This document shows, piece by piece, positions 1 to 64,000 of a stretch of 64,000 nucleotides of DNA (positions are counted from its first letter, which is position 1; each line of letters opens with the position of its first letter). The DNA lies in assembly GCF_030732985.1 (NCBI RefSeq), contig NZ_JASHJX010000014.1, positions 1 to 64,000 on the forward strand, written 5' to 3'. This DNA comes from Nioella sp. MMSF_3534. Its GTDB lineage: Bacteria > Pseudomonadota > Alphaproteobacteria > Rhodobacterales > Rhodobacteraceae. The notes beneath the pieces were generated by a model. It searched no databases. It was not told the origin of the DNA and saw only the letters and a program-made list of their open reading frames with translations. A program made the position numbers and the translations under genes.

Positions 1-1
1 G

Positions 2-1165
2 GGGGCGGGGATTGCCGCCTCTTGTCTGTCTGCCGGATTGCGGGTGACCTTGATCGAGCGAAGCGCAAAAGAGGCAAGCGCCGCGCAAGGCCGCGTGGAG
101 GGGCTGGTTGCCGGGGCGCTGAAACGCGGGAAAATTTCGCAATCCCAGTATGAAAGCCAGATGACCGCCTTCGCGGCGGTGGATAATTACGCGGCGGCCT
201 CTGGCGTAGATCTGGCGGTTGAGGCGGTGTTCGAGGACCTGGGCGTCAAGCAGGCGGTGTTTGCGGAATTGGCGAAACATCTGTCGCAGGACGCCATCCT
301 TGCCACCAATACCTCCTATCTCGATCCGCAGGAGATTTTTGCCGACATCCCCAACAAGGCGCGATGCCTCGGCCTGCATTTCTTCTCGCCCGCCCATGTG
401 ATGAAGCTGGTCGAGGTGGTGAACACCCCTGAAACCGACCCCGATGTGCTGGCCACCGGGTTCCAACTGGCCAAGCGGCTGCGCAAGATCGCGGTGCTGT
501 CGGGCATCTGTGACGGGTTCATCGGCAACCGGATGCTGTCGGCCTATCGGCGCGAGGCGGAATATCTGTTGGCCGATGGCGCGCTGCCGCATGAGGTGGA
601 TGCAGCGATGCGGGGCTTTGGTATGCCGATGGGGCCGTTTGAATTGCAGGACCTGACGGGGCTGCAAATCGCCTGGGCCAACCGCAAGCGGCAGGCAGAA
701 ACGCGTGACCCCGCAGAGCGCTATGAGAGCATCGCCGATACGCTGTGCGAGTTGGGCCGCCTTGGGCAGCGCAGCGGCAAGGGCTGGTATACCTATGCCG
801 AGGGCAGTCGTGCACCGCAGCGTGACCCGGAGGTCGAGGCGCTGATCGTGGCCTATTCGGCCGAACGCGGCATCACCCGGCGCAAATACACGGAACAGGA
901 GATCCGCGACCGGCTGCTGGCCGTCTATGCCAATGAAGGCGCGCGGATCGTGGAGGAAGGGACCGCCGAGGATTTCGCGGCGGTCGATATGGTCAAGCTG
1001 CATGGCTACGGTTTCCCGCGCTGGCGGGGCGGGCCGATGCAATATGCGGCTGAGGTGGGGTGGGCCGCGATGGCCCGCGTAATGGCCGAGGTGGCGGGGG
1101 AAAGCCCCGGCTCCTGGGCCCTGGCCGACCATCTTGCCCGCGCGCTGGAAGGAGAACGGACATGA
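2..1165 (+). CDS. 3-hydroxyacyl-CoA dehydrogenase, 5' end outside the window
   Basis: C-terminal 387 residues of an NAD-dependent 3-hydroxyacyl-CoA dehydrogenase; its start lies before the window. The first visible residues (GAGIAASCLSAG, acidic residue at 19) are the end of the Rossmann nucleotide motif. LHFFSP near visible residue 126 carries the catalytic His, LVEV the catalytic Glu and FIGNR the conserved Asn. Two 3HCDH C-terminal domains follow (second around YGFPRWRGGP). Only about 390 residues follow the glycine motif, closer to fused enoyl-CoA hydratase/dehydrogenases than to stand-alone PaaH, so the missing N-terminus may be a hydratase domain (inference). It overlaps paaZ by 4 bp (ATGA), so it probably oxidises 3-hydroxyadipyl-CoA in the phenylacetyl-CoA pathway, but general beta-oxidation cannot be excluded. 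Confidence 0.88.
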   Translation, partial: GAGIAASCLSAGLRVTLIERSAKEASAAQGRVEGLVAGALKRGKISQSQYESQMTAFAAVDNYAAASGVDLAVEAVFEDLGVKQAVFAELAKHLSQDAILATNTSYLDPQEIFADIPNKARCLGLHFFSPAHVMKLVEVVNTPETDPDVLATGFQLAKRLRKIAVLSGICDGFIGNRMLSAYRREAEYLLADGALPHEVDAAMRGFGMPMGPFELQDLTGLQIAWANRKRQAETRDPAERYESIADTLCELGRLGQRSGKGWYTYAEGSRAPQRDPEVEALIVAYSAERGITRRKYTEQEIRDRLLAVYANEGARIVEEGTAEDFAAVDMVKLHGYGFPRWRGGPMQYAAEVGWAAMARVMAEVAGESPGSWALADHLARALEGERT

Positions 1166-3180
1166 GCCTGCTGGATATCAAAAGCTTCGCCGCGGACGAG
1201 TGGATTGCGCCCGATAGCAGCGCGCGGATGATCGCGAGCGCCGTCACGGGTGAGCCGATGGCGCGGGCCGGATCGGCCCTGCCGGTGCAGGACATGCTGG
1301 ACTATGCGCGGGGTGTAGGCGGACCGGCCCTGCGGGCCATGACGTTCCACGACCGCGCGCGGATGTTGAAGGCTCTGGCGCTGGAACTGGGCAAGCATAA
1401 GCAAGCGCTCTATGACCTCAGCTTCAGCACCGGGGCCACGCAATCGGATCACCTGATCGACATTGATGGCGGCATCGGCACGATGTTCGTCTTCGCCTCC
1501 AAGGGGCGGCGGGAAATGCCGGATGGGCATGTGTATCTTGATGGCGAGGTGGAGCAGTTAAGCCGCAATGGCACCTTCCTCGGTCAGCATATTGCGACGC
1601 CATTGCAAGGGGTTGCGGTTCACATCAACGCGTTCAACTTCCCCGTTTGGGGGATGCTGGAAAAGCTCGCGCCGACGCTGCTGGCGGGGGTGCCTGCGAT
1701 TGTCAAACCCGCGACGGCCACCTGTTACGTGACCGAACTGGCAGTGCGGATCATGGTTGAGAGCGGCATCCTACCCGCCGGCGCGTTGCAACTGGTGTCG
1801 GGCGGGGTGGGCGATATGCTCGACCGGCTTGGCTGTCAGGATGTGGTGAGCTTCACCGGATCGGCGCAGACCGCTTTGGCTCTGCGGTCGAACCCGGTGA
1901 TCCTGCGCAATTCGGTGCGCTTCGTGGCGGAGCAGGACAGCCTGAACGCCTCGATCCTTGGGCCGGATGCCGTTGCGGGCACGCCGGAATTTGATCTCTT
2001 CGTCAAGGAAGTGACGCGAGAGATGACCACGAAAGCGGGCCAGAAATGCACCGCCATTCGCCGGATCATCGCGCCACAGGCTGCGGTGCCTGCGTTGCTA
2101 GAGGCACTGTCGGCCCGGCTTGGCAGCACCACCATCGGCAATCCGCAGGACGAGGGTGTGCGCATGGGCGCGCTGGTCAGTGCGGCGCAGAAGGCCGATG
2201 TGCTGGAGAAAGCGGCGCTGATCGGGACAGAGGCGGAGCGGGTATTCGGGGACCCCGATGACTTCGCCATGGCTGGATCGAAAGGCGCCTTCCTGCCGCC
2301 GATGCTGTTCCATTGTGCCGATCCCGACGGGGCCGAGCGTGTGCATGACACCGAAGCCTTCGGGCCGGTCAGCACCGTCATGGGCTATCGCGATCTGGGC
2401 CATGCGGTGGAGCTGGCGAACCGGGGGCAGGGGTCTCTGGTGGCATCCGTCATCACCCATGATCCCGCCGTCGCCCGCGAGGTGGCGCTCGGGTCGGGAG
2501 CCTTCCACGGGCGTCTCTACTTCAACAACCGCGACTCGATGACCGAAAGCACCGGCCATGGCTCGCCGCTGCCGCATATGGTCCATGGCGGGCCGGGGCG
2601 CGCGGGGGGCGGCGAGGAAATGGGCGGCATCAGGGGCGTCCTGCATTACATGCAGCGCACGGCCATTCAGGGCAGCCCGGACATCCAGTCGGCCATCGGC
2701 GGCACCTGGGTGCCCGGCGCGGCAGAGATCGAAGGCCCGGCGCACCCGTTCACCCGCCGTTTTGGCGATCTGGCGATTGGCGAGACGATCCACACCGATC
2801 CCCGCGAGGTGACGCTGGAGGATATCGAGCATTTCGCCCATTTCACCGGCGACACCTTCTATGCCCATATGGATGAGGAGGCCGCAAAGCGGAACCCGTT
2901 CTTCCCCGGCCGCGTGGCGCATGGCTATTTGCTGCTGTCCTTCGCGGCGGGGCTGTTCGTGGAACCCAATGAAGGCCCGGTTCTGGCCAATACCGGGCTG
3001 GATGGTCTGCGCTTCATGAAGCCGGTGCAGGCAGGCGACGCGATCAAGGTGCGGCTGACGGTGAAGAAGAAGACCCGGCGCAACGATGAATATGGAGAGG
3101 TCCGCTGGCACGCGACCCTGACCAATCAGGATGACGAAATGGTCGCGGAATACGAGCTTTTGACCATGGTCGCCTTCTGA
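1162..3180 (+). CDS. paaZ: PaaZ: oxepin-CoA hydrolase / semialdehyde dehydrogenase
   Basis: 672-residue bifunctional enzyme of aerobic phenylacetate degradation. It opens the oxepin-CoA ring and oxidises the resulting aldehyde to 3-oxo-5,6-dehydrosuberyl-CoA. The N-terminal aldehyde dehydrogenase domain (about 1-520) shows the general base Glu257 (VAEQDS) and nucleophile Cys296 (AGQKC), one residue off the E. coli numbering. The C-terminal MaoC-type (R)-hydratase domain (about 540-672) shows [13 protein letters not shown] and FPGRVAHGY. An in-frame upstream extension exists, but the ATG at 1162 overlaps the preceding stop (ATGA) and gives the normal N-terminus. Followed 38 bp later by paaX, which supports the pathway assignment. 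Confidence 0.95.
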
Positions 3181-3218
3181 GAGTGGCGAGCCGCGCCGCG
3201 CCTGCCTATAGTCGCGCC

Positions 3219-4028
3219 ATGGAGACGGAAAGCCAGACATTCCGGGATGCGGCGGCTTTGCTGACCGGGGGCGAAAGCCACCGGGTCTGGTCGCTGATCG
3301 TGACCATCTTCGGCGATCTTGCCCGGCGTGACGGAGACCGGATCAGCGGCGCGGCGCTGACGCGGCTTGTTGGCCTGATGGGCGTGAAGCCCGAAGCGAT
3401 GCGCGTGGCGTTGTTCCGCCTGCGAAAGGATGGCTGGATCGACAGTGTCCGCGAAGGGCGGAGCAGCCTGCATTTCCTGACCCCCATGGGGCGCAGGCAA
3501 AGCGCCGAGGCCAGCCCGCGCATCTACGAGGCCGAGCGCGGCTTTCCGGACAGGTGGCATCTTTTGGTGTCCGGCACCGGGGAGCAGACCGGCCGGGGGC
3601 AGCTCGACAGTTTCCTGCTGACCGGGGAATACCTGCCGGTGGGATCGCAGGTGGTGATCGGGCAGGGGCCTCTGCCCGAAACTCTCAAGGGCTTGCTGGG
3701 TGTGGAAACCGGGCAGGTCTCGGTGCCTGACTGGCTGCGGGAACAGGTTTGCCCGCCGGATCTGATGGCGCAATATGCGGCGTTGGAGCGGGATTTCTCA
3801 ACGCTGCTGTCCAAACTGGATCGCGCCCCTCCGCTGGCAACGGCAGAGGCCGCGGCGCTGCGTCTGCTTGTCGTTCATAGCTGGCGGCGCCTGCTGTTCC
3901 GTCATCCCGACCTGCCGGACTGTTTTTTTCCCTCCGGTTGGCGCGGACCGGACTGCCGGGGACTTTTCCGGTCACTTATGGGCCGGCTGCCCGCCCCCGA
4001 TCTGGTATCGCTGGAGGCGGCGCTGTGA
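3219..4028 (+). CDS. paaX: PaaX-family transcriptional repressor of phenylacetate genes
   Basis: 269 residues, the usual PaaX length. A winged-helix region lies at about residues 33-90 (LTRLVGLMGVKPEAMRVALFRLRKDGWI), typical of PaaX, followed by the PaaX central and C-terminal domains. In known systems PaaX is released from DNA by phenylacetyl-CoA. A GTG at 3183 would add 12 residues, but the ATG at 3219 gives the family's normal start. It sits last in the paa segment, 38 bp after paaZ, and is read in the same direction, so it is probably in the same transcript. No operator could be identified because the promoter of the cluster is outside the window. Confidence 0.9.
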   Translation: METESQTFRDAAALLTGGESHRVWSLIVTIFGDLARRDGDRISGAALTRLVGLMGVKPEAMRVALFRLRKDGWIDSVREGRSSLHFLTPMGRRQSAEASPRIYEAERGFPDRWHLLVSGTGEQTGRGQLDSFLLTGEYLPVGSQVVIGQGPLPETLKGLLGVETGQVSVPDWLREQVCPPDLMAQYAALERDFSTLLSKLDRAPPLATAEAAALRLLVVHSWRRLLFRHPDLPDCFFPSGWRGPDCRGLFRSLMGRLPAPDLVSLEAAL

Positions 4029-4401
4029 TCTGCGCCACCCGAATCCCGATCGCCGCGAATCAGCCTTGGGCTTTGGCTATTTGATCCGGGACCTGATTCC
4101 CGCAGGCTGCACAACCGGTCAGGGTCGAGTGGCTCCGATGTCCAATTTCCGCGTATCTATAGCGCAACCCCTTGCACTGATTGCCTAACAAACCCCTGTA
4201 TTTTGGTCTTTCGAACTAAATTCCCTGCGGGGGCTGGACGCCTTCGTCTGTGCGCTTAAGGTGGGCAACAGGACATACGTGTCGGTTTTCGACGACCATG
4301 CGTCGTTTGGCGTGCCAGAAACCGAGGCGGATGCATAAAGAATGGCCGCCAGAGCCGAAAATAAGAACCAGCGCCCCGGCGCCGGACAACAGGGAAGAAA
4401 C
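4029..4401 (+). other. Intergenic region ahead of the polyamine-type ABC operon
   Basis: 373 bp without a convincing gene. It must hold the promoter of the ABC operon. A TTGCAC at 4172-4177 with TGTATT at 4197-4202 resembles a sigma-70 promoter, but the 19-bp spacing is too long for confidence. No terminator hairpin with a T-run follows paaX. AGGGAAG just before 4402 is the ribosome binding site of the next gene. Confidence 0.4.
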
Positions 4402-5502
4402 ATGAACGCGAGTTCCGGATCGGAAAACTTCGTGGTCTTCGACCGCGTGCAGAAAAGCTACGATGGCGAAACACTCGTCGTAAAAGACCTCAATCTCAGC
4501 GTTGGAAAGGGTGAATTCCTGACCATGCTTGGTCCCTCGGGGTCGGGGAAAACCACCTGTCTGATGATGCTGGCCGGGTTCGAGACGGCGACGCACGGGG
4601 AAATCCTGTTGGGCGGTCAGCCGATCAACAACATCCCGCCGCACAAGCGTGGCATCGGCATGGTGTTCCAGAACTACGCCCTGTTCCCGCACATGACGGT
4701 GGCCGAAAACCTCGCCTTCCCGCTGCAAGTCCGCAACATGGGCAAATCCGACCAGGAAGCGAAGGTGAAGCGGGCGCTCGACATGGTGCAGATGGGCGAT
4801 TTCGGCGGTCGCCGTCCGGCCCAGTTGTCCGGTGGTCAGCAGCAGCGGATCGCTCTGGCGCGTGCGCTCGTCTTTGAACCGGAGCTGGTTCTGATGGACG
4901 AACCGCTTGGCGCGCTCGACAAGCAACTGCGTGAACACATGCAGTTCGAGATCACCAACCTGGCCCATAACCTCGGCATCACCACGGTCTATGTGACCCA
5001 CGACCAGACCGAAGCGCTGACCATGTCGGACCGCGTTGCCGTGTTCGACGATGGCCGCATTCAGCAGCTGGCCCCGCCGGACGAGCTGTATGAGGCACCG
5101 TCCAACAGCTTCGTGGCGCAGTTCATCGGCGAGAACAACACGCTGATGGGAACCGTCAGCAAGATCGACGGCGACCGCGCAGAGGTGCGGCTGGACGATG
5201 GTGAGATCATCGACACCAAGCCCGTGAATGTCAGCAAGGTCGGCGAGCGGACGCTCGTGTCGATCCGCCCCGAGCGGGTGGAATTCAACAAGGAACGGAT
5301 GACCCCCGGCGCGCACACCATCAAGGCGGAAGTGCTGGAGTTCATCTATATGGGTGACATCTATCGCACCCGGCTGCGTGTGGCCGGCAACGAGGATTTC
5401 ATCATCAAGACGCGTAACGCCCCCGATCAGCGCCGGCTACAGCCCGGCGAGCAGATCGAGATCGGCTGGCGCGCAGAGGATTGCCGGGCGCTGGACGCCT
5501 GA
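4402..5502 (+). CDS. ABC transporter ATP-binding protein, PotA type
   Basis: 366-residue ATPase of a spermidine/putrescine-type importer. Walker A GPSGSGKTT at about 44-52, signature LSGGQQQR at 142-149, Walker B LVLMDEP near 163-168 and H-loop TH at 199-200. The C-terminal part from about 280 is a TOBE-type regulatory domain (SIRPERVEF; YRTRLRV). An upstream in-frame ATG at 4342 exists, but the ATG at 4402 has an AGGGAAG site in front and gives the standard N-terminus. First gene of the operon with binding protein, DUF1330 protein and two permeases. The substrate class is inferred from the family; roseobacter PotA-like systems may also carry other amines. Confidence 0.9.
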   Translation: MNASSGSENFVVFDRVQKSYDGETLVVKDLNLSVGKGEFLTMLGPSGSGKTTCLMMLAGFETATHGEILLGGQPINNIPPHKRGIGMVFQNYALFPHMTVAENLAFPLQVRNMGKSDQEAKVKRALDMVQMGDFGGRRPAQLSGGQQQRIALARALVFEPELVLMDEPLGALDKQLREHMQFEITNLAHNLGITTVYVTHDQTEALTMSDRVAVFDDGRIQQLAPPDELYEAPSNSFVAQFIGENNTLMGTVSKIDGDRAEVRLDDGEIIDTKPVNVSKVGERTLVSIRPERVEFNKERMTPGAHTIKAEVLEFIYMGDIYRTRLRVAGNEDFIIKTRNAPDQRRLQPGEQIEIGWRAEDCRALDA

Positions 5503-5572
5503 GCAACGGACCCGCCCCTCTGAATGGGGGCGGTGCCTATTCTAATAAAGACGATCAACAGAGGAGAGACTC

Positions 5573-6687
5573 ATGAAACTCAAGACAGCTCTTATGCTGA
5601 CCTCGGGCGCGGTAATGGCCGCTTCCATGGCGCATGCAGATGCCCATATGGCCAACAGCATGACGCTTGTCAGCTGGGGTGGGCCTACCAGGCCAGCCAG
5701 GTGAACGCGTATTCTGCGCCCTACCAGGCGATGCACGAAGGCCTGGAAGTAATCTGGGACGAAAGCTCGGCCGAGGCCGTGGCCCGTCTGCGCGCCATGA
5801 ACGAAGCCGGCAACATCACCTGGGATCTGGTTGACGTTGTGGCCGCGGACGCCATGCGTCTGTGCGACGAAGGTCTGGCGATGGAAATCGACCATGACGA
5901 GGTTCTGGCCCCGGCGCCCGACGGCACCCCGGCCTCCGAAGACTTCGGCGACCTGATCGTGTCCGACTGCTTCATCCCGCAGATCGTGTATTCCACCACC
6001 TTCGGCTATCGCACCGACGTGGAAGCATGGGGCGGCAACACCCCCGACGATATCTGTGACGTGTTCGACCTGGAAAACTTCCCCGGTCAGCGCTCGCTGG
6101 AACGTCGCCCGATCGGCAACATGGAATGGGCGCTGATGTGCGACGGTGTCGACCAGGCAGACGTCTATGACGTGCTGGAAACCGAGGAAGGCATCGCGCG
6201 CGCCTTTGCTGTGCTCGACACCATCGCGGACAGCACCGTCTGGTGGACCGCCGGTGCCGACACCCCGCAGCTTCTGGCTGACGGCGAGGTTGTGCTCGGG
6301 TCGACCTATAACGGTCGTCTGTTCAGCCTGATCGAAGAGCAGGACCAGCCCGTCGCCATGATGTGGGACGCGCAGGTGTTCGACCTTGATGGCTGGATCA
6401 TCCCCGAAGGCCTGCCGGAAGACCGTCTGGCCCGCGTGCTGGACTTCGTCCGCTTCGCAACCGACACGCAGCGTCTGGCGGATCAGGCTCGCTGGATCTC
6501 CTACGGTCCGGGCCGCGCATCGTCCGCACCGCTGGTGGGTCAGCACGCTGAACTGGGCATCGACATGGCGCCGCATATGCCGACCGACCCGGCCAACGCG
6601 CAGCGGACCTTCCTGTTCAACTACGAATGGTGGGCCGATTACCGCGACGACATGGACGCCCGTTTCCAGGCGTGGCTGTCGCAGTAA
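5573..6687 (+). pseudogene. Periplasmic polyamine-type binding protein (PotD-like), frameshifted
   Basis: Extracellular solute-binding protein of the PotD group, about 372 residues once corrected. The ATG at 5573 has a GAGGAGAG site and encodes a clear signal peptide (MKLKTALMLTSGAV, ending around AHA-DAH) and the conserved start LVSWGG. The reading frame then runs into a TGA at 5702. The rest (AYQASQVNAYSAPYQ to the stop at 6687) is intact in the -1 frame. A single missing base in the G-rich stretch at 5676-5683 explains it: restoring one G gives SWGGAYQASQVN. The body is otherwise undamaged, so this is either a recent mutation or a sequencing error. Without the fix the importer would have no binding protein. 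Confidence 0.85.
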
Positions 6688-6699
6688 GCTGACGTTCGC

Positions 6700-6763
6700 G
6701 GCGGGGTTCGCGCCCCGCCCGATGACCTGAGACACCGGCAAGGCGGACATGCGCCGCCTTGCC
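6700..6763 (+). other. Two intercistronic stem-loops after the binding-protein gene
   Basis: Two strong hairpins lie in the 102-bp gap between the binding-protein stop and the DUF1330 gene. The first pairs GGCGGGG (6700-6706) with CCCCGCC (6713-6719). The second pairs GGCAAGGCGG (6737-6746) with CCGCCTTGCC (6754-6763), ten perfect pairs. Neither is followed by a T-run, so they look like mRNA-stabilising or attenuating structures, which often raise the level of a binding protein over its membrane partners. Confidence 0.55.
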
Positions 6764-6789
6764 AGCTCACCACGAAAGGCGGGGGACAG

Positions 6790-7080
6790 ATGCCCAAGGG
6801 GTATATCATCGGACATATCACCGTCACCGATCCTGACGCCTACCCGGAATATATCCGGCGCGATACGCCGATCCTTCAGAACCTGGGCGCCAAGTTCATT
6901 GTCCGGGGCGGTCGGTCCGAAGTGCCGGAAGGTGAGACATTCGAGCGCCATGTGGTGATCGAGTTCCCGAGCTTTGAGGCCGCCAAGGCCGCTTACAACG
7001 ACCCAGAATATCAGGAAGTGGCCGAAATTCGCCGGGCCTCGGCGGATAGCGTCATTATCCTAGTGGAAGGCCACGAATGA
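6790..7080 (+). CDS. DUF1330 family protein
   Basis: 96-residue alpha/beta-barrel-type (dimeric ferredoxin-like) protein of the DUF1330 family, recognisable from MPKGYIIGHITVTDPDAY and FPSFEAAKAAYNDPEY. The family has no settled biochemical function. It is sandwiched between the binding protein and the first permease of an ABC importer and overlaps that permease by 4 bp (ATGA), so it is made together with the transporter. It may act on the imported compound (inference). No signal peptide, so cytoplasmic. Confidence 0.8.
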   Translation: MPKGYIIGHITVTDPDAYPEYIRRDTPILQNLGAKFIVRGGRSEVPEGETFERHVVIEFPSFEAAKAAYNDPEYQEVAEIRRASADSVIILVEGHE

Positions 7081-8633
7081 CCGACAATACGGCAGATACC
7101 CCCGCAGGCCCGGTGCTGGCCGCTGACGGGCGCCCCCTGAAAGCGAGCCTCAATCGCGCGCTCAGGGCCCAGAAGATCCGTGCGCTGCTGCTGATCGCGC
7201 CGCTGCTTCTGTTCATCCTGATCACCTTCATCCTTCCGATCGCGGACATGCTGTTCCGCTCGGTCGAAAACCAGATCGTACGAGAGACCCTGCCGCGCAC
7301 CGTCGCCGCGATGGAGGAGTGGGAGAACCACGACGAAGCGCCGGGCGAAGACGTGTATGCGGGGCTGTATATCGACCTGTTCGAGGCCGCCGAGTTCCGC
7401 CGCCACACCCGTGTCGGCAGCCGTCTGAACTACGAGATGACGGGCATCTCGTCGCTGTTCCGGCAGGCGGGCCGCGGCGTGGGCCGCTTTGACACCGACA
7501 TCTATACCGATCAATTCACCGATCTGGATGCGGCATGGGCCGACTACGCCACCTGGACCGGGCTGATGGGCGACAGCGCCATCCGCGCCGCACTGCCCGA
7601 GACCGCAGCCGCTTTCGATACATGGGTTCGGATCACCATCGAGGCCAATGAAGATGACCCGGCTGAGGAAAACATCGAGGATTTCGTGTTTTTCTCGCTG
7701 TATCGTGACCTGGCTGGCAGCGGCTATTCCGGCAGCAACGCGCTGTTGAGCGCCGCCGCAGACGCCGTGGGCGGGTTCGACAGCATCTCGATCCGCGATC
7801 AGTTCGAAGATCTGGACGAAGACTGGCTGAACCCCGAGTTGATGGAGACGATCTGGGTCTATTCCCCCTCCTACACACCGGGCTATTTCCTGACCGCCAT
7901 CGACATGCAATTGTCGGCGGACGGGATCACTGCGCAGCCGGAGGACCGGCAGATCTATGTGACGCTGTTCGGCCGGACGCTGTTCATGTCGCTGGTCATC
8001 ATGGGCAGCTGCGTGCTGCTGGGCTACCCGATTGCCTTCCTGCTGGCGAACCTGCCGATGCGGGTGTCGAACATCCTGATGATCCTGGTTCTGCTGCCCT
8101 TCTGGACCTCGCTTCTGGTGCGGACCTCGGCCTGGAAGGTGCTGTTGCAACAGCAGGGGGTGATCAATGACATCCTGGTGTGGGTTGGGCTGGTAGCCGA
8201 TGACGCGCGATTGCAGCTGATCAACAACCAGACCGGTACGATCATCGCGATGACGCATATTCTGCTGCCCTTCATGATCCTGCCGCTCTATTCGGTGATG
8301 CAGACCATTCCGCCCTCTTACGTGCGTGCCGCCAAGTCGCTTGGCGCGACGGATTGGACGGCGTTCTGGCGGGTCTATTTCCCGCAATCCATCCCGGGCA
8401 TCGGGGCAGGCTGTATCCTCGTCTTCATCCTCGCCATCGGCTACTACATCACGCCGGAACTGGTCGGGGGCCGGACGGGTACCTTCATCTCGAACCGGAT
8501 CGCCTATCATATCTCATCGTCGCTCAACTGGGGTCTGGCCGCTGCGCTTGGCAGTATCCTCCTCGGGGTCGTGCTGATCCTCTACTGGATCTATGACCGC
8601 ATCGTGGGCATCGACAACGTGAAGCTGGGGTAA
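7077..8633 (+). CDS. ABC permease, PotB type, with duplicated periplasmic insert
   Basis: 518-residue inner-membrane permease, far longer than the usual 280-300. TM1 is at about 36-58. A hydrophilic insert of roughly 235 residues (about 62-298) follows before the normal permease core, which includes the EAA-like loop AAKSLGATDWTAFWRVYFPQS near 420. The insert contains two related copies: LPRTVAAMEEW...DQFTDLDAAW (about 72-160) and LPETAAAFDTW...DQFEDLDEDW (about 173-260). The insert is acidic and would face the periplasm. Start ATG overlaps the DUF1330 stop. Works with the permease at 8639 and the ATPase at 4402. Confidence 0.88.
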   Translation: MTDNTADTPAGPVLAADGRPLKASLNRALRAQKIRALLLIAPLLLFILITFILPIADMLFRSVENQIVRETLPRTVAAMEEWENHDEAPGEDVYAGLYIDLFEAAEFRRHTRVGSRLNYEMTGISSLFRQAGRGVGRFDTDIYTDQFTDLDAAWADYATWTGLMGDSAIRAALPETAAAFDTWVRITIEANEDDPAEENIEDFVFFSLYRDLAGSGYSGSNALLSAAADAVGGFDSISIRDQFEDLDEDWLNPELMETIWVYSPSYTPGYFLTAIDMQLSADGITAQPEDRQIYVTLFGRTLFMSLVIMGSCVLLGYPIAFLLANLPMRVSNILMILVLLPFWTSLLVRTSAWKVLLQQQGVINDILVWVGLVADDARLQLINNQTGTIIAMTHILLPFMILPLYSVMQTIPPSYVRAAKSLGATDWTAFWRVYFPQSIPGIGAGCILVFILAIGYYITPELVGGRTGTFISNRIAYHISSSLNWGLAAALGSILLGVVLILYWIYDRIVGIDNVKLG

Positions 8634-8638
8634 AGAAC

Positions 8639-9493
8639 ATGAGCAGCCTTCCTCCTTATGCCTCGACCGGCCAGAAAGTCTGGTTCTACAGCTTCCGGGT
8701 GATCTGCGGGTTGATCTTCTTCTTCCTGATCGCCCCGATCATCACGATCATCCCGCTGAGCTTCAACGCCGAGGATTTCTTCACCTTCACGCCGGGTATG
8801 CTGGCGCTGGATCCCGATGCCTATGGGCTGGATCACTACCGGGATTTCTTCACCAACCCGGATTGGCAGCAACCGCTGTGGAACTCGGTCCGGATCGCGC
8901 CCATGGCAACCCTGCTGTCGGTCGCCTTCGGAACCCTGGCCGCCATCGGCCTGTCGCAGTCCCATGTGCCCTTCAAGGGCGCGATCATGGCGATCCTGAT
9001 TTCGCCGATGATCGTGCCGCTGATCATCTCGGCTGCCGGCATGTATTTCTTCTACAGCCGCATCGGGCTGCAGGGGACCTATCTGGGCGTCGTGCTGGCG
9101 CACGCGGCACTTGGCATCCCCTTCGTGATCATCACCGTGACCGCGACGCTTGTGGGCTTTGACAAGTCGCTGACGCGGGCCTCGGCGAGCCTTGGGGCGG
9201 ATCCGGTGACGACCTTTTTCAAGGTGCAGATGCCACTGATCCTGCCTGGGGTGATTTCCGGCGGCCTCTTTGCCTTCATCACCTCGTTTGATGAAGTTGT
9301 GGTGGTGCTGTTTGTCGGTTCCGCCGGGCAAAAGACGCTGCCCTGGCAGATGTTCATCGGTCTCCGCGAACAGATCTCGCCGACGATTCTGGCGGTGGCG
9401 ACGATCCTTGTGGTGATCTCGATCGCCCTGCTGACGACCGTAGAGCTTTTGCGGCGACGGTCTGAACGGCTGCGGGGGATGAGCCCCGGTTAA
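8639..9493 (+). CDS. ABC permease, PotC type
   Basis: 284-residue inner-membrane permease with about six hydrophobic segments (first at about 22-42). The EAA-like coupling loop is RASASLGADPVTTFFKVQMP, near 178. Starts 5 bp after the PotB-type gene and is the last gene of the importer operon; a strong terminator follows at 9501. Normal length for the family, unlike its partner permease, which carries the extra periplasmic domain. Confidence 0.9.
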   Translation: MSSLPPYASTGQKVWFYSFRVICGLIFFFLIAPIITIIPLSFNAEDFFTFTPGMLALDPDAYGLDHYRDFFTNPDWQQPLWNSVRIAPMATLLSVAFGTLAAIGLSQSHVPFKGAIMAILISPMIVPLIISAAGMYFFYSRIGLQGTYLGVVLAHAALGIPFVIITVTATLVGFDKSLTRASASLGADPVTTFFKVQMPLILPGVISGGLFAFITSFDEVVVVLFVGSAGQKTLPWQMFIGLREQISPTILAVATILVVISIALLTTVELLRRRSERLRGMSPG

Positions 9494-9500
9494 CGGATCA

Positions 9501-9525
9501 GGGCGGCCTTCGGGGCCGCCCTTTT
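9501..9525 (+). terminator. Rho-independent terminator of the polyamine-type ABC operon
   Basis: GGGCGGCC (9501-9508) pairs perfectly with GGCCGCCC (9514-9521) around a five-base loop, followed by TTTTCGTTT. It starts 8 bp after the last permease stop and is the clear end of that transcript. Confidence 0.85.
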
Positions 9526-9703
9526 CGTTTCGCCGCCTTTGGCGTCGACCCGGGAACGCGCCTCGTCACCCCCGCTTGCGCGGGGACCTCCTTGGCGCGT
9601 GCTGCCGCAGTTGCGTGGCGAGGACGGCGCTTGGGTGTCAGGCCCTATCCCCGGTGGTGAGGTTGGGACGCCTCCGGCGGGAGTATTTGGGCAAAGAAGA
9701 AGG

Positions 9704-10438
9704 TCAGTAGGCGGTCACGCCCCCGTCGATGGCAATGGCCTGACCGGTCATGTAGCTGTTGGCCGGATCGAGCAGGGCCATCATTGCGGCGGTGATTTCC
9801 TCGGGCGTGCCGAGACGTTTCATCGGGGACGCGTTGGCAAGGAAATCCTGCATCCCGGCCATGTCGCTGTCTGTGACCATCGGCGTGGGACTGTAGAAGG
9901 GGCAGATGGCGTTCACGCGGATATTGTTGCGCGCTTCCTCGATGGCGGCGGTTTTCGTGAGGCCCACCACCGCATGTTTGGCGGCGGCATAGGCGGCCAG
10001 TTTAGGCGCTGCGCCCAGGCCCGCGACGGAGGCCACGTTGAGGATCGCGCCGCCGGTGTCCCGCATCAGGGGGATCTGGTGCTTGAGGCCGAAAAACGTG
10101 CCCTTGGCGTTGACCGCGTGAATAAGGTCGAATTCATCTTCGCGGATCTCGGTCAGCGGCTTCATCGGCCCCGCGAGGCCGGCATTGTTCACGGCGATGT
10201 CTAGACGCCCGAACTGTTCGATGGCGAGATCACAAAGCGCCTTCACGCGATCCTCTTTCGTCACGTCACAGCGCATGTAAGTGGCCAGATGCCCCCGCGC
10301 GACATGGCGCAGGCCCCATTTGTTGCGGTCCCCCATGACCAGAAGCGCGCCTTCTGCGGCCAATGCCTCGGCCAGCAGTTTGCCGAAGCCGCTTGCGGCC
10401 CCGGTGATCAGCGCGACCTTGCCCTCAAAGCGTTTCAT
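9704..10438 (-). CDS. Short-chain dehydrogenase/reductase (SDR)
   Basis: 244-residue classical SDR. Cofactor motif TGAASGFG near residue 12, NNAG near 85, catalytic Ser in NVASVAG and Tyr-Lys in YAAAKHA. The Asp after the second strand (MGDRN) favours NAD(H). Substrate is not evident; such enzymes oxidise secondary alcohols or 3-hydroxyacyl groups. The ATG at 10438 overlaps the stop of the upstream SDR (4 bp), so the two SDRs form one operon. That operon diverges from an acyl-CoA dehydrogenase and kinase pair. A longer in-frame extension to 10669 would cover the neighbouring gene and is rejected. Confidence 0.88.
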   Translation of the reverse strand: MKRFEGKVALITGAASGFGKLLAEALAAEGALLVMGDRNKWGLRHVARGHLATYMRCDVTKEDRVKALCDLAIEQFGRLDIAVNNAGLAGPMKPLTEIREDEFDLIHAVNAKGTFFGLKHQIPLMRDTGGAILNVASVAGLGAAPKLAAYAAAKHAVVGLTKTAAIEEARNNIRVNAICPFYSPTPMVTDSDMAGMQDFLANASPMKRLGTPEEITAAMMALLDPANSYMTGQAIAIDGGVTAY

Positions 10439-11208
10439 ATGGTCAGCCCGCCATCGACGACCAGCAGTTCCCCGGTGGTGTAGCTGGCAGCATCCGAGAC
10501 GAGGTAGAGCACCGCGCCCGCCATCTCGGACGGCTCTGCGGGGCGTTTCATCGGCAGGCGGGCCATGATGTCGTTGTAGTGTTTTTCGCTGTCCAGCAGC
10601 GCCCCTGCGAAACGCGTTCGGGTCCAGCCCGGCGCCAGCGCATTCACGCGGATACCATGCGGCGCGCATTCCTTGGCGAAGGCGCGGGTCATGTTCACCA
10701 CCGCGCCCTTGGTGATCGAATAAGTGCCCTGCATGTCGCCCGGTTCCAGCGCGTTGACCGAAGCCGTGTTGACGATCGCGCCCTTGCCCTGATCGCGCAT
10801 CATCTTGCCTGCCTCAACGGACATGAAGAAGTAGCCCCGGATATTGACGTCGAGCGTCTTCTCAAAACTGCCGAGATCCGTGTCGAGTATATGCCCGAAA
10901 TAGGGGTTGGTGGCGGCGTTGTTCACGAGGATGTCGAGCCGTCCATGCGTGGCCCTGATATGGTCGAACACGGTCGCGATCTGATCCATATCGCCGATAT
11001 GGCAAGCGAAGGCCTCGGCGCTGCCGCCTGCCGCATTGATCGCCTCAGCCACGGCGGCGCACCCGTCGATCTTGCGGCTGGACACGATCACATGGGCGCC
11101 GTGATCGGCGAGGATCTTGGCAATTTCCTCGCCAATTCCGCGACTTGCGCCAGTGACGAGGGCGATGCGGCCCGAGAGATCAAAAAGCGGGTGTGGTTGG
11201 ATGGTCAT
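10435..11208 (-). CDS. Short-chain dehydrogenase/reductase (SDR)
   Basis: 257-residue classical SDR with TGASRGIG near 19, NNAATNP near 95, Ser in NTASVNA and Tyr-Lys in YSITKGA. After the second strand it has VSSRK (Arg rather than Asp), suggesting NADP(H) preference, which would differ from its downstream partner. The Rhodobacterales homologues are often annotated as 3-oxoacyl-ACP reductase-like or gluconate dehydrogenase-like, so the substrate is open. GGAGG lies a few bases before the ATG. First gene of the two-SDR minus-strand operon; 151 bp from the divergent acyl-CoA dehydrogenase. Confidence 0.88.
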   Translation of the reverse strand: MTIQPHPLFDLSGRIALVTGASRGIGEEIAKILADHGAHVIVSSRKIDGCAAVAEAINAAGGSAEAFACHIGDMDQIATVFDHIRATHGRLDILVNNAATNPYFGHILDTDLGSFEKTLDVNIRGYFFMSVEAGKMMRDQGKGAIVNTASVNALEPGDMQGTYSITKGAVVNMTRAFAKECAPHGIRVNALAPGWTRTRFAGALLDSEKHYNDIMARLPMKRPAEPSEMAGAVLYLVSDAASYTTGELLVVDGGLTI

Positions 11209-11256
11209 GTCTGGGCCTCCGTCATTAGGGGGGAGGCTAGTGGTGAGTGGGCGAAA

Positions 11257-11281
11257 CGCAAGGGCTTTTGGCGGCCTTGCG
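11257..11281. promoter_or_regulatory. Inverted repeat in the divergent SDR / acyl-CoA dehydrogenase promoter
   Basis: CGCAAGG (11257-11263) and CCTTGCG (11275-11281) form perfect 7-bp arms 11 bp apart in the 151-bp gap between the divergent SDR and acyl-CoA dehydrogenase genes. Position and symmetry suit a regulator binding site for both units, but no regulator gene is adjacent, so the role is an inference. Confidence 0.4.
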
Positions 11282-11359
11282 GAAATGACACGACGGCACG
11301 GTTGACAGGCCGGGGACAGGGGCGGACCTTACCTGCAACCAGCGAGGAGGAGTGAGCAG

Positions 11360-12586
11360 GTGGATTTCGAACCGACGCCGAAGATGCGCGAGATGCAGGC
11401 GCGCCTGACCGAGTTCATGGAGGCACATATCTATCCGGCGGAACCCGTTTTCGCGCGGCATTTCGAGACCACGGATACACCCTTTCGCACGCCCGATTTC
11501 TACGAGGACCTGAAGGAGAAGGCCCGCGCGGCGGGGTTGTGGAACCTTTTCCGTCCAAAGGCCCATGGCGGGGATCTGTCGAACCTGGAATATGCGCCGC
11601 TGGCCGAGATCATGGGCCGGGTCTGGTGGGCGCCCGAGCTTTTCAACTGCAATGCGCCCGACACGGGCAATATGGAAACGCTGATGCTTTATGGCAGCGA
11701 GGCTCAGAAGGCGCGTTGGCTGGAGCCTTTGCTGGACGGCAAGATCCGGTCTGGCTTTGCGATGACGGAACCGGATGTCGCGTCCTCGGACGCCACGAAT
11801 ATCCGCACCGAAATCCGCCGCGATGGCGATAGCTACGTGGTGAACGGGCGCAAGTGGTATACCACGGGTGGCATGCGCGAAAGCTGCGCGGTGTTTATTG
11901 TTATGGGCAAGTCTGCCCCGGACAATCCCGATCGCCACAAGCAGCAAAGCATGATCCTGGTGCCGCGCGACACGCCGGGTGTGAATATCCTGCGCCATGT
12001 CACCACTCTAGGCTACGCGGATGCGCCTTTTGGCGAGGCCGAGATCGAGTTTGATAATGTGCGGGTACCAGCGGACAACCTGCTGCTTGGCGAGGGCAGG
12101 GGGTTTGAAATTGCTCAAGGCCGGCTTGGGCCGGGGCGCATTCACCACTGCATGCGGCTGGTGGGGGCCGCGCAGAGGGCGCTGGAGCTGATGATGGACC
12201 GGGTGGAAGAACGTGAAACCTTCGGGCGGCGGCTCAGCCAGCATCAATCGGTGCGCGAGGACATTGCCAAAAGCTGGTGCGAGATTGAACAGGCGCGCCT
12301 GCTGACCCTGAAGGCGGCGGCCAAGATCGACCGGGATGGCGCGAAAGCCGCGAAAGACCTGATTTCCGCGATCAAGATCGTGGCGCCGATGATGGCGCAG
12401 ACGGTGATTGACCGCTCGATCCAGATCCATGGGGGCAAGGGGCTGACCCAGGATCTGCCGCTGGCGGAATTGTTCAATTATGCCAGACAGATACGCTTTG
12501 CAGATGGGCCGGACCAGGTGCATATGATGGCGCTTGGGCGGCAATTGGTCAGGGCGCATCACGAGGGCAACAAGGGGCCGGTCTGA
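11360..12586 (+). CDS. Acyl-CoA dehydrogenase, ACAD10/11 type
   Basis: 408-residue flavoprotein acyl-CoA dehydrogenase. Flavin/substrate motifs FAMTEPDVASSDATN near 133 and IHGGKGLTQDLPLA near 355. The end RQIRFADGPDQVH is characteristic of the ACAD10/ACAD11 and LvaC group rather than of ordinary beta-oxidation enzymes. Start is GTG at 11360 behind a GAGGAG site. The next gene, a kinase-fold protein, begins on its stop codon. ACAD10/11-type enzymes are known to work with such a kinase on 4-hydroxyacyl-CoAs by eliminating a 4-phosphate; the same role here is inferred from the pairing. Confidence 0.9.
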   Translation: MDFEPTPKMREMQARLTEFMEAHIYPAEPVFARHFETTDTPFRTPDFYEDLKEKARAAGLWNLFRPKAHGGDLSNLEYAPLAEIMGRVWWAPELFNCNAPDTGNMETLMLYGSEAQKARWLEPLLDGKIRSGFAMTEPDVASSDATNIRTEIRRDGDSYVVNGRKWYTTGGMRESCAVFIVMGKSAPDNPDRHKQQSMILVPRDTPGVNILRHVTTLGYADAPFGEAEIEFDNVRVPADNLLLGEGRGFEIAQGRLGPGRIHHCMRLVGAAQRALELMMDRVEERETFGRRLSQHQSVREDIAKSWCEIEQARLLTLKAAAKIDRDGAKAAKDLISAIKIVAPMMAQTVIDRSIQIHGGKGLTQDLPLAELFNYARQIRFADGPDQVHMMALGRQLVRAHHEGNKGPV

Positions 12587-13605
12587 TGGAGGAGGCGGAG
12601 CTTAAGCGGCTAGGCAGCTACCTGGAGGCACATCTGCCGGGGTTTCGCGGGTTGCGCACGGCGCAGAAATTCTCGGATGGGCAGTCGAACCCGACCTACA
12701 AGCTGCGCGCGGAAAGCGGGGCCTATGTGCTGCGCCGCAAACCGCCGGGCGAGTTGCTGAAGTCGGCCCATGCGGTGGATCGGGAGTTTCGGGTGCTGTC
12801 GGCACTGGCCGAAACGGATGTGCCCGTGGCCCGCGCCCTGCATCTCTGCACCGATGACAGCGTGCTTGGGGCGATGTTCTACGTGATGGAATTTGTCGAG
12901 GGGCGGGTCTTTTGGGACCCGTCGCTGCCGGGGATGGAGCCTGCGGAGCGCGCCGCGATCTATGATCAGATGAATGTGGCGCTGGCGGCGATTCATAGCG
13001 TGGATCTGGGGGCCGTGGACCTTGCGGATTTCGGCCGGGCAGGGAGCTATTACGAGCGCCAGTTCGCGACCTGGGTACGCCAGTATCGCGCGACGGAGAC
13101 CGGCCGCATCCCGGCAATGGAACGGATTATCGACTGGTTAGGCGCCAATATGGTGCCCGATGACGGGCGCGTGTCGCTGGTCCATGGCGACTACCGGCTG
13201 GACAATGTGATGTTCGCGCCGGACACGCCCAGGTTGATCGCGGTGATGGATTGGGAGCTGTCTACGCTCGGTCATCCACTGGCCGATCTGGCCTATCAAT
13301 GCATGTTGTGGCGGATGCCGCCGGGGCCTGTGTTGAGCGGGCTGGAAGGAGTGGATCGCGGGGCGCTCGGGCTGCCCACAGAAGACGAGTACGTCGCGCG
13401 ATATTGCGAACGGGTAGGGATATCGGGGATCGAAAACTGGGCGTTCTATCTGGTCTTCGGCCTGTTTCGGTTGGCCGCCATCGTGCAGGGCGTGGGCTAT
13501 CGCGGATTAAAGGGCAATGCGTCTTCGGATCGGGCCTTGCTGGTGGGGGCGCTGGCTGCACCTTTGGCCGAAAAAGCCTGTGAAATTCTTGACGGGCAGG
13601 GCTGA
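12586..13605 (+). CDS. Kinase-fold (APH family) partner of the acyl-CoA dehydrogenase
   Basis: 339-residue aminoglycoside-phosphotransferase-fold protein. Catalytic loop LVHGDYRLDN near 200-209 and metal-binding DWE near 223-225, both intact; the N-terminal DGQSNPTYKL is the substrate-side ATP loop of this group. Homologues are the kinase half of ACAD10/11 and LvaA of the levulinate pathway, which phosphorylates 4-hydroxyacyl-CoA. It is translationally coupled to the acyl-CoA dehydrogenase (TGATG at 12584-12588). Antibiotic phosphorylation is unlikely given the partner gene. Confidence 0.87.
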   Translation: MEEAELKRLGSYLEAHLPGFRGLRTAQKFSDGQSNPTYKLRAESGAYVLRRKPPGELLKSAHAVDREFRVLSALAETDVPVARALHLCTDDSVLGAMFYVMEFVEGRVFWDPSLPGMEPAERAAIYDQMNVALAAIHSVDLGAVDLADFGRAGSYYERQFATWVRQYRATETGRIPAMERIIDWLGANMVPDDGRVSLVHGDYRLDNVMFAPDTPRLIAVMDWELSTLGHPLADLAYQCMLWRMPPGPVLSGLEGVDRGALGLPTEDEYVARYCERVGISGIENWAFYLVFGLFRLAAIVQGVGYRGLKGNASSDRALLVGALAAPLAEKACEILDGQG

Positions 13606-13707
13606 CACGGCCCCTCTAAGTTGTTGAAATCAGATTCATTATTGGAATCCAGACAGTTGTTGAGCGACTCTCGAGTCATTCATGAAGACTGCCCGCAGGG
13701 CCAACTC

Positions 13708-13743
13708 AAAACCAACCCCCGCCAGATTTGGAACTGACGGGGG
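13708..13743 (-). terminator. Terminator downstream of the choline-sulfatase gene
   Basis: Read on the minus strand, CCCCCG-TCAG and CTGG-CGGGGG (13716-13743) form a ten-pair stem with one mismatch and an eight-base loop, followed by TTGGTTTT (13708-13715). It lies about 45 bp past the sulfatase stop. The kinase gene converges from the other side; on the plus strand there is no T-run. Confidence 0.6.
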
Positions 13744-13787
13744 CAGATCTTATTTGATCAAACGCCTTAAAGGCGAGCGACCTCATT

Positions 13788-15323
<1,536 letters not shown>

Positions 15324-15804
15324 CTGTCTATCCTCTTTTCGGGGGGGTGGCCGGGCACGGTGCCGATCGGGCACGTACAGTGTCAATGACATGAAAATCC
15401 GGGCCAGACGCAAGAAAATTTCTTTCTTTTGCGGAAACGGTGTCGCAAATCGCCAATCACCGGTCGAATTTGGGTTTTCGCCCTCGGAAACCCGTGCAAG
15501 AGTGCCCCCATGGACTCGCTGCACTTGATGCCATCATGCCAGAACTCCGGAACTGAGGTTTCGAAAAACTCGAAAACAGGGCAATTGGCTTGCGGATTTG
15601 AGGATCATTGTTTCGATTGGGACCCAGGGGGTGCAGCTCAGACCACTTGCCGCGCATATCGAAAGCCGTTTAGCTTAAAACATGGCTTGGACCATGCGAC
15701 GGAAGGCCGATGGCAGCCCCTGCTCCGGACCATGCGGGCCAACGAAACACAGCTCGAGACTGTGAGAAACTCGAAAGAACTATGACAACAGCGGAGAAAG
15801 CAAC
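15324..15804. other. Divergent control region, choline-sulfatase / Dpp-type importer
   Basis: 481 bp without a supported gene; a 118-codon open frame here has no ribosome site and no recognisable product. It must hold both promoters. TGTCAATGACA (15381-15391) is a perfect 5-bp-arm palindrome 58 bp before the sulfatase start and is a candidate operator. GGAG at 15793 serves the binding-protein gene. No regulator gene adjoins this gap. Confidence 0.45.
15381..15391. promoter_or_regulatory. Candidate operator upstream of choline-sulfatase
   Basis: Perfect palindrome TGTCA-A-TGACA located 58-68 bp before the sulfatase start codon. Short, so chance occurrence is possible; no cognate regulator can be named. 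Confidence 0.3.
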
Positions 15805-17373
15805 ATGACGAAGACTTCACTTCTTTCGGGCGGTGTAAGCCGCCGTGGCGTGCTGAAAGGCGCGTCTGCCATTGGCGGTGCGGCGCTGATCAGCTCAATG
15901 GGGGCCCGCAAAGCTCAGGCACAGCCGACCCGTGGCGGCACGCTGCGCGTCGCTCAGGCCCATGGCTCCACGACCGACTCGATGGATCCGGGGTCGTGGG
16001 AAAACGATTTCACCATTCTGCAGGCCCATACCCGCAACAACTACCTGACGGAAATCGCGCCTGACGGGTCGCTGGTTCCTGAACTGGCGGAAAGCTGGGA
16101 AGCCTCGGCGGATGCCGCCACCTGGACCTTCACCATCCGGTCCGGCGTTCAGTTCCATTCCGGCCACATCCTGACCGCCGAAGACGTGGTCGCCTCGCTG
16201 CGCCACCACATGGGCGAAGATTCCACCTCGGCCGCCGCGCCGATCGTGGCGCCGATCACGGATATGGCTGTCGATGGCATGAACGTCATCTTCACGCTGG
16301 CCTCTGGCAATGCCGACTTCCCCTTCGTGCTGGCCGACTATCACCTGCCGATGCTGCCGTCCCGTGACGGTGAAATCGATCCGATGACCATGGATGGCTG
16401 TGGTCCCTACAAGATCGAGGAACTGGAATTCGGTGTCGGGGCGACCTATTCGCGCCACGAAGGCTATTGGAAATCGGACGCGGCCTATTTCGATGCGGTC
16501 GAACAGATCGTCATCCACGATGCCGCCGCGCGTCAGAACGCGCTGATCTCGGGTGAGGTCGACTATATCGACTCCGCCGACCTCAACACCGTGCACCTGC
16601 TGCAGCGTGCGCCGGGCGTGGTGGTTCTGTCGGTCACCGGCAACCAGCATTACGGCCTGCCGATGGATACCCGCGCGGCACCGTTCAGCGACAACAACAT
16701 CCGCATGGCGCTGAAATATGCCATCGACCGTCAGCAGCTGGTGGATACCATCCTGAACGGCTATGGCGCCGTCGGTAACGACCATCCGATCGGCTCCGGT
16801 CAGCTCTACTACAACACCGAGCTGGAACAGAAAGCCTACGACCCCGATCGCGCGCGCTACTACCTGGCGCAGGCGGGCGTGGACAGCCTGGACGTGGATA
16901 TCCACCTCGCCGATGCGGCCTTCGCGGGCGCGGTCGATGCGGGTGTGCTCTATTCCGAAACCGCAGCAGCGGCCGGGATCAACATCAACGTTGTGCGCGA
17001 GCCCAATGACGGCTACTGGTCCAACGTCTGGATGCAGCTGCCCTGGTGCGGTACCTACTGGGGCGGTCGTCCGACCCAGGACCTGATGTTCTCGACCGCC
17101 TATGAAACGGGCGCGCCGTGGAACGAAACCTACTGGAGCCATGAGCGCTTCAACGAGCTGCTGCTTGCGGCCCGTGCTGAACTGAACGAAGACCTGCGCC
17201 GCGAGATGTATTTCGAGATGCAGCAGATCTGTTCGGACGAGGGCGGCGCGCTGATCCCGATGTTCGCGGCCTATGTCGGTGCGCATAGCGATGCGCTGAT
17301 GCATGGTGAACAGGTGGCTTCCAACTGGCGCAACGACGGTCACCGGATCGCGGAACGCTGGTGGTTTGCCTGA
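15805..17373 (+). CDS. Family 5 (peptide/nickel-type) ABC binding protein, Tat-exported
   Basis: 522-residue substrate-binding protein of the DppA/OppA family. The N-terminus has a twin-arginine signal SRRGVLKG (residues 12-19), a hydrophobic stretch and a likely cleavage after AQA (about 39). The typical family core follows: LRVAQ, LVPELAESWEASADAATWTFTIRSG-type region near 90-115 and EDVVASLRHH. The Tat signal means it is folded before export. First gene of an operon with two permeases and a fused double ATPase, divergent from choline-sulfatase. Substrate unknown; family members carry peptides, opines, sugars and quaternary amines. Confidence 0.9.
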   Translation: MTKTSLLSGGVSRRGVLKGASAIGGAALISSMGARKAQAQPTRGGTLRVAQAHGSTTDSMDPGSWENDFTILQAHTRNNYLTEIAPDGSLVPELAESWEASADAATWTFTIRSGVQFHSGHILTAEDVVASLRHHMGEDSTSAAAPIVAPITDMAVDGMNVIFTLASGNADFPFVLADYHLPMLPSRDGEIDPMTMDGCGPYKIEELEFGVGATYSRHEGYWKSDAAYFDAVEQIVIHDAAARQNALISGEVDYIDSADLNTVHLLQRAPGVVVLSVTGNQHYGLPMDTRAAPFSDNNIRMALKYAIDRQQLVDTILNGYGAVGNDHPIGSGQLYYNTELEQKAYDPDRARYYLAQAGVDSLDVDIHLADAAFAGAVDAGVLYSETAAAAGININVVREPNDGYWSNVWMQLPWCGTYWGGRPTQDLMFSTAYETGAPWNETYWSHERFNELLLAARAELNEDLRREMYFEMQQICSDEGGALIPMFAAYVGAHSDALMHGEQVASNWRNDGHRIAERWWFA

Positions 17374-17387
17374 TCTGACACACATCG

Positions 17388-17419
17388 CCCCGGGCCGTTC
17401 TGGCCCGGGGTTTCTATTC
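17388..17419 (+). terminator. Partial terminator / attenuator after the binding-protein gene
   Basis: CCCCGGGCC (17388-17396) pairs perfectly with GGCCCGGGG (17402-17410) around a five-base loop, followed by TTTCTATTCT. It lies between the binding-protein gene and its first permease, so it probably lets only part of the transcripts continue and keeps the binding protein in excess. Confidence 0.7.
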
Positions 17420-17465
17420 TGTGACCTTAGGCGCACTCGGGACGGTGCCGCCTGAAGGGGGACCC

Positions 17466-18422
17466 ATGTCACATATCTGGAGCATGATCGCGAAGCGACT
17501 GGCCCTTGGCCTGCTGACGCTGTTCATCGTGTCACTTCTGATCTTCGGGGCGACGGAACTGTTGCCCGGCGATTTCGCCGAAGAGTTCCTCGGGCAGGCC
17601 GCGACGCCTGAAACCGTTGCCGCGATCCGGCGCGAGCTGGGGCTCGATCTGCCCATGCACACCCGCTACATCGAATGGCTGACCGGCGTCTTGCAGGGGG
17701 ATTTCGGCAATTCGCTGTCGAACCGCCGCCCGGTGATCGAGCTGATCAGCACGCGGCTTGGCAACACGCTGTTCCTGGCGCTCTATGCTGCCGCCATCGC
17801 TGTACCTCTGTCGCTGATGCTGGGTATCCTTGCGGCGCTGTTCCGCAACAGCTTTTTCGACCGGTTCTCGAACGCCTCGGCGCTGACCTCGATCTCGTTC
17901 CCCGAGTTCTTCGTCGCCTATATCCTGATCTTCTGGCTGGCGGGCCGGGGCGGCATGTTCCCCTCGATGGCAAGTTTCCGGGGCGATCCGTCCATGGCGG
18001 AGATGCTCTACCGCACCTTCCTTCCGGCGCTGACCCTGACGCTGGTGGTGACCGCCCATATGATGCGCATGACGCGGGCGGCGATCATCAACCTGCTGGC
18101 GTCGCCTTATATCGAGATGGCGCGTCTGAAGGGGATGAAGCCGATGCGGGTGATCGTGAAACACGCGCTGCCCAATGCGCTGGCCCCGATCATCAACGTG
18201 ATCGCGCTGAACCTGGCCTACCTCATCACCGGTGTGGTCGTGGTCGAGGTGGTCTTCGTCTTCCCCGGTCTCGGCCAGTTGATGGTCGACAGCGTGGCGG
18301 CGCGGGACATGCCTGTTGTGCAGGCGGTCGCGCTGATCTTTGCCGCGGCCTATGTGCTGCTGAACCTGACGGCGGATGTGTTGGCGACCTTGTCCAACCC
18401 GCGCCTCGTGCATCGTCGTTAA
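17466..18422 (+). CDS. ABC permease, DppB type
   Basis: 318-residue inner-membrane permease with first TM at about 10-30 and the DppB hallmark ATELLPGDFAEEFLG after it. The coupling loop RLKGMKPMRVIVKHALPNA lies near 220. ATG at 17466 is preferred over 17421 because a run of G (AGGGGG) precedes it and the N-terminus is then normal. Partner of the DppC-type permease 12 bp downstream. Confidence 0.9.
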   Translation: MSHIWSMIAKRLALGLLTLFIVSLLIFGATELLPGDFAEEFLGQAATPETVAAIRRELGLDLPMHTRYIEWLTGVLQGDFGNSLSNRRPVIELISTRLGNTLFLALYAAAIAVPLSLMLGILAALFRNSFFDRFSNASALTSISFPEFFVAYILIFWLAGRGGMFPSMASFRGDPSMAEMLYRTFLPALTLTLVVTAHMMRMTRAAIINLLASPYIEMARLKGMKPMRVIVKHALPNALAPIINVIALNLAYLITGVVVVEVVFVFPGLGQLMVDSVAARDMPVVQAVALIFAAAYVLLNLTADVLATLSNPRLVHRR

Positions 18423-18434
18423 GGGGGGCGGATC

Positions 18435-19358
18435 ATGGGTTTTCTGACTGGACTCTTCTGGTTCGTCGCTGTCATCGCGGCCTGTATGGCTGCGGGCTGG
18501 CTATTCCGGACCATCGCCATTGCCGTCACTCCGAAAGGCGTCAAGAAAGAGCTGCGCACCGCGCCGCTGACCGCGTCTTTCGGGATGATGGTGATCATCA
18601 TCTATATCATCGTGGCCGTCTTCGCCCCGCTTATCGCTCCGTTCCCGGAACGGATGGTGGTGGGGCCGGAATACATGCCCTGGGACGAGACGCATCTTCT
18701 GGGCACCGACAACCTGGGTCGCGATATGCTGTCTCGCCTGATCTTCGGGGCGCGCAACACGGTGGGCATCGCCTTTGCGACCACCGCGCTGGCCTTCCTC
18801 ATCGGCTCGATTCTGGGTCTTCTGGCGGCCACGGTTGGTGGCTGGCTGGATCAGGCGCTCAGCCGCATGGTGGACGTGCTCATGGCCATTCCGGCGCTGA
18901 TCTTCTCGCTGCTGCTGCTGACCATCTTCGGCACGTCGGTGATCACCCTGATCATCGTGATCGCCGTGATCGACTCCACGCGGGTGTTCCGACTGGCGCG
19001 CTCGGTGGCGCTGAATATCGTGGTGATGGATTACATCGAGGCCGCGAAACTGCGGGGTGAGGGGTTGTGGCGCCTGATCACGCGAGAGATCCTGCCCAAT
19101 GCCATGGCACCCTTGGTGGCGGAATTCGGGTTGCGCTTCTGCTTCGTGTTCCTGGCGATCTCGGCGCTCAGCTTCCTTGGCCTTGGCCTGCAACCTCCCA
19201 TGGCGGACTGGGGGTCCATGGTGAAGGAAAACGCGACCCTGATCGCCTTCGGAGACATCACGCCGCTGCTGCCCGCCGTTGCCATCGCACTGCTGACGGT
19301 CAGCGTGAACTTCGTCGTCGACTGGCAGCTGCACCGCGCCAGCGGGTTGAAGGAGTAA
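18435..19358 (+). CDS. ABC permease, DppC type
   Basis: 307-residue permease. It shows the family motif HLLGTDNLGRDMLSRLIFGAR near 92-112, an EAA-like loop AAKLRGEGLWRLITREILPN near 198, and a hydrophobic core with about six segments. The N-terminus has an additional hydrophobic stretch (residues 5-28) before the usual DppC start. AAGGGGGG precedes the ATG. Four bases separate its stop from the ATPase gene, so expression is coupled. Confidence 0.9.
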   Translation: MGFLTGLFWFVAVIAACMAAGWLFRTIAIAVTPKGVKKELRTAPLTASFGMMVIIIYIIVAVFAPLIAPFPERMVVGPEYMPWDETHLLGTDNLGRDMLSRLIFGARNTVGIAFATTALAFLIGSILGLLAATVGGWLDQALSRMVDVLMAIPALIFSLLLLTIFGTSVITLIIVIAVIDSTRVFRLARSVALNIVVMDYIEAAKLRGEGLWRLITREILPNAMAPLVAEFGLRFCFVFLAISALSFLGLGLQPPMADWGSMVKENATLIAFGDITPLLPAVAIALLTVSVNFVVDWQLHRASGLKE

Positions 19359-19362
19359 GACC

Positions 19363-20997
19363 ATGACCGAGCAAAACAACGGAAAACCGGTCCTCCTGAC
19401 CATGAAGGGCCTGCGTATCGAGGGCCGGTCCGACGAAACCTGGTCCGAGATCGTGCATGGCATCGACCTGACCCTGCACAAGGGCGAGGTTCTGGGGCTG
19501 ATCGGCGAATCCGGGGCAGGGAAATCCACGGTCGGTCTGGCCGCCATGGGCTTTACCCGCGACGGCTGTCGGATTTCGGGGGGCGAGATCGTCTTTGACG
19601 GCATCGACCTGATGAAAGCCAGCGAGGCGACAAAGCGCAATCTTCGCGGCAAGCGCATCGCCTATGTGGCACAATCCGCGGCGGCCAGCTTCAACCCGGC
19701 GCACAAGCTGATGGACCAGTATTGCGAGGCCCCCGTGCAGCACGGCGTCATGGGCCGGAACGAGGCGGAAGGCGATGCGGTGGATCTGTATCGCCGGATG
19801 CAACTTCCGGACCCGGACAATATCGGCTTCCGCTACCCGCACCAGGTGTCGGGCGGGCAGTTGCAGCGGGCGATGACAGCTATGGCGATGGCCTGCCGGC
19901 CCGACCTGATCATCTTCGATGAACCCACCACCGCGCTCGATGTGACCACGCAGATCGAGGTTCTGGCCGCGATCCGCAACATCGTGGAACAGTTCGACAC
20001 TGCAGCGATCTACATCACCCATGACCTCGCGGTCGTGGCGCAGATGGCCGACCGCATCAAAGTGCTGCTGAAGGGGGATGAAGTCGAAGAGGCGGATACG
20101 CGGTCGATGCTCTCGACCCCGAAAGAGGACTACACCAAGTCGCTTTGGGCCGTGCGCAGCCATGCGCGGGCAGAACAGCCCCCGGTCGCTGCGGACAAGA
20201 CGCCGGTTGTCTCGGTCAAGAACATCACCGCGGGCTACGGTGCCGTGGATGTGTTGATGAATGTCAATTTCGACATTCATGAACGTCGCACCGTGGCCGT
20301 GGTGGGCGAATCCGGGTCCGGTAAATCGACCACCGCGCGGGTCATCACCGGGCTGTTGCCGCCCCGGCAGGGCGAGATCCTGTTCGACGGCAAGGTGCTG
20401 CCGCCCGACTATCGCCGCCGCACCCGCGACCAGCTTCGGCAGGCTCAGATGATCTACCAGATGGCGGATACGGCGCTGAACCCAAAGCTGCGCATCCGGG
20501 AACTGATCGGACGACCTGCCCAGATGTATCTGGGGCTACAGGGCAAAGCCCTGACGGACCGTATCCGCAATCTGCTCGACCTGATCGAGTTGGAACCCGA
20601 CGACTATATCGACCGGCTGCCGGCCGAGTTGTCGGGCGGGCAGAAGCAGCGCATCGGCATCGCGCGGGCGCTGGCGGCGGAGCCGAAGTTCATCATCTGC
20701 GACGAGGTCACATCGGCGCTCGACCAGCTGGTAGCCGAGGGCATCCTGAAGCTGCTGGACAAGCTGCAAACCGAGTTTGACCTGGCCTACATGTTCATCA
20801 CCCATGACCTTGCCACGGTGAAGGCCATCGCGGATGAGGTCGTCGTGATGAAAGAGGGCAGGGTGATCGAACAGGGCCCCAAATCCGAGATGTTCCGGCC
20901 GCCGCATGATCCTTACACGGAACTGCTGCTGTCCTCGGTCCCGGAGATGGACCCGGATTGGTTGACCGATCTGCTGCGCGAACGCGAAAGCGGCTAG
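19363..20997 (+). CDS. Fused double ABC ATPase, DppD-DppF type
   Basis: 544-residue protein with two ATP-binding domains in one chain. Domain 1 (about 5-265): Walker A GESGAGKST, signature VSGGQLQRA, Walker B DEPTTALD. Domain 2 (about 283-530): Walker A GESGSGKST, signature LSGGQKQRI, Walker B DEVTSALD. The Pro-to-Val change in the second Walker B (DEVTSALD) is conservative. Energises the importer encoded just upstream; GGAG precedes the ATG. The operon ends here, with a terminator at 21025. Confidence 0.9.
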   Translation: MTEQNNGKPVLLTMKGLRIEGRSDETWSEIVHGIDLTLHKGEVLGLIGESGAGKSTVGLAAMGFTRDGCRISGGEIVFDGIDLMKASEATKRNLRGKRIAYVAQSAAASFNPAHKLMDQYCEAPVQHGVMGRNEAEGDAVDLYRRMQLPDPDNIGFRYPHQVSGGQLQRAMTAMAMACRPDLIIFDEPTTALDVTTQIEVLAAIRNIVEQFDTAAIYITHDLAVVAQMADRIKVLLKGDEVEEADTRSMLSTPKEDYTKSLWAVRSHARAEQPPVAADKTPVVSVKNITAGYGAVDVLMNVNFDIHERRTVAVVGESGSGKSTTARVITGLLPPRQGEILFDGKVLPPDYRRRTRDQLRQAQMIYQMADTALNPKLRIRELIGRPAQMYLGLQGKALTDRIRNLLDLIELEPDDYIDRLPAELSGGQKQRIGIARALAAEPKFIICDEVTSALDQLVAEGILKLLDKLQTEFDLAYMFITHDLATVKAIADEVVVMKEGRVIEQGPKSEMFRPPHDPYTELLLSSVPEMDPDWLTDLLRERESG

Positions 20998-21024
20998 GTT
21001 GAGTGGCGCTTTTTCAGGATTTTC

Positions 21025-21057
21025 ACGGCCTGCCTTTCAGAAGGGCAGGCCGTTTTC
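21025..21057 (+). terminator. Rho-independent terminator of the Dpp-type importer operon
   Basis: Thirteen-pair stem (21025-21053) of ACGGCCTGCC and complement around a CAG loop, followed by TTTTCG. It lies 28 bp after the ATPase stop and separates this operon from the betaine importer. Confidence 0.85.
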
Positions 21058-21106
21058 GTGCACCGAGATGACGGAAATCTTAACTTTTGGGTGGAAATCC
21101 GACGCC

Positions 21107-21136
21107 TTGTCATATGAAATGAGCGCAGACTCTAAG
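21107..21136 (+). promoter_or_regulatory. Possible promoter of the betaine-type importer
   Basis: TTGTCA (21107-21112) and TCTAAG (21131-21136) are 18 bp apart, about 40 bp before the binding-protein start and after the preceding terminator. Match to the -10 consensus is only four of six. Confidence 0.3.
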
Positions 21137-21174
21137 AACAACAATCCAAGAAAACGACCTCAGGGAGTGACTTC

Positions 21175-22128
21175 ATGAAATCCGTGCTTCTTTCCGGCCT
21201 GTCCGTTCTGGCACTGGCAGGCACCGCCGCCGCTGCCGATCTTGGCGATACAGGCACACCGATCCGGCTGGCCATCAATGAATGGACCGGCCAGCACCTG
21301 ACCACGCATGTTGCGGGCCAGATCCTGGAACAGGCAGGCTATACCGTCGAATATGTCACCGCCGGGTATTACAACATGTACCCCGCCATCGGCGAAGGCG
21401 AGATTCATGCCGCGCTGGAGGTCTGGGATTCGAACGTGCCCGACCTCTACTATGACGTTCTGGACGATGGCGGCGTGGTGGAACTTGGCGATCTCGGCCT
21501 GACCGCCCGCGAAGGGTTCGCCTATCCCGCCCATGTCGAAGAGATCTGCCCCGGCCTGCCCGCATGGGAGGCGCTGAACGACTGCGCCATGCAGTTCGCC
21601 ACCGCCGAAACCATCCCGCAGGGCCGCCTGATCGACTATCCGGCCGACTGGGGCACCCCCGGTGCCGAACGTGCCGCCGGTCTGGAACTGCCGTTCCGTG
21701 CCGTGCCAGCAGGGTCCGAAGGGGCGCTGATCGCGGAACTGCGCGCCTCGACCGAACGCGGCACGCCGCTGCTGATGGTCTTCTGGCAGCCGCATTGGGC
21801 CGTGTCGGCCTATGATGTGCGCTTCGTCGATCTGCCGCCGGGCACCCCGGAATGCTACGAAGATGCCTCGGTCGGTCCGAACCCGAACGCGACCTCTGAC
21901 TGTGACTTCCTGCCGACCCGTGTATTCAAGATCACCTGGTCGGGCTTTGCGGACCAGTGGCCTGCGGCTGCGGAAATCCTGACCGCCTACCAGATGATGA
22001 CCGAAGACCAGCAGCCGATGATGGGCATGGTCGACAATGACGGCATGTCGGTCGAGGAGGTCGCGGCGGCCTATATCGCGGACCATGCCGACGCCGTTGC
22101 GGCGATGATCGCGGCCGCGACGGAGTAA
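21175..22128 (+). CDS. Glycine-betaine/proline-type ABC binding protein (OpuAC/ProX)
   Basis: 317-residue periplasmic binding protein with a clear Sec signal (MKSVLLSGLSVLALAGTAAA, cut about residue 20). The OpuAC-type fold shows in AINEWTGQHLTTHVAGQILEQ-like helix 1, YPAIGEGEIHAALEVWDSN and FWQPHWAVSAYDV. Tryptophans in EWTGQ, VWDS and FWQPHW could form the aromatic box that holds quaternary ammonium groups (family knowledge). Heads a four-gene operon with ATPase, double permease and regulator. The choline-sulfatase nearby makes choline or glycine betaine the likely ligand. Confidence 0.9.
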   Translation: MKSVLLSGLSVLALAGTAAAADLGDTGTPIRLAINEWTGQHLTTHVAGQILEQAGYTVEYVTAGYYNMYPAIGEGEIHAALEVWDSNVPDLYYDVLDDGGVVELGDLGLTAREGFAYPAHVEEICPGLPAWEALNDCAMQFATAETIPQGRLIDYPADWGTPGAERAAGLELPFRAVPAGSEGALIAELRASTERGTPLLMVFWQPHWAVSAYDVRFVDLPPGTPECYEDASVGPNPNATSDCDFLPTRVFKITWSGFADQWPAAAEILTAYQMMTEDQQPMMGMVDNDGMSVEEVAAAYIADHADAVAAMIAAATE

Positions 22129-22136
22129 TCGGGGAC

Positions 22137-23198
22137 ATGACCGCTTCGGCCCCGACCGGCACCCCGGCAATCGCCGTCGAGGGGCTGTGGCAGGTCTTTG
22201 GCAATGACGCCAAAACCCGATTGAAAGACGCGCAGGGGCGGACCGGTTCCGCCCCCGACGCCGCCGAAGCCCTGCGCGATGACGGGTTGATCCCCGCCGT
22301 GCAGGACGCCAGTTTCGAGGTGAAGGAAGGCGAGCTTTTCGTGATCATGGGCCTGTCGGGATCCGGCAAATCGACCATGATCAGATGCATCTCGCGCCTG
22401 GTGGAGCCAACCGCCGGATCGGTGCGCATTGACGGCGAGGACATCCTCTCGGCCAATGCCAAACGCCTGATCGAGCTGCGGCGCGAGAAATTGGGCATGG
22501 TGTTCCAGCATTTCGGCCTGTTTCCGCATATGACGGTCGCCGACAATGTCGCCTTCCCGCTGAAAATGCTAGGGAAATCGAAATCCGAACGGCGCGCGCG
22601 TGCGCTGGAAGTGATCGAGATGGTGGGGCTGACGGGCCGCGAAGACGCCTATCCGCGCGAACTGTCCGGCGGGCAGAAACAGCGGGTGGGCATTGCCCGG
22701 TCGCTGGCCGCGAACCCCGATATCTGGTTCCTGGACGAGCCCTTTTCGGCGCTCGATCCGCTGATCCGCCGACAGTTGCAGGATGAGTTCCTGAAAATCC
22801 AGTCGACGCTGCACAAGACCATCGTCTTCATCACCCACGACATTTCCGAAGCGCTGAAGCTGGCCGACCGGATCGCCATCATGCGCGACGGCAAGATCGT
22901 GCAGATCGGCACCCCGGCGCAGATCGTGCTGAACCCGGTCGATGACTATGTGCGCGAGTTTTCCCGCGATGTGGCCAAGGGCAAGCATGCCTGCCTCGAT
23001 TCCGTGATCGAAACCAGTGATGAGCTGCCCGAGATGCCCGACGATCCGAAACTCAGGATCGACATGACGCTGGACGAAGCGCTGGCAAGCTGCATGTCCT
23101 GCTATCAGCATGTTCCGGTCTGGGACCGCGAGGGCAAGATGGTGGGATTTGTTCACCCCTCGGCGCTTGCTGCCGCGCTGCAGGTTGACCCGGCATGA
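22137..23198 (+). CDS. Glycine-betaine-type ABC ATPase (ProV-like)
   Basis: 353-residue ATPase of the quaternary-amine importer family. It has the insert typical of ProV between first strand and Walker A (DAKTRLKDAQGRTG...). Walker A is GLSGSGKST, signature LSGGQKQR, Walker B DIWFLDEP and switch His in FITHD. The C-terminal tail (about 270-353; LRIDMTLDEALASCMSCYQHVPVWD) looks like a single reduced CBS-like module, shorter than the tandem CBS of E. coli ProV. Starts 8 bp after the binding protein and overlaps the permease by 4 bp. Confidence 0.9.
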   Translation: MTASAPTGTPAIAVEGLWQVFGNDAKTRLKDAQGRTGSAPDAAEALRDDGLIPAVQDASFEVKEGELFVIMGLSGSGKSTMIRCISRLVEPTAGSVRIDGEDILSANAKRLIELRREKLGMVFQHFGLFPHMTVADNVAFPLKMLGKSKSERRARALEVIEMVGLTGREDAYPRELSGGQKQRVGIARSLAANPDIWFLDEPFSALDPLIRRQLQDEFLKIQSTLHKTIVFITHDISEALKLADRIAIMRDGKIVQIGTPAQIVLNPVDDYVREFSRDVAKGKHACLDSVIETSDELPEMPDDPKLRIDMTLDEALASCMSCYQHVPVWDREGKMVGFVHPSALAAALQVDPA

Positions 23199-25261
23199 GC
23201 GACGTCAGCCTGCCAGCCCCGTCCGTTATGGACCGCCTGACACCCGGCACGAAAGCGGCATTGCTGACCTTGCTCGTTGGCGCCCTGTGCCTCGCACTAG
23301 AATCCGCAACCGAGTTTCTGCCGGTCTGGCCAGAGGCCTGGACCCTGCCGGTGACGGAATGGATCGGCGTGTCATTGGAATGGCTCTTTGACATCATCCG
23401 CCCCGCGATGCGGCTGATCTCGGCCGCGCTGGAATACCCGATGGTCTGGGTGAACTGGCTGCTGGTCAACACGCCATGGCCGCTGATCATCGGCGCAACC
23501 GTGGCGCTTGGATGGTATGCGGGCGGGCTGTCGCTGGCATTGATGTCGGGGGTGGGACTGGGCTTCGTGCTGGCCTCGGGCTACTGGGTCGAGGGGATGA
23601 ACACGCTGGCGCTGGTCTTCGTCTCGGTGCCGCTGGCGCTGACGCTCGGGTTGCTCATCGGCATCTGGTCCAATGAAAGCGCGCGGGCGCGGCCCTGGAT
23701 CGAGGCGACGCTCGACCTTATGCAGACGGTGCCGACCTTCGCTTATCTCACGCCGCTGCTGTTGCTATTCGGGTTCGGCCCGGTCGTGGGCCTGATCGCT
23801 TCGGCCATCTACGCCGCCCCACCGATGGCGCGCAACACGCTTCTCGGCCTGCAACGGGTCGAGGCAGAGGTGAAGGAGGCCGGGGTCATGTCCGGTGCCA
23901 CGCGGCTGCAGCAACTTGTGCAAGTGGAAATCCCCGCCGCCGCCACCCAGATCATGATCGGTGTCAATCAGGCGCTGATGGCGGCGCTGTCCATGGTCAT
24001 CATCGCCGCCGTGATCGGGGGCTTTGACGATATCGGGTGGGAAGTGCTGCTGACCATGCGGCAGGCCAATTTCGGGCAAAGCCTGCTGGCCGGGTTGGTG
24101 ATTGTGGTCTTCGCCATCATCATCGACCGGATTTCGGCCCGTATGGCGACGTCACGCGAGCGGTTCGATGTGCGGATCTCCTGGGTCATCCTGGCCGTGG
24201 CCATCGCCACCTCGGTCCTGGCATGGGCGGCGCTTCCCGCACCGGGAGACATGGCCGTTCTGGCCCCGACAGTCGAGGCCGTGGACGGGGCGCTGACCAG
24301 CTTCACCCGCAGCGCGGGCGCGACGCTCGACTCCATCAAGAACAACGCGATGTTCTATGGGCTGCTGCCGCTACGCATCGGTCTGGATGGCGCGGTCCTA
24401 CCCTTTACCTGGGGGTTCAGCTGGACGGCGAACATGTCCTATGCGCTGTTTGCCGTGGCGGGCGCGCTTGGGATTGCCGTGGCGATGACCGGCCGCATGG
24501 CCTTCGGTATGTGTCTGCCGATCATCGCGATCATCGTGGAAACCGGCGTCTCGGACCTGCCATGGCCCTTCGTTCTGGTCGGGCTTGGTGCGGTGGCCTG
24601 GGTCGCGGGCGGATGGAAGCTGACGCGGCTGGTGGTCATCCTGATGCTGCTCATCGCCATCTCGGGCCTCTGGCCACGGGCGATGCTCTCGCTCTATCTC
24701 TGCGGAGCGGCTGTCATTGCCTGCGCGGTTCTGGGCGGGCTTCTGGGATTGCTGTCTGCCGTCTCGAATCCGGCCTGGGCGGTGATCCGGCCCGTCTGCG
24801 ACATGCTGCAGACGATCCCGCTCTTCGTCTTCCTGATCCCGGTGCTGATGTTCTTCCAGATCGGCGAGTTCTCGGCCTTCCTCGCCATCATCGCCTATGC
24901 CATCGTGCCGATGATCCGCTATACCCGTCACGGGCTGGTCACCACGCCGCCCGAGATGCTGGAATCCGCCGTGTCCTCCGGCGCGACGGAATGGCAGATC
25001 ATGCGCGAGGTGCGCGCGCCTTATGCGGCGCCGACGATCCTTCTGGGGCTCAACCAGACCATCCTTTACGCCTTCGCCATGCTGGTCATCGCGGCCCTGA
25101 TCGGCACCACCGGGCTTGGTCAGTCGATCTATATCGCGCTTGGCGCAGGCGACGTTGGCCTCGGCATTTCGGCAGGCGCGGCCATGGCCATCCTTGCGCT
25201 GATCGCCGACCGCATAGTACAGGGCTTCGCAGAAGAACGGCGGAGGGCCCTCGGCCTATGA
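23195..25261 (+). CDS. Double ABC permease of the betaine-type importer (ProW-ProW fusion)
   Basis: 688-residue membrane protein made of two ProW-like permease units. Unit 1 core lies at about 90-320 (TVPTFAYLTPLLLLFGFGP near 172; coupling loop EVKEAGVMSGATRLQQLVQVEIP). Unit 2 core lies at about 450-680 (QTIPLFVFLIPVLMFFQIGEF; ESAVSSGATEWQIMREVRAP). One polypeptide therefore supplies both halves of the channel, where E. coli uses two ProW copies. The ATG overlaps the ATPase stop, and its own stop overlaps the regulator start (ATGA at 25258). Confidence 0.9.
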   Translation: MSDVSLPAPSVMDRLTPGTKAALLTLLVGALCLALESATEFLPVWPEAWTLPVTEWIGVSLEWLFDIIRPAMRLISAALEYPMVWVNWLLVNTPWPLIIGATVALGWYAGGLSLALMSGVGLGFVLASGYWVEGMNTLALVFVSVPLALTLGLLIGIWSNESARARPWIEATLDLMQTVPTFAYLTPLLLLFGFGPVVGLIASAIYAAPPMARNTLLGLQRVEAEVKEAGVMSGATRLQQLVQVEIPAAATQIMIGVNQALMAALSMVIIAAVIGGFDDIGWEVLLTMRQANFGQSLLAGLVIVVFAIIIDRISARMATSRERFDVRISWVILAVAIATSVLAWAALPAPGDMAVLAPTVEAVDGALTSFTRSAGATLDSIKNNAMFYGLLPLRIGLDGAVLPFTWGFSWTANMSYALFAVAGALGIAVAMTGRMAFGMCLPIIAIIVETGVSDLPWPFVLVGLGAVAWVAGGWKLTRLVVILMLLIAISGLWPRAMLSLYLCGAAVIACAVLGGLLGLLSAVSNPAWAVIRPVCDMLQTIPLFVFLIPVLMFFQIGEFSAFLAIIAYAIVPMIRYTRHGLVTTPPEMLESAVSSGATEWQIMREVRAPYAAPTILLGLNQTILYAFAMLVIAALIGTTGLGQSIYIALGAGDVGLGISAGAAMAILALIADRIVQGFAEERRRALGL

Positions 25262-26262
25262 ACGACGAGTTCATCCCCAAGGGGGTGGCACATGTGGATT
25301 TGCCCCCCGGGCAGAAGACGGAAATGATCAGTTTCCTGTTGCTGCCCAAACTGTCGCTGCTGGCGTTCACCTCGGCGGTCGAACCGCTGCGCATCGCCAA
25401 CCAGCTGACCGGGCAGAAGCTCTATAGCTGGCAGATGATCACGCAGGACGGCAAGCCGGTCCGCGCCTCGAACGGGGTGGAGATCGGGGCGACCTGTGCT
25501 TTGGCGGATGCGAAGATCACCGGGCCGCTCTTTGTCTGTTCGGGGGTGGAACCCGATACCGTGGTCACCGATCAGGTCGCCGGTCTGGTGCGCAAGCACT
25601 GGCGGATGGGGCATCAGGTTGGGGGGCTCTGCACCGGGGCCTATGCGCTGGCGCGGGCGGGTATCCTGAAGGGCCGGGACTTCACGCTTCATTGGGAAAA
25701 CATGCCGCCCTTCCGCGAAAGCTTCCCCGATCTGGAGCCTCTGGACCAGCTTTACGCCATTGACGACCGGATTGTGACCTGCGGCGGCGGGTCGTCCGCG
25801 ACGGACCTCTTCCTGCGGCTGATCTCGGAACGGTTCGGACCCGTGATGTCGCATTCGGTGCTGAACATGTGCCTGCACCCGGTTCACCGGTCAGAGGAGG
25901 AGGCGCAGCAATCCTCGCGCGCGGCCTCTATCGGCACCCGAAACCGCAAGCTGCTGCAAATCCTGCGCTATATGGAAGAGAATATCGAGGAGCTCTTCTC
26001 GCTTGATGACCTCGCCGACCGCTTCAAGGTCTCGCGCCGTCAGATCGAGCGGCTGTTCCTGACCCATGTGAAGGCCACGCCCAAACAGTACCTCACCGAC
26101 CTACGCCTGCGCCGGGGGCGGATGCTGCTGGCGGAAACGGATATGAAAGTGGCTGATATCGCCAGCTCCTGCGGATTTGAATCGACCAACCACTTCTCGC
26201 GCCGGTTCCGGGAAAAATACGGGGTGTCGCCGCATAAGTTCCAGTCGGCGGGGCGGGGCTAG
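25258..26262 (+). CDS. GlxA-family AraC-type regulator, GbdR-like
   Basis: 334-residue regulator: an N-terminal DJ-1/PfpI-like domain (about 20-190; FLLLPKLSLLAFTSAVEPLRIAN, GGLCTGAYALARAGIL) and a C-terminal AraC double helix-turn-helix (about 235-330; FSLDDLADRFKVSRRQIERLF and KVADIASSCGFESTNHFSRRF). This is the GbdR/CdhR group, which in Pseudomonas controls glycine betaine and carnitine catabolism. Being the last gene of the betaine-type importer operon with a 4-bp overlap, it probably senses glycine betaine or a product and controls this locus (inference). A much longer in-frame upstream extension belongs to the permease region and is not used. Confidence 0.9.
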   Translation: MNDEFIPKGVAHVDLPPGQKTEMISFLLLPKLSLLAFTSAVEPLRIANQLTGQKLYSWQMITQDGKPVRASNGVEIGATCALADAKITGPLFVCSGVEPDTVVTDQVAGLVRKHWRMGHQVGGLCTGAYALARAGILKGRDFTLHWENMPPFRESFPDLEPLDQLYAIDDRIVTCGGGSSATDLFLRLISERFGPVMSHSVLNMCLHPVHRSEEEAQQSSRAASIGTRNRKLLQILRYMEENIEELFSLDDLADRFKVSRRQIERLFLTHVKATPKQYLTDLRLRRGRMLLAETDMKVADIASSCGFESTNHFSRRFREKYGVSPHKFQSAGRG

Positions 26263-26338
26263 TTCTCCGACGATAACGTCGAGCCAAAACAGGACATCGC
26301 CCGCGCGGAACGGAACAAAGGCCAGATGCTGTCGAATA

Positions 26339-26683
26339 TCACCCCGACTTCCGCACAACATCCCAAAGCGCCCGTGCCATCACCAGCGGGATGGTCGGTG
26401 CGGTGGCGGCACCAACAACCAAATCGTCATCATGCGCATCCGACTTGCGTAAGGAACAGCGCCAGTGGCCATTCGGCTCGGCGGCCTGTCCTGTCAGGTG
26501 GATATGCCAGCCGGGCAGGCAGTGGGACAGCAGGTGCATGACCGCCTCTGTCGGGTCGGACAGCACCTCCGGGTGTGCGGGGGTATCGGGGAAGGTGGCA
26601 GCGGCGGCGGCGCAAATCTCGGCCAGCAGGTCAGTGTCCAGCATCTCGGCGGCGGCAAGGCGGGCGGTCAGGTCCTGGGTCAT
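26339..26683 (-). CDS. Small protein of unknown function
   Basis: 114 residues, cytoplasmic, acidic. Not recognised with certainty; the second half (GWHIHLTGQ...HWRCSLRKSDAHDDD...PTIPLVMARAL) resembles small 'ABA sandwich' proteins found in phages and alphaproteobacteria. AGGAG lies before the ATG at 26683, and codon use fits the neighbours, so it is likely a real gene. It is convergent with the GlxA-family regulator and divergent from ppsA. Confidence 0.55.
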   Translation of the reverse strand: MTQDLTARLAAAEMLDTDLLAEICAAAAATFPDTPAHPEVLSDPTEAVMHLLSHCLPGWHIHLTGQAAEPNGHWRCSLRKSDAHDDDLVVGAATAPTIPLVMARALWDVVRKSG

Positions 26684-26819
26684 CGGGCGCTCCTGTCAAC
26701 TGTCGTGCCGGTTGTGCCGCACCCTGTGTCAATCGACCATGACCTGCATCAAGGAGCGCGCCCCCGAACCCGCCTAACCTGCCCCCAACGGCCTGACCCG
26801 GCCCAGATGGAGGACAGAC

Positions 26820-29210
26820 ATGGCACGCTATGTGATCGGATTCGAAGACCTGCGCCGCGCGGATGTGGCGCTTGTGGGTGGCAAGAACAGTTCCCTGGGC
26901 GAGATGGTGCAGGAACTGGCAGGGCAGGGGATTGCGGTGCCCGGCGGCTTTGCTACCACGTCTGACGCCTATCGCGCCTTTCTGAAAGCCAACGGGTTGG
27001 AGGCGATGATTGCCGACACCGTGGGCCGCTGGCAGGCGGGCAAGATCACTCTGGCTGATGCGGGCAGCGCCATACGGGCCGCCATCGTCGCGGGCGACTG
27101 GCCGGAGGACATCCGCGCGGACATCCTGTCCTCTTACGCGGCGCTCAGCGATAAGGCGGGCAAGGCGGATGTTGCTGTGGCCGTGCGCTCGTCAGCCACG
27201 GCGGAGGATCTGCCCGATGCCAGCTTTGCGGGCCAGCAGGAGACCTTTCTGAATATCGAGGGCGAGGCCGATCTGCTGACCGCCTGCCGCCGCTGCTTTG
27301 CCTCTCTCTTCACCGACCGGGCGATCAGCTATCGCGAGGTGAAGGGGTTTGACCACATGGCCGTGGCGCTGTCCGTGGGCGTGCAGCGCATGGTTCGGGC
27401 CGATACCGGCGGGTCGGGCGTCATGTTCTCCATCGACACGGAATCGGGCTTCGACAAGATCGTGCTGATCAACGCGGCCTGGGGGCTAGGGGAAAACGTG
27501 GTGCAAGGCGCGGTGGACCCCGATGAATACCAGGTGTTCAAGCCGTTTTTGGGGGATGAGAGCCTGAGTCCCATCGTCGGCAAGCGGCGCGGCGCGAAAG
27601 AGATCAAGATGATCCTTGGCGGCAATGGACCAGCGCCGGTGCGCAATGTGCCGACCTCCAAGGCCGAACGCGCGGCCTGGGTGCTGAGCGACGCGGACAT
27701 CCTGTCGCTTGCCCGCATGGCCGCCACCATCGAACGCCATTACGGATGCGCGATGGACATGGAATGGGCACGCGATGGCGATACGGGCGAGCTCTTCATC
27801 GTGCAGGCGCGCCCCGAAACGGTGGAAAGCCAACGCAAGGCGGGCGCGCTGCGCAGCTATTCCTTGTCTGGCGAGGGGGAGGTTCTGTTGCAGGGCCTGA
27901 GCGTCGGCAACGCGGTGGCGACGGGGCGCATCTGCCTGATCGAGAGCGTTTCCGATATAGATCGTTTCGTCGATGGCTCGATCCTCGTGACCTCCAACAC
28001 CGACCCCGATTGGGTGCCTGTGATGAAACGCGCAGCGGCGATCATCACCGATCATGGCGGGCGCACGTCGCATGCGGCCATTGTCAGCCGGGAACTGGGG
28101 GTGCCTGCCATCGTTGGCACCGGCAACGCGACCCATGTGCTGCACGACCAGCAGGACGTGACAGTGAACTGCGCGGCAGGCGAAGACGGGTTGATCCACG
28201 CCGGGATTGCTGAGGTGACGGTTGAGGAACTGGACCTCTCGGACCTGCCGGAAACGCGCACGAAGATCATGCTGAACATGGCCAACCCCTCTGCCGCGTT
28301 CCGCTGGTGGCGGCTGCCCGCTGACGGCGTGGGCCTAGCGCGGATGGAATTCGTGGTGAACAACGCCGTGAAGGTGCATCCCATGGCGCTTATAGAATTT
28401 GACAAGGTGGCGGATGCCGCCGAGCGCGCCCAGATCGAGGCGTTAACGGCGGGCTACCCCGCCAAGCCCGACTACTTCGTCGATCAACTGGCACGCGGGC
28501 TGAGCCAGATCGCGGCCTTTGCACATCCGCACCCCGTCATAGTGAGGATGAGCGATTTCAAGACCAATGAATATGCGGAGCTTCTGGGTGGCCGTGCGTT
28601 TGAGCCGGAGGAAGAAAACCCGATGATCGGTTTCCGGGGCGCGTCGCGCTATACCGACCCGGCCTATAGTCCGGGGTTCGAGCTGGAATGCCGGGCGATC
28701 CGGCAATTGCGCGAGGAGATGGGCTTTGACAATGTCGCCATCATGATCCCCTTCTGCCGCACGCCGGAGGAGGCGGACAAGGTGTTGGAGGTCATGGGCC
28801 GCGCGGGCCTCGAACGGGGCAAGGCGGGGCTGGAGGTCTTCGTCATGTGCGAAATTCCGGCCAATGTGATCCGGGCCGAGGAATTTTCCGACCGCTTCGA
28901 TGGCTTCTCCATCGGATCGAACGACCTGACGCAGCTGACCCTGGGCGTGGACCGCGACAGCGACCGGCTGGCCAGTCTCTTTGACGAAAGCGATCCGGCG
29001 GTTCTGTGGATGATCCGGACGGTGATCGAAAAGGCCCGCGCGGCGGGGCGCAAGATCGGGCTGTGCGGGCAGGCCCCGTCGAACAACCCGGCCTTTGCGC
29101 AGCTGCTGGTGGATGCGGGGATCGACTCGATTTCCGTCACGCCCGACAGCTTTGCCGCCGTCAAGACGCAGGTCGCCAAGGCCGAGGCTATGCAGAAAGG
29201 CCCCGATTGA
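26820..29210 (+). CDS. ppsA: Phosphoenolpyruvate synthase
   Basis: 796-residue pyruvate, water dikinase (ATP + pyruvate + water to PEP + AMP + phosphate), the normal length (E. coli 792). N-terminal ATP-grasp domain with VGGKNSSLGEM and VRSSATAEDLPDASFAGQQ; the swivelling His is in ITDHGGRTSHAAI; the C-terminal PEP/pyruvate barrel has FSIGSNDLTQLTLGVDRDS and GLCGQAPSNNP. Allows gluconeogenesis from three-carbon products. Own GGAGGA site; stands alone in a 136-bp promoter gap after the divergent small gene. GlpX, another gluconeogenic enzyme, is also in this window but far away. Confidence 0.96.
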   Translation: MARYVIGFEDLRRADVALVGGKNSSLGEMVQELAGQGIAVPGGFATTSDAYRAFLKANGLEAMIADTVGRWQAGKITLADAGSAIRAAIVAGDWPEDIRADILSSYAALSDKAGKADVAVAVRSSATAEDLPDASFAGQQETFLNIEGEADLLTACRRCFASLFTDRAISYREVKGFDHMAVALSVGVQRMVRADTGGSGVMFSIDTESGFDKIVLINAAWGLGENVVQGAVDPDEYQVFKPFLGDESLSPIVGKRRGAKEIKMILGGNGPAPVRNVPTSKAERAAWVLSDADILSLARMAATIERHYGCAMDMEWARDGDTGELFIVQARPETVESQRKAGALRSYSLSGEGEVLLQGLSVGNAVATGRICLIESVSDIDRFVDGSILVTSNTDPDWVPVMKRAAAIITDHGGRTSHAAIVSRELGVPAIVGTGNATHVLHDQQDVTVNCAAGEDGLIHAGIAEVTVEELDLSDLPETRTKIMLNMANPSAAFRWWRLPADGVGLARMEFVVNNAVKVHPMALIEFDKVADAAERAQIEALTAGYPAKPDYFVDQLARGLSQIAAFAHPHPVIVRMSDFKTNEYAELLGGRAFEPEEENPMIGFRGASRYTDPAYSPGFELECRAIRQLREEMGFDNVAIMIPFCRTPEEADKVLEVMGRAGLERGKAGLEVFVMCEIPANVIRAEEFSDRFDGFSIGSNDLTQLTLGVDRDSDRLASLFDESDPAVLWMIRTVIEKARAAGRKIGLCGQAPSNNPAFAQLLVDAGIDSISVTPDSFAAVKTQVAKAEAMQKGPD

Positions 29211-29293
29211 GTAGGCTGCGAGGCGGGAGGCGTCCGGATTTTACCCGGACGTGCATTTATTCAAAACTCGCATTTACGGAGGTCTGATCCGAT

Positions 29294-30460
29294 ATGACCC
29301 GACTGCCTTACGCCCTCGCCCTGTCGCTGTTGGCCAGCCCCGCCCTGGCCGGTCCACCGATTGAACAGCCCGCCCCCGCACCGGCCCCCACGGGGGCCAG
29401 CGGCGCGGCGACGATCTATGACTGCCAGATAGCCGGCCGCACGGAGCGGTTCGTGATCGCGGGTGGCGCGCTGGCCGAGGGGCCGGGCACGCTGAGCGTT
29501 CTGACCGAGGATGTCTATGTGGTGACCCGTGACGGCGTCACCTATCTGATCGACCCCACGGGGGTGCAGATTGACCAGGGTGTCGATGCGGGCAAATGGC
29601 CCTGCGTGGAAAGCGCATCGGCCCCGGCCCCCGCCGCGCCCGATGCCAGCCAGATGGCCCGGATCGTGGAGCTTGAGGCAGATGTGGCCAATCTGCAGGC
29701 CGCGCTCAGTGCCGCCAATGGCGAACGGGATGCGGCCATTGCCGCGCGCGAGGCGGCGCTTGCGGCAAGCGCTGAGGCAGAGGCCAGCAGTGCGGCGGCC
29801 TCCACTGCCGCGCAAACCGCGCTGAACGAGGCCGCGGCGCTTCAGACCCGCGCGGAAACGGCGGAAACCGCCGCGACCACGGCGATTGCCGCGCAGGCCG
29901 CTGCGGAGGCGCGTGTCGTGGAACTGGAGGCGGCGGCAGCGGCAAGTGCCGTGCAGATGGCAGAGGTCCAGACAAGCCTCGACCAGACCCTGGCGACTCT
30001 CGCCACCGCGAACGCACGGGTGGCGGAGCTGGAAGCTGCCGCGACAGCGGATGCGACCGAGATGGCCCAGATGCGGACCCTGCAAGGCCAGATGGCGGAA
30101 ACCCTGGCGGCGGCAGAGGCACGGGTGGCAGAGCTGGAGCAGGCCCTCGCCGCATCCATGGCCGCGCCCGAAGAGGACATGGAAGAGGACAGCGCTGATG
30201 ATGCCGAGGACATGACCGACGGATCGGATGAGGCTGCCGAGGATATGACCGACGACACCGGGTCTGACGACATGTCCGAGGATCACGGCGCAATGGAGGA
30301 TGCGGCGTTTGACGCCGATGCGGCGCTGCTGGCCATTGAGGCGGCGGAGCTCAGCCCGATCTCTCGCGCCGCTCTGACGGCCGCCGTGGAACAGGCGCGC
30401 AGTAATCCCGATCTGGTGGCAGAGGTCGTCACCCGGTTGCAAAATGCGCTTGGGGAATGA
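29294..30460 (+). CDS. Secreted alanine-rich coiled-coil protein of unknown function
   Basis: 388 residues. Signal peptide MTRLPYALALSLLASPALA, then a proline-rich linker and a small globular part (about 40-110; with two Cys at CQIAG and PCVES that could pair). A long Ala/Glu-rich coiled coil (about 115-285) follows, with recurring VAELEAAA-type heptads. Next is a very acidic stretch (EEDMEEDSADDAEDMTDGSD) and a short C-terminal helical part. No known domain recognised. Likely periplasmic. The AE-rich repetition resembles TolA- or envelope-type spacers, but no TM anchor is seen. It follows ppsA by 83 bp and a CGTCCGG hairpin (29231-29251). Confidence 0.75.
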   Translation: MTRLPYALALSLLASPALAGPPIEQPAPAPAPTGASGAATIYDCQIAGRTERFVIAGGALAEGPGTLSVLTEDVYVVTRDGVTYLIDPTGVQIDQGVDAGKWPCVESASAPAPAAPDASQMARIVELEADVANLQAALSAANGERDAAIAAREAALAASAEAEASSAAASTAAQTALNEAAALQTRAETAETAATTAIAAQAAAEARVVELEAAAAASAVQMAEVQTSLDQTLATLATANARVAELEAAATADATEMAQMRTLQGQMAETLAAAEARVAELEQALAASMAAPEEDMEEDSADDAEDMTDGSDEAAEDMTDDTGSDDMSEDHGAMEDAAFDADAALLAIEAAELSPISRAALTAAVEQARSNPDLVAEVVTRLQNALGE

Positions 30461-30468
30461 AGGCAAGC

Positions 30469-30495
30469 GGGCCGGGGTCATCCCCCGGCCCCTTT
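30469..30495. terminator. Bidirectional terminator between convergent genes
   Basis: GGGCCGGGG (30469-30477) pairs perfectly with CCCCGGCCC (30483-30491), loop TCATC, followed by CTTTC. It fills the 39-bp gap between the coiled-coil gene and the 5-oxoprolinase gene that converge here, and so probably ends both transcripts. Confidence 0.7.
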
Positions 30496-30499
30496 CGTG

Positions 30500-33400
30500 T
30501 CAGGCGCGACCGTAACCGCCCCCGCCGGGGGTCTGCATGAGGAAGATGTCACCGATCTGCATCTGGGCCTGATCATTGCCCGCCAGCAGGTCAACCCGAC
30601 CATCAGCCCGTTCCACCGCGTTGCGGCCACAATTCCCCGGTTCGCCCTCATGGGTTCCATGCGGCGGCACCTGCCGGTGCGAGGACAGGACCGTCACCGT
30701 CATCTCCTCCAGAAACCGCAGCCGCCGGGTGATGCCATTGCCCCCCTGCCAGCGGCCCGCGCCGCCTGATCCCTGACGGATCGAGAACTCCTCGACCCGG
30801 ACGGGGAAACGGTTTTCCAGCACCTCGGGGTCGGTCATGCGGGTGTTGGTCATGTGGCTGTGCACGGCGCTGGCCCCGTCAAATCCTTCCCCCGCGCCGG
30901 TCCCGCCACAGATGGTTTCGTAGTTCTGGAACCGGTCATTGCCATAGACGAAGTTGTTCATCGTCCCCTGACTGCCCGCGATCACCCCAAGCGCGCCATA
31001 AAGCGCGTCGGCGATGGACTGGCTGACCTCGGTATTGCCCGAGATCACGGCAGCAGGCGGGCGCGGGTTGATCATGCTGCCTTCCGGAACCCGGATTTCG
31101 ATGGGTTTCAGGCAGCCCTCGTTCATCGGGATGTCGGCCCCCACAAGCGTGCGGAAGACGTAGAGCACCACCGCCCGGCAAATCGACAGCGGTGCGTTGT
31201 AGTTCAGCCGGTCTTGCGGGGACGTGCCGGTGAAATCCACCACCGCGCTGCGGCCCGCGTGATCCACGGTGATCGCCACCTCGATCTTCGCGCCGCTATC
31301 CATCTTGTAGGTGAACCGGCTGTCCTTCAGCACGTCGAGCACGCGGCGCACGCTTTCCTCCGCGTTGTCCTGCACATGGCCCATATAGGCCTGCACGACG
31401 GGCAGTCCGAATTGCCGGGTGATCTTCTGCAACTCCGCCACGCCGGTGGCATTGGCCGCGATCTGCGCGGCGAGGTCGGCCATGTTTTCCTCGATATTGC
31501 GGCAGGGGTAGGGGCCGGAGGCCAGAAGGGCGCGCGTCTCGACCTCGCGCAACTGGCCCTGATCGACCAGCAGGACATTGTCGATCAGAACGCCCTCTTC
31601 CTCGATATGGGCGCTATCCGGCGGGGCAGAGCCGGGCGTCTTGCCGCCGATATCGGCGTGATGCCCGCGAGAGGCGGTGAGGAAGATGATCTTCTCTCCC
31701 GCCTCATCAAAGACAGGCGTGATGACGGTCACATCCGGCAGATGGGTGCCGCCGTTGAAGGGGTTGTTCATCATGAAGACGTCGCCGGGGCGGATTTGGC
31801 CCGCGTTCTCCCGCAACACGGTGCGGACGCTTTCGCTCATCGACCCCAGATGCACGGGGACATGCGGGGCGTTGGCCACGAGGTCACCAGCCGCATCGAA
31901 GATCGCGCAGGAAAAATCATAGCGTTCCTTGATGTTGACCGAATAGGCGGTGTTGGCCAGCGTCGCGCCCATCTGGTCGGCGATGGACATGAAGAGGTTG
32001 TTGAAGACCTCCAGCATCACCGGATCGACGGATGTCCCAATGGCCTCCTGCCGGTCCAGCGCCACCACCCGGCGCAGCACCATCGCGCCACCGGCCAGCC
32101 CCTCGGCCTGCCAGCCCGGTTCCACAACATTGGTGCCGGTCGGATCGACGATGATGGCGGGGCCAGTCTGGGTGTCGCCCGCGCGCAGAGTGGCGCGGTC
32201 GATCAGCGGAACGTCGCGCCAGCCACCTTCGCAATACATGCGGGCGCTGTCCTGTTGTGCGGGTGGGTCATTGGCGTCCGGCAGGGTCACCGCTTCACCG
32301 GTTTCGCCCACGGCCTCGGCGGTCAGTAGGTCGATGATCAGACCGTCATAATCCGGCACGAAGCCGAAGCGCTGCTGATGCGCCGCGTCGAACCCCTCGC
32401 GCATATCCTGCACCGGGCCGAACGGCACGGGCAGGGTCTGATGTGAACCGGGCGTGCGGATATGGGCGGTTTCGATCAGGGAGATGCGGTCTGCCGGGAT
32501 GCCCTGCCGCGCAACCTCGTCCCGCGCATCCGCGCCGATCCGGTCGAGGGCCTGCCGCGCGTCTTTGGCATCTGACAGGGGCCGCGCCAGCTGATGTTCC
32601 CGGATCGCCCGGATATCGGCCAGCCCCATGCCAAAGGCCGACAGGACACCCGCGAAGGGGTGAATGTAGATGCTCTCCATCCCCAGCACATCCGCCACCT
32701 GGCAGGCATGCTGCCCGCCCGCGCCGCCGAAGCAGTTCATCGTGTAGCGGGTCACGTCATAGCCACGCTGAACGCTGATCTTCTTGATCGCGTTGGCCAT
32801 GTTTTCGACAGCAATCCGCAGGAAACCCTCGGCCAGTTCTTCAGGGCTTTTCGGGGTCTCGCCGGTTTCCGAGGCGATCTGCGCGGCCATGGCTTGGAAC
32901 CCCTCGCGGGCGGCCTCCACATCCAGCGGTTCATCGCCACCGGGGCCAAAAACGGAAGGAAAGCGGTCGGGCTGGATCTTGCCAAGCACCACGTTGCAAT
33001 CGGTCACGGCCAGCGGCCCGCCTCGCCGGTAGGAGGCGGGGCCGGGATTGGCCCCGGCGCTTTCGGGGCCGACCTGCATGCGGCCCTGCGCGAAAGAGAG
33101 GATCGAGCCGCCCCCTGCGGCAACCGTATGAATGCTCATCATCGGGGCGCGCATTCGGACGCCAGCCACCTCGGTCTCGAAGGACCGCTCATAGTCACCC
33201 GCGTAGTGGCAGACATCGGTTGATGTCCCGCCCATGTCGAAGCCAATCAGCTTGTCGAACCCGGCCTCCTCCGCCGTGCGGACCATGCCGACGACGCCGC
33301 CCGCAGGGCCCGACAGGATCGCGTCCTTGCCCTGGAAGAGCCGCGCATCCGTCAACCCGCCGTTGGATTGCATGAACATCAGCGACCGGCAGCCGCCCTC

Positions 33401-34090
33401 AGCAGCCCCTAGCGCATCGCTGACCTGTTGCACGTAACGTCGCAGAATGGGCGACAGATAGGCGTCAACGACCGTTGTATCGCCGCGCGACACCAGCTTG
33501 ATCAGCGGGCTGACATCGTGGGAGAGCGAGACCTGTGTGAACCCCGCCGCGCGGGCCATGGCGCCGATCTGGCGTTCATGATCCGGGAAGCGATAGCCAT
33601 GCATCAGGGCCACGGCAACGGAGCGATAGCCCTCGGCATGGGCATCGCGCAGCGCGGCCTCGACCGAGGCGGTGTCGAGCGGGGTGATCACCTCGCCTGC
33701 TGCCGATATGCGTTCACCCACCTCGACGGCTTCTTCGTACAGCAGTTCCGGCAACTCGATCTTCAGATCAAACAGGCGCGGGCGGTTCTGGTAGCCGATG
33801 CGCAAGAGATCCTTCATCCCTTCGGTGATCAACAGCAGCGTCCGATCGCCCTTGCGTTCCAGAAGCGCGTTGGTGGCCACGGTGGTGCCCATCTTGACCG
33901 CATCAATCGCGCCTTCGGGGATAGCGGTTTCAGCCCCAAGCCCCATCAGCTCGCGAATGCCCTGCACGGCTGCATCCCGGTAGCGCTCGGGGTTCTCGGA
34001 CAGCAATTTATGCGTGACCAACCCGCCCTCTGGCGTGCGCGCGACGATATCGGTGAAGGTGCCGCCACGGTCGACCCAGAATTGCCACAT
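30500..34090 (-). CDS. 5-oxoprolinase (ATP-hydrolysing), fused HyuA-HyuB type
   Basis: 1196-residue single-chain enzyme of the eukaryotic-type 5-oxoprolinase family, hydrolysing 5-oxoproline to glutamate with ATP. The HyuA half (about 1-680) starts with [15 protein letters not shown] and has [18 protein letters not shown] and [12 protein letters not shown], the segment that distinguishes oxoprolinases from hydantoinases, plus the ATPase motif [11 protein letters not shown]. The HyuB half (about 690-1196) begins near [18 protein letters not shown] and ends with [16 protein letters not shown] and GGGGYGRA. Last gene of the operon LysR / cyclase / TRAP transporter; GAGGAG precedes its ATG. The link to a D-glutamate-cyclase-family gene strongly supports a 5-oxoproline substrate. 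Confidence 0.88.
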
Positions 34091-34155
34091 GAGACAGATC
34101 TCCTCTGTTTGCCAGGGTGTGCCCGGCAGCGTTTTTCGTCAGAAAGGGAAGGGGG

Positions 34156-35439
34156 TTATTGCAGGACGGCCGGCAGCCAGAGCGCGATACCGGGGATCGC
34201 AATCAGCGCCGCGACCATGGCCAGCATCGCCAGCACGTAAGGGATCGCGCCCAACATGACCTCGCTCATCTTCCCCGATTTTCGCGCGCCCTGCACCACA
34301 TAAAGGTTGAGGCCAACGGGCGGGGTGATCAGCGCCATTTCGATAAGCACGATCATCAGGATGCCGAACCAGATCGGGTCATAGCCTTGTGCCACTACCA
34401 GGGGCACGATGATCGGGATCGTCACCACCATCAGCGACAGGGTTTCGATGAAGAAGCCAAGCACGATGTAGATGCAGACCACGACTAGGATGGTCATCAG
34501 CGGCGACAGGCCGAGCCCGTCGAGGAAGCCCGAGAGTTCCGCCCCAAGACCTGCCGAGGCCAGCGTGAAGTTCAGGAAGGACGCGCCGATGACCACGAGC
34601 ATGATCATCGAGGTGATCTTGACGGTGCCCATGACCGCCTCTGCCAGCATGCCGATGGTCACGCGGCTGAAGATCGACGCGATCAGCAGTGCCCCGGCCA
34701 CGCCCACGGCGGCGGCCTCGGTCGGGGTGGCCCAGCCTTTGTAGATCGAGCCGATGATGATGGTGAAGAGCAGCACGATGGGAATGAGTTGCAGCAGCGC
34801 CCGCATCATCTCTGGCAAGGGGAAGACCCGGCGCTGGCCGCCCAGATCGGGCCGGATCGCGCAGATGATGGCGGTGATCGCCAGGAACCCGAGCGCCAGC
34901 AGGATACCGGGCATCAGCCCCGCAAGGAAAAGCTGCGGGATCGAGGTTTGCGTCAGGAAGCCATAGACAATGAGGTTGATCGACGGCGGGATCATGATGC
35001 CAAGCGTGCCGCCTGCGGCAATGGCGCCAGAGAAGAGCTTGGGGTCATATCCCAGTTTCTCTGCTTGCGGCATGGCGACGGTGGCCACGGTCGCGGCGGT
35101 GGCAACAGAGGAGCCTGACGTGGCCGAGAACATGGTGGCCGTCGCCACATTCGCATGGACCAGACCGCCCGGCATCCACGACACCCACCGGTCCAGCGCT
35201 GCATAGGTGCGGGCCGCAATCCCGCTGCGCACGAGGATTTCGCCAAGCAGCACGAAGAACGGAATGGCAATGAGTGTGGCGTTGTTCGAAGTGGACCAGA
35301 CAAGGTTGCCAAGCCCGCGCATCAGCGGGAAGGGGCTGAAGAAAACGTCAGTGCCAAAACCCAACAGGAACAGGACGATACCCACGGGGATCGACAGCGA
35401 CAGCATGGCCAGCAGGCCGATGGAGACATAGGTGATCAC
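34156..35439 (-). CDS. TRAP transporter large permease (DctM family)
   Basis: 427-residue inner-membrane protein with about 12 hydrophobic segments. DctM hallmarks are PFFVLLGEILVRSGIAART, ATSGSSVATAATVATVAMPQ and GIMIPPSINLIVYGF. Start is GTG at 35439, overlapping the DctQ stop (GTGA). A longer in-frame extension lies over the dctQ gene and is only a shadow. Works with the small permease and the periplasmic receptor encoded upstream to bring in an organic acid with sodium. Confidence 0.92.
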   Translation of the reverse strand: MITYVSIGLLAMLSLSIPVGIVLFLLGFGTDVFFSPFPLMRGLGNLVWSTSNNATLIAIPFFVLLGEILVRSGIAARTYAALDRWVSWMPGGLVHANVATATMFSATSGSSVATAATVATVAMPQAEKLGYDPKLFSGAIAAGGTLGIMIPPSINLIVYGFLTQTSIPQLFLAGLMPGILLALGFLAITAIICAIRPDLGGQRRVFPLPEMMRALLQLIPIVLLFTIIIGSIYKGWATPTEAAAVGVAGALLIASIFSRVTIGMLAEAVMGTVKITSMIMLVVIGASFLNFTLASAGLGAELSGFLDGLGLSPLMTILVVVCIYIVLGFFIETLSLMVVTIPIIVPLVVAQGYDPIWFGILMIVLIEMALITPPVGLNLYVVQGARKSGKMSEVMLGAIPYVLAMLAMVAALIAIPGIALWLPAVLQ

Positions 35440-35984
35440 AGCACTGCCTCCTCTTCGCCAAACGCCCCGATGGCGGCCTCGGATTGGCTGAATTCTCCTT
35501 TGGCGACCAGCAGCAGGGCGGCGAGGAAAGTCAGCCAGGACACGATGGCGAACCAGACCCATCCGGCGAACCACGGCCCCTGAACCAGCCAGAGCGGCGT
35601 TTCCAGCGGCGTGTTTGCGCGGGACATGTTGGCTATGGACCGGTCCAGAACAGGCCAGCAGCGGAAGGCGATCAGCGTCACGGTGCCCGCCATGGTCAGC
35701 ATGGCGAAGAGGTCGAACAGGGACCGACCAAGGGCCCCCACGCGCCCCCGGAGGATGTCGATGCGGACATGGGCCAGTTCCAGCAGGGCATAGCCCATCC
35801 CCCAGGACGTCACGATGGCCATGACATATCCGCTGATTTCGTCGGTGCCGCCGAAGGACGCCCCCAATTTGCGCAAGCCCACATCCAGCAGCACGAAAAC
35901 CGCGCAGAGGAACAGCACAAGGCCGATTGCCATGGCCACCCAACGGTTGAGGCGGCGCAGGAGGGAGAGAATGGACTGGGCCAT
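35436..35984 (-). CDS. TRAP transporter small permease (DctQ family)
   Basis: 182 residues with four predicted TM segments (about 12-34, 48-68, 90-110, 130-155) and the DctQ pattern GLRKLGASFGGTDEISGYVMA and LELAHVRIDIL. AAGGAGC precedes its ATG. Its stop overlaps the DctM start, the usual arrangement. Confidence 0.9.
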   Translation of the reverse strand: MAQSILSLLRRLNRWVAMAIGLVLFLCAVFVLLDVGLRKLGASFGGTDEISGYVMAIVTSWGMGYALLELAHVRIDILRGRVGALGRSLFDLFAMLTMAGTVTLIAFRCWPVLDRSIANMSRANTPLETPLWLVQGPWFAGWVWFAIVSWLTFLAALLLVAKGEFSQSEAAIGAFGEEEAVL

Positions 35985-36013
35985 TTTGGGGGCGCTCCTT
36001 CAGCGGTCCGGGG

Positions 36014-37048
36014 TCAGTTGACGGGAACCGTCACGCCAACGGTTGCGCCGACACTTTCGTTCCAGCGGGTTGCCCATTCACTGCCCGCGCGCTCGGCCCA
36101 ATCGGGCAGCACTTCGCTGACAAGGATGTCACGGGCACGGTCGAAATCGGCCTCCGAGACCTCGACAAGGATCATGTCGCGCGCCTCGCCCGCCGGGCAC
36201 TCGCCATTGCCGGTCAGGCAGGCGATGTCGTTGACCAGCGCATCCTGCGCGACGGCCCAAGCCGGGTCTTCGAAACCGGTGGCAATCTCGGCCTCGATCA
36301 GCGCCTGAGTGTCGGCATCCATCGCGTTCCAGCGGTCGAGGTTGATCGCGGTCACGACGGAATCCCAGCCACCAAGCGGAATGGGCAGCAGATGGGTGGA
36401 CACCTCCCACCAGCCGGCGGAATAGCCGGAACCCGCGCCCGTTACGGCACAATCCACGACACCGCGCTGCAACGCGCCGGGCACTTCAGAGAAGGAGACG
36501 TTCACGCCTTCCGCGCCAAGCGCCTCAAGAAATTTCGCGGTCATCCGGCCAGAGGCACGGATTTGAAGACCGGCGAGGTCATCGAGGCTGTTAATCTCGG
36601 CATTGCAGAACACGACCTGCGGCGGATAGGGGGCGATGGCCAGCACGTGGCTGTTGAAACGGGTGTTGTAGATATCCTCGACCATGGGGCGGGCCGCATC
36701 GACCATGGCGCGGGCCTCGTCAGCGGTCATGGCCAGCAGCGGCACGTCCAGACCTTCCAGCTCCGGCGCGTCGGCAACGGCGTAGTCGGCCACGGTCATC
36801 GCCACGTCATAGACCCCGTCCCCAAGCAGGCGATAGACGTCGCCCACGCCCAGGTTCATCTGGTTATGGGTGGTCAGGGCCACGTTGATCTCTCCCCCGG
36901 ATGCAGCGGGAAGGGTTTCGGTCCAAAAGGGCGCTTCGAACTGGTTGTGCAGCGGCAGGCTGGACCAGCTGCCCACGACCGACAGATCCTCGGCCAGGGC
37001 CGGGGACGCGGCCAGAACGGCGGCGGTGATGGCGATTGTCTTTTTCAT
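36014..37048 (-). CDS. TRAP transporter periplasmic receptor (DctP family)
   Basis: 344 residues with a Sec signal (MKKTIAITAAVLAASPALA). DctP-type core LQIRASGRMTAKFLEALGAEGV with the conserved carboxylate-binding Arg near 168, and FSEVPGALQRGVVDCAV. Two Cys near the C-terminus (IACLTGNGECPAG) probably form a disulphide. A DctP subfamily that binds pyroglutamate (5-oxoproline) is known from Bordetella; the neighbouring 5-oxoprolinase makes a similar ligand, or D-glutamate, plausible here (inference). Confidence 0.9.
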   Translation of the reverse strand: MKKTIAITAAVLAASPALAEDLSVVGSWSSLPLHNQFEAPFWTETLPAASGGEINVALTTHNQMNLGVGDVYRLLGDGVYDVAMTVADYAVADAPELEGLDVPLLAMTADEARAMVDAARPMVEDIYNTRFNSHVLAIAPYPPQVVFCNAEINSLDDLAGLQIRASGRMTAKFLEALGAEGVNVSFSEVPGALQRGVVDCAVTGAGSGYSAGWWEVSTHLLPIPLGGWDSVVTAINLDRWNAMDADTQALIEAEIATGFEDPAWAVAQDALVNDIACLTGNGECPAGEARDMILVEVSEADFDRARDILVSEVLPDWAERAGSEWATRWNESVGATVGVTVPVN

Positions 37049-37069
37049 CTCGTCTCTCCTTGTTGGATG

Positions 37070-37897
37070 TTAGCTTTTTGATTGTGTTTGTGAAATCACC
37101 GGGAATTCCGCGTCGTCGGGCACATCGGTGATCAGCATGTGGCCCGGTTTGTGGGTGATGCAGAGCGGCAGCTTCGCGCGGGTGACGGCCACTTGCGGGG
37201 TCACGCCACAGGCCCAGAAGGTGGGGATATGGCCCGGCGGCACCGGGACAGGATCGCCCCATTCCGGGCGGGTCACGTCCGCGATGCCGATCTTCGCCGG
37301 ATCGCCCCAATGGACCGGCGCGCCATGGCCGAGCGGGTAGCGACCGGACACTTCGATGGCCAGCGCCAACTGATCCTCCGGGATCGCGCGCATACTGACC
37401 ACCATGGCCCCGCCGAACGGCCCGGCGGGCACGGTTTGAACGGAGGAACGGAACATCGGTACGGTGCGGTCATTGTCGATATGCCACATGGCGATGCCCT
37501 CGGCCTGCAGCGCCTGTTCAAAGGTGAAGGAACAGCCGAGCGCGAAGCCAACCAGGTCATCGGTCCAGATATCCGAGATATCGGTGGCGGACCCGCTGAG
37601 TTGCCCGTTGCGATAGATGTTATAGGCGGGAACATCCGTCCGAAGATCCAGATCATGGCCGAGCGTTGTCAGCATCGGATTGCCGGTGTCGGAGACGCCC
37701 ACCAGAGGGCAGGGCTTGGGATTGCGCTGGCAGAAGCGCATGAAATCGAGCGCATAGGTCTTCGGCATGATCGCAAGGTTGGCCTGAAGATACCCACCCC
37801 CCAGACCAGCCGTATGGGAGGCATAGTCGCCCGCCCGGATCGCGGCCCGAACCTCCGGCAGGGGTTTGTGTTTCAGCAGGCCATGAGTCGTGTTCAA
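37070..37897 (-). CDS. D-glutamate cyclase-family protein (DUF1445, putative hydro-lyase)
   Basis: 275 residues, matching the YcsI/DUF1445 family, about 265 long: DYASHTAGLGGGYLQANLAI, VGVSDTGNP, TDDLVGFALGCSFTFEQAL and CGVTPQVAV...ITHKPGHMLITD. The mammalian member converts D-glutamate to 5-oxo-D-proline. In Bacillus subtilis the homologue lies in the operon of the unrelated PxpABC 5-oxoprolinase; here it sits with an ATP-type oxoprolinase. Start is TTG at 37897 with a GGAGGA site at good spacing; the next in-frame ATG would cut 43 conserved residues. Confidence 0.85.
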   Translation of the reverse strand: MNTTHGLLKHKPLPEVRAAIRAGDYASHTAGLGGGYLQANLAIMPKTYALDFMRFCQRNPKPCPLVGVSDTGNPMLTTLGHDLDLRTDVPAYNIYRNGQLSGSATDISDIWTDDLVGFALGCSFTFEQALQAEGIAMWHIDNDRTVPMFRSSVQTVPAGPFGGAMVVSMRAIPEDQLALAIEVSGRYPLGHGAPVHWGDPAKIGIADVTRPEWGDPVPVPPGHIPTFWACGVTPQVAVTRAKLPLCITHKPGHMLITDVPDDAEFPVISQTQSKS

Positions 37898-37987
37898 GGT
37901 CGGGTCCTCCGGTTGGGAGGAGTATCGAAAGCCAGTCCGATAAGATCAAATTGAATGATTTTTGAAATAGTGATTATAAAATTTTAT
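37898..37987 (-). promoter_or_regulatory. AT-rich control region before the cyclase-TRAP-oxoprolinase operon
   Basis: Ninety bases between the LysR stop and the cyclase start, strikingly AT-rich in its distal half in an otherwise GC-rich window. ATAAAATTTTAT (37976-37987) is a perfect 12-bp palindrome just after the LysR stop, and TCAAATTGA (37946-37954) is a second symmetric element. Both fit binding by the LysR-type regulator encoded immediately upstream and a promoter for the operon. Confidence 0.5.
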
Positions 37988-38880
37988 CACCCTGCAAAGT
38001 CCCGCGCCACGTTCTGCGCGATATGGGCGGCGGTTTCGACGATGTGGCTTTTGGGATCGCCAAGGAATGACGCGGAAAAGCGCAAGGGGCTTGGCACCCA
38101 ACCGGGGTCGAACTCCCTTATGCGACCCGCATTGACCATTGGCGCCCCAAGCGTGCGAGGCAGGGCGGCAACGCCCAGACCGGCCTCGACCAACCGGAAA
38201 CAGGCCGACAAGGACGAGGAGGGAAAGGTCGAAACCTGCGGTCCGACCCGCGCGGCCAGTTCCGCCTTCAACTCCCGGAAGGGGCGGGTGTTGCGGGCAT
38301 AGGTGATCACCGGTTTCAGCAGGAACCCGGCGGGACCTTCGGGGGGATCATCGGCCCCCGAAGCACAATACCACGCAAGGTCGAAAACGGGCAGGTCCAC
38401 GTTGTCGACGGAGTATTCCGAGATCGGGCCAAGCAGGATGGCAAGGTCGATCTCGCGGTTCAGCAGGTCGGCGCGCAGGTTCATCGAGATATCCACGTTG
38501 ATCTCGATATCGAGCGTCGGATAGCGATGGTGCAGGGCGGCCACGAATTCCGGCAGCCAGCATTGGGCGATGGTTTCAGACACGCCAAGGCGCAAGTGGC
38601 CTTCGACGCCCGCCGGGTCCATCACGTCGCGGCCCACCCGTTCGGCCAGTTGCTCCATCTGTTCGGCATATTGCACCAGCAGATCACCGCGCTTGGTCAG
38701 GCGAACGCCATTGGCGGTGCGCTCGAACAGTTCGGCCCCGAGCGAGGCTTCGAGGTTCTTGATCCGCGTCGTGACCGCCGGTTGGGTGATGTTCAGAACC
38801 TCGGCCGCCTTGCGGATGCCCCCCATGCGCACGACGGCGAGGAAGGTGTGCAGCTGGTCGAGGTTCAGTCGGGCTTTCAT
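37987..38880 (-). CDS. LysR-family regulator of the D-glutamate/5-oxoproline operon
   Basis: 297 residues. N-terminal winged HTH (about 5-65; LHTFLAVVRMGGIRKAAEVL, ITQPAVTTRIKNLEASLG) and a LysR substrate-binding domain (about 90-295). ATG at 38880 is preferred to 38895 because AGGCAAG precedes it. It precedes the cyclase, TRAP and oxoprolinase genes on the same strand. The intergenic palindromes suggest it controls them, but it is not divergent as most LysR genes are. Confidence 0.88.
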   Translation of the reverse strand: MKARLNLDQLHTFLAVVRMGGIRKAAEVLNITQPAVTTRIKNLEASLGAELFERTANGVRLTKRGDLLVQYAEQMEQLAERVGRDVMDPAGVEGHLRLGVSETIAQCWLPEFVAALHHRYPTLDIEINVDISMNLRADLLNREIDLAILLGPISEYSVDNVDLPVFDLAWYCASGADDPPEGPAGFLLKPVITYARNTRPFRELKAELAARVGPQVSTFPSSSLSACFRLVEAGLGVAALPRTLGAPMVNAGRIREFDPGWVPSPLRFSASFLGDPKSHIVETAAHIAQNVARDFAG

Positions 38881-38901
38881 CGCGCTTGCCTGCATGGGGC
38901 C

Positions 38902-38935
38902 GGGGGGTGGCCCGACCCTAAGGCCGGGTCCCCCC
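38902..38935 (-). other. GC-rich hairpin after the DUF3726 gene
   Basis: Imperfect stem of GGGGGG and CCCCCC with inner CCCG/CGGG pairing, between the DUF3726 stop (38958) and the LysR start (38880). No T-run follows, so it may slow or end transcription of the upstream operon only with Rho. Confidence 0.35.
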
Positions 38936-38957
38936 GCTTGGCAATGCAAGGCGCGCG

Positions 38958-39593
38958 TCAGTCGTTGTCGGTCAGCCCCGCACCGGCCCCGGCAAGGCGG
39001 CTTTCTTCGGTGGCAGGCGCATAGGTGCGATGCGCGAAGCTGTTGAGGGCCGCCACGGTGTCCGCAGAACAGGCGGACCGCAGCCCCTCGGCCACGGTGT
39101 CCCCTGCCGGATCGACGCCGAACCGGAGGGTTACGGGCGCAGAGACAGGCGAAGGGATGTCTTTCGTTTGGGTCAGGGTTCCCTCGGGGGACAGGGTGAC
39201 TGCCGTATCAGCGACCCCGATTCCGACCGTCCGCCCCTGAGCGGTCGCCATCCAGGACAGGAACGGGAGCAGCAGCAGCGGGCTTGCCAGATCGGGCAGG
39301 GTGATCGGGTCTGGGCCGGACCCGGCCATGCCGTCGGCCAGCATCGTGCCCGCAAGGATCGGGCAGGCGGTGCCGTCGGGGGCGGTCCAGTCGTCGGCAT
39401 CGGGGGTAAAGCTGGCCAGGTCCTGACCGTCCACGCGCTTCAGGTGGTCAACCAGTGCCTGAGCACCCGGCAGGCCCCGCGCCTCCAGCCAGCGCACGGC
39501 GCGGCCTGCCTCTTCTGCCAGGCCCCAGGAATATCCCGCGCCACGGGCGGCTTTGCGGGACAGGGCTTCGATCTCGTTCAGGGACCAGGTCAC
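38958..39593 (-). CDS. DUF3726 family protein
   Basis: 211 residues, no signal peptide. The N-terminus SLNEIEALSRKAARGAGYSWGLAEEAGRAVRWLE is the DUF3726 signature. A central hydrophobic segment (LPDLASPLLLLPFLSWMA, about 100-117) might be a buried core rather than a TM. Function unknown. Starts at GTG 39593 within the stop of the 564-residue unknown gene (GTGA), with GAGGAGG in front, so the two are made together. Last gene of the aldehyde dehydrogenase / dipeptidase / BCCT operon. Confidence 0.75.
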   Translation of the reverse strand: MTWSLNEIEALSRKAARGAGYSWGLAEEAGRAVRWLEARGLPGAQALVDHLKRVDGQDLASFTPDADDWTAPDGTACPILAGTMLADGMAGSGPDPITLPDLASPLLLLPFLSWMATAQGRTVGIGVADTAVTLSPEGTLTQTKDIPSPVSAPVTLRFGVDPAGDTVAEGLRSACSADTVAALNSFAHRTYAPATEESRLAGAGAGLTDND

Positions 39594-41284
39594 TCTGCGG
39601 CCTCCTCTGCCGGGGGGAAGGTCCAGTCATCGGCTTCGCCTTCCGCCAGATCACCGGGGAAGGGGGCGTGCTGGAACATGTTGATGCGCACCCAACGGTC
39701 CGAGCGCGGATCGAAATGCACGGCCCCGAAAAAGGCCAGCTTGGCGCGCAGCAGATCAATCGGCAGCAGGCCCGCGCCGATGGTGTTGTCGCGGATCTCG
39801 GCATAGGGGAAGCGGGCTGCAATCTGCGCTCGGCGGGCGATGTGGCGATGTTCAGGATGATCCATCAGGAAGCGGGCCACGGTCCCGGCATTGCTGGCCA
39901 GCAGATCGGCATGCATCCGGGCGGCATCGCGACCGGGGCAAAGCGGCAGTTCGTAGGGTTCCACCGGTTCGGCAAAGCGGTCGCCAAGGCGCGGTTCCAG
40001 CTTCTCCTCGGAGGTGTACCACACGTTTTCCTGCGCGGCCTGTGCCGTCCAGTCGATGGTCAGTGCGAAGCCGTATATATCTTCCACGTGAGCGCGGAAC
40101 TCATCGAGCGGCATGGTGCCGTCAATCCGCGTCGGCGCGGCTTCATCGGCGGCCATATCGTCGGCCAGCCCATCCACCAGATCGCCATGCGGTTCCAGCA
40201 GCAGCGAGACAAGCTGCTCCTGTCCTTCTAGGGTCAGATTGGCTTCCCCCCATTCCCACAGCGCGTTCCATGGCTGCGGGCCGGACAGGTCGGTCTCAGC
40301 CAGGTGGGTTGCAAGCGCATCCATGTCGCGGCGAAGATCGGCCAGCTTGCGTTGCTGGATCGGGTGTTCCGAATGCCAGTCCTGCGCATTGATCTGGGCG
40401 CGACGGGTGAAGCTGCGCACAGCCTCGGCCGTGCCGGGCAGCGCCGAGGGCAACGAGCGGACGCGTGCCAGCGCCTCTTCCCGCGCGGCGATCCAGTTGT
40501 TCAGCAGGACCGGATGATTGATCAGATAGGGCGCCATGCCAAGCCCGGTGGAATTGCCAATCCCGAAACGGCGACGGAGCGCGGGGGCCAGCGTAATGGC
40601 GGTTTCGGGGCTGCGCACTCGGGCCATGTGTTCCACAAGGTCCATCACGAAGGCGCGGGTCAGAAAGACGCTCAGCATCTCGACCTGGAAGGGTGCGTGG
40701 AATTCGGGTCGGTCGGCGGTCTTCTCTCGATCCGCCGCGCCCAGTTTGCCGGAACCATAGACGGCGGTCGTACGCATCAGATAGCCCACATCGGCCACAC
40801 GGGCCTCATCGGGCTGCTGGCCAGCGGCCAAAGCCTCGACCACATGATCCCAGAGCCGCACAGACCGGTTGGCGCGGCTGACCGAGAGGGAAGTGTCATC
40901 GACCCGGCCCGCCTCCTGCAGCGGAATATTGGCGCGCAGGCGTTCAATTTCTGCCCGGTCCGGGATGCCATCGTAGAGCGTAAAGGTCGCGTCCCATTCG
41001 GTGGCGATCACCCGGTCGGACCGTTTCTCGGGCGGCAGATCATTGGCGAAGGCGACCAGTGAATAGCTGTGATCGGGGCCATGGGCGGTATAGACGGCGT
41101 GACCAACGCCCTTGGCGTCCACCTCGAATTCACGACGCTCGAACCGCCAGTTCTCGGCCTTCAGGCGGCGCAGAAGGACCCGCATGAAGGACAGGCGACA
41201 CTGGTGGAAGGACCCCATGCGCGCCAGGGTCATCACCGTGTTCGGGTCGCGCGGGGCGATAGTGTCGGTGTCTGTCTGGGTCAT
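39590..41284 (-). CDS. Conserved protein of unknown function, 564 residues
   Basis: Not assigned to a known enzyme family. Soluble, acidic, no signal peptide. Segments that look conserved: MTLARMGSFHQCRLSFMRVLLRRL at the N-terminus (positions 15-40), GNSTGLGMAPYLINHPVLLNNWI (about 240-262), a Trp-rich middle (PWNALWEWGEANL) and INMFQHAPFPGD at the C-terminus. Start at 41284 is fixed by GGAGGA; an upstream extension to 41329 has none. Coupled by GTGA to the DUF3726 gene and in one operon with BCCT carrier, dipeptidase and aldehyde dehydrogenase. The context suggests a role in breaking down the imported compound (inference). Confidence 0.75.
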   Translation of the reverse strand: MTQTDTDTIAPRDPNTVMTLARMGSFHQCRLSFMRVLLRRLKAENWRFERREFEVDAKGVGHAVYTAHGPDHSYSLVAFANDLPPEKRSDRVIATEWDATFTLYDGIPDRAEIERLRANIPLQEAGRVDDTSLSVSRANRSVRLWDHVVEALAAGQQPDEARVADVGYLMRTTAVYGSGKLGAADREKTADRPEFHAPFQVEMLSVFLTRAFVMDLVEHMARVRSPETAITLAPALRRRFGIGNSTGLGMAPYLINHPVLLNNWIAAREEALARVRSLPSALPGTAEAVRSFTRRAQINAQDWHSEHPIQQRKLADLRRDMDALATHLAETDLSGPQPWNALWEWGEANLTLEGQEQLVSLLLEPHGDLVDGLADDMAADEAAPTRIDGTMPLDEFRAHVEDIYGFALTIDWTAQAAQENVWYTSEEKLEPRLGDRFAEPVEPYELPLCPGRDAARMHADLLASNAGTVARFLMDHPEHRHIARRAQIAARFPYAEIRDNTIGAGLLPIDLLRAKLAFFGAVHFDPRSDRWVRINMFQHAPFPGDLAEGEADDWTFPPAEEAAE

Positions 41285-41354
41285 ATGGGGTCCTCCTTCC
41301 CGTGAGTTGTTCTGTGGTGGCGGCCCCAACAGCTCGGGACCGCCGGTGGTTTCG

Positions 41355-42902
41355 TCAGCTGCGCCCCTTGGCCAGCGTGATCCTGAGCGCGTCCCAGAGC
41401 GAGGGCAGCAGCACCAGAGACACCGGCACGGCGGTGACGACGATGAAGCTTTGCAGTTTCCCGATGGTGCCCGAGCCGGTGTAGATCAGGATCAGCGCCA
41501 TCACCCCCATGGCCACGCCCCAGAAGACGCGGACGGGCAGGGCGGGCTTGTCCTCGTTCGACATGGCAACCGAGATCACATAGGTCATCGAGTCGCCCGT
41601 GGTGGCCACGAAGACCGTGGTCAGGATCAGGAACAGCACCGAGACGATGAAGCCCATGGGCAGTTGCTGGGTGATGGCCAGCAGCGCGGCGGGCAGGTTG
41701 AAGCCCTCGAATGCGGTCGAGACGGAACCGGGGGTTTCCAGCTCGAACCACAGCCCGGTGCCGCCCACGATGGTGAACCAGAAATTGGTCACGATGGGGG
41801 CGACGATGGCCAGCATGATCACGATCGAGCGGATCGACCGGCCCCGGCTGACACGGGCGATGAACATCGCCATCAGCGGCCCGTAGCCCAGGAACCAACC
41901 CCAGAAGAACACCGTCCACCAGCCAAGCCAGCCTGCCTCACCAAAGAGCCCCGCATCGCCGCGATGCAGCGCCATCGGGATGAAATCGGTGATGTAGGTG
42001 GTGAAGCCGCCAAAGAAGCTGGAAAAGATGAAACCGGTGGGGCCCGCGATCAGCATGAAGGCCAGCAGAACGCCCGCCAGGATCACGTTGAACCGGCTGA
42101 GGATCTGGATGCCCTTGGACAGGCCCGACATGGCCGACGCGGTGTAAAGCGCCACAAGGCCAAGGATCACAACCGCCTGGGTGGCAAAGCTGTCGGGAAT
42201 GCCGAACAGCGCGTTCAGCCCATAGCTGACCTGCAGGCCCAGAAAGCCGATGGGGCCAACGGTGCCCGCCACAACCGCGATGATGCAGGACGCATCGGCA
42301 ATCAGCCCGATGGGGCCATTGATCGCGCGGTCGCCAAACAGCGGATAGAGCAGCGTGCGCGGGGCCAGCGGCAGGCCCTTTTCATAGTGGTAATGCATCA
42401 GCATGACCGTGGTCAGCGCGCCAAGGATGGCCCAGGCCAGGAAACCCCAATGCATGAAGGATTGGGCCATGGCAGGGGCCACATCGGCCGCCGTTCCACC
42501 CTCGCCGCCGAAATGGGGCGGGGAATAGAGGAAATGCGCCATCGGCTCGGCTGCGGCCCAGAAGACACCGCCGCCTGCCAGAAGCGTGCACATGATCATC
42601 GCGCCCCACTGGAACACGGGGAATTCAGGCGCGGTCAGGCCGCCCATCAGGGCCTTGCCACCGGGAAGGACAACCAGCACGAGGCCGATCACGAACGTGG
42701 CGAGCAGAAGGATCTGCCAGTAGAGCCCGAAGAAGCGGGCCGACCAGGCAAAGCCGGTATCGACAAGGCTCGACAGCAGGTCGAGGTCGAAAAGCGCGAT
42801 CAGGCAGAAGATCGCGATAAAGCCGCCGGTGATGATGAAGAGCGGCTTGTTGATATGCCCCAACCCGCTGCTGGCGGTCTGTGGAGCGGTTGCGTCGGTC
42901 AT
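41355..42902 (-). CDS. BCCT-family betaine/carnitine/choline-type transporter
   Basis: 515-residue carrier with about 12 TM segments. BCCT motifs are MAHFLYSPPHFGGEGG and FMHWGFLAWAI with WAIL near 150-170, and FFWGWFLGYGPLMAMFIARVSRGRSIR near 310, which contains the family's aromatic box region. Starts at 42902 with GGGAGGA; a 14-residue extension is not needed. It imports a zwitterionic or quaternary amine. No long C-terminal osmosensing tail is present, so this is likely a catabolic rather than an osmotic carrier (inference). Confidence 0.92.
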   Translation of the reverse strand: MTDATAPQTASSGLGHINKPLFIITGGFIAIFCLIALFDLDLLSSLVDTGFAWSARFFGLYWQILLLATFVIGLVLVVLPGGKALMGGLTAPEFPVFQWGAMIMCTLLAGGGVFWAAAEPMAHFLYSPPHFGGEGGTAADVAPAMAQSFMHWGFLAWAILGALTTVMLMHYHYEKGLPLAPRTLLYPLFGDRAINGPIGLIADASCIIAVVAGTVGPIGFLGLQVSYGLNALFGIPDSFATQAVVILGLVALYTASAMSGLSKGIQILSRFNVILAGVLLAFMLIAGPTGFIFSSFFGGFTTYITDFIPMALHRGDAGLFGEAGWLGWWTVFFWGWFLGYGPLMAMFIARVSRGRSIRSIVIMLAIVAPIVTNFWFTIVGGTGLWFELETPGSVSTAFEGFNLPAALLAITQQLPMGFIVSVLFLILTTVFVATTGDSMTYVISVAMSNEDKPALPVRVFWGVAMGVMALILIYTGSGTIGKLQSFIVVTAVPVSLVLLPSLWDALRITLAKGRS

Positions 42903-42972
42903 TCTGTCCTCCCTCGCGAATAACCGTGGGTGCCTTGGCTGCACAGAATGCAGCGCGGGCGCAGTCCGGCCA

Positions 42973-43950
42973 TCAGGCCGGGGTGAAGTTTTCCTTGAAG
43001 AACCGGTGCCAGTTGCCGCCCATCAGGCCCGCGACCTCCTCGTCGCTGAAGCCCTTGGCGCTGAGGCCCGCTTCGATATTTCCGAAATCGCGGTTGTCGC
43101 CGAACCAATCGGGCATGGGCGGGAAACCGGGCGCGGCGGCGCTGCCCTCGCCATAGTCGATTTCCTTGGTCCAGCGGCCCACGCGCATCCATTCCACGAT
43201 ACTGTCGGGCTGATCCTGACAGAGGTCGCTGCCAATGCCGAAGTGTTCGACGCCGAACCGTTCGGCGGCGTCCGCAATCATGGAACAGAAGCTGTCCAGC
43301 GTGCAGGCGGACTTGTCCTTGAGGTGATGGGGATAGAGCGAGAAGCCCATCATGCCGCCGTTTTCGGTCACCGCGCGCACCACGTCGTCGCGCTTGTTGC
43401 GAAGCGCAGGCTGCCAGCTGTGCAGGTTGGCGTGGGTGATCGTGATGGGCCGGGTGCTGACCTCTGCCGCTTCGATGGTGGACCGGTCGGCGCTGTGGCT
43501 CATGTCGATGACCAGGCCCACGCGGTTCATCTCCTTGATGACCTGCTTGCCCATACGGGTCAGCCCCGGATCTTCCGCCTCATAGCAGCCCGTCGCCAGC
43601 AGCGACTGGTTGTTGTAGCTCAGCTGCATGAACCGCGCGCCGAGCTTGTGCCAGACTTCGACGAGGCCGATATCGTCCTCGATCGGGCTGGGGTTCTGGA
43701 AGCCGAAGAAGATCGCGGTGCGCCCGGTTTCGCGGGCTTTTTCCACATCGCTGGCCCACTGCCCGTGAAAGATCAGATCCGGGAACTGCTCGAACCAGCG
43801 GTTCCATTTCTCGACATTCAGAACCGTCTCGCGGAAATTCTCGTGATAGGCGATGGTGACATGAACCGCGTCCACGCCACCTTCGCGCATCTGCCGGAAG
43901 ATCTTTTCCGACCAGTTTGCATATTGCAGGCAGTCGATCCGATAGGTCAT
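42973..43950 (-). CDS. Membrane dipeptidase family (peptidase M19)
   Basis: 325-residue renal-dipeptidase-type zinc hydrolase. The recognisable order is VHVTIAYHENF at the N-terminus, GLVIDMSHSADRS with metal His, ITHANLHSWQPALRNKRDD with metal His, and HFGIGSDLCQDQP with catalytic Asp. The usual first HxD motif is replaced by DAVHVTIAYHE, so metal site 1 may differ. A member of this family lies in the glycine betaine catabolic cluster of Pseudomonas, so it may not act on dipeptides. Overlaps the aldehyde dehydrogenase by 4 bp. Confidence 0.88.
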   Translation of the reverse strand: MTYRIDCLQYANWSEKIFRQMREGGVDAVHVTIAYHENFRETVLNVEKWNRWFEQFPDLIFHGQWASDVEKARETGRTAIFFGFQNPSPIEDDIGLVEVWHKLGARFMQLSYNNQSLLATGCYEAEDPGLTRMGKQVIKEMNRVGLVIDMSHSADRSTIEAAEVSTRPITITHANLHSWQPALRNKRDDVVRAVTENGGMMGFSLYPHHLKDKSACTLDSFCSMIADAAERFGVEHFGIGSDLCQDQPDSIVEWMRVGRWTKEIDYGEGSAAAPGFPPMPDWFGDNRDFGNIEAGLSAKGFSDEEVAGLMGGNWHRFFKENFTPA

Positions 43951-45398
43951 TCCGGTGCCCCCGCAGAGATATAGGCGGTCTTCACCGTGGTGTAGAATTC
44001 CGCCGCCGTCCGGCCCTGTTCACGGGGGCCATAGCTGCTGTCGCCGCGCCCGCCGAAGGGCACGTGATAGTCGGTGCCGGCTGTGGGCAGGTTGACGGTG
44101 ACAACGCCGGTGCGGGCGTTGCGGCGGAAATGGGTGGCGCGCGCTATAGAGCGGGTGACGATGCCGGATGTCAGGCCGAAATTCGTGTCGTTGACGGTGG
44201 CCAGCGCCTCGTCATAGCTGCCCACCTTGATGACGGAGGTGAGCGGCGCGAACATCTCCTCTCGGTTTATCGCCATGTCGTTGCGGGTGTTCAGGAACAC
44301 GCCGGGGGACATGTAATAGCCCTCGGTTTCCATGTTCAGGCGCAGGCCACCACAGGCCAGTTCGGCGCCTTCGGATTTGCCGAGGTCCACATAGGCGAGG
44401 TTTTCATCGAGCTGCTGCTGGCTGACCACCGGCCCCATCTGGGTGCCTTCTGCCAGCGCGTGACCCACTTTCATCGCCTTCGCGCCAGCGACCAGCTTTT
44501 CGACAAAGGCATCATGGATGCCCTCATGCACCACAAGACGTGAGGACGCGGTGCATTTCTGACCGGTGCCGCCGAAGGCGCCCCCAAGGGCCAGCGTCAC
44601 GGCCAGATCGAGATCAGCGTCATCCATCACGGCGAGCGCGTTCTTCGATCCCATCTCGGCCTGGATCTTGGTGAAGTTCTGCACGGCAGCGGCGGCGATG
44701 CCGCGCCCCACGGGGACAGAGCCGGTGAAGGAAATGGCATTGACGCGCGGGCTTTCCACCAGACGCTGGCCCACGTCGCGGCCCGCGCCCATGACGAGAT
44801 TGAAGAGCCCCTTCGGGATGTCCTGGCGGCTGATGATCTCGGTCAGCGCCACGGCACTGGCGGGTGTCGCGTTGGCGGGCTTCCAGATCACCGCGTTGCC
44901 GTAGCACAGCGCGGGTGCGATCTTCCAGGATGCGGTTGCGGTCGGGAAGTTCCAGGGGGAAATCACCGCCACGACGCCCACGGGTTCGCGGCGCACGTCG
45001 ATTTCGACGCCCGCGCGGACGCTGTCGGCATTCTCACCCAGTTGCCGCAGGCATTCTGCGGCGTAGTAGGTGAAGAACTGACCGGCGCGATAGACCTCGC
45101 CCTTGCCCTCGGCCAGCGGCTTGCCTTCTTCGCGGGAGAGAAGCGTGCCCAGTTCCTCGGCCCGCGCCATCAGTTCGTTGCCGATATTCATCAGGACGGC
45201 CTGCTTGCGTTCCATGCCGTAAGCGGCCCATTCCGCCTGTGCGCGGGTGGCGGCGTCCAGCGCGTCGTCAAGCTGCGTAGCACTCGCCTGTGTGAACATC
45301 CCAACGAGGTCGCTCAGATCCGACGGATTGCGGTTCTCGATCTCGGAAATCCCCGACACCCATTCCCCGGCGATGTAATTCAGCTTTGTCTCGGTCAT
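43947..45398 (-). CDS. Aldehyde dehydrogenase, 2-oxoglutarate-semialdehyde type
   Basis: 483-residue NAD(P)-dependent aldehyde dehydrogenase. Motifs: ISPWNFPTA near 150, ITFTGS-like SFTGSVPVGRG near 230, base Glu in AEMGSKNA (about 252) and nucleophile Cys in GGTGQKCTASSR (about 286). Closest in character to YcbD / alpha-ketoglutaric-semialdehyde dehydrogenases, but the substrate is not fixed by sequence. GAGGA precedes the ATG at 45398. First gene of the five-gene minus-strand operon controlled by the upstream LysR box. Confidence 0.9.
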   Translation of the reverse strand: MTETKLNYIAGEWVSGISEIENRNPSDLSDLVGMFTQASATQLDDALDAATRAQAEWAAYGMERKQAVLMNIGNELMARAEELGTLLSREEGKPLAEGKGEVYRAGQFFTYYAAECLRQLGENADSVRAGVEIDVRREPVGVVAVISPWNFPTATASWKIAPALCYGNAVIWKPANATPASAVALTEIISRQDIPKGLFNLVMGAGRDVGQRLVESPRVNAISFTGSVPVGRGIAAAAVQNFTKIQAEMGSKNALAVMDDADLDLAVTLALGGAFGGTGQKCTASSRLVVHEGIHDAFVEKLVAGAKAMKVGHALAEGTQMGPVVSQQQLDENLAYVDLGKSEGAELACGGLRLNMETEGYYMSPGVFLNTRNDMAINREEMFAPLTSVIKVGSYDEALATVNDTNFGLTSGIVTRSIARATHFRRNARTGVVTVNLPTAGTDYHVPFGGRGDSSYGPREQGRTAAEFYTTVKTAYISAGAPE

Positions 45399-45485
45399 CT
45401 GGCGGTCCTCTTTCTGCGCGCGTGTTAACAGCGGCAGAGGGCCACAGAGAGGAGATTCAGGCAAACGCAAAGAAATTGAATTTGC

Positions 45486-45500
45486 TTCAGCAATGCTGAA
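45486..45500. promoter_or_regulatory. Regulator box in front of the aldehyde dehydrogenase operon
   Basis: TTCAGCA-A-TGCTGAA is a perfect 15-bp palindrome in the 103-bp gap between the LysR stop and the aldehyde dehydrogenase start. It has the form TTCA-N7-TGAA, containing the T-N11-A core of LysR sites. It shares 11 of 15 positions with the box at 46398. Confidence 0.65.
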
Positions 45501-45501
45501 C

Positions 45502-46383
45502 TTAGTGGTCCACGCCCGTGATCCGCGCCAATCGGATCGATTCCACCAGCGCCCGCGCGGCGGGGGTCAGCATCTGCCGGGGTTGGGTGATCAACCAGAC
45601 CTCTCGCCGTGCCCTGACATTGGCCAGCGGCAGAAAGGCCAGATCGGTGAATTCGGGCAGCACCACCAGCCGGGGCAGCACGGTGATACCCACACCAGCC
45701 TTGACCAGCCCCAAAAGCGAGGCGGTATTGCGCACCATCAGCCGGGCACTATCGAGGATGGGCGCAAACCCTTCGTCCCGGATCTGGCTGCACAAGCCAT
45801 TGGCGATGAAGTCGATCCCCTCCAGATCCGACCATGTCAGCTGGTCCCAGTCTTTCGCCAGAGGATGGTCGCGGCGGCAAATCACGCCGAACCGGTCGGA
45901 AAACAGCGGGCGGCAGTCGAACCCCTGAAGCGCGCCGATGCTGGCCAGACCGATATCGGCCCGCTCTGCCTGCAAGTCCTGGTGCACGGCGGCGGAATCC
46001 ATGTCGGCCATGTCGATGCGCACATTCGGGTGGTCCTGAAGGAAGCGATGCAGGATCGGCGGCAGAACCGATTGCGCCAGCGACGGCGTGACCGACAGCC
46101 GGACAAAGCCAAGCTCTGCCCGAGACAACCCCTCGATGGTGGACACCGTGCGGTCGAAGTGGTCCAGCTCTCGCCGCGCCTCGTTGTGGATCAGTTGGCC
46201 AAGCGGCGTCAGGCGCGATTTGCGGGCCGTTTCGAACAGGGGGGCGCCGATATGGTCCTCGAATTGCTTGAGCATCATTGACACGGCAGAGGGCGTGCGC
46301 CCCAGAACCGCCGCCGCATCGGCAAGCGAGCCTTGGTCCACGACAGCCCGGAAACAGCGCAGCATCTCGATCTTGATGGACAT
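45502..46383 (-). CDS. LysR-family regulator of the BCCT/dipeptidase operon and ridA
   Basis: 293 residues with N-terminal HTH (MLRCFRAVVDQGSLADAAAVLGRTPSAVSMMLKQFE, about 7-42) and a LysR effector domain. It sits between the aldehyde dehydrogenase operon (same strand) and a divergent RidA gene, with the same TTCA-N7-TGAA box on both sides, so it probably controls both and itself. Confidence 0.9.
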   Translation of the reverse strand: MSIKIEMLRCFRAVVDQGSLADAAAVLGRTPSAVSMMLKQFEDHIGAPLFETARKSRLTPLGQLIHNEARRELDHFDRTVSTIEGLSRAELGFVRLSVTPSLAQSVLPPILHRFLQDHPNVRIDMADMDSAAVHQDLQAERADIGLASIGALQGFDCRPLFSDRFGVICRRDHPLAKDWDQLTWSDLEGIDFIANGLCSQIRDEGFAPILDSARLMVRNTASLLGLVKAGVGITVLPRLVVLPEFTDLAFLPLANVRARREVWLITQPRQMLTPAARALVESIRLARITGVDH

Positions 46384-46397
46384 GGGTCGCTCCGAAT

Positions 46398-46412
46398 TTC
46401 AATTTTGCTGAA
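46398..46412. promoter_or_regulatory. Regulator box in the lysR-ridA divergent promoter
   Basis: TTCA-ATTTTGC-TGAA lies 15 bp before the LysR start and 88 bp before the RidA gene. It shares TTCA and TGCTGAA with the perfect palindrome at 45486-45500. A classic position for LysR autoregulation plus control of the divergent gene. Confidence 0.6.
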
Positions 46413-46499
46413 TTAGATTCCACAAATTTGAGCCTGTTGCAATCCGGGGTGGGGCGCTATGCCTAACCGCGTTCGAAACGCAACTGGACCTCCCCTCCC

Positions 46500-46874
46500 A
46501 TGAACATGATGACCTCCCCCGCCGCTCCCGTGACCAAGCTTGGCGGTTCCTCCCGTTTTTCGGCAATCGCCGTGCATAACGGCCTCGTGCACCTCGCCGG
46601 CCAGGTGTCCCAACTGGAAGACGGCGATATCGCCGCGCAGTCCCGCGACGTCTTCGCCAAAGTCGACGCGCTGCTGGCCGAGGCCGGTGCCGCCCGTGAA
46701 AACCTGATCTCGGTCCAGATCTGGCTGCGCGAAATGGAAGACTACGCCGGCATGAACGCGGTTTGGGACGAATGGGTGTCCGACATCACCCCGCCCACGC
46801 GCGTCTGCGTCGAGGCCCGCATGGCCAAGCCGCATTACCGCATCGAAGTGCTGGCCCTCGCCGCCATCGGGTGA
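46500..46874 (+). CDS. RidA family protein (reactive enamine/imine deaminase)
   Basis: 124 residues, the family length. HNGLVHLAGQV and PTRVCVEARM carry the RidA core, including the conserved Arg (PTRV) that binds substrate carboxylate. RidA proteins hydrolyse enamine/imine intermediates such as 2-aminoacrylate. Divergent from LysR with a shared operator, it may deal with an unstable intermediate of the amine breakdown in the neighbouring operon (inference). Start may be the ATG at 46500, 46506 or 46509; no strong ribosome site separates them. Confidence 0.88.
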   Translation: MNMMTSPAAPVTKLGGSSRFSAIAVHNGLVHLAGQVSQLEDGDIAAQSRDVFAKVDALLAEAGAARENLISVQIWLREMEDYAGMNAVWDEWVSDITPPTRVCVEARMAKPHYRIEVLALAAIG

Positions 46875-46896
46875 AACACTCCTGCCGCTGATCTCC

Positions 46897-46929
46897 CCCC
46901 CGGTCGGACAGGGTCCGGTCGGGGGTTTT
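46897..46929 (+). terminator. Rho-independent terminator after the RidA gene
   Basis: CCCCC-GGTC-GGAC (46897-46909) pairs with GTCC-GGTC-GGGGG (46913-46925), thirteen pairs including two wobble pairs, then TTTT. It lies 22 bp after the stop. Confidence 0.8.
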
Positions 46930-47092
46930 CTGAGGGGCACTTCGCACGCGGGCGAAGAATAGCGAGTGGACCGTTGTCAGACATGACGATCTCGAAGGCA
47001 AAGAAGCAGGTGCGCGGACCCGAGCATAAGCGTAGGGGGAAGGATTGCGTCACGTCAGCACCCGGATGCCAAGCGCTCCTGACGTTTGGGGT

Positions 47093-47596
47093 TCAAACTG
47101 CGGCTTCCGGGGAAAGGCTAAATGCCAGCAAGGATGGAAGGTTCAAACGCTCCAGCGATTCCAACCTTGACCTGGTGTAGAAACCGGCCTCGTGCAGCAT
47201 GTTCACGGTGCCAATGAAATCGCCCCGCAGCATCACGGGAATGTTCACCACGGACCCCAGTCCGAGCGACTCGATGAATTCATGGTCGGGAAAGACATCG
47301 GAGAAACCTTCGACCGAGTTGGCGACGAAAACCTCGCGCTGCATGATCACGATGTCTGTCCAACGATTGGGAATGATGGTCTTCAGGCCCGAGACGGGGT
47401 AGTTCTTTTGATCGCTGGTATAGATGCGGGCTGCAACGCCGCCTTCGGTGCTGTTCATCCTGAACACGGAACAGGAAAAAAGCCGGTGGCCAACGACGTC
47501 CTGGCACAGGCGCTCGAGCTCGGGGAAGAGGCTTGTCCACTGGTCCTTGCGAACGACTTCGCTGAAGCGCTGTAGCGGGGGGAAGTGGTCAAGCAT
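47093..47596 (-). CDS. GAF-domain protein
   Basis: 167 residues forming a single GAF domain (about 20-160; CSVFRMNSTEGGVAARIYTSD, LGLGSVVNIPVMLRGDFIGTVNMLHEAGFY). No output domain, so a stand-alone small-molecule sensor or an enzyme. It overlaps the M24 peptidase gene by 8 bp and is the last gene of the GntR / M24 / GAF operon. Ligand unknown. It is not the methionine-sulfoxide-reductase type as far as can be seen, because the paired active-site Cys are absent. Confidence 0.8.
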   Translation of the reverse strand: MLDHFPPLQRFSEVVRKDQWTSLFPELERLCQDVVGHRLFSCSVFRMNSTEGGVAARIYTSDQKNYPVSGLKTIIPNRWTDIVIMQREVFVANSVEGFSDVFPDHEFIESLGLGSVVNIPVMLRGDFIGTVNMLHEAGFYTRSRLESLERLNLPSLLAFSLSPEAAV

Positions 47597-48692
47597 AGGT
47601 CTTCAGCTCCCTGTCGAAGCCGGTCAGGCAATCATGGCCTGTCTCGGTCATCAGAATGTCGTCCTCGATCCGCACCCCGATCTCCCCATCTCTGTAGAGA
47701 CCCGGCTCGATGGTGAAGACCATTCCGGGCTGTAGCGTCTCAAGATTTGAGGAGACAACGGTTGGGGCTTCATGGACCTCACGTCCAAGGCCGTGCCCCG
47801 TCTTGTGAAGGATCATGTCGGCATAGGGCGACGCAGCGAGCACCCCCGTCGCAGCCGAATCGACAGCGCCGATGGCATCCCCCGGTCGGGCAGCGGCGCG
47901 CCCTGCCTGGTTGGCCGCTAGAACGGTTTCATAGATCTTTGCGTGTTCCTCAGGCGCATGGTCACAGAAGACCGTCCGCGTGATATCGGCATGCATGCTG
48001 CCCCAACTGGCGCCAAAGTCGATCAGCAGGGCATCGCCCGGGCCAATGGTGCGCGCACTTGTGTCGCCATGTGGGTTCGCCGCTTCTTCACCGCTCAGCA
48101 CGATTGGCTCAAAGGCAAATCCCGTCGCCCCATGGGCCAGCATTGCAGCTTTCAGACGCCCCGAGATTTCATGCCCGCTGTGCCCGCAGATTCCGGCCAT
48201 GAGCGTTTCCTCGAGGGCCGTTTCGCTTATCTGGATCGCCTGGCGGAGCTCTGCGATTTCCGTATCGTCCTTGAGAAGGCGGAGCCTTGCCAATGTCGGA
48301 TCGGCATCGTGCAAGGCGTCGGCACCAAGAGCGCGGGCAAGCGCACGGTATTCGCTGGCGCGCATGCGCAACCCTTCGATGCCGAGCAGTCCGCCGCGCC
48401 CGATTCTGTCCGACAGCGCTGCAAAAGCCGATTCCGGCCGGTCGGAATCGTGCCAGTAGACGGTGATGGCGTCAGGCATGGCGGCAGACCATTTCTGGCG
48501 CTCCAGCGACGGCATCATCGCCAATGACTCTCCATCCGCGGTCAACACGTAGAGGGTCGGTCGTTCCATGAGGTGCAGGTTGACCCCGGTCAGGTAGGCG
48601 AGATTGGGGCCGGGCACGAAGGCCGCCGCCGCAAGGCCGGCCTCGCGGAGAAGCCGGGCGGCCCTGTCGCGCCTGTCTTTCAGGGTGGTCAT
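47589..48692 (-). CDS. M24 family metallopeptidase (Xaa-Pro peptidase type)
   Basis: 367 residues: a creatinase-type N-terminal domain (about 1-135) and the M24 'pita-bread' catalytic domain. All five metal ligands are present: Asp in LIDFG, Asp in HADITRT, His in TGHGLGREVHE, Glu in FTIEPG and Glu in VRIEDD. So it is an active metallo-enzyme, cutting an Xaa-Pro bond or a related amide. It overlaps GntR by 4 bp. The divergent operon encodes HyuA/HyuB and a CUT2 importer, so the real substrate may be the ring-opened product of a cyclic amide (inference). Confidence 0.9.
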   Translation of the reverse strand: MTTLKDRRDRAARLLREAGLAAAAFVPGPNLAYLTGVNLHLMERPTLYVLTADGESLAMMPSLERQKWSAAMPDAITVYWHDSDRPESAFAALSDRIGRGGLLGIEGLRMRASEYRALARALGADALHDADPTLARLRLLKDDTEIAELRQAIQISETALEETLMAGICGHSGHEISGRLKAAMLAHGATGFAFEPIVLSGEEAANPHGDTSARTIGPGDALLIDFGASWGSMHADITRTVFCDHAPEEHAKIYETVLAANQAGRAAARPGDAIGAVDSAATGVLAASPYADMILHKTGHGLGREVHEAPTVVSSNLETLQPGMVFTIEPGLYRDGEIGVRIEDDILMTETGHDCLTGFDRELKTYA

Positions 48693-49420
48693 GCCCCATC
48701 TCCGATATGCAGATCCATGCCATGGCCGAAGCGAGGGCCGAGTCCAGCCTGGATGACGCGGGTCTCAAACAGGATCGAATCGCGCACGGCTGCATCCGCA
48801 GCCTCAGGGTCACCTGCTGCCATGGCCTCAACGACGGCGGTCAGTCGGCGCACCGCCTCGTTGCGGTCCGCCCCCACAAGATGCGGGAAGAAGTAAAGCA
48901 GCTTCATGCGCACCGACGCATCCTGCGCTTCGAGAAAGTATTTTTCGAGGAAGCGGTTACGGGCCTTGGCAGCGATATGTCGGAACAGTCCTAGCTGCGC
49001 GCGAAAGGCGGGCTCCACCGCGCCATCCGCTAGGCTTTCGGCATAGGCGTCCACGAATGGCGCCAGTTCCGATTGGTCGATCTTGCCATGTTGAGCTGCC
49101 GCACGCACCAGCCCCCGCGACAGCAGGATGAAGGTGTCGAGAAAAGCCGCCTGGTTGTCGAGTGACAGGGGGGCAACGATGGATGTCCGGTTCTGCAGGA
49201 ACTGAACGAAGCCCTCGTTGGACAGGAGCAGCAGCGCCTCTCGAATCGGAGTGCGCGAGACTTCGTACTCCTTGGCCAGCGCGACTTCGTCGAGCGCGGA
49301 GCCAGGTTCCAGGTGCAGCCATTGGATGGCCTCCCTCAGTTTGTCACGCACGAGGATTGCGCCGCGCTTCTTCCGCTCTGGCGCGGTCTGGGTCGGGGGG
49401 GTGTTGGGTTTCTTCGTCAT
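48689..49420 (-). CDS. GntR-family regulator, FadR/FCD type
   Basis: 243 residues. N-terminal winged HTH (about 20-85; LHLEPGSALDEVALAKEYEVSRTPIREALLLLSNEGFV) and an all-helical FCD effector domain (about 95-225). ATG at 49420 is chosen; extension to 49579 would enter the divergent promoter and signal peptide gene. It is first in the minus-strand operon and divergent from the importer/HyuAB operon, with a perfect palindrome between them, so it likely represses both. Confidence 0.9.
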   Translation of the reverse strand: MTKKPNTPPTQTAPERKKRGAILVRDKLREAIQWLHLEPGSALDEVALAKEYEVSRTPIREALLLLSNEGFVQFLQNRTSIVAPLSLDNQAAFLDTFILLSRGLVRAAAQHGKIDQSELAPFVDAYAESLADGAVEPAFRAQLGLFRHIAAKARNRFLEKYFLEAQDASVRMKLLYFFPHLVGADRNEAVRRLTAVVEAMAAGDPEAADAAVRDSILFETRVIQAGLGPRFGHGMDLHIGDGA

Positions 49421-49441
49421 AAAATTATTCTTGCATAAAGT

Positions 49442-49456
49442 TTGCATAATGTGCAA
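49442..49456. promoter_or_regulatory. GntR operator between the divergent operons
   Basis: TTGCA-TAATG-TGCAA, a perfect inverted repeat with 5-bp arms, centred 29 bp from the GntR start and 51 bp from the binding-protein start. A further TTGCA half-site lies at 49431-49435. FCD-type GntR proteins bind short palindromes of this kind. Confidence 0.6.
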
Positions 49457-49499
49457 GGCTGAAGGTGAAGATGACAGAAACTTTCCTTGGGAGGTGAAG

Positions 49500-50486
49500 A
49501 TGAACACCCTGAAAACAACGCTTCTGGCCAGCGTGGCCGCGCTCTGCGCAGTCGGGGCCGCTTCGGCTGATGGAACCATCGCTTACTTCGCCTCGGCTTC
49601 TCAGAACGGGTTCAGCCAGGCCACATTCGAAGGGATCCAGGCGGCTGCGGCAGGGCGCGGCTATGATGCGGAGATGCTCGATGGTCAGTTCGATGCGGCG
49701 CTTCAATACGCGCAGATCGAGGACGCGCTCGCGTCGGGCCGTTTTGTCGGGATGATCATCGCGCCCAACGACTCGGTTGGAATCACCGGGGCGGTGGAGC
49801 AGGCGGTTGCCGAGGGTGTTCCGATCGGCACGGTGCTATTCCCCGTCGGCCCGGATCTCAATTCGCTGGAACCGCAGGTCGAGGGCCTGACGGTGACGGC
49901 GGCCTCTCCCCCCGTGGCCGGGGCGACCGTTCAGGCCGAAGCGGTGGTCGCGCATTGCGCCGATCTCGATCCCTGCAACGTGGTCATTATCATCGGCGCG
50001 AGGATCTTCCCCTTCGACAATCTGCGTCTTGAAACCTTCGAGGCTGTGCTTGGGCAGCATGAGAATATCGAGGTGGTTGCCGTTGGCGAGGGATACTATT
50101 CGCCCGATCCGAGCCTTCAGGCAATGACGGATATCCTCCAATCCAACCCGGAGGTTGATGTGGTTCTGTCGAATGCGGACCAGCATCTTGTCGGGGTGGA
50201 AATCGCGCTTGAATCGGCGGGGATGGACCTCGCGGAGGTCTACCTGTCCGGCGGCGGCGCTGCCGCGATTGCCATCGAGGCGATTCGAGAGGGCAGGTGG
50301 GACGCGACCCTCGCGTATTTCCCGCGCACCATGGGCGCGCTGGCAATGGAGCAGATTGCGAATGCAATCGAAGGCGAGCCTGTGACCCACGCCATCAACA
50401 TGGACGAGGCAGGCCCGATCGAGGCGATGATCGACCGCGCCGTGCTCGACGCAAACCCCGAATTCGTGGGTGAGTGGGAACAATAA
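49500..50486 (+). CDS. Ribose-type (CUT2) ABC binding protein
   Basis: 328 residues with a Sec signal (MNTLKTTLLASVAALCAVGAASA). Periplasmic-binding-protein type I fold (TIAYFASASQNGFSQATFEGIQAAA; MIIAPNDSVG; VVLSNADQHLVG), the family that serves RbsACB-type importers. GGGAGGTG precedes the ATG. It starts the operon that continues with HyuA, HyuB, ATPase and permease. Sugar is the family default, but the hydantoinase-like genes suggest a nitrogen heterocycle or ureide. Confidence 0.88.
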   Translation: MNTLKTTLLASVAALCAVGAASADGTIAYFASASQNGFSQATFEGIQAAAAGRGYDAEMLDGQFDAALQYAQIEDALASGRFVGMIIAPNDSVGITGAVEQAVAEGVPIGTVLFPVGPDLNSLEPQVEGLTVTAASPPVAGATVQAEAVVAHCADLDPCNVVIIIGARIFPFDNLRLETFEAVLGQHENIEVVAVGEGYYSPDPSLQAMTDILQSNPEVDVVLSNADQHLVGVEIALESAGMDLAEVYLSGGGAAAIAIEAIREGRWDATLAYFPRTMGALAMEQIANAIEGEPVTHAINMDEAGPIEAMIDRAVLDANPEFVGEWEQ

Positions 50487-50555
50487 AGTCGTCCGGCATC
50501 CGGGGCGTGCAAGTCGGTGCGTCCCGGCGGATTTCAAGACAAAGGGGCCAATCCC

Positions 50556-52583
50556 GTGACCAAGAAATACCGCGTGTCCGCTGATATCGGCGGCACTTTC
50601 ACAGATATTGTCTATCAGGATGTGTCGACCGGGCGCTGCGGCGCAACCAAGGTGCTGTCGACCCCGGACAATCCCGCGCTGGCCGTGCTCAAGGGCATTG
50701 ACGAGGTGCTTGGCGAAGACGGCGAGCTGGCATTCTTCGTCCATGGCACGACCGTCGGTCTGAATGCCCTGCTGACGCGGCGGGGGTCCAAGGTTGCGCT
50801 CGTCACCAACGAGAACTTCCGCGACATCTACACGATCCAGGGCAATGACCGGGGCGAGATCTTCTCGATCCAGTGGAACAAGCCCGAGCCGCTGACCGCG
50901 CTGGAACACACCTATACCGTTGGCGGTCGCCTGGCTGCGGATGGCGCGGAACTGTCCCCGGTGCGCCTGTCGGATCTGGACGCGCTGGTGACAGCCTGCG
51001 CGCGCGAAAACTACGAGGCGATTGCCGTATCGCTTCTGTTTTCCTTTAATAACCCCGCGCACGAACAGGCGGTTGGTGCCTACCTGAAGGAGCGTCTGCC
51101 GGATGTGCAGATCGTGCTTTCGCACCAGGTATCGCCCGAGTGGCGGGAATTCGAGCATACCTCGACAACGGTCACGGACGCCTATCTTGCCCCCGTCGTG
51201 CGGAAATACATCGCCACGCTGCAACGAGAAATGGGTGACCGCCTGCCCGAGGATGGCACGCTGCACGTGATGGAATCGAACGGTGGCGTGATGACCGCCG
51301 CGACGGCATCGGAAACCCCGCTACAGACGCTTCTTTCCGGTCCGGTTGGCGGAGCTATCGGCGGCAAGGCGCTCTCGGCGGCAACCGGGCGGGGCAACCT
51401 GATTTGTGTCGATATGGGAGGCACCTCCTTTGACGCTTCGCTTGTGATCGACGGTCTGCCCTCGACCTCGAACGAGGCCAAGCTGGAAGGTCTGCCGATC
51501 CAGATGTCGGTGGTCGATATCCACGTGATCGGCGCAGGTGGCGGGTCCATCGCCTGGACCGAGGCGGGCGCGCTGCGTGTCGGGCCGCAATCGGCGGGCT
51601 CCAAACCCGGCCCGGTCTGCTATGGCCTTGGCGGAACTGAACCTGTGGTTTCGGATGCGAACCTCGTTCTTGGGCGGCTGGACGGCGCCAACTTTTCTGG
51701 CGGTGAAATGACGCTGGACCGCGACGCAGCGGCGGATGCGCTGGCCTTGCTGGGACAGGGCTTCGGCATGAATGCCGAGGACATGGCGCAGGGTGTCATC
51801 GACATCGTCAATGCCAAGATGGCAGACGCGATCAGAACAATCACCATCCAGCGCGGTATCGACCCGCGTGACTTCTCGCTGGTGGCCTTCGGCGGGGCGG
51901 GGCCCGCGCAGGCGGCGGCGCTGGCCGAAGAGCTGGAAATCGGCGAGGTCATCATCCCCGTCCATCCCGGAGCATTCTCGGCCTGGGGCATGTTGCAGAC
52001 CGATGTGCGGCACGACTTCAAGGAAACGCTCTACAGCTTCTGGGACCAGATCGAGGTGGCCACCATCGAAGAGGCGTTCGAGCGGCTGGCGGAAAAAGGG
52101 CGAAGCTTCCTGTCTGACGAGGGCATCGGCGGCGATCGCATCGGCTTCGAACGCGCGATCGACTTCCGCTATTACGGGCAGGAATACGTGCTGACGATCC
52201 CGCTGCCCGACGGCCCCATCGACATGGATGCGGTTCGCGCCGATTTCGATGCGGCCTATGAACGGCAATATGGTCACAGCAGCCCCGAAAACCGGGTGGA
52301 AATGGCCAATATCCGTCTGGCAGCGCTCGGTCGGCTGGACCGACCAGACAACGCCCCTCCTGAACGCGCCGAAGCACGTCCGGCACGGGAACGTCCCGTG
52401 TGGTTTGCTGGCACCCCCAAACCCACGGCCATCATCGACCGCAATAGTATTGCCGAGGGCGACAGCGTGCACGGCCCGGCCATCATCGAGGAAGTGACCT
52501 CAACCACCCTTCTGCCGCCCGGATGGACAGCCCGGCTGATCGACGGCGGCCACATGACCCTCACCAAGGAGGCGATGGCATGA
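50556..52583 (+). CDS. Hydantoinase/oxoprolinase subunit A (HyuA)
   Basis: 675 residues. ASKHA-fold ATPase motifs [46 protein letters not shown] and GGAGPAQA. It lacks the NRP(R)LFDL oxoprolinase segment seen in the fused enzyme at 30500, so the substrate probably differs. Start GTG at 50556 follows AAAGGGG and gives the normal N-terminus. ATP-dependent ring-opening of a cyclic amide or an ATP-dependent carboxylation are the known options. Followed by HyuB with 4-bp overlap. Confidence 0.88.
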   Translation: MTKKYRVSADIGGTFTDIVYQDVSTGRCGATKVLSTPDNPALAVLKGIDEVLGEDGELAFFVHGTTVGLNALLTRRGSKVALVTNENFRDIYTIQGNDRGEIFSIQWNKPEPLTALEHTYTVGGRLAADGAELSPVRLSDLDALVTACARENYEAIAVSLLFSFNNPAHEQAVGAYLKERLPDVQIVLSHQVSPEWREFEHTSTTVTDAYLAPVVRKYIATLQREMGDRLPEDGTLHVMESNGGVMTAATASETPLQTLLSGPVGGAIGGKALSAATGRGNLICVDMGGTSFDASLVIDGLPSTSNEAKLEGLPIQMSVVDIHVIGAGGGSIAWTEAGALRVGPQSAGSKPGPVCYGLGGTEPVVSDANLVLGRLDGANFSGGEMTLDRDAAADALALLGQGFGMNAEDMAQGVIDIVNAKMADAIRTITIQRGIDPRDFSLVAFGGAGPAQAAALAEELEIGEVIIPVHPGAFSAWGMLQTDVRHDFKETLYSFWDQIEVATIEEAFERLAEKGRSFLSDEGIGGDRIGFERAIDFRYYGQEYVLTIPLPDGPIDMDAVRADFDAAYERQYGHSSPENRVEMANIRLAALGRLDRPDNAPPERAEARPARERPVWFAGTPKPTAIIDRNSIAEGDSVHGPAIIEEVTSTTLLPPGWTARLIDGGHMTLTKEAMA

Positions 52584-54280
52584 CCACCGCAGACCCGATC
52601 ACCACCGAAGTTGTCCGCAATTTCGTCATCTCCTGCGCCGAGGACATGAATGCCTCGCTCTGGCGGTCTGCCCATTCGGCGATCATCTACGAGGGCAAGG
52701 ACAGTGCGGTTGCGTTGATGGACGAGAATGGCAACATGCTCGGCCAATCCACCGGCGTGCCGCTGTTCATCGGGGCCATCGACGTCTGCGTGCGTCATGT
52801 GAAAGCCTATTATGAAGATGACATCCATGAGGGCGATGTCTTCATCATGAACGACAGCTACATGCAGGGCACCCACCTGCATGACGTGACCGCCATCGGC
52901 CCGATTTTCCACGAGGGCGATCTTGTGGGCTTCGGCGCGGCGCGCGCGCACTGGAACGATATCGGCGCGATGGACCCCGGCTCGACCATGTCCTCGACCA
53001 ATATCTACCAGGAGGGGTTGCGGCTCGGGCCGACCCGGATCGTGTCGCGGGGCAAGCCGGTGCGCGAATGGTATGATCACCTGAAGCTGAACACCCGGCT
53101 GGAAGGCGCCACCATCGGCGACCTGGGTGCGCAGATCGCGGCAATCCGCACGGGTGAACGGCGTCTGGGGCAGCTTCTGTCCAAGATCGGCGCCGATACC
53201 TATCGCGCCGCCTGCCAGAACATCTTTGAACAGGCGCGGCAGCTGGATCGAGAGGCCATCGCCGCGATCCAGGATGGAACGTGGAGCCGCGAGGGCTATC
53301 TCGACAACGACGGGGTCGGGACCGACCCGGTGAAGGTTGCGCTGACCCTGACGGTGAAGGGAGAGGAGCTGATCGTGGACCTGACCGGCACCTCTGGCCC
53401 GGTCGCGGGCTCGGTCAACTGCGGCGCAAGCCAGACCGAATCCCTGCTGCGGCTGGCCTACAAGACCATGATCTCACCGGAACGCGCGATCACCGGTGGC
53501 TCCTTCGAGACGATGAGCGTGATCCTGCCCGATGAATGCATGTTCAACGCCGGCGAACCTGCGGCCTGCGAATGGTATTTCACCGGGCTTGGACTACTGG
53601 CGGATCTCTTTATCTCCTGCCTGTCCGAGGCGATGCCGGAACGGTCCACCGCCGCGCATTACGGCGACTCGATGGTGGTGGGGTTCTTCTCGGTTGACCC
53701 CAAGCGGGGCCAGTGGATCTCGATCGAACCGACGGCTGGTGGCTGGGGCGGACGTGCCGACAGCGACGGGGAAAGCGCGCTGATCAACCTCGTGAACGGG
53801 GGCTTCCGCAACATCCCTGCCGAAGTAATGGAAACGAAATTCCCCGTGAGGCTGGAAGAATTCGCGATGCGCCCCGACAGTGCCGGACCGGGCCGCAACC
53901 GTGGTGGGCTTGGGGTCATCCGACGCTACAGGATGCTGGAGGACTGCTATGGCGCGATCTGGTTCGAACGGTCGCGGACCCCGGCTTGGGGCCTGAATGG
54001 CGGTGGCGAGGGCAAAGGCCCCGAGGTCAGCATCACCTTCCCCGATGGTGAGGCGGAAACACCGCTAAAGATGCGCGCGCGCGCCCTGCCTGCCGGAACG
54101 GTGGTTGAGACCAAGACCGGCGGTGGCGGCGGCAATGGCAATCCGATGGAGCGCGCTTTCGACAAGGTGGCGCGGGACGTGCGGCGCGGGCTTGTCAGCC
54201 GCGAGGCTGCGAAAGCCGACTACGGCGTGGTCATCGCCGATGACGGCACCGTGGACATGGCCGCTTCGGTGGCCCGGTGA
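52580..54280 (+). CDS. Hydantoinase/oxoprolinase subunit B (HyuB)
   Basis: 566 residues of the HyuB family: TTEVVRNFVISCAEDMNASLWRSAHSAIIYEGKD, FIMNDSYMQGTHLHDVT with metal-site residues, and the usual end RPDSAGPGRNRGGLGVIRRY. Partner of HyuA in one complex. AAGGAGG precedes its ATG. It overlaps the ABC ATPase start (GTGA), so the enzyme genes are inserted inside the transporter operon rather than beside it. Confidence 0.9.
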   Translation: MTTADPITTEVVRNFVISCAEDMNASLWRSAHSAIIYEGKDSAVALMDENGNMLGQSTGVPLFIGAIDVCVRHVKAYYEDDIHEGDVFIMNDSYMQGTHLHDVTAIGPIFHEGDLVGFGAARAHWNDIGAMDPGSTMSSTNIYQEGLRLGPTRIVSRGKPVREWYDHLKLNTRLEGATIGDLGAQIAAIRTGERRLGQLLSKIGADTYRAACQNIFEQARQLDREAIAAIQDGTWSREGYLDNDGVGTDPVKVALTLTVKGEELIVDLTGTSGPVAGSVNCGASQTESLLRLAYKTMISPERAITGGSFETMSVILPDECMFNAGEPAACEWYFTGLGLLADLFISCLSEAMPERSTAAHYGDSMVVGFFSVDPKRGQWISIEPTAGGWGGRADSDGESALINLVNGGFRNIPAEVMETKFPVRLEEFAMRPDSAGPGRNRGGLGVIRRYRMLEDCYGAIWFERSRTPAWGLNGGGEGKGPEVSITFPDGEAETPLKMRARALPAGTVVETKTGGGGGNGNPMERAFDKVARDVRRGLVSREAAKADYGVVIADDGTVDMAASVAR

Positions 54281-55785
54281 ACACTGGCGCGCTTCTCTCC
54301 CTGCGCGGCGTCGGCGTCCGGTTCGGTGACGTTGACGTGCTCTCCGGGGTGGATCTCGATATCCGCCCCGGAGAGATCCACGGCCTGATCGGAGAAAACG
54401 GCGCGGGAAAGTCGACTCTGGGGAAGGTGATCGGTGGATACTACCGCGCGACGAGCGGGGCAATTTCCGTCGATGGCCGTCACCAGGACAGATGGGACAC
54501 CCCAACCGCGTTGGAAAACGGTGTTGCGATCATGCATCAGGAACTTCAACTGGTGCCGGCGCTTAGTGTGGCACAGAATGTCTATCTTGGACTTGAAGAG
54601 AACTGGTTCGGCCTGTTGCGACGGTCCGAGCGGTCGCGTCTGGAGATGCTGATGGAGGACAGCGGGCTGCGGCTTGACCCCGACGCACCTGCTGCGAGCC
54701 TGACCATAGCCGAACAGCAGAAGGTCGAGGTTCTGCGCGCTCTGGCACGCGAGGCGCGCGTGATCGTGATGGATGAGCCGACGGCGGCCCTTTCCAAGAC
54801 CGAAGTGGATCAGTTGCACCGCATCATGCGCAGGCTTCGCTCCGAAGGGCGTTCCGTCGTCTACGTCACCCATTTCCTGAACGACATTCTGGAGGTCACC
54901 GACAAGGTGACCGTTCTGCGCAATGGTGAACTGGTCAAAACCGGCGAAACGGCGGATGAGAGCAAGCAGTCGCTCGTTTCGGCGATGCTGGGCGGCGTCA
55001 AGTCGGAAACGCTCTATCCTCCAAAGCCCCGCGATTTCGGAGACGTGCTCCTGTCGGTTCGCGATCTGAAATCCCCCAACGGGTCAAATGTCGAGCGGCT
55101 CGATATTCGGGCCGGAGAAATCGTCGGTTTCGCAGGTCTGATGGGCGCTGGCCGCACCGAGATCGCCCGCGCCATCACCGGCGCGGATCCGAGCACGGGA
55201 ACGGTAGAGGTGGCAGGAAAGCCATTGACGGAACGCTCGATCCGCGCCGCGACCGAGGAGGGGCTCGTCATGGTCCCCGAGGATCGACGCGGGCAGGGAC
55301 TTGTCATGACCTTGCCCGTGCGCGCAAATATCTCGCTGCCGCACCTCGCCCGGTTCTCGCGGGCCGGGATCGTGGACAAGAAGGGAGAATGGGCCCTCGC
55401 AGAGCGGTTGATCGACCGATTCAGCGTGCGTCCTGCCATCGTCGACGGAGACGTGTCCAACTATTCCGGCGGCAACCAGCAGAAGGTTCTGATCGGCAAA
55501 TGGCTGGCGGGGAATCCGAAGGTCTTGATCCTCGACGAGCCTTCTCGTGGGGTGGACGTGGGTGCACGCGAGGCCATCCACGCCGAAATTGCACGGCTTG
55601 CCCGGGAAGGCGTCGCGATCCTCGTCATTTCCAGCGAGATCGACGAAGTGCTCGGGCTGGCAACGCGTGTCTTTCTCGTCGATGACGGTCGGCTGGTGGA
55701 TGAAATCGACCCCGATGAGATCGGCGAGGCCGAGGTTCTGGCCGCGCTCTTCTCACATCAAGGATTCAAGGATAGCGTGGCATGA
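54277..55785 (+). CDS. Ribose-type (CUT2) double ABC ATPase
   Basis: 502 residues, two ATP-binding domains. Domain 1: Walker A GENGAGKST near 37-45, signature-like TIAEQQKVEVLRAL, Walker B VIVMDEPTAAL. Domain 2: Walker A degenerate GLMGAGRTE as in RbsA-type proteins, signature YSGGNQQKVLIGKWL, Walker B VLILDEPSRGVD. Start GTG at 54277. Energises the importer with the permease at 55782. Confidence 0.92.
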   Translation: MNTGALLSLRGVGVRFGDVDVLSGVDLDIRPGEIHGLIGENGAGKSTLGKVIGGYYRATSGAISVDGRHQDRWDTPTALENGVAIMHQELQLVPALSVAQNVYLGLEENWFGLLRRSERSRLEMLMEDSGLRLDPDAPAASLTIAEQQKVEVLRALAREARVIVMDEPTAALSKTEVDQLHRIMRRLRSEGRSVVYVTHFLNDILEVTDKVTVLRNGELVKTGETADESKQSLVSAMLGGVKSETLYPPKPRDFGDVLLSVRDLKSPNGSNVERLDIRAGEIVGFAGLMGAGRTEIARAITGADPSTGTVEVAGKPLTERSIRAATEEGLVMVPEDRRGQGLVMTLPVRANISLPHLARFSRAGIVDKKGEWALAERLIDRFSVRPAIVDGDVSNYSGGNQQKVLIGKWLAGNPKVLILDEPSRGVDVGAREAIHAEIARLAREGVAILVISSEIDEVLGLATRVFLVDDGRLVDEIDPDEIGEAEVLAALFSHQGFKDSVA

Positions 55786-56717
55786 CCAGAGCAAAAATGG
55801 CCAAATTCCTGCAGACTTATGCGGTGCTGATACTCATCGTGATCCTGATGGGGGTTCTGAGCTTTGCCTCCGACAGTTTTCTGACAACCCGCAATCTGCT
55901 CAACATTCTCAATCAGAATGCGCCTTTGGCGATCATGGCCTCGGCGATGACTCTGGTGATTATCGCTGGTGGCTTCGACCTGTCCGTCGGTGCGATCTTC
56001 GCCATCGGGTCGGTGGTCTCGGCATGGCTTGCGGTCAATGTGAACCCCTATCTCGGCCTGCTGCTGGCCCCCTTTGTCGGGCTTGCGCTCGGCTATGCAA
56101 ACGGGTTGGCCATCACCTTGCTTCGGGTGCATTCATTTCTTGCAACGATTGCTACTGCCTTGATCTTCAAGGGCATTGCCATTGCGCTGTCTGACGGGAG
56201 GCTCATCTCAGCCCGGATCGAGGGCTTCACTTGGCTGGGACGAGAACGTTTCTTGGGCGTCTTCAACGCGGTCTGGCTGATGGCGATCTTCGCTTTGGTG
56301 CTAAGCTTTGCGCTGACACGCACGACCTTCGGGCGGCAGGTTCTGTCGGTTGGTGGCAACGAGGAGGCTGCGATCCTGTCTGGCATTCGCACCAAGCGTG
56401 TGAAGATTGCAACCTTTGCGATCGCAGGTTTCGCCGCGGGTCTGGCCTCGATCATCACCACCTCGCGAGTGGCGCTTGGGCAGGCCTCTGCAGGCGAGGG
56501 AATGGAGCTGCAGGCCATTGCCGCTGTGATCCTCGGAGGCACCAGCATCTATGGCGGACAAGGCGCAGTCTGGCGCTCGGTCGCGGGGGTGTTCCTGCTG
56601 GCCCTGGTTAGCAATGGCTTCAACATTCTCAGCCTCGACCCGTTCCTGAGGGATCTGACGACCGGGATCATCATCCTTGCGGCCGTCGGGATCTCGGCGA
56701 TGGGACAACGAAGGTAG
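55782..56717 (+). CDS. Ribose-type (CUT2) ABC permease
   Basis: 311 residues with about eight to ten TM segments and the CUT2 motif IIAGGFDLSVGAIFA near 62-76. The later AIAAVILGGTSIYGGQGAVWRSVAGVFLLA is the conserved C-terminal loop of the family. Overlaps the ATPase by 4 bp; last gene of the operon. No clear terminator follows. Confidence 0.92.
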   Translation: MTRAKMAKFLQTYAVLILIVILMGVLSFASDSFLTTRNLLNILNQNAPLAIMASAMTLVIIAGGFDLSVGAIFAIGSVVSAWLAVNVNPYLGLLLAPFVGLALGYANGLAITLLRVHSFLATIATALIFKGIAIALSDGRLISARIEGFTWLGRERFLGVFNAVWLMAIFALVLSFALTRTTFGRQVLSVGGNEEAAILSGIRTKRVKIATFAIAGFAAGLASIITTSRVALGQASAGEGMELQAIAAVILGGTSIYGGQGAVWRSVAGVFLLALVSNGFNILSLDPFLRDLTTGIIILAAVGISAMGQRR

Positions 56718-57119
56718 GCCACCTTCGCCACGCAACAGCAAGCATTGGCGAATGCGGAATTGCCCCACAGGATTGCTTTGAGTGTGATGAAACCCATCCC
56801 TCACTGTGCAAGTTCATTTCGGAGAAACGCGTTCCTAACCCTGATGGTGATGGCGTTTTCGGAAGCCGCTCAGATTTCGGCGAGACAATGTGCGTCTATG
56901 AATGGAACGAGGGGCCGCGCAACTTCAGTTGCGTGAGAATCGAGTTTTAGCGCAATATCTGGGTAAAGGCGGTCTGCGAAACCCACTTCATAACTCGCAT
57001 CCAGCATCTTTCGGCTGCAGATGATCTTTGGGGCTTCAAGCCTTAGTGAGGGATGTTGTGAGGGGAATGAATCACAGACCCAAATTACTAAAGTATTGCA
57101 ACCATTTATCGGGGTGAGG
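56718..57119. other. Gene-free stretch bounded by an 11-bp inverted repeat, next to tRNA-Glu
   Basis: 402 bp with no supported gene and lower GC than its surroundings. CATCCCTCACT (56795-56805) recurs in inverted form as AGTGAGGGATG (57045-57055), enclosing 261 bp. No transposase, no obvious target duplication. It lies directly beside a tRNA gene, a common insertion place, so it may be a remnant of a mobile element. Confidence 0.4.
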
Positions 57120-57194
57120 TGGCAGCCCGTAGGGGAATCGAACCCCTCTTTCCAGGTTGAAAACCTGGCGTCCTAACCGATAGACGAACGGGCC
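57120..57194 (-). tRNA. tRNA-Glu (UUC)
   Basis: 75 nt including an encoded CCA (57120-57122). Acceptor GGCCCGT/ACGGGCT with one wobble pair, anticodon arm CCAGG-TTTTCAA-CCTGG giving anticodon TTC, T-arm GAGGGGTTCGATTCCCCT. Read on the minus strand; the recJ gene follows it downstream on the same strand side at higher coordinates, so they are separate units. Confidence 0.95.
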
Positions 57195-57311
57195 ACTCTT
57201 GATTGCCAGCGGGCGGTCAAGGCCGCGTCGTGTCTGGCGTGAGGCGGTGTTTATGAAATGCCCGAGAGCCGCGCAAGGGGAAAAAACATGCGTGGCGCAA
57301 CTTTTTTCCGG

Positions 57312-59057
57312 TCAGGCGGGGGCGGCGTCTTCCAGCTTCAATTGCAAGCTTTGGCGACCGTTCCAGTGGTTCACTTCGATCCGCCCGGCAAGGTGAAAGG
57401 GGCGGCCATTGTGGTTCTCCAGCATGTCGGAAAGCCCCGTCGCGCGGGCGTTGAAGGCGATGGCATCCATCACCACCGGGCCGCCGTCGGAAAAGCTCAG
57501 TTTCAGGTGGCCGTCGCCCACGGGCTTGGTGAAGCGGATGGTCTGCGCGGGAAAGGCGAATCGCGGGGCAGAGGCTCCGGCACCATAGGGGCCTGCGGCC
57601 TCCAGCATCTCGATCAGCTCGACCGTGGCCCCGCCCGGCATCAAAAGCCCGTCAATGCGCAGATCGGCCGGCCCGGCATCGCCTGCGCCCTGACGGGCCA
57701 GCAGGTCGGACAGACGCTCCATGGCTGGTTCCAATTGTGCCCGCGTCAGCGAGAGCCCTGCGGCCATCCGATGCCCGCCGCCCTTGGTGATCAGCCCCTC
57801 GGCGGCCAGTTTCTGAATCGACGCACCAAGGTCCACGCCTGCGATGGACCGGCCAGACCCCTTTCCCTCATCACCATCGAAGCCTATGACCACGGCGGGG
57901 CGGTTGGTGGCCTCTTTCAGGCGGCTCGCGACGATGCCGACAACGCCGGGGTGCCAGCCATCTTCGGCGGCCCAGACCAGCGGCGCCTCCAGCCCGCGCG
58001 CCTCGGCCTGTTCGAGGGCGGCATCACGGACGCGGGTCTCGATCTCTCGCCGGTCGGTGTTGAGGTCATCGAGCAGCTTGGCCAGTTGCATGGCCTCGCC
58101 CATTTCAGCGGTTGCCAGCAGTCGCGCACCCAGATCGGCCTGGCCGATCCGTCCGCCCGCATTGATGCGTGGCCCAAGCACATAACCCAGGTGATAGGCG
58201 GAGGGCGCGCGATCCAGCCGCCCGACATCGGACAGCGCCACAAGGCCGGGGCGATTGCGGCGCGCCATGACTGTCAGACCTTGCCGCACGAAGGCGCGGT
58301 TGACGCCGGTCAGCTGCGCGACATCGGCAACGGTGGCCAGTGCCACGAGGTCGAGCATCGCCATCAGGTCGGGGCCGGTGGTGCCGTCGGCGCGCATCTG
58401 GCGGTTGGCCTCGACCAGCATCAGGAAGACAACGGCAGCGGCACAGAGGTGCCCGAGAGATCCGTCCTCGTCCTGCCGGTTGGGGTTAACCACGGCCACG
58501 CAATCGGGCAGGTCGGCGCCGCCAAGGTGATGATCCAGCACGATTACATCTGCGCCTTTCGCGGCGGCAATAGGGCCATGTGAGAGCGTTCCGCAATCGA
58601 CGCAGATGATGAGGTTGTGGTCACGCGCCAGCGCCTCCATCGCCTCTTCATTGGGGCCATAGCCCTCGTCGATCCGGTCGGGGACGTAGAGCGTCGCGCT
58701 CCGCCCCATCTGGCGCAGCCAGTCGATCAGCAACGCGGCAGAACTGCCTCCGTCGACGTCGTAATCGGCAAACACGGCGATCCGTTCGCGGGCCTTAACG
58801 GCCTGCAGAAACCGCGCGGCGGCGGTTTCCATGTCTTTCAGGGATCGTGGATCGGGCAGCAGGTCCCGCAGGGCAGGGGCCAGAAACCCCTTGGCCGCCT
58901 CGGGCGCAACACCCCGCCGGGCCAGCACCCGCGCCACGGGGGGCGGCAGGTCGGCCTGTTGGGCCAGTGCCTCGGCCAGCCGTTCCTCGCCCGCGCTTAG
59001 CCCGACCCACCGGCGACCGGTGATCGAGCTTTCAACGTCGAGGAAGGCCTGCGCCAT
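57312..59057 (-). CDS. recJ: Single-stranded-DNA exonuclease RecJ
   Basis: 581 residues. 5'-3' exonuclease used in recombination and mismatch repair. DHH-phosphoesterase motifs: ADYDVDGGSSAAL near 98, CVDCGT, VLDHHLGGADLPD, LGPRINAGGRIGQADLGAR, and the DHHA1 motif TKGGGHRMAAG, then an OB-fold C-terminus. Ends at 57312 and starts 3 bp beyond the glpX stop, so it is the next gene of the hom-glpX-recJ row on the minus strand. Confidence 0.95.
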   Translation of the reverse strand: MAQAFLDVESSITGRRWVGLSAGEERLAEALAQQADLPPPVARVLARRGVAPEAAKGFLAPALRDLLPDPRSLKDMETAAARFLQAVKARERIAVFADYDVDGGSSAALLIDWLRQMGRSATLYVPDRIDEGYGPNEEAMEALARDHNLIICVDCGTLSHGPIAAAKGADVIVLDHHLGGADLPDCVAVVNPNRQDEDGSLGHLCAAAVVFLMLVEANRQMRADGTTGPDLMAMLDLVALATVADVAQLTGVNRAFVRQGLTVMARRNRPGLVALSDVGRLDRAPSAYHLGYVLGPRINAGGRIGQADLGARLLATAEMGEAMQLAKLLDDLNTDRREIETRVRDAALEQAEARGLEAPLVWAAEDGWHPGVVGIVASRLKEATNRPAVVIGFDGDEGKGSGRSIAGVDLGASIQKLAAEGLITKGGGHRMAAGLSLTRAQLEPAMERLSDLLARQGAGDAGPADLRIDGLLMPGGATVELIEMLEAAGPYGAGASAPRFAFPAQTIRFTKPVGDGHLKLSFSDGGPVVMDAIAFNARATGLSDMLENHNGRPFHLAGRIEVNHWNGRQSLQLKLEDAAPA

Positions 59058-59060
59058 GCC

Positions 59061-60026
59061 TTAGCGAGAGGGGTTGCGGTAGATCATCTTGCGCACCGAC
59101 CCGGTCTTGGACCGCATCAGCAGCGTTTCCACGGTCAGCCAGCCCACCTCGCGCTTGATGCCGTTGAGGATGGAGCCGTTGGTGACGCCGGTGGCCGAAA
59201 AGATCACGTCCTGCGTCACCATCTCGTCGCGCGAATAGATGCGGTCCAGATCGGTGATGCCGGTCTTGGCGGCGCGGGCGCGTTCGTCGTCGTTACGGAA
59301 GACGAGCTGGCCATACATCTGCCCGCCCATGCATTTCAGCGCGGCGGCGGCCAGAACGCCCTCGGGCGCGCCCCCGCGACCCATATACATGTCGATGCCG
59401 GTCACGTCGGGTTCGGCGCAATGCATGACGCCCGCAACGTCGCCATCGGTGATCAGGCGGATGGCCGCGCCGGTGCCGCGCACCTCTTCGATCATCTGTT
59501 CATGCCGGGGACGTTCGAGGATGCAGACGGTGATGTCAGAGGGCAGGCAGCCCTTGGCATTGGCCAGAGCGGACACGCGGGTGGCCGGGTCCATGTCGAG
59601 CGTCACGATGCCTTCGGGATAGCCCGGCCCGATGGCGAGCTTGTCCATATAGGTGTCGGGCGCGTGCAGCATCGAGCCGCGCGGACCCATGGCGATGACG
59701 GTCAGCGCATTCGGCATGTCCTTGGCAGTGAGCGTCGTGCCTTCCAGCGGGTCGAGCGCGATGTCCACGGCGGGGCCGTCACCGGTGCCGACCTCTTCAC
59801 CGATATAAAGCATCGGGGCTTCGTCCCGTTCGCCCTCGCCGATCACCACCATCCCGGCGATGTCCAGCATGTTCAGCTGGTCGCGCATGGCGTTGACCGC
59901 CGCCTGATCCGCCGCCTTCTCATCGCCGCGCCCGATGAGCTTGGCAGAGGCGATGGCAGCGGCCTCGGACACGCGGGCGAGGCCGAGGGACAACATGCGG
60001 TCATTGAAATCGGTGGGATGAGACAT
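59061..60026 (-). CDS. glpX: Class II fructose-1,6-bisphosphatase
   Basis: 321 residues. GlpX-type phosphatase of gluconeogenesis (and in some relatives the Calvin cycle), with IGEGERDEAPMLYIGE and the metal/phosphate motif DIALDPLEGTTLTAKD. YMGRGGAPEGVLAAAALKCMGG is the family core. ATG at 60026 is chosen over a TTG nine bases upstream. In Rhodobacterales hom and glpX are commonly neighbours, as here. Confidence 0.95.
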   Translation of the reverse strand: MSHPTDFNDRMLSLGLARVSEAAAIASAKLIGRGDEKAADQAAVNAMRDQLNMLDIAGMVVIGEGERDEAPMLYIGEEVGTGDGPAVDIALDPLEGTTLTAKDMPNALTVIAMGPRGSMLHAPDTYMDKLAIGPGYPEGIVTLDMDPATRVSALANAKGCLPSDITVCILERPRHEQMIEEVRGTGAAIRLITDGDVAGVMHCAEPDVTGIDMYMGRGGAPEGVLAAAALKCMGGQMYGQLVFRNDDERARAAKTGITDLDRIYSRDEMVTQDVIFSATGVTNGSILNGIKREVGWLTVETLLMRSKTGSVRKMIYRNPSR

Positions 60027-60149
60027 TTGGGACAATCCAGTTTTTCTTGGGCCGTTTGGAAATCATTACCCCGCACCGGGGCTCCGGCACAAGGCGGGGG
60101 AGCCCCCCGTGACGTTTACGCTCTGACCGTTTCGAGCCTGTAACGACGG

Positions 60150-61436
60150 TCAGACATTCTCGATCCGCAGCGCGACGGGCTGGCCGATCACCACATCGGT
60201 CTTGGGCAGGGCCTCCAGCGCGTCCTGAAGCGAGGGCGCGGCGACCTTGTGGGTCACGATCAGAACAGGCGCATCGGTGCTGCCATGGCTGCGCTGGCGC
60301 ATCCGGTCGATGGAGATGCCGCAATCGCCCAGAACGGCCGCGACCTTGGCCAGCGCGCCCGGCTTGTCCTTGAGAGTCAGGCGCAGATAGTAAGGCGCGG
60401 CGGTGGCCACGGCGGCGCGGTTGGCCTTGATCAGTGTCGCGGCGGGCTGGCCGAAGGTGGACAGGCGGATGCCACGGGCAATGTCCAGCACGTCGGACAT
60501 GACGGCACTTGCGGTCGGGCCTTCCCCGGCCCCGGCCCCGCGCATCACGATCTGGCCCACGGAATCGCCATCGAGCACCACCATGTTGGTGCCACCTTCC
60601 AACTGGCCGAGGGGGCTGTTTTCGGGCACAAGGCACGGCGTCATACGCTGTTCCAGCCCGCGCCCCGTCATCCGGGCAACGCCAAGCAGCTTGATGCGGA
60701 AGCCCAGTTCAGCGGCCTGGTTGATATCCTCGATGGTGACCTGGCCGATCCCTTCCAGCGCCACCCCGTCGAAATCCACCTGGGTGCCGAAGGCGATGGC
60801 GGACAGAAGCGCCAGCTTGTGGCCCGCGTCGATGCCGCCCACGTCGAGATTGGGATCGGCCTCCAGATAGCCGAGCTGATTGGCTTCCTCAAAGACCTCA
60901 TCATAGGACAGGCCCGCCGACTGCATCCGCGTCAGGATATAGTTGCAGGTGCCGTTCATGACGCCCATGACACGGCTGATTTCGTTGCCTGCCAGCCCTT
61001 CGGTCAGGGCCTTGATCACCGGGATGCCGCCTGCAACGGCGGCCTCGAAGCGGATCACCCGGCCAGCGGCCTCGGCGGCCTCGGCCATGACCTGCCCGTG
61101 ATGGGCCAGCATCGCCTTGTTGGCGGTGACCACATCCTTGCCCGCCGCGATGGCGGCCTCGGTCGCGGCCTTGGCCGGACCGTCGGAGCCGCCCATCAAT
61201 TCCACGAACACATCCACATCGTCGCGGGTGGCCAGAACCACCGGATCGTCTTCCCACGCATAACCCGAGATATCGACGCCGCGATCCTTGTCGCGGGACC
61301 GCGCCGACACCGCCGAGATCGTCACCGGTCGGCCAGTGCGCGCGGCCAGAAGATCGGCCTTCTGCTGGACGATCTTCACGACGCCCACGCCCACGGTCCC
61401 AAGCCCGGCGATGCCAAGGCGAAGCGGGTCTGTCAT
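60150..61436 (-). CDS. hom: Homoserine dehydrogenase
   Basis: 428 residues. Reduces aspartate semialdehyde to homoserine for threonine, methionine and isoleucine. NAD(P) motif GLGTVGVGVV near 11-20, catalytic region FEAAVAGGIPVIKAL and GVMNGTCNYILTRM. The C-terminal ACT domain (about 350-428; RLTLKDKPGALAKVAAVLGDCGISIDRM) allows allosteric feedback, typically by threonine. ATG at 61436 is used; the extension to 61580 overlaps the lipoprotein gene. 123 bp separates it from glpX, so their co-transcription is possible. Confidence 0.95.
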   Translation of the reverse strand: MTDPLRLGIAGLGTVGVGVVKIVQQKADLLAARTGRPVTISAVSARSRDKDRGVDISGYAWEDDPVVLATRDDVDVFVELMGGSDGPAKAATEAAIAAGKDVVTANKAMLAHHGQVMAEAAEAAGRVIRFEAAVAGGIPVIKALTEGLAGNEISRVMGVMNGTCNYILTRMQSAGLSYDEVFEEANQLGYLEADPNLDVGGIDAGHKLALLSAIAFGTQVDFDGVALEGIGQVTIEDINQAAELGFRIKLLGVARMTGRGLEQRMTPCLVPENSPLGQLEGGTNMVVLDGDSVGQIVMRGAGAGEGPTASAVMSDVLDIARGIRLSTFGQPAATLIKANRAAVATAAPYYLRLTLKDKPGALAKVAAVLGDCGISIDRMRQRSHGSTDAPVLIVTHKVAAPSLQDALEALPKTDVVIGQPVALRIENV

Positions 61437-61519
61437 GGAAAATCCTCCGGCTGTCTGGTCTTGCAGGTTTTCATGTCTGTTAGCGGCAATGACCGGGCGG
61501 CGCAACGTGGGCCGGTGGC

Positions 61520-61774
61520 TTAATTGATGCTGAGCCTGCGCAGAATCGCGGCACGGCGGCGCAGGTCGGCCGCGCGCCATTGCAATGTGCGGCCTTCGGT
61601 ATCGGCGGCGCGGGGCGGCAGCGCCTCGGCCCCGGCCAGCAGGGGCCCAAGCGGCACCAGTTCCGGCCAGTCCGCCGCGCGGCTGGTTTCGGTGATCGAG
61701 GCATCAAGTTCGGGCGCGCGAATCGAACAGGCGGAAAGCACCAGCAGCAAGGAAAGACAGATCACGGCGCGCAT
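61520..61774 (-). CDS. Small lipoprotein of unknown function
   Basis: 84 residues: lipoprotein signal MRAVICLSLLLVLSAC with lipobox LSAC (cut before Cys16), then a short helical segment ending RRRAAILRRL. No known domain. ATG at 61774 is preferred; another at 61786 gives a less typical signal. Similar small lipoproteins are common upstream of hom in Rhodobacterales. Divergent from the TetR gene. Confidence 0.65.
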   Translation of the reverse strand: MRAVICLSLLLVLSACSIRAPELDASITETSRAADWPELVPLGPLLAGAEALPPRAADTEGRTLQWRAADLRRRAAILRRLSIN

Positions 61775-61858
61775 GGCGGCCCCCATGGCAGAAACGAGCC
61801 CCCAACTGATAGCGCGGGCAGGCGGGCGACGTCCAGCGGCAAGGCGGTTTTGATGAAT

Positions 61859-61872
61859 TGAACATCTGTTCA
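61859..61872. promoter_or_regulatory. TetR operator candidate
   Basis: TGAACA-TC-TGTTCA, a perfect palindrome with 6-bp arms, 29 bp before the TetR-family start and about 85 bp before the lipoprotein start. TetR proteins bind such sites, so autoregulation is likely. Confidence 0.6.
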
Positions 61873-61901
61873 TATCGGGTGGGCAGCGCTAGGGTGCTGA
61901 C

Positions 61902-62483
61902 ATGGCACGCAAACAAGGCTCACATGCGGAAACCACCGGTCCCAAGGTCCGCGATGCCGCGCTGAAACTGTTCGCGCGGCATGGCTTTGCCGCCGTCTCC
62001 ATGCGCCAGATCGCCAAGGAGGTGGGGGTGCAGGCCGGGGCGCTCTATCTCTACACGCCGGACAAGCAGTCGCTTCTGTTCGAACTGATGCGCGATCACA
62101 TGGACCATCTGCTGAGCCATTGGCAGGTGCCCGACGGCCCGCCGCTGGAACAGCTGGAAGACTTCTGCCGCCACCATATCCGCTATCACCTCGACCGGCC
62201 GGAGCTGGTCTTCATCGCCTATATGGAACTGCGCAACCTGGAGCCGGAAAACTTCGCCGTGATCGAAACGCTGCGGCGGCAATATGAGGACCGGCTGCAG
62301 GGGATCTTGCAGCGTGGCCAACAAAGCGGTGCCTTTGCTGTCGCGGATAGCAAGCTGGCTACAATGGCGATCATCGCGATGCTGACCGGGGTCAACACCT
62401 GGTACCGTGAAGGCGGGCGTCTGGCGCGCGCCGATGTGGAAGGCATCTACTGGGACATGGTCCGCAAATCCGTGGCCGCCTGA
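61902..62483 (+). CDS. TetR-family regulator
   Basis: 193 residues. HTH at about 15-60 (GPKVRDAALKLFARHGFAAVSMRQIAKEVGVQAGALYLYTPDKQSLL), with the C-terminal ligand-binding helices after it. Ligand unknown. It precedes the M24-like and nitrilase-like genes by 110 bp on the same strand and may regulate them. A palindrome lies in its own promoter. Confidence 0.88.
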   Translation: MARKQGSHAETTGPKVRDAALKLFARHGFAAVSMRQIAKEVGVQAGALYLYTPDKQSLLFELMRDHMDHLLSHWQVPDGPPLEQLEDFCRHHIRYHLDRPELVFIAYMELRNLEPENFAVIETLRRQYEDRLQGILQRGQQSGAFAVADSKLATMAIIAMLTGVNTWYREGGRLARADVEGIYWDMVRKSVAA

Positions 62484-62592
62484 AGGTCGGGCGTGGCGCG
62501 GCTTGTCCCTGAGCGACACGGAAAGGCCGCGATTTGGCATGCATCCGTCTGTGACGCACGCAGGCTGGTCAATAGCCAACAGGGGGACGAGA

Positions 62593-63753
62593 ATGCTCGA
62601 TGAAGCCAAAGACAGACACGCGCGGTTCCAGCAGAAACTGGCCGATGCCGGGATCGAGGTGGCGCTGATCACGGATGAAGCCTCGATCGGCTATCTGGCC
62701 GGGTTCTGGGGGTATCTGTCGGTGGAATTCGGACGGCCCACGGCGCTGGTGGTTCGGCCAGATGCAGCGCCTGTCGTCGTCACGCCACTGATGGAAAGCG
62801 AGATGGTGGGCGCCATGACCTGGGTCGAGGATATCGTGACCTGGGAGGATATGGGCAACACTCACTGGGTGCATGTTCTACCGACGGTGTTGGGGGATGC
62901 AAGCCGCGTGGCGGTCGAAAAGGGCACGCTGCCAGCGCCGCTGCGAAACTGGTTCGACGACCAGATGCCGGGGACCGAGCTGACCGATGTCTCGCCCATT
63001 CTGGGCGCAATGCGGATGATCAAGTCGCCCGCCGAGATCGAGGTGATGCGCCAGGCAGGCCAGATCGCGGGGGCGATGATGGGGGCGGCGCATGGGGCTC
63101 TGGCCGCAGACGTGCCGGAATACGAGGCCGCTTTGGCCGTGATCGACGCGGGCACCCGCAAGGCTGCGGGCTTCCTGACCGACAGGGGGTGGGAGGCCTT
63201 CGTCTCGCCGATGATCCAGGGGTTGCAGATCATGCAATCGGGCAGCGACACCTCGATGGTGCACCGCCGCGCCAGCGTGAAGCGGCTTGCCCCCGGCGAC
63301 CCGGTCTATTTCTGCTTCTGCAACATGGCGCAGTTCAAGCTCTACAAGCTCGGCTTCGACCGGATGTTCTTCATCGAACACGCCAGCGATGACGCGATCC
63401 GGGTGCAGCAGGCGGCGATCGACGCGCAGCAGGCGGCGATTGCGGCGATCCGGCCGGGGGTGACGGCGGAAAGCGTGGCGGAGGCCGCGAACGAGGTTTA
63501 TCGCGCGCGCGGCTACGAGACCGGCTATCGCACCGGGCGCTCCATCGGGATGAGCTATCTGGAAGCGCCGGAGCTGAAGGCGGGCGACCGGACGGTGCTG
63601 CAACCGGGGATGACCTTTGCCGTGGATGGCGGGATTTCTCTGGACGGGCAGTGCGGCGGGCGGATCGGGGATTCCGTCGTGGTGACGGAGACGGGCTGCG
63701 ACTACCTGACGGACTACCCGCGCGAGATCCTCTATTCGGGACAGCTGCCGTGA
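62593..63753 (+). CDS. M24-fold protein lacking metal ligands (creatinase-like)
   Basis: 386 residues of the pita-bread family with the two-domain layout of creatinase and aminopeptidase P. By position against M24 metallopeptidases the five metal ligands are all changed: Cys241 and Gly254 for the two Asp, Arg316 for the His of TGHG, Asp345 for the first Glu and Gly359 for the second. So it should work without metals, like creatinase and probably like ectoine hydrolase. AGGGGGA precedes the ATG at 62593. It overlaps the next gene, an amidase of the nitrilase family, by GTGA. Confidence 0.85.
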   Translation: MLDEAKDRHARFQQKLADAGIEVALITDEASIGYLAGFWGYLSVEFGRPTALVVRPDAAPVVVTPLMESEMVGAMTWVEDIVTWEDMGNTHWVHVLPTVLGDASRVAVEKGTLPAPLRNWFDDQMPGTELTDVSPILGAMRMIKSPAEIEVMRQAGQIAGAMMGAAHGALAADVPEYEAALAVIDAGTRKAAGFLTDRGWEAFVSPMIQGLQIMQSGSDTSMVHRRASVKRLAPGDPVYFCFCNMAQFKLYKLGFDRMFFIEHASDDAIRVQQAAIDAQQAAIAAIRPGVTAESVAEAANEVYRARGYETGYRTGRSIGMSYLEAPELKAGDRTVLQPGMTFAVDGGISLDGQCGGRIGDSVVVTETGCDYLTDYPREILYSGQLP

Positions 63754-64000
63754 GGGCGGGCATCTGGCAGAGCGACGGGGCGGGGCTGATGGCGGCGGAG
63801 CGGCTGGCGCGGCTGGAGGCGGCGATTGCGGGGCAGGGGCTCGACGTTGTGCTCTGCCCGGAGCTTTTCGCCTGCGGCTATCACATCGGGGACGATATTG
63901 CCCGGCTGGCGGAACCGGCGGAGGGGCCTTTCGCGCAGGCTGTGCAGGCGATGGCGGCGCGCACCGGGACGGCGGTGCTCTATGGCTATGCGGAGCGGGA
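63750..64000 (+). CDS. Carbon-nitrogen hydrolase (nitrilase family), 3' end outside window
   Basis: First 83 residues of a nitrilase-superfamily amidase. The catalytic Glu lies in VVLCPELFACGY (Glu38). The Lys and Cys of the triad would be beyond the window. Start GTG at 63750 overlaps the preceding stop (GTGA), so it works alongside the creatinase-like protein; a linear amide or carbamoyl product is a plausible substrate. Confidence 0.8.
   Translation, partial: MRAGIWQSDGAGLMAAERLARLEAAIAGQGLDVVLCPELFACGYHIGDDIARLAEPAEGPFAQAVQAMAARTGTAVLYGYAER

Follow-up and report, generated by a model that had tools for sequence, protein, structure and literature searches.

The six genes lying on the minus strand between positions 38880 and 30500 of the window (the whole stretch of 64,000 nucleotides that was analysed) probably form an operon for the scavenging of 5-oxoproline (pyroglutamate), with uptake by a TRAP transporter, opening of the lactam by a fused enzyme and a DUF1445 protein acting in the same pathway. 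Most likely, this compact gene set of a marine-type bacterium imports pyroglutamate and opens it to glutamate. We suggest that the LysR-type protein regulates the six-gene operon, that DctPQM takes up 5-oxoproline and that the fused OPLAH-type enzyme uses ATP to open the ring, yielding glutamate as a source of carbon and nitrogen. DUF1445 would act on the D side of the 5-oxoproline pool, either as a D-glutamate cyclase feeding 5-oxo-D-proline or by turning the D-lactam into a form accepted by the oxoprolinase.

Organization of the operon and its products

All six genes are intact and follow the order and coordinates of a preliminary description, which had grouped a DUF1445 gene with a fused oxoprolinase, a TRAP system and a LysR gene. 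The first of these co-directional genes (37987–38880) encodes a LysR-type regulator of 297 aa with PF00126 and PF03466; many of the related loci also have a LysR gene preceding DUF1445. The DUF1445 gene (37070–37897; 275 aa) starts with a TTG codon at 37897, with GGAGG upstream. Its product matches PF07286 ‘D-Glu_cyclase’ in Pfam (203.5 bits) and NF003969 ‘putative hydro-lyase’ in NCBIfam (391.2 bits for a cut-off of 324), and has 2pif and 3db9 as relatives in the PDB. The TRAP system is composed of the solute-binding protein DctP (36014–37048; 344 aa; PF03480), the small membrane subunit DctQ (35436–35984; 182 aa; PF04290) and the large membrane subunit DctM (34156–35439; 427 aa). The GTG start of DctM, at 35439, overlaps the stop codon of DctQ, and the protein was detected by PF06808 (278.6 bits) and TIGR00786 (302.7 bits), both scored on a frame four codons longer. 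The last gene (30500–34090) encodes the fused HyuA-HyuB protein. A Pfam scan from the LysR to the fused gene detected no Pxp genes; the window genome carries one PF02626 gene, located on another contig (C37).

OPLAH-type (eukaryotic-type) 5-oxoprolinases are defined by the fusion of HyuA and HyuB domains into a single chain, and PF05378, PF01968 and PF02538 were all found in the one 1196-aa window protein. Relatives were collected from 240 genomes of the class, 47 with and 193 without DUF1445. A full-length relative at 58–100% identity was present in 36 of the 47, other proteins reaching at most 40% among the matches listed. As judged by this comparison of bacterial sequences, the group of the window protein in the 47 genomes appears set apart from fused and split hydantoinase paralogs; across all 240 genomes identities run lower without a gap, with a few full-length matches at 41–44%. 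Fused genes located near DUF1445 are 55–97% identical to the window protein. OPLAH relatives are also common in genomes without DUF1445 (72 of 193).

For DctP, the structural comparison of the model placed 2pfy, 2pfz and 6wgm, all titled pyroglutamate receptors, at ranks 1–3 (Z 35.0, 34.0 and 33.3, respectively), aligned over 300–303 residues with an rmsd of 2.2–2.6 Å and 18–19% identity. This ranking of a predicted structure favours pyroglutamate receptors narrowly, the fourth row standing at Z 33.2 and rows less than 1 apart being counted as tied. The best PDB match by phmmer was also 2pfz (E 2.2e-15). In a profile search, 2pfz (104.4 bits) was almost equalled by 4n4u (103.0 bits) and 5i5p (100.2 bits), the latter titled specific for aromatic acids, and the fact that 2pfz led the plain sequence searches was for this reason dropped as evidence.

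Association of DUF1445 with two unrelated oxoprolinases

The neighbourhoods of DUF1445 were compared in 51 class loci (from genomes of the class other than the window genome) and in 80 loci of named genomes. One locus is present in both sets (L063 and L111), giving 131 loci, 130 of them distinct. Loci were labelled PxpABC when at least two of PxpA, PxpB and PxpC were present. L096, in which OPLAH runs off the contig, and L115, with a 262-residue piece, were left out of the OPLAH locus counts; L096 was labelled OPLAH for the DUF1445 tree. Within about 10 kb, the class loci include a DctM-like permease (>200 bits) in 25 cases, a fused OPLAH in 6 and PxpABC in 4, the corresponding numbers for the named loci being 40, 22 and 21. 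As a rough estimate, chance would place one oxoprolinase gene per genome in such a position in about 0.5% of loci. The partners generally share the strand of DUF1445 (OPLAH 27/28, PxpC 25/25, TRAP 60/65). Chance clustering was rejected since DUF1445, TRAP and oxoprolinase genes recur together, mostly on one strand. The earlier proposal that the DUF1445 link recurs with the unrelated PxpABC is therefore borne out, in 21 of the 80 named and 4 of the 51 class loci.

The recurrence is in fact stronger than had been claimed, because in organisms closely related to that of the window the two oxoprolinases take each other's place within one type of operon. The LysR-DUF1445-TRAP unit closes with fused OPLAH in some genera and with PxpABC in others, and the two were never found together in the 131 loci (130 distinct). 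DctP proteins from a locus with HyuAB (L106) and from two loci with PxpABC (L097 and L099) are 81–82% identical to the window DctP. On the DUF1445 tree, at least 11 switches between OPLAH and PxpABC are required over 55 labelled tips; 200 shuffles of the labels gave a mean of 18.5 switches and a minimum of 10.

DUF1445 is also tied to 5-oxoprolinase at the level of whole genomes. An OPLAH relative or a PF02626 (PxpC-type) gene was present in 45/47 class genomes with DUF1445 versus 89/193 without (p 4e-11, phylogeny and genome size ignored), a count from which eight genomes were dropped because their PF02626 frames were very long and judged urea-carboxylase-like; when these eight were kept, PF02626 was found in 26/47 versus 35/193. 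OPLAH relatives, counted at E ≤ 1e-165, were present in 36/47 versus 72/193; this cut-off, set here, admits a few full-length matches at 41–44% and some gene pieces in the 240 genomes. Two of the 47 genomes (G034 and G067) had neither oxoprolinase type at the thresholds used. Among 14 control genomes, PF07286 was found in Bacillus subtilis only, with one match, where we take ycsI to be the DUF1445 gene. The preliminary description had placed the PxpABC association in Bacillus. Among our loci it was seen in the arrangement PxpB-PxpC-PxpA-DUF1445 of Planococcus (L151); for B. subtilis itself it comes from the literature only, the accessible part of PMC10448178 placing ycsI in the operon that holds pxpABC.

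OPLAH, PxpABC, DUF2848 and amidase genes were all absent near DUF1445 in 35/51 class and 28/80 named loci. DUF2848 and/or amidase genes occurred in 20/131 loci, 15 of which had no adjacent oxoprolinase; the names DUF2848, amidase and DUF4392 were each extended to a whole cluster from one or two annotated members, and for DUF4392 also from the family scan of partner genes described below. A third mode of lactam opening by simple hydrolysis, involving DUF2848 and amidase, is disfavoured because the ATP-free reaction has an equilibrium of about 0.035 glutamate to 5-oxoproline, according to the accessible part of PMC13274462.

Together, gene homologies and recurrence support a predicted 5-oxoproline operon with an ATP-type oxoprolinase and TRAP uptake, as had been proposed. 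They suggest that DUF1445 accompanies the 5-oxoproline pathway in Proteobacteria, as well as in certain Firmicutes loci, with either of two unrelated oxoprolinases.

The role of DUF1445 and the stereochemical question

The same link had also been presented as support for a real route from D-glutamate through 5-oxoproline to glutamate, a step in which we do not follow the preliminary description. Opening of the lactam ring leaves the stereocentre untouched. Opening of the D-lactam would consume ATP only to give D-glutamate back, and the D-glutamate route is thus circular without a racemase. Stereochemistry is the weak point of that pathway rather than a side issue.

Cyclisation of D-glutamate by DUF1445 to 5-oxo-D-proline, then converted to L-glutamate with the help of a racemase encoded elsewhere or of a D-tolerant oxoprolinase, is nevertheless a possibility that we hold tentatively and with some doubt. 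To our knowledge, the sole activity known for the DUF1445 family was measured on a mammalian protein. Full-length mouse DGLUCY, composed of DUF1445 and DUF4392, converts D-glutamate to 5-oxo-D-proline, and its authors assign racemase homology to DUF4392 and not to DUF1445 (accessible part of PMC5339696). This second domain is absent here: no match to PF14336 (DUF4392) was detected in the window genome, and 43 of the 47 DUF1445 genomes are also without one, a match being found in 4. Elsewhere, a gene of the DUF4392 cluster lies near DUF1445 in seven loci, six of which bear PxpABC. For a more general look at the partner genes, seven loci without a cleanly called DUF1445 were set aside, and the other 124 of the 131 yielded 186 unlabelled same-strand genes. 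Removal of seven recurrent clusters (including DUF2848, amidase, ABC ATPase, MFS and porin) and of genes outside 130–480 aa left 99, of which 97 were aligned and scanned. Among 103 families matched, the most frequent was GLUCM-like_C (DUF4392) with 6 members, and the 25 most frequent include no racemase family, as the cyclase route would need. Three genes of the Asp/Glu-racemase family score above the cut-off in the window genome; they lie on other contigs and could provide this activity. The annotation of stand-alone bacterial DUF1445 proteins as D-glutamate cyclases should not be taken as proven function.

Alternatively, DUF1445 could itself be a cofactor-independent racemase or epimerase converting 5-oxo-D-proline to the L-form on which OPLAH or PxpABC acts, with Cys122 and Cys230 serving as acid and base from opposite sides of the lactam. 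We consider this unlikely. It would explain the presence of DUF1445 beside two unrelated oxoprolinases as well as the lack of a linked racemase among the families seen. Moreover, both cysteines are invariant in 54/54 aligned DUF1445 proteins and each lies between a strand and a helix in a model of high quality (pLDDT 94.6): Cys122 after strand 115–121 and before helix 124–132, Cys230 after strand 223–229 and before helix 233–241. However, in the class set (n = 52), Cys230 is found in 52/52 and Cys122 in 49/52, the latter being missing from three divergent paralogs, and Cys56 and Cys63 are nearly as conserved (49/52 and 50/52, respectively). An internal repeat (hhalign, 25–158 versus 152–267), which brings the two cysteines in register, was not significant (probability 0.3%, P 0.21). 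By fold, the model matches 2pif (Z 33.6) and 3db9 (Z 31.1), and beyond its own family the sole clear match was the NrpR-like 3nek (Z 10.1, 170 residues aligned); Asp/Glu racemase, DapF and proline racemase were not among the matches listed in two fold searches. When the 54 proteins were used as a profile against the PDB, all matches besides 2pif and 3db9 were at E ≥ 0.5 and did not include 3nek, so that no sequence link joins DUF1445 to the NrpR-like fold. Finally, cyclisation is the only activity that we found reported for the family. The more exclusive proposal, in which the stand-alone bacterial protein, with its Cys122/Cys230 pair and NrpR-like fold, is primarily a cofactor-independent 5-oxoproline racemase and not a D-glutamate cyclase, is slightly less probable. 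If true, such a protein would turn imported or D-glutamate-derived 5-oxo-D-proline into the L-form for either oxoprolinase and close the missing stereochemical step in bacterial D-glutamate salvage. The question is now testable for the family with a few purified bacterial enzymes.

That DctP and HyuAB are specific for another lactam or amide, 5-oxoproline being merely the best-studied compound, appears improbable. In its favour, N-methylhydantoinase and caprolactamase belong to the same superfamily, the DUF2848 and/or amidase variant recurs with TRAP genes (17/20 loci) and DctP shares little identity with the pyroglutamate receptors over the structural alignment. Against it, the group of the fused protein in the DUF1445 genomes lies at 58% identity or more with others at 40% or less among the matches listed, the copies near DUF1445 remain at 55–97% identity to the window protein, and the place of the partner enzyme is taken in other loci by PxpABC, which is known to act on 5-oxoproline.

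Comparison with known systems

In the literature searched, mostly without subscription papers, we found no paper joining DUF1445, OPLAH and TRAP, although the link may be published. The proposed 5-oxoproline operon can be compared with several known systems. Caprolactamase (6yra) and N-methylhydantoinase (7hk5) share the HyuA/HyuB superfamily with the fused protein. The former has separate subunits, and the window protein reaches 341 bits for an NCBIfam cut-off of 1000; with 7hk5 it scores 454 bits, far under its own orthologs. Mammalian DGLUCY has the DUF1445 domain in common with the window protein and adds DUF4392, whereas the window protein is DUF1445 alone (accessible part of PMC5339696). 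The B. subtilis pxpABC operon with ycsG and ycsI combines, as in the window, a DUF1445 gene and a 5-oxoprolinase (PMC10448178 and PMC13274462, both in part). It differs by the use of PxpABC instead of fused OPLAH and of an NRAMP-type transporter, the role of which is disputed (PMC10448178, in part), instead of TRAP.

A parallel for uptake is provided by DctP6 and DctP7 of Bordetella pertussis (Rucktooa 2007, cited in PMC13274462 and PMC12344293). As described in the accessible part of PMC13274462, both were solved with 5-oxoproline, DctP7 binds with a KD of 0.3 µM and a eukaryotic-type oxoprolinase gene lies nearby; the same types of genes are found in the window. The window DctP is distant from these receptors by sequence (best PDB match 2pfz, E 2e-15). 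Close relatives of 2pfz or 2pfy (329 and 317 bits) are located inside LysR-DUF1445-TRAP-oxoprolinase operons in L127 and L162. In Achromobacter (L156), a very close 2pfz relative (611 bits) is encoded some 1.5 kb away from an OPLAH gene and on the opposite strand; the product of this OPLAH gene is 60% identical to the window fused protein over 807 residues. From the comparison of loci, TRAP transporters emerge as a recurrent route of uptake.

The operon and its surroundings

The six-gene unit lies on the minus strand of the window and all its genes are intact: lysR (38880-37987), the DUF1445 gene (PF07286; 37897-37070), dctP (37048-36014), dctQ (35984-35436), dctM (35439-34156) and a fused hyuA-hyuB gene (34090-30500) for a predicted OPLAH-type oxoprolinase. 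The naming of these parts in the preliminary description agrees with Pfam and NCBIfam, although the NCBIfam search of the operon proteins gave no naming model for the fused protein and DctQ. The closest named relative found for the DUF1445 protein, from Nioella sediminis, is 96% identical to it, and the source is probably an alphaproteobacterium of Rhodobacteraceae type. The operon is of an ordinary kind, and its predicted role in 5-oxoproline uptake and use is well supported.

A perfect inverted repeat, GTGAT-N11-ATCAC (37990-37970), resembling a LysR box (T-N11-A), lies across the lysR stop, immediately before the DUF1445 gene. Its arms are kept in the Nioella locus L096, but none of the other regions listed showed this repeat. 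The stretch adjoining lysR (38958-46383) looks like a separate catabolic cluster, coding for a DUF3726 protein, a 579-aa protein with no Pfam match, a BCCT transporter, an M19 dipeptidase, an aldehyde dehydrogenase and another LysR. A separate second pair of HyuA and HyuB genes, with a gene for an ABC-transporter ATPase after it, is located at 50517-55785. Its HyuA part shares 33% identity with the fused enzyme, and the pair is a different hydantoinase-type system.

Association of DUF1445 with two unrelated oxoprolinases

DUF1445 is associated with 5-oxoprolinase, as observed in an even sample of 240 genomes of the alphaproteobacterial class. DUF1445 was present in 47 of them, an OPLAH relative (E <= 1e-165) in 108 and a PF02626 (PxpC-type) gene in 61. 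OPLAH relatives occurred in 36/47 DUF1445 genomes compared to 72/193 others (p 1.3e-6, uncorrected for phylogeny and genome size). Once eight genomes whose PF02626 frames were very long had been dropped, PF02626 was found in 24/47 versus 29/193 (p 6.8e-7) and either enzyme in 45/47 versus 89/193 (p 3.9e-11), again uncorrected for phylogeny and genome size. Within the 47 DUF1445 genomes an OPLAH group is set apart, 36 genomes having relatives of at least 58% identity and the other relatives among the matches listed reaching 40% or less; across the 240 genomes, identities run lower and without such a gap. The window genome itself has one PF02626 gene, a candidate for PxpC (G000:C37:22177-22944, 194.5 bits).

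Gene neighbourhoods agree with this association. The survey covered up to 20 kb around each of the 51 other DUF1445 matches in the class sample, some of these stretches being truncated where a contig ends, together with 80 loci from named records. The named loci are best matches to the query and therefore skewed to close relatives; one locus is common to both sets. A DctM-like permease was encoded in 25/51 class and 40/80 named loci, fused OPLAH in 6/51 and 22/80, and PxpABC in 4/51 and 21/80, the two oxoprolinases never occurring together in the 131 loci. DUF2848 and/or an amidase was found near DUF1445 in 7/51 class and 13/80 named loci, 15 of these 20 having no adjacent oxoprolinase, and the two families are possibly a third processing module. 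Both were present in L044, L051, L052, L117, L133, L139, L142, L145, L152, L156, L158 and L169 (amidase PF01425). None of OPLAH, PxpABC, DUF2848 and amidase was found in 35/51 class and 28/80 named loci.

The same LysR-DUF1445-DctPQM order ends with the fused enzyme in locus L106 and with PxpBCA in L099; Pxp genes are also found in L097 and L105, and the fused gene in L108. DctP of L106, L097 and L099 shares 81-82% identity with the window DctP. In a quick tree built from 132 DUF1445 proteins, the 55 labelled tips required at least 11 changes between oxoprolinase types, compared to a mean of 18.5 and a minimum of 10 in 200 label shuffles, and the type is thus partly inherited and often switched. 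DUF1445 with PxpABC is known in Bacillus, and from this comparison the preliminary description had proposed that the link recurs with a non-homologous oxoprolinase. The swap bears this out on stronger grounds. This comparative result on DUF1445 is useful.

The transporter substrate

By sequence, the window DctP is distant from solved receptors (best 2pfz, E 2.2e-15), and a profile search placed 2pfz, 4n4u, 2pfy and 5i5p level. Structure ranking put first 2pfy, 2pfz and 6wgm, titled pyroglutamate receptors (Z 35.0, 34.0 and 33.3), with the fourth row at 33.2. In loci L127 and L162 the DUF1445 operon combines OPLAH or PxpABC with a receptor closely related to 2pfz or 2pfy. In Achromobacter L156 a very close 2pfz relative and an OPLAH gene are about 1.5 kb apart, on opposite strands. 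Passages of PMC13274462 describe these Bordetella receptors as solved with 5-oxoproline, with binding by DctP7 at 0.3 uM and a eukaryotic-type oxoprolinase gene nearby, and propose TRAP uptake beside this enzyme in Bordetella. 5-Oxoproline as predicted substrate fits the window transporter, but not decisively.

Stereochemistry and the role of DUF1445

Opening of the lactam ring does not affect the stereocentre, so that D-glutamate passing through 5-oxo-D-proline would end as D-glutamate at the cost of ATP unless a racemase acts. The D-glutamate to 5-oxoproline to glutamate pathway claimed for this operon is not established. The 97 partner genes scanned, from 186 unlabelled same-strand partners, match 103 families, and none of the 25 commonest is a racemase family. 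Three Asp/Glu-racemase-family genes of the window genome passed the cut-off, every one on other contigs.

Cofactor-independent racemases use two conserved cysteines, and in the boldest reading DUF1445 might be a candidate 5-oxoproline racemase with Cys122 and Cys230. These are invariant in 54/54 DUF1445 proteins (49/52 and 52/52 in the class set, where Cys56 and Cys63 reach 49/52 and 50/52), and each is placed by the model between a strand and a helix. Such a role, if true, would account for DUF1445 accompanying oxoprolinases of two unrelated types. The very confident model (mean pLDDT 94.6) matches the solved relatives 2pif and 3db9, then NrpR-like 3nek (nitrogen repressor protein MJ0159; Z 10.1, 170 residues), to which no sequence link was detectable; the following row reached only 4.3. 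No known racemase fold was among the rows listed, and an internal repeat was not significant. In the divergent paralogs L082, L083 and L084, which perhaps have a second activity, Cys122 is replaced (GSNTSCD for GCSFTFE) and Cys230 kept.

According to passages of PMC5339696, the name "cyclase" comes from mouse DGLUCY, composed of DUF1445 and DUF4392, whose racemase homology the authors assigned to DUF4392. In contrast to the mouse protein, DUF4392 is absent from the window genome and from 43/47 DUF1445 genomes, most alphaproteobacteria sampled having the DUF1445 half only. One alphaproteobacterial genome carries two adjoining DUF4392 genes beside a HyuAB fusion of the 34% paralog type (G053:C2:20469-26259). 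Among the scanned partners, DUF4392 was still the leading family (6/97). Its cluster comprises seven loci, six bearing PxpABC (L159, L163, L168, L170, L171 and L173) and one, L140, neither oxoprolinase. In these six the DUF4392 gene is separate from DUF1445; several are gammaproteobacterial and L163 is from a Clostridia genome. The next gene in L171 codes for a class IV aminotransferase, and its cluster comprises four loci. Since DUF4392 recurs among DUF1445 partners, the two halves of mammalian DGLUCY are linked in some bacteria.
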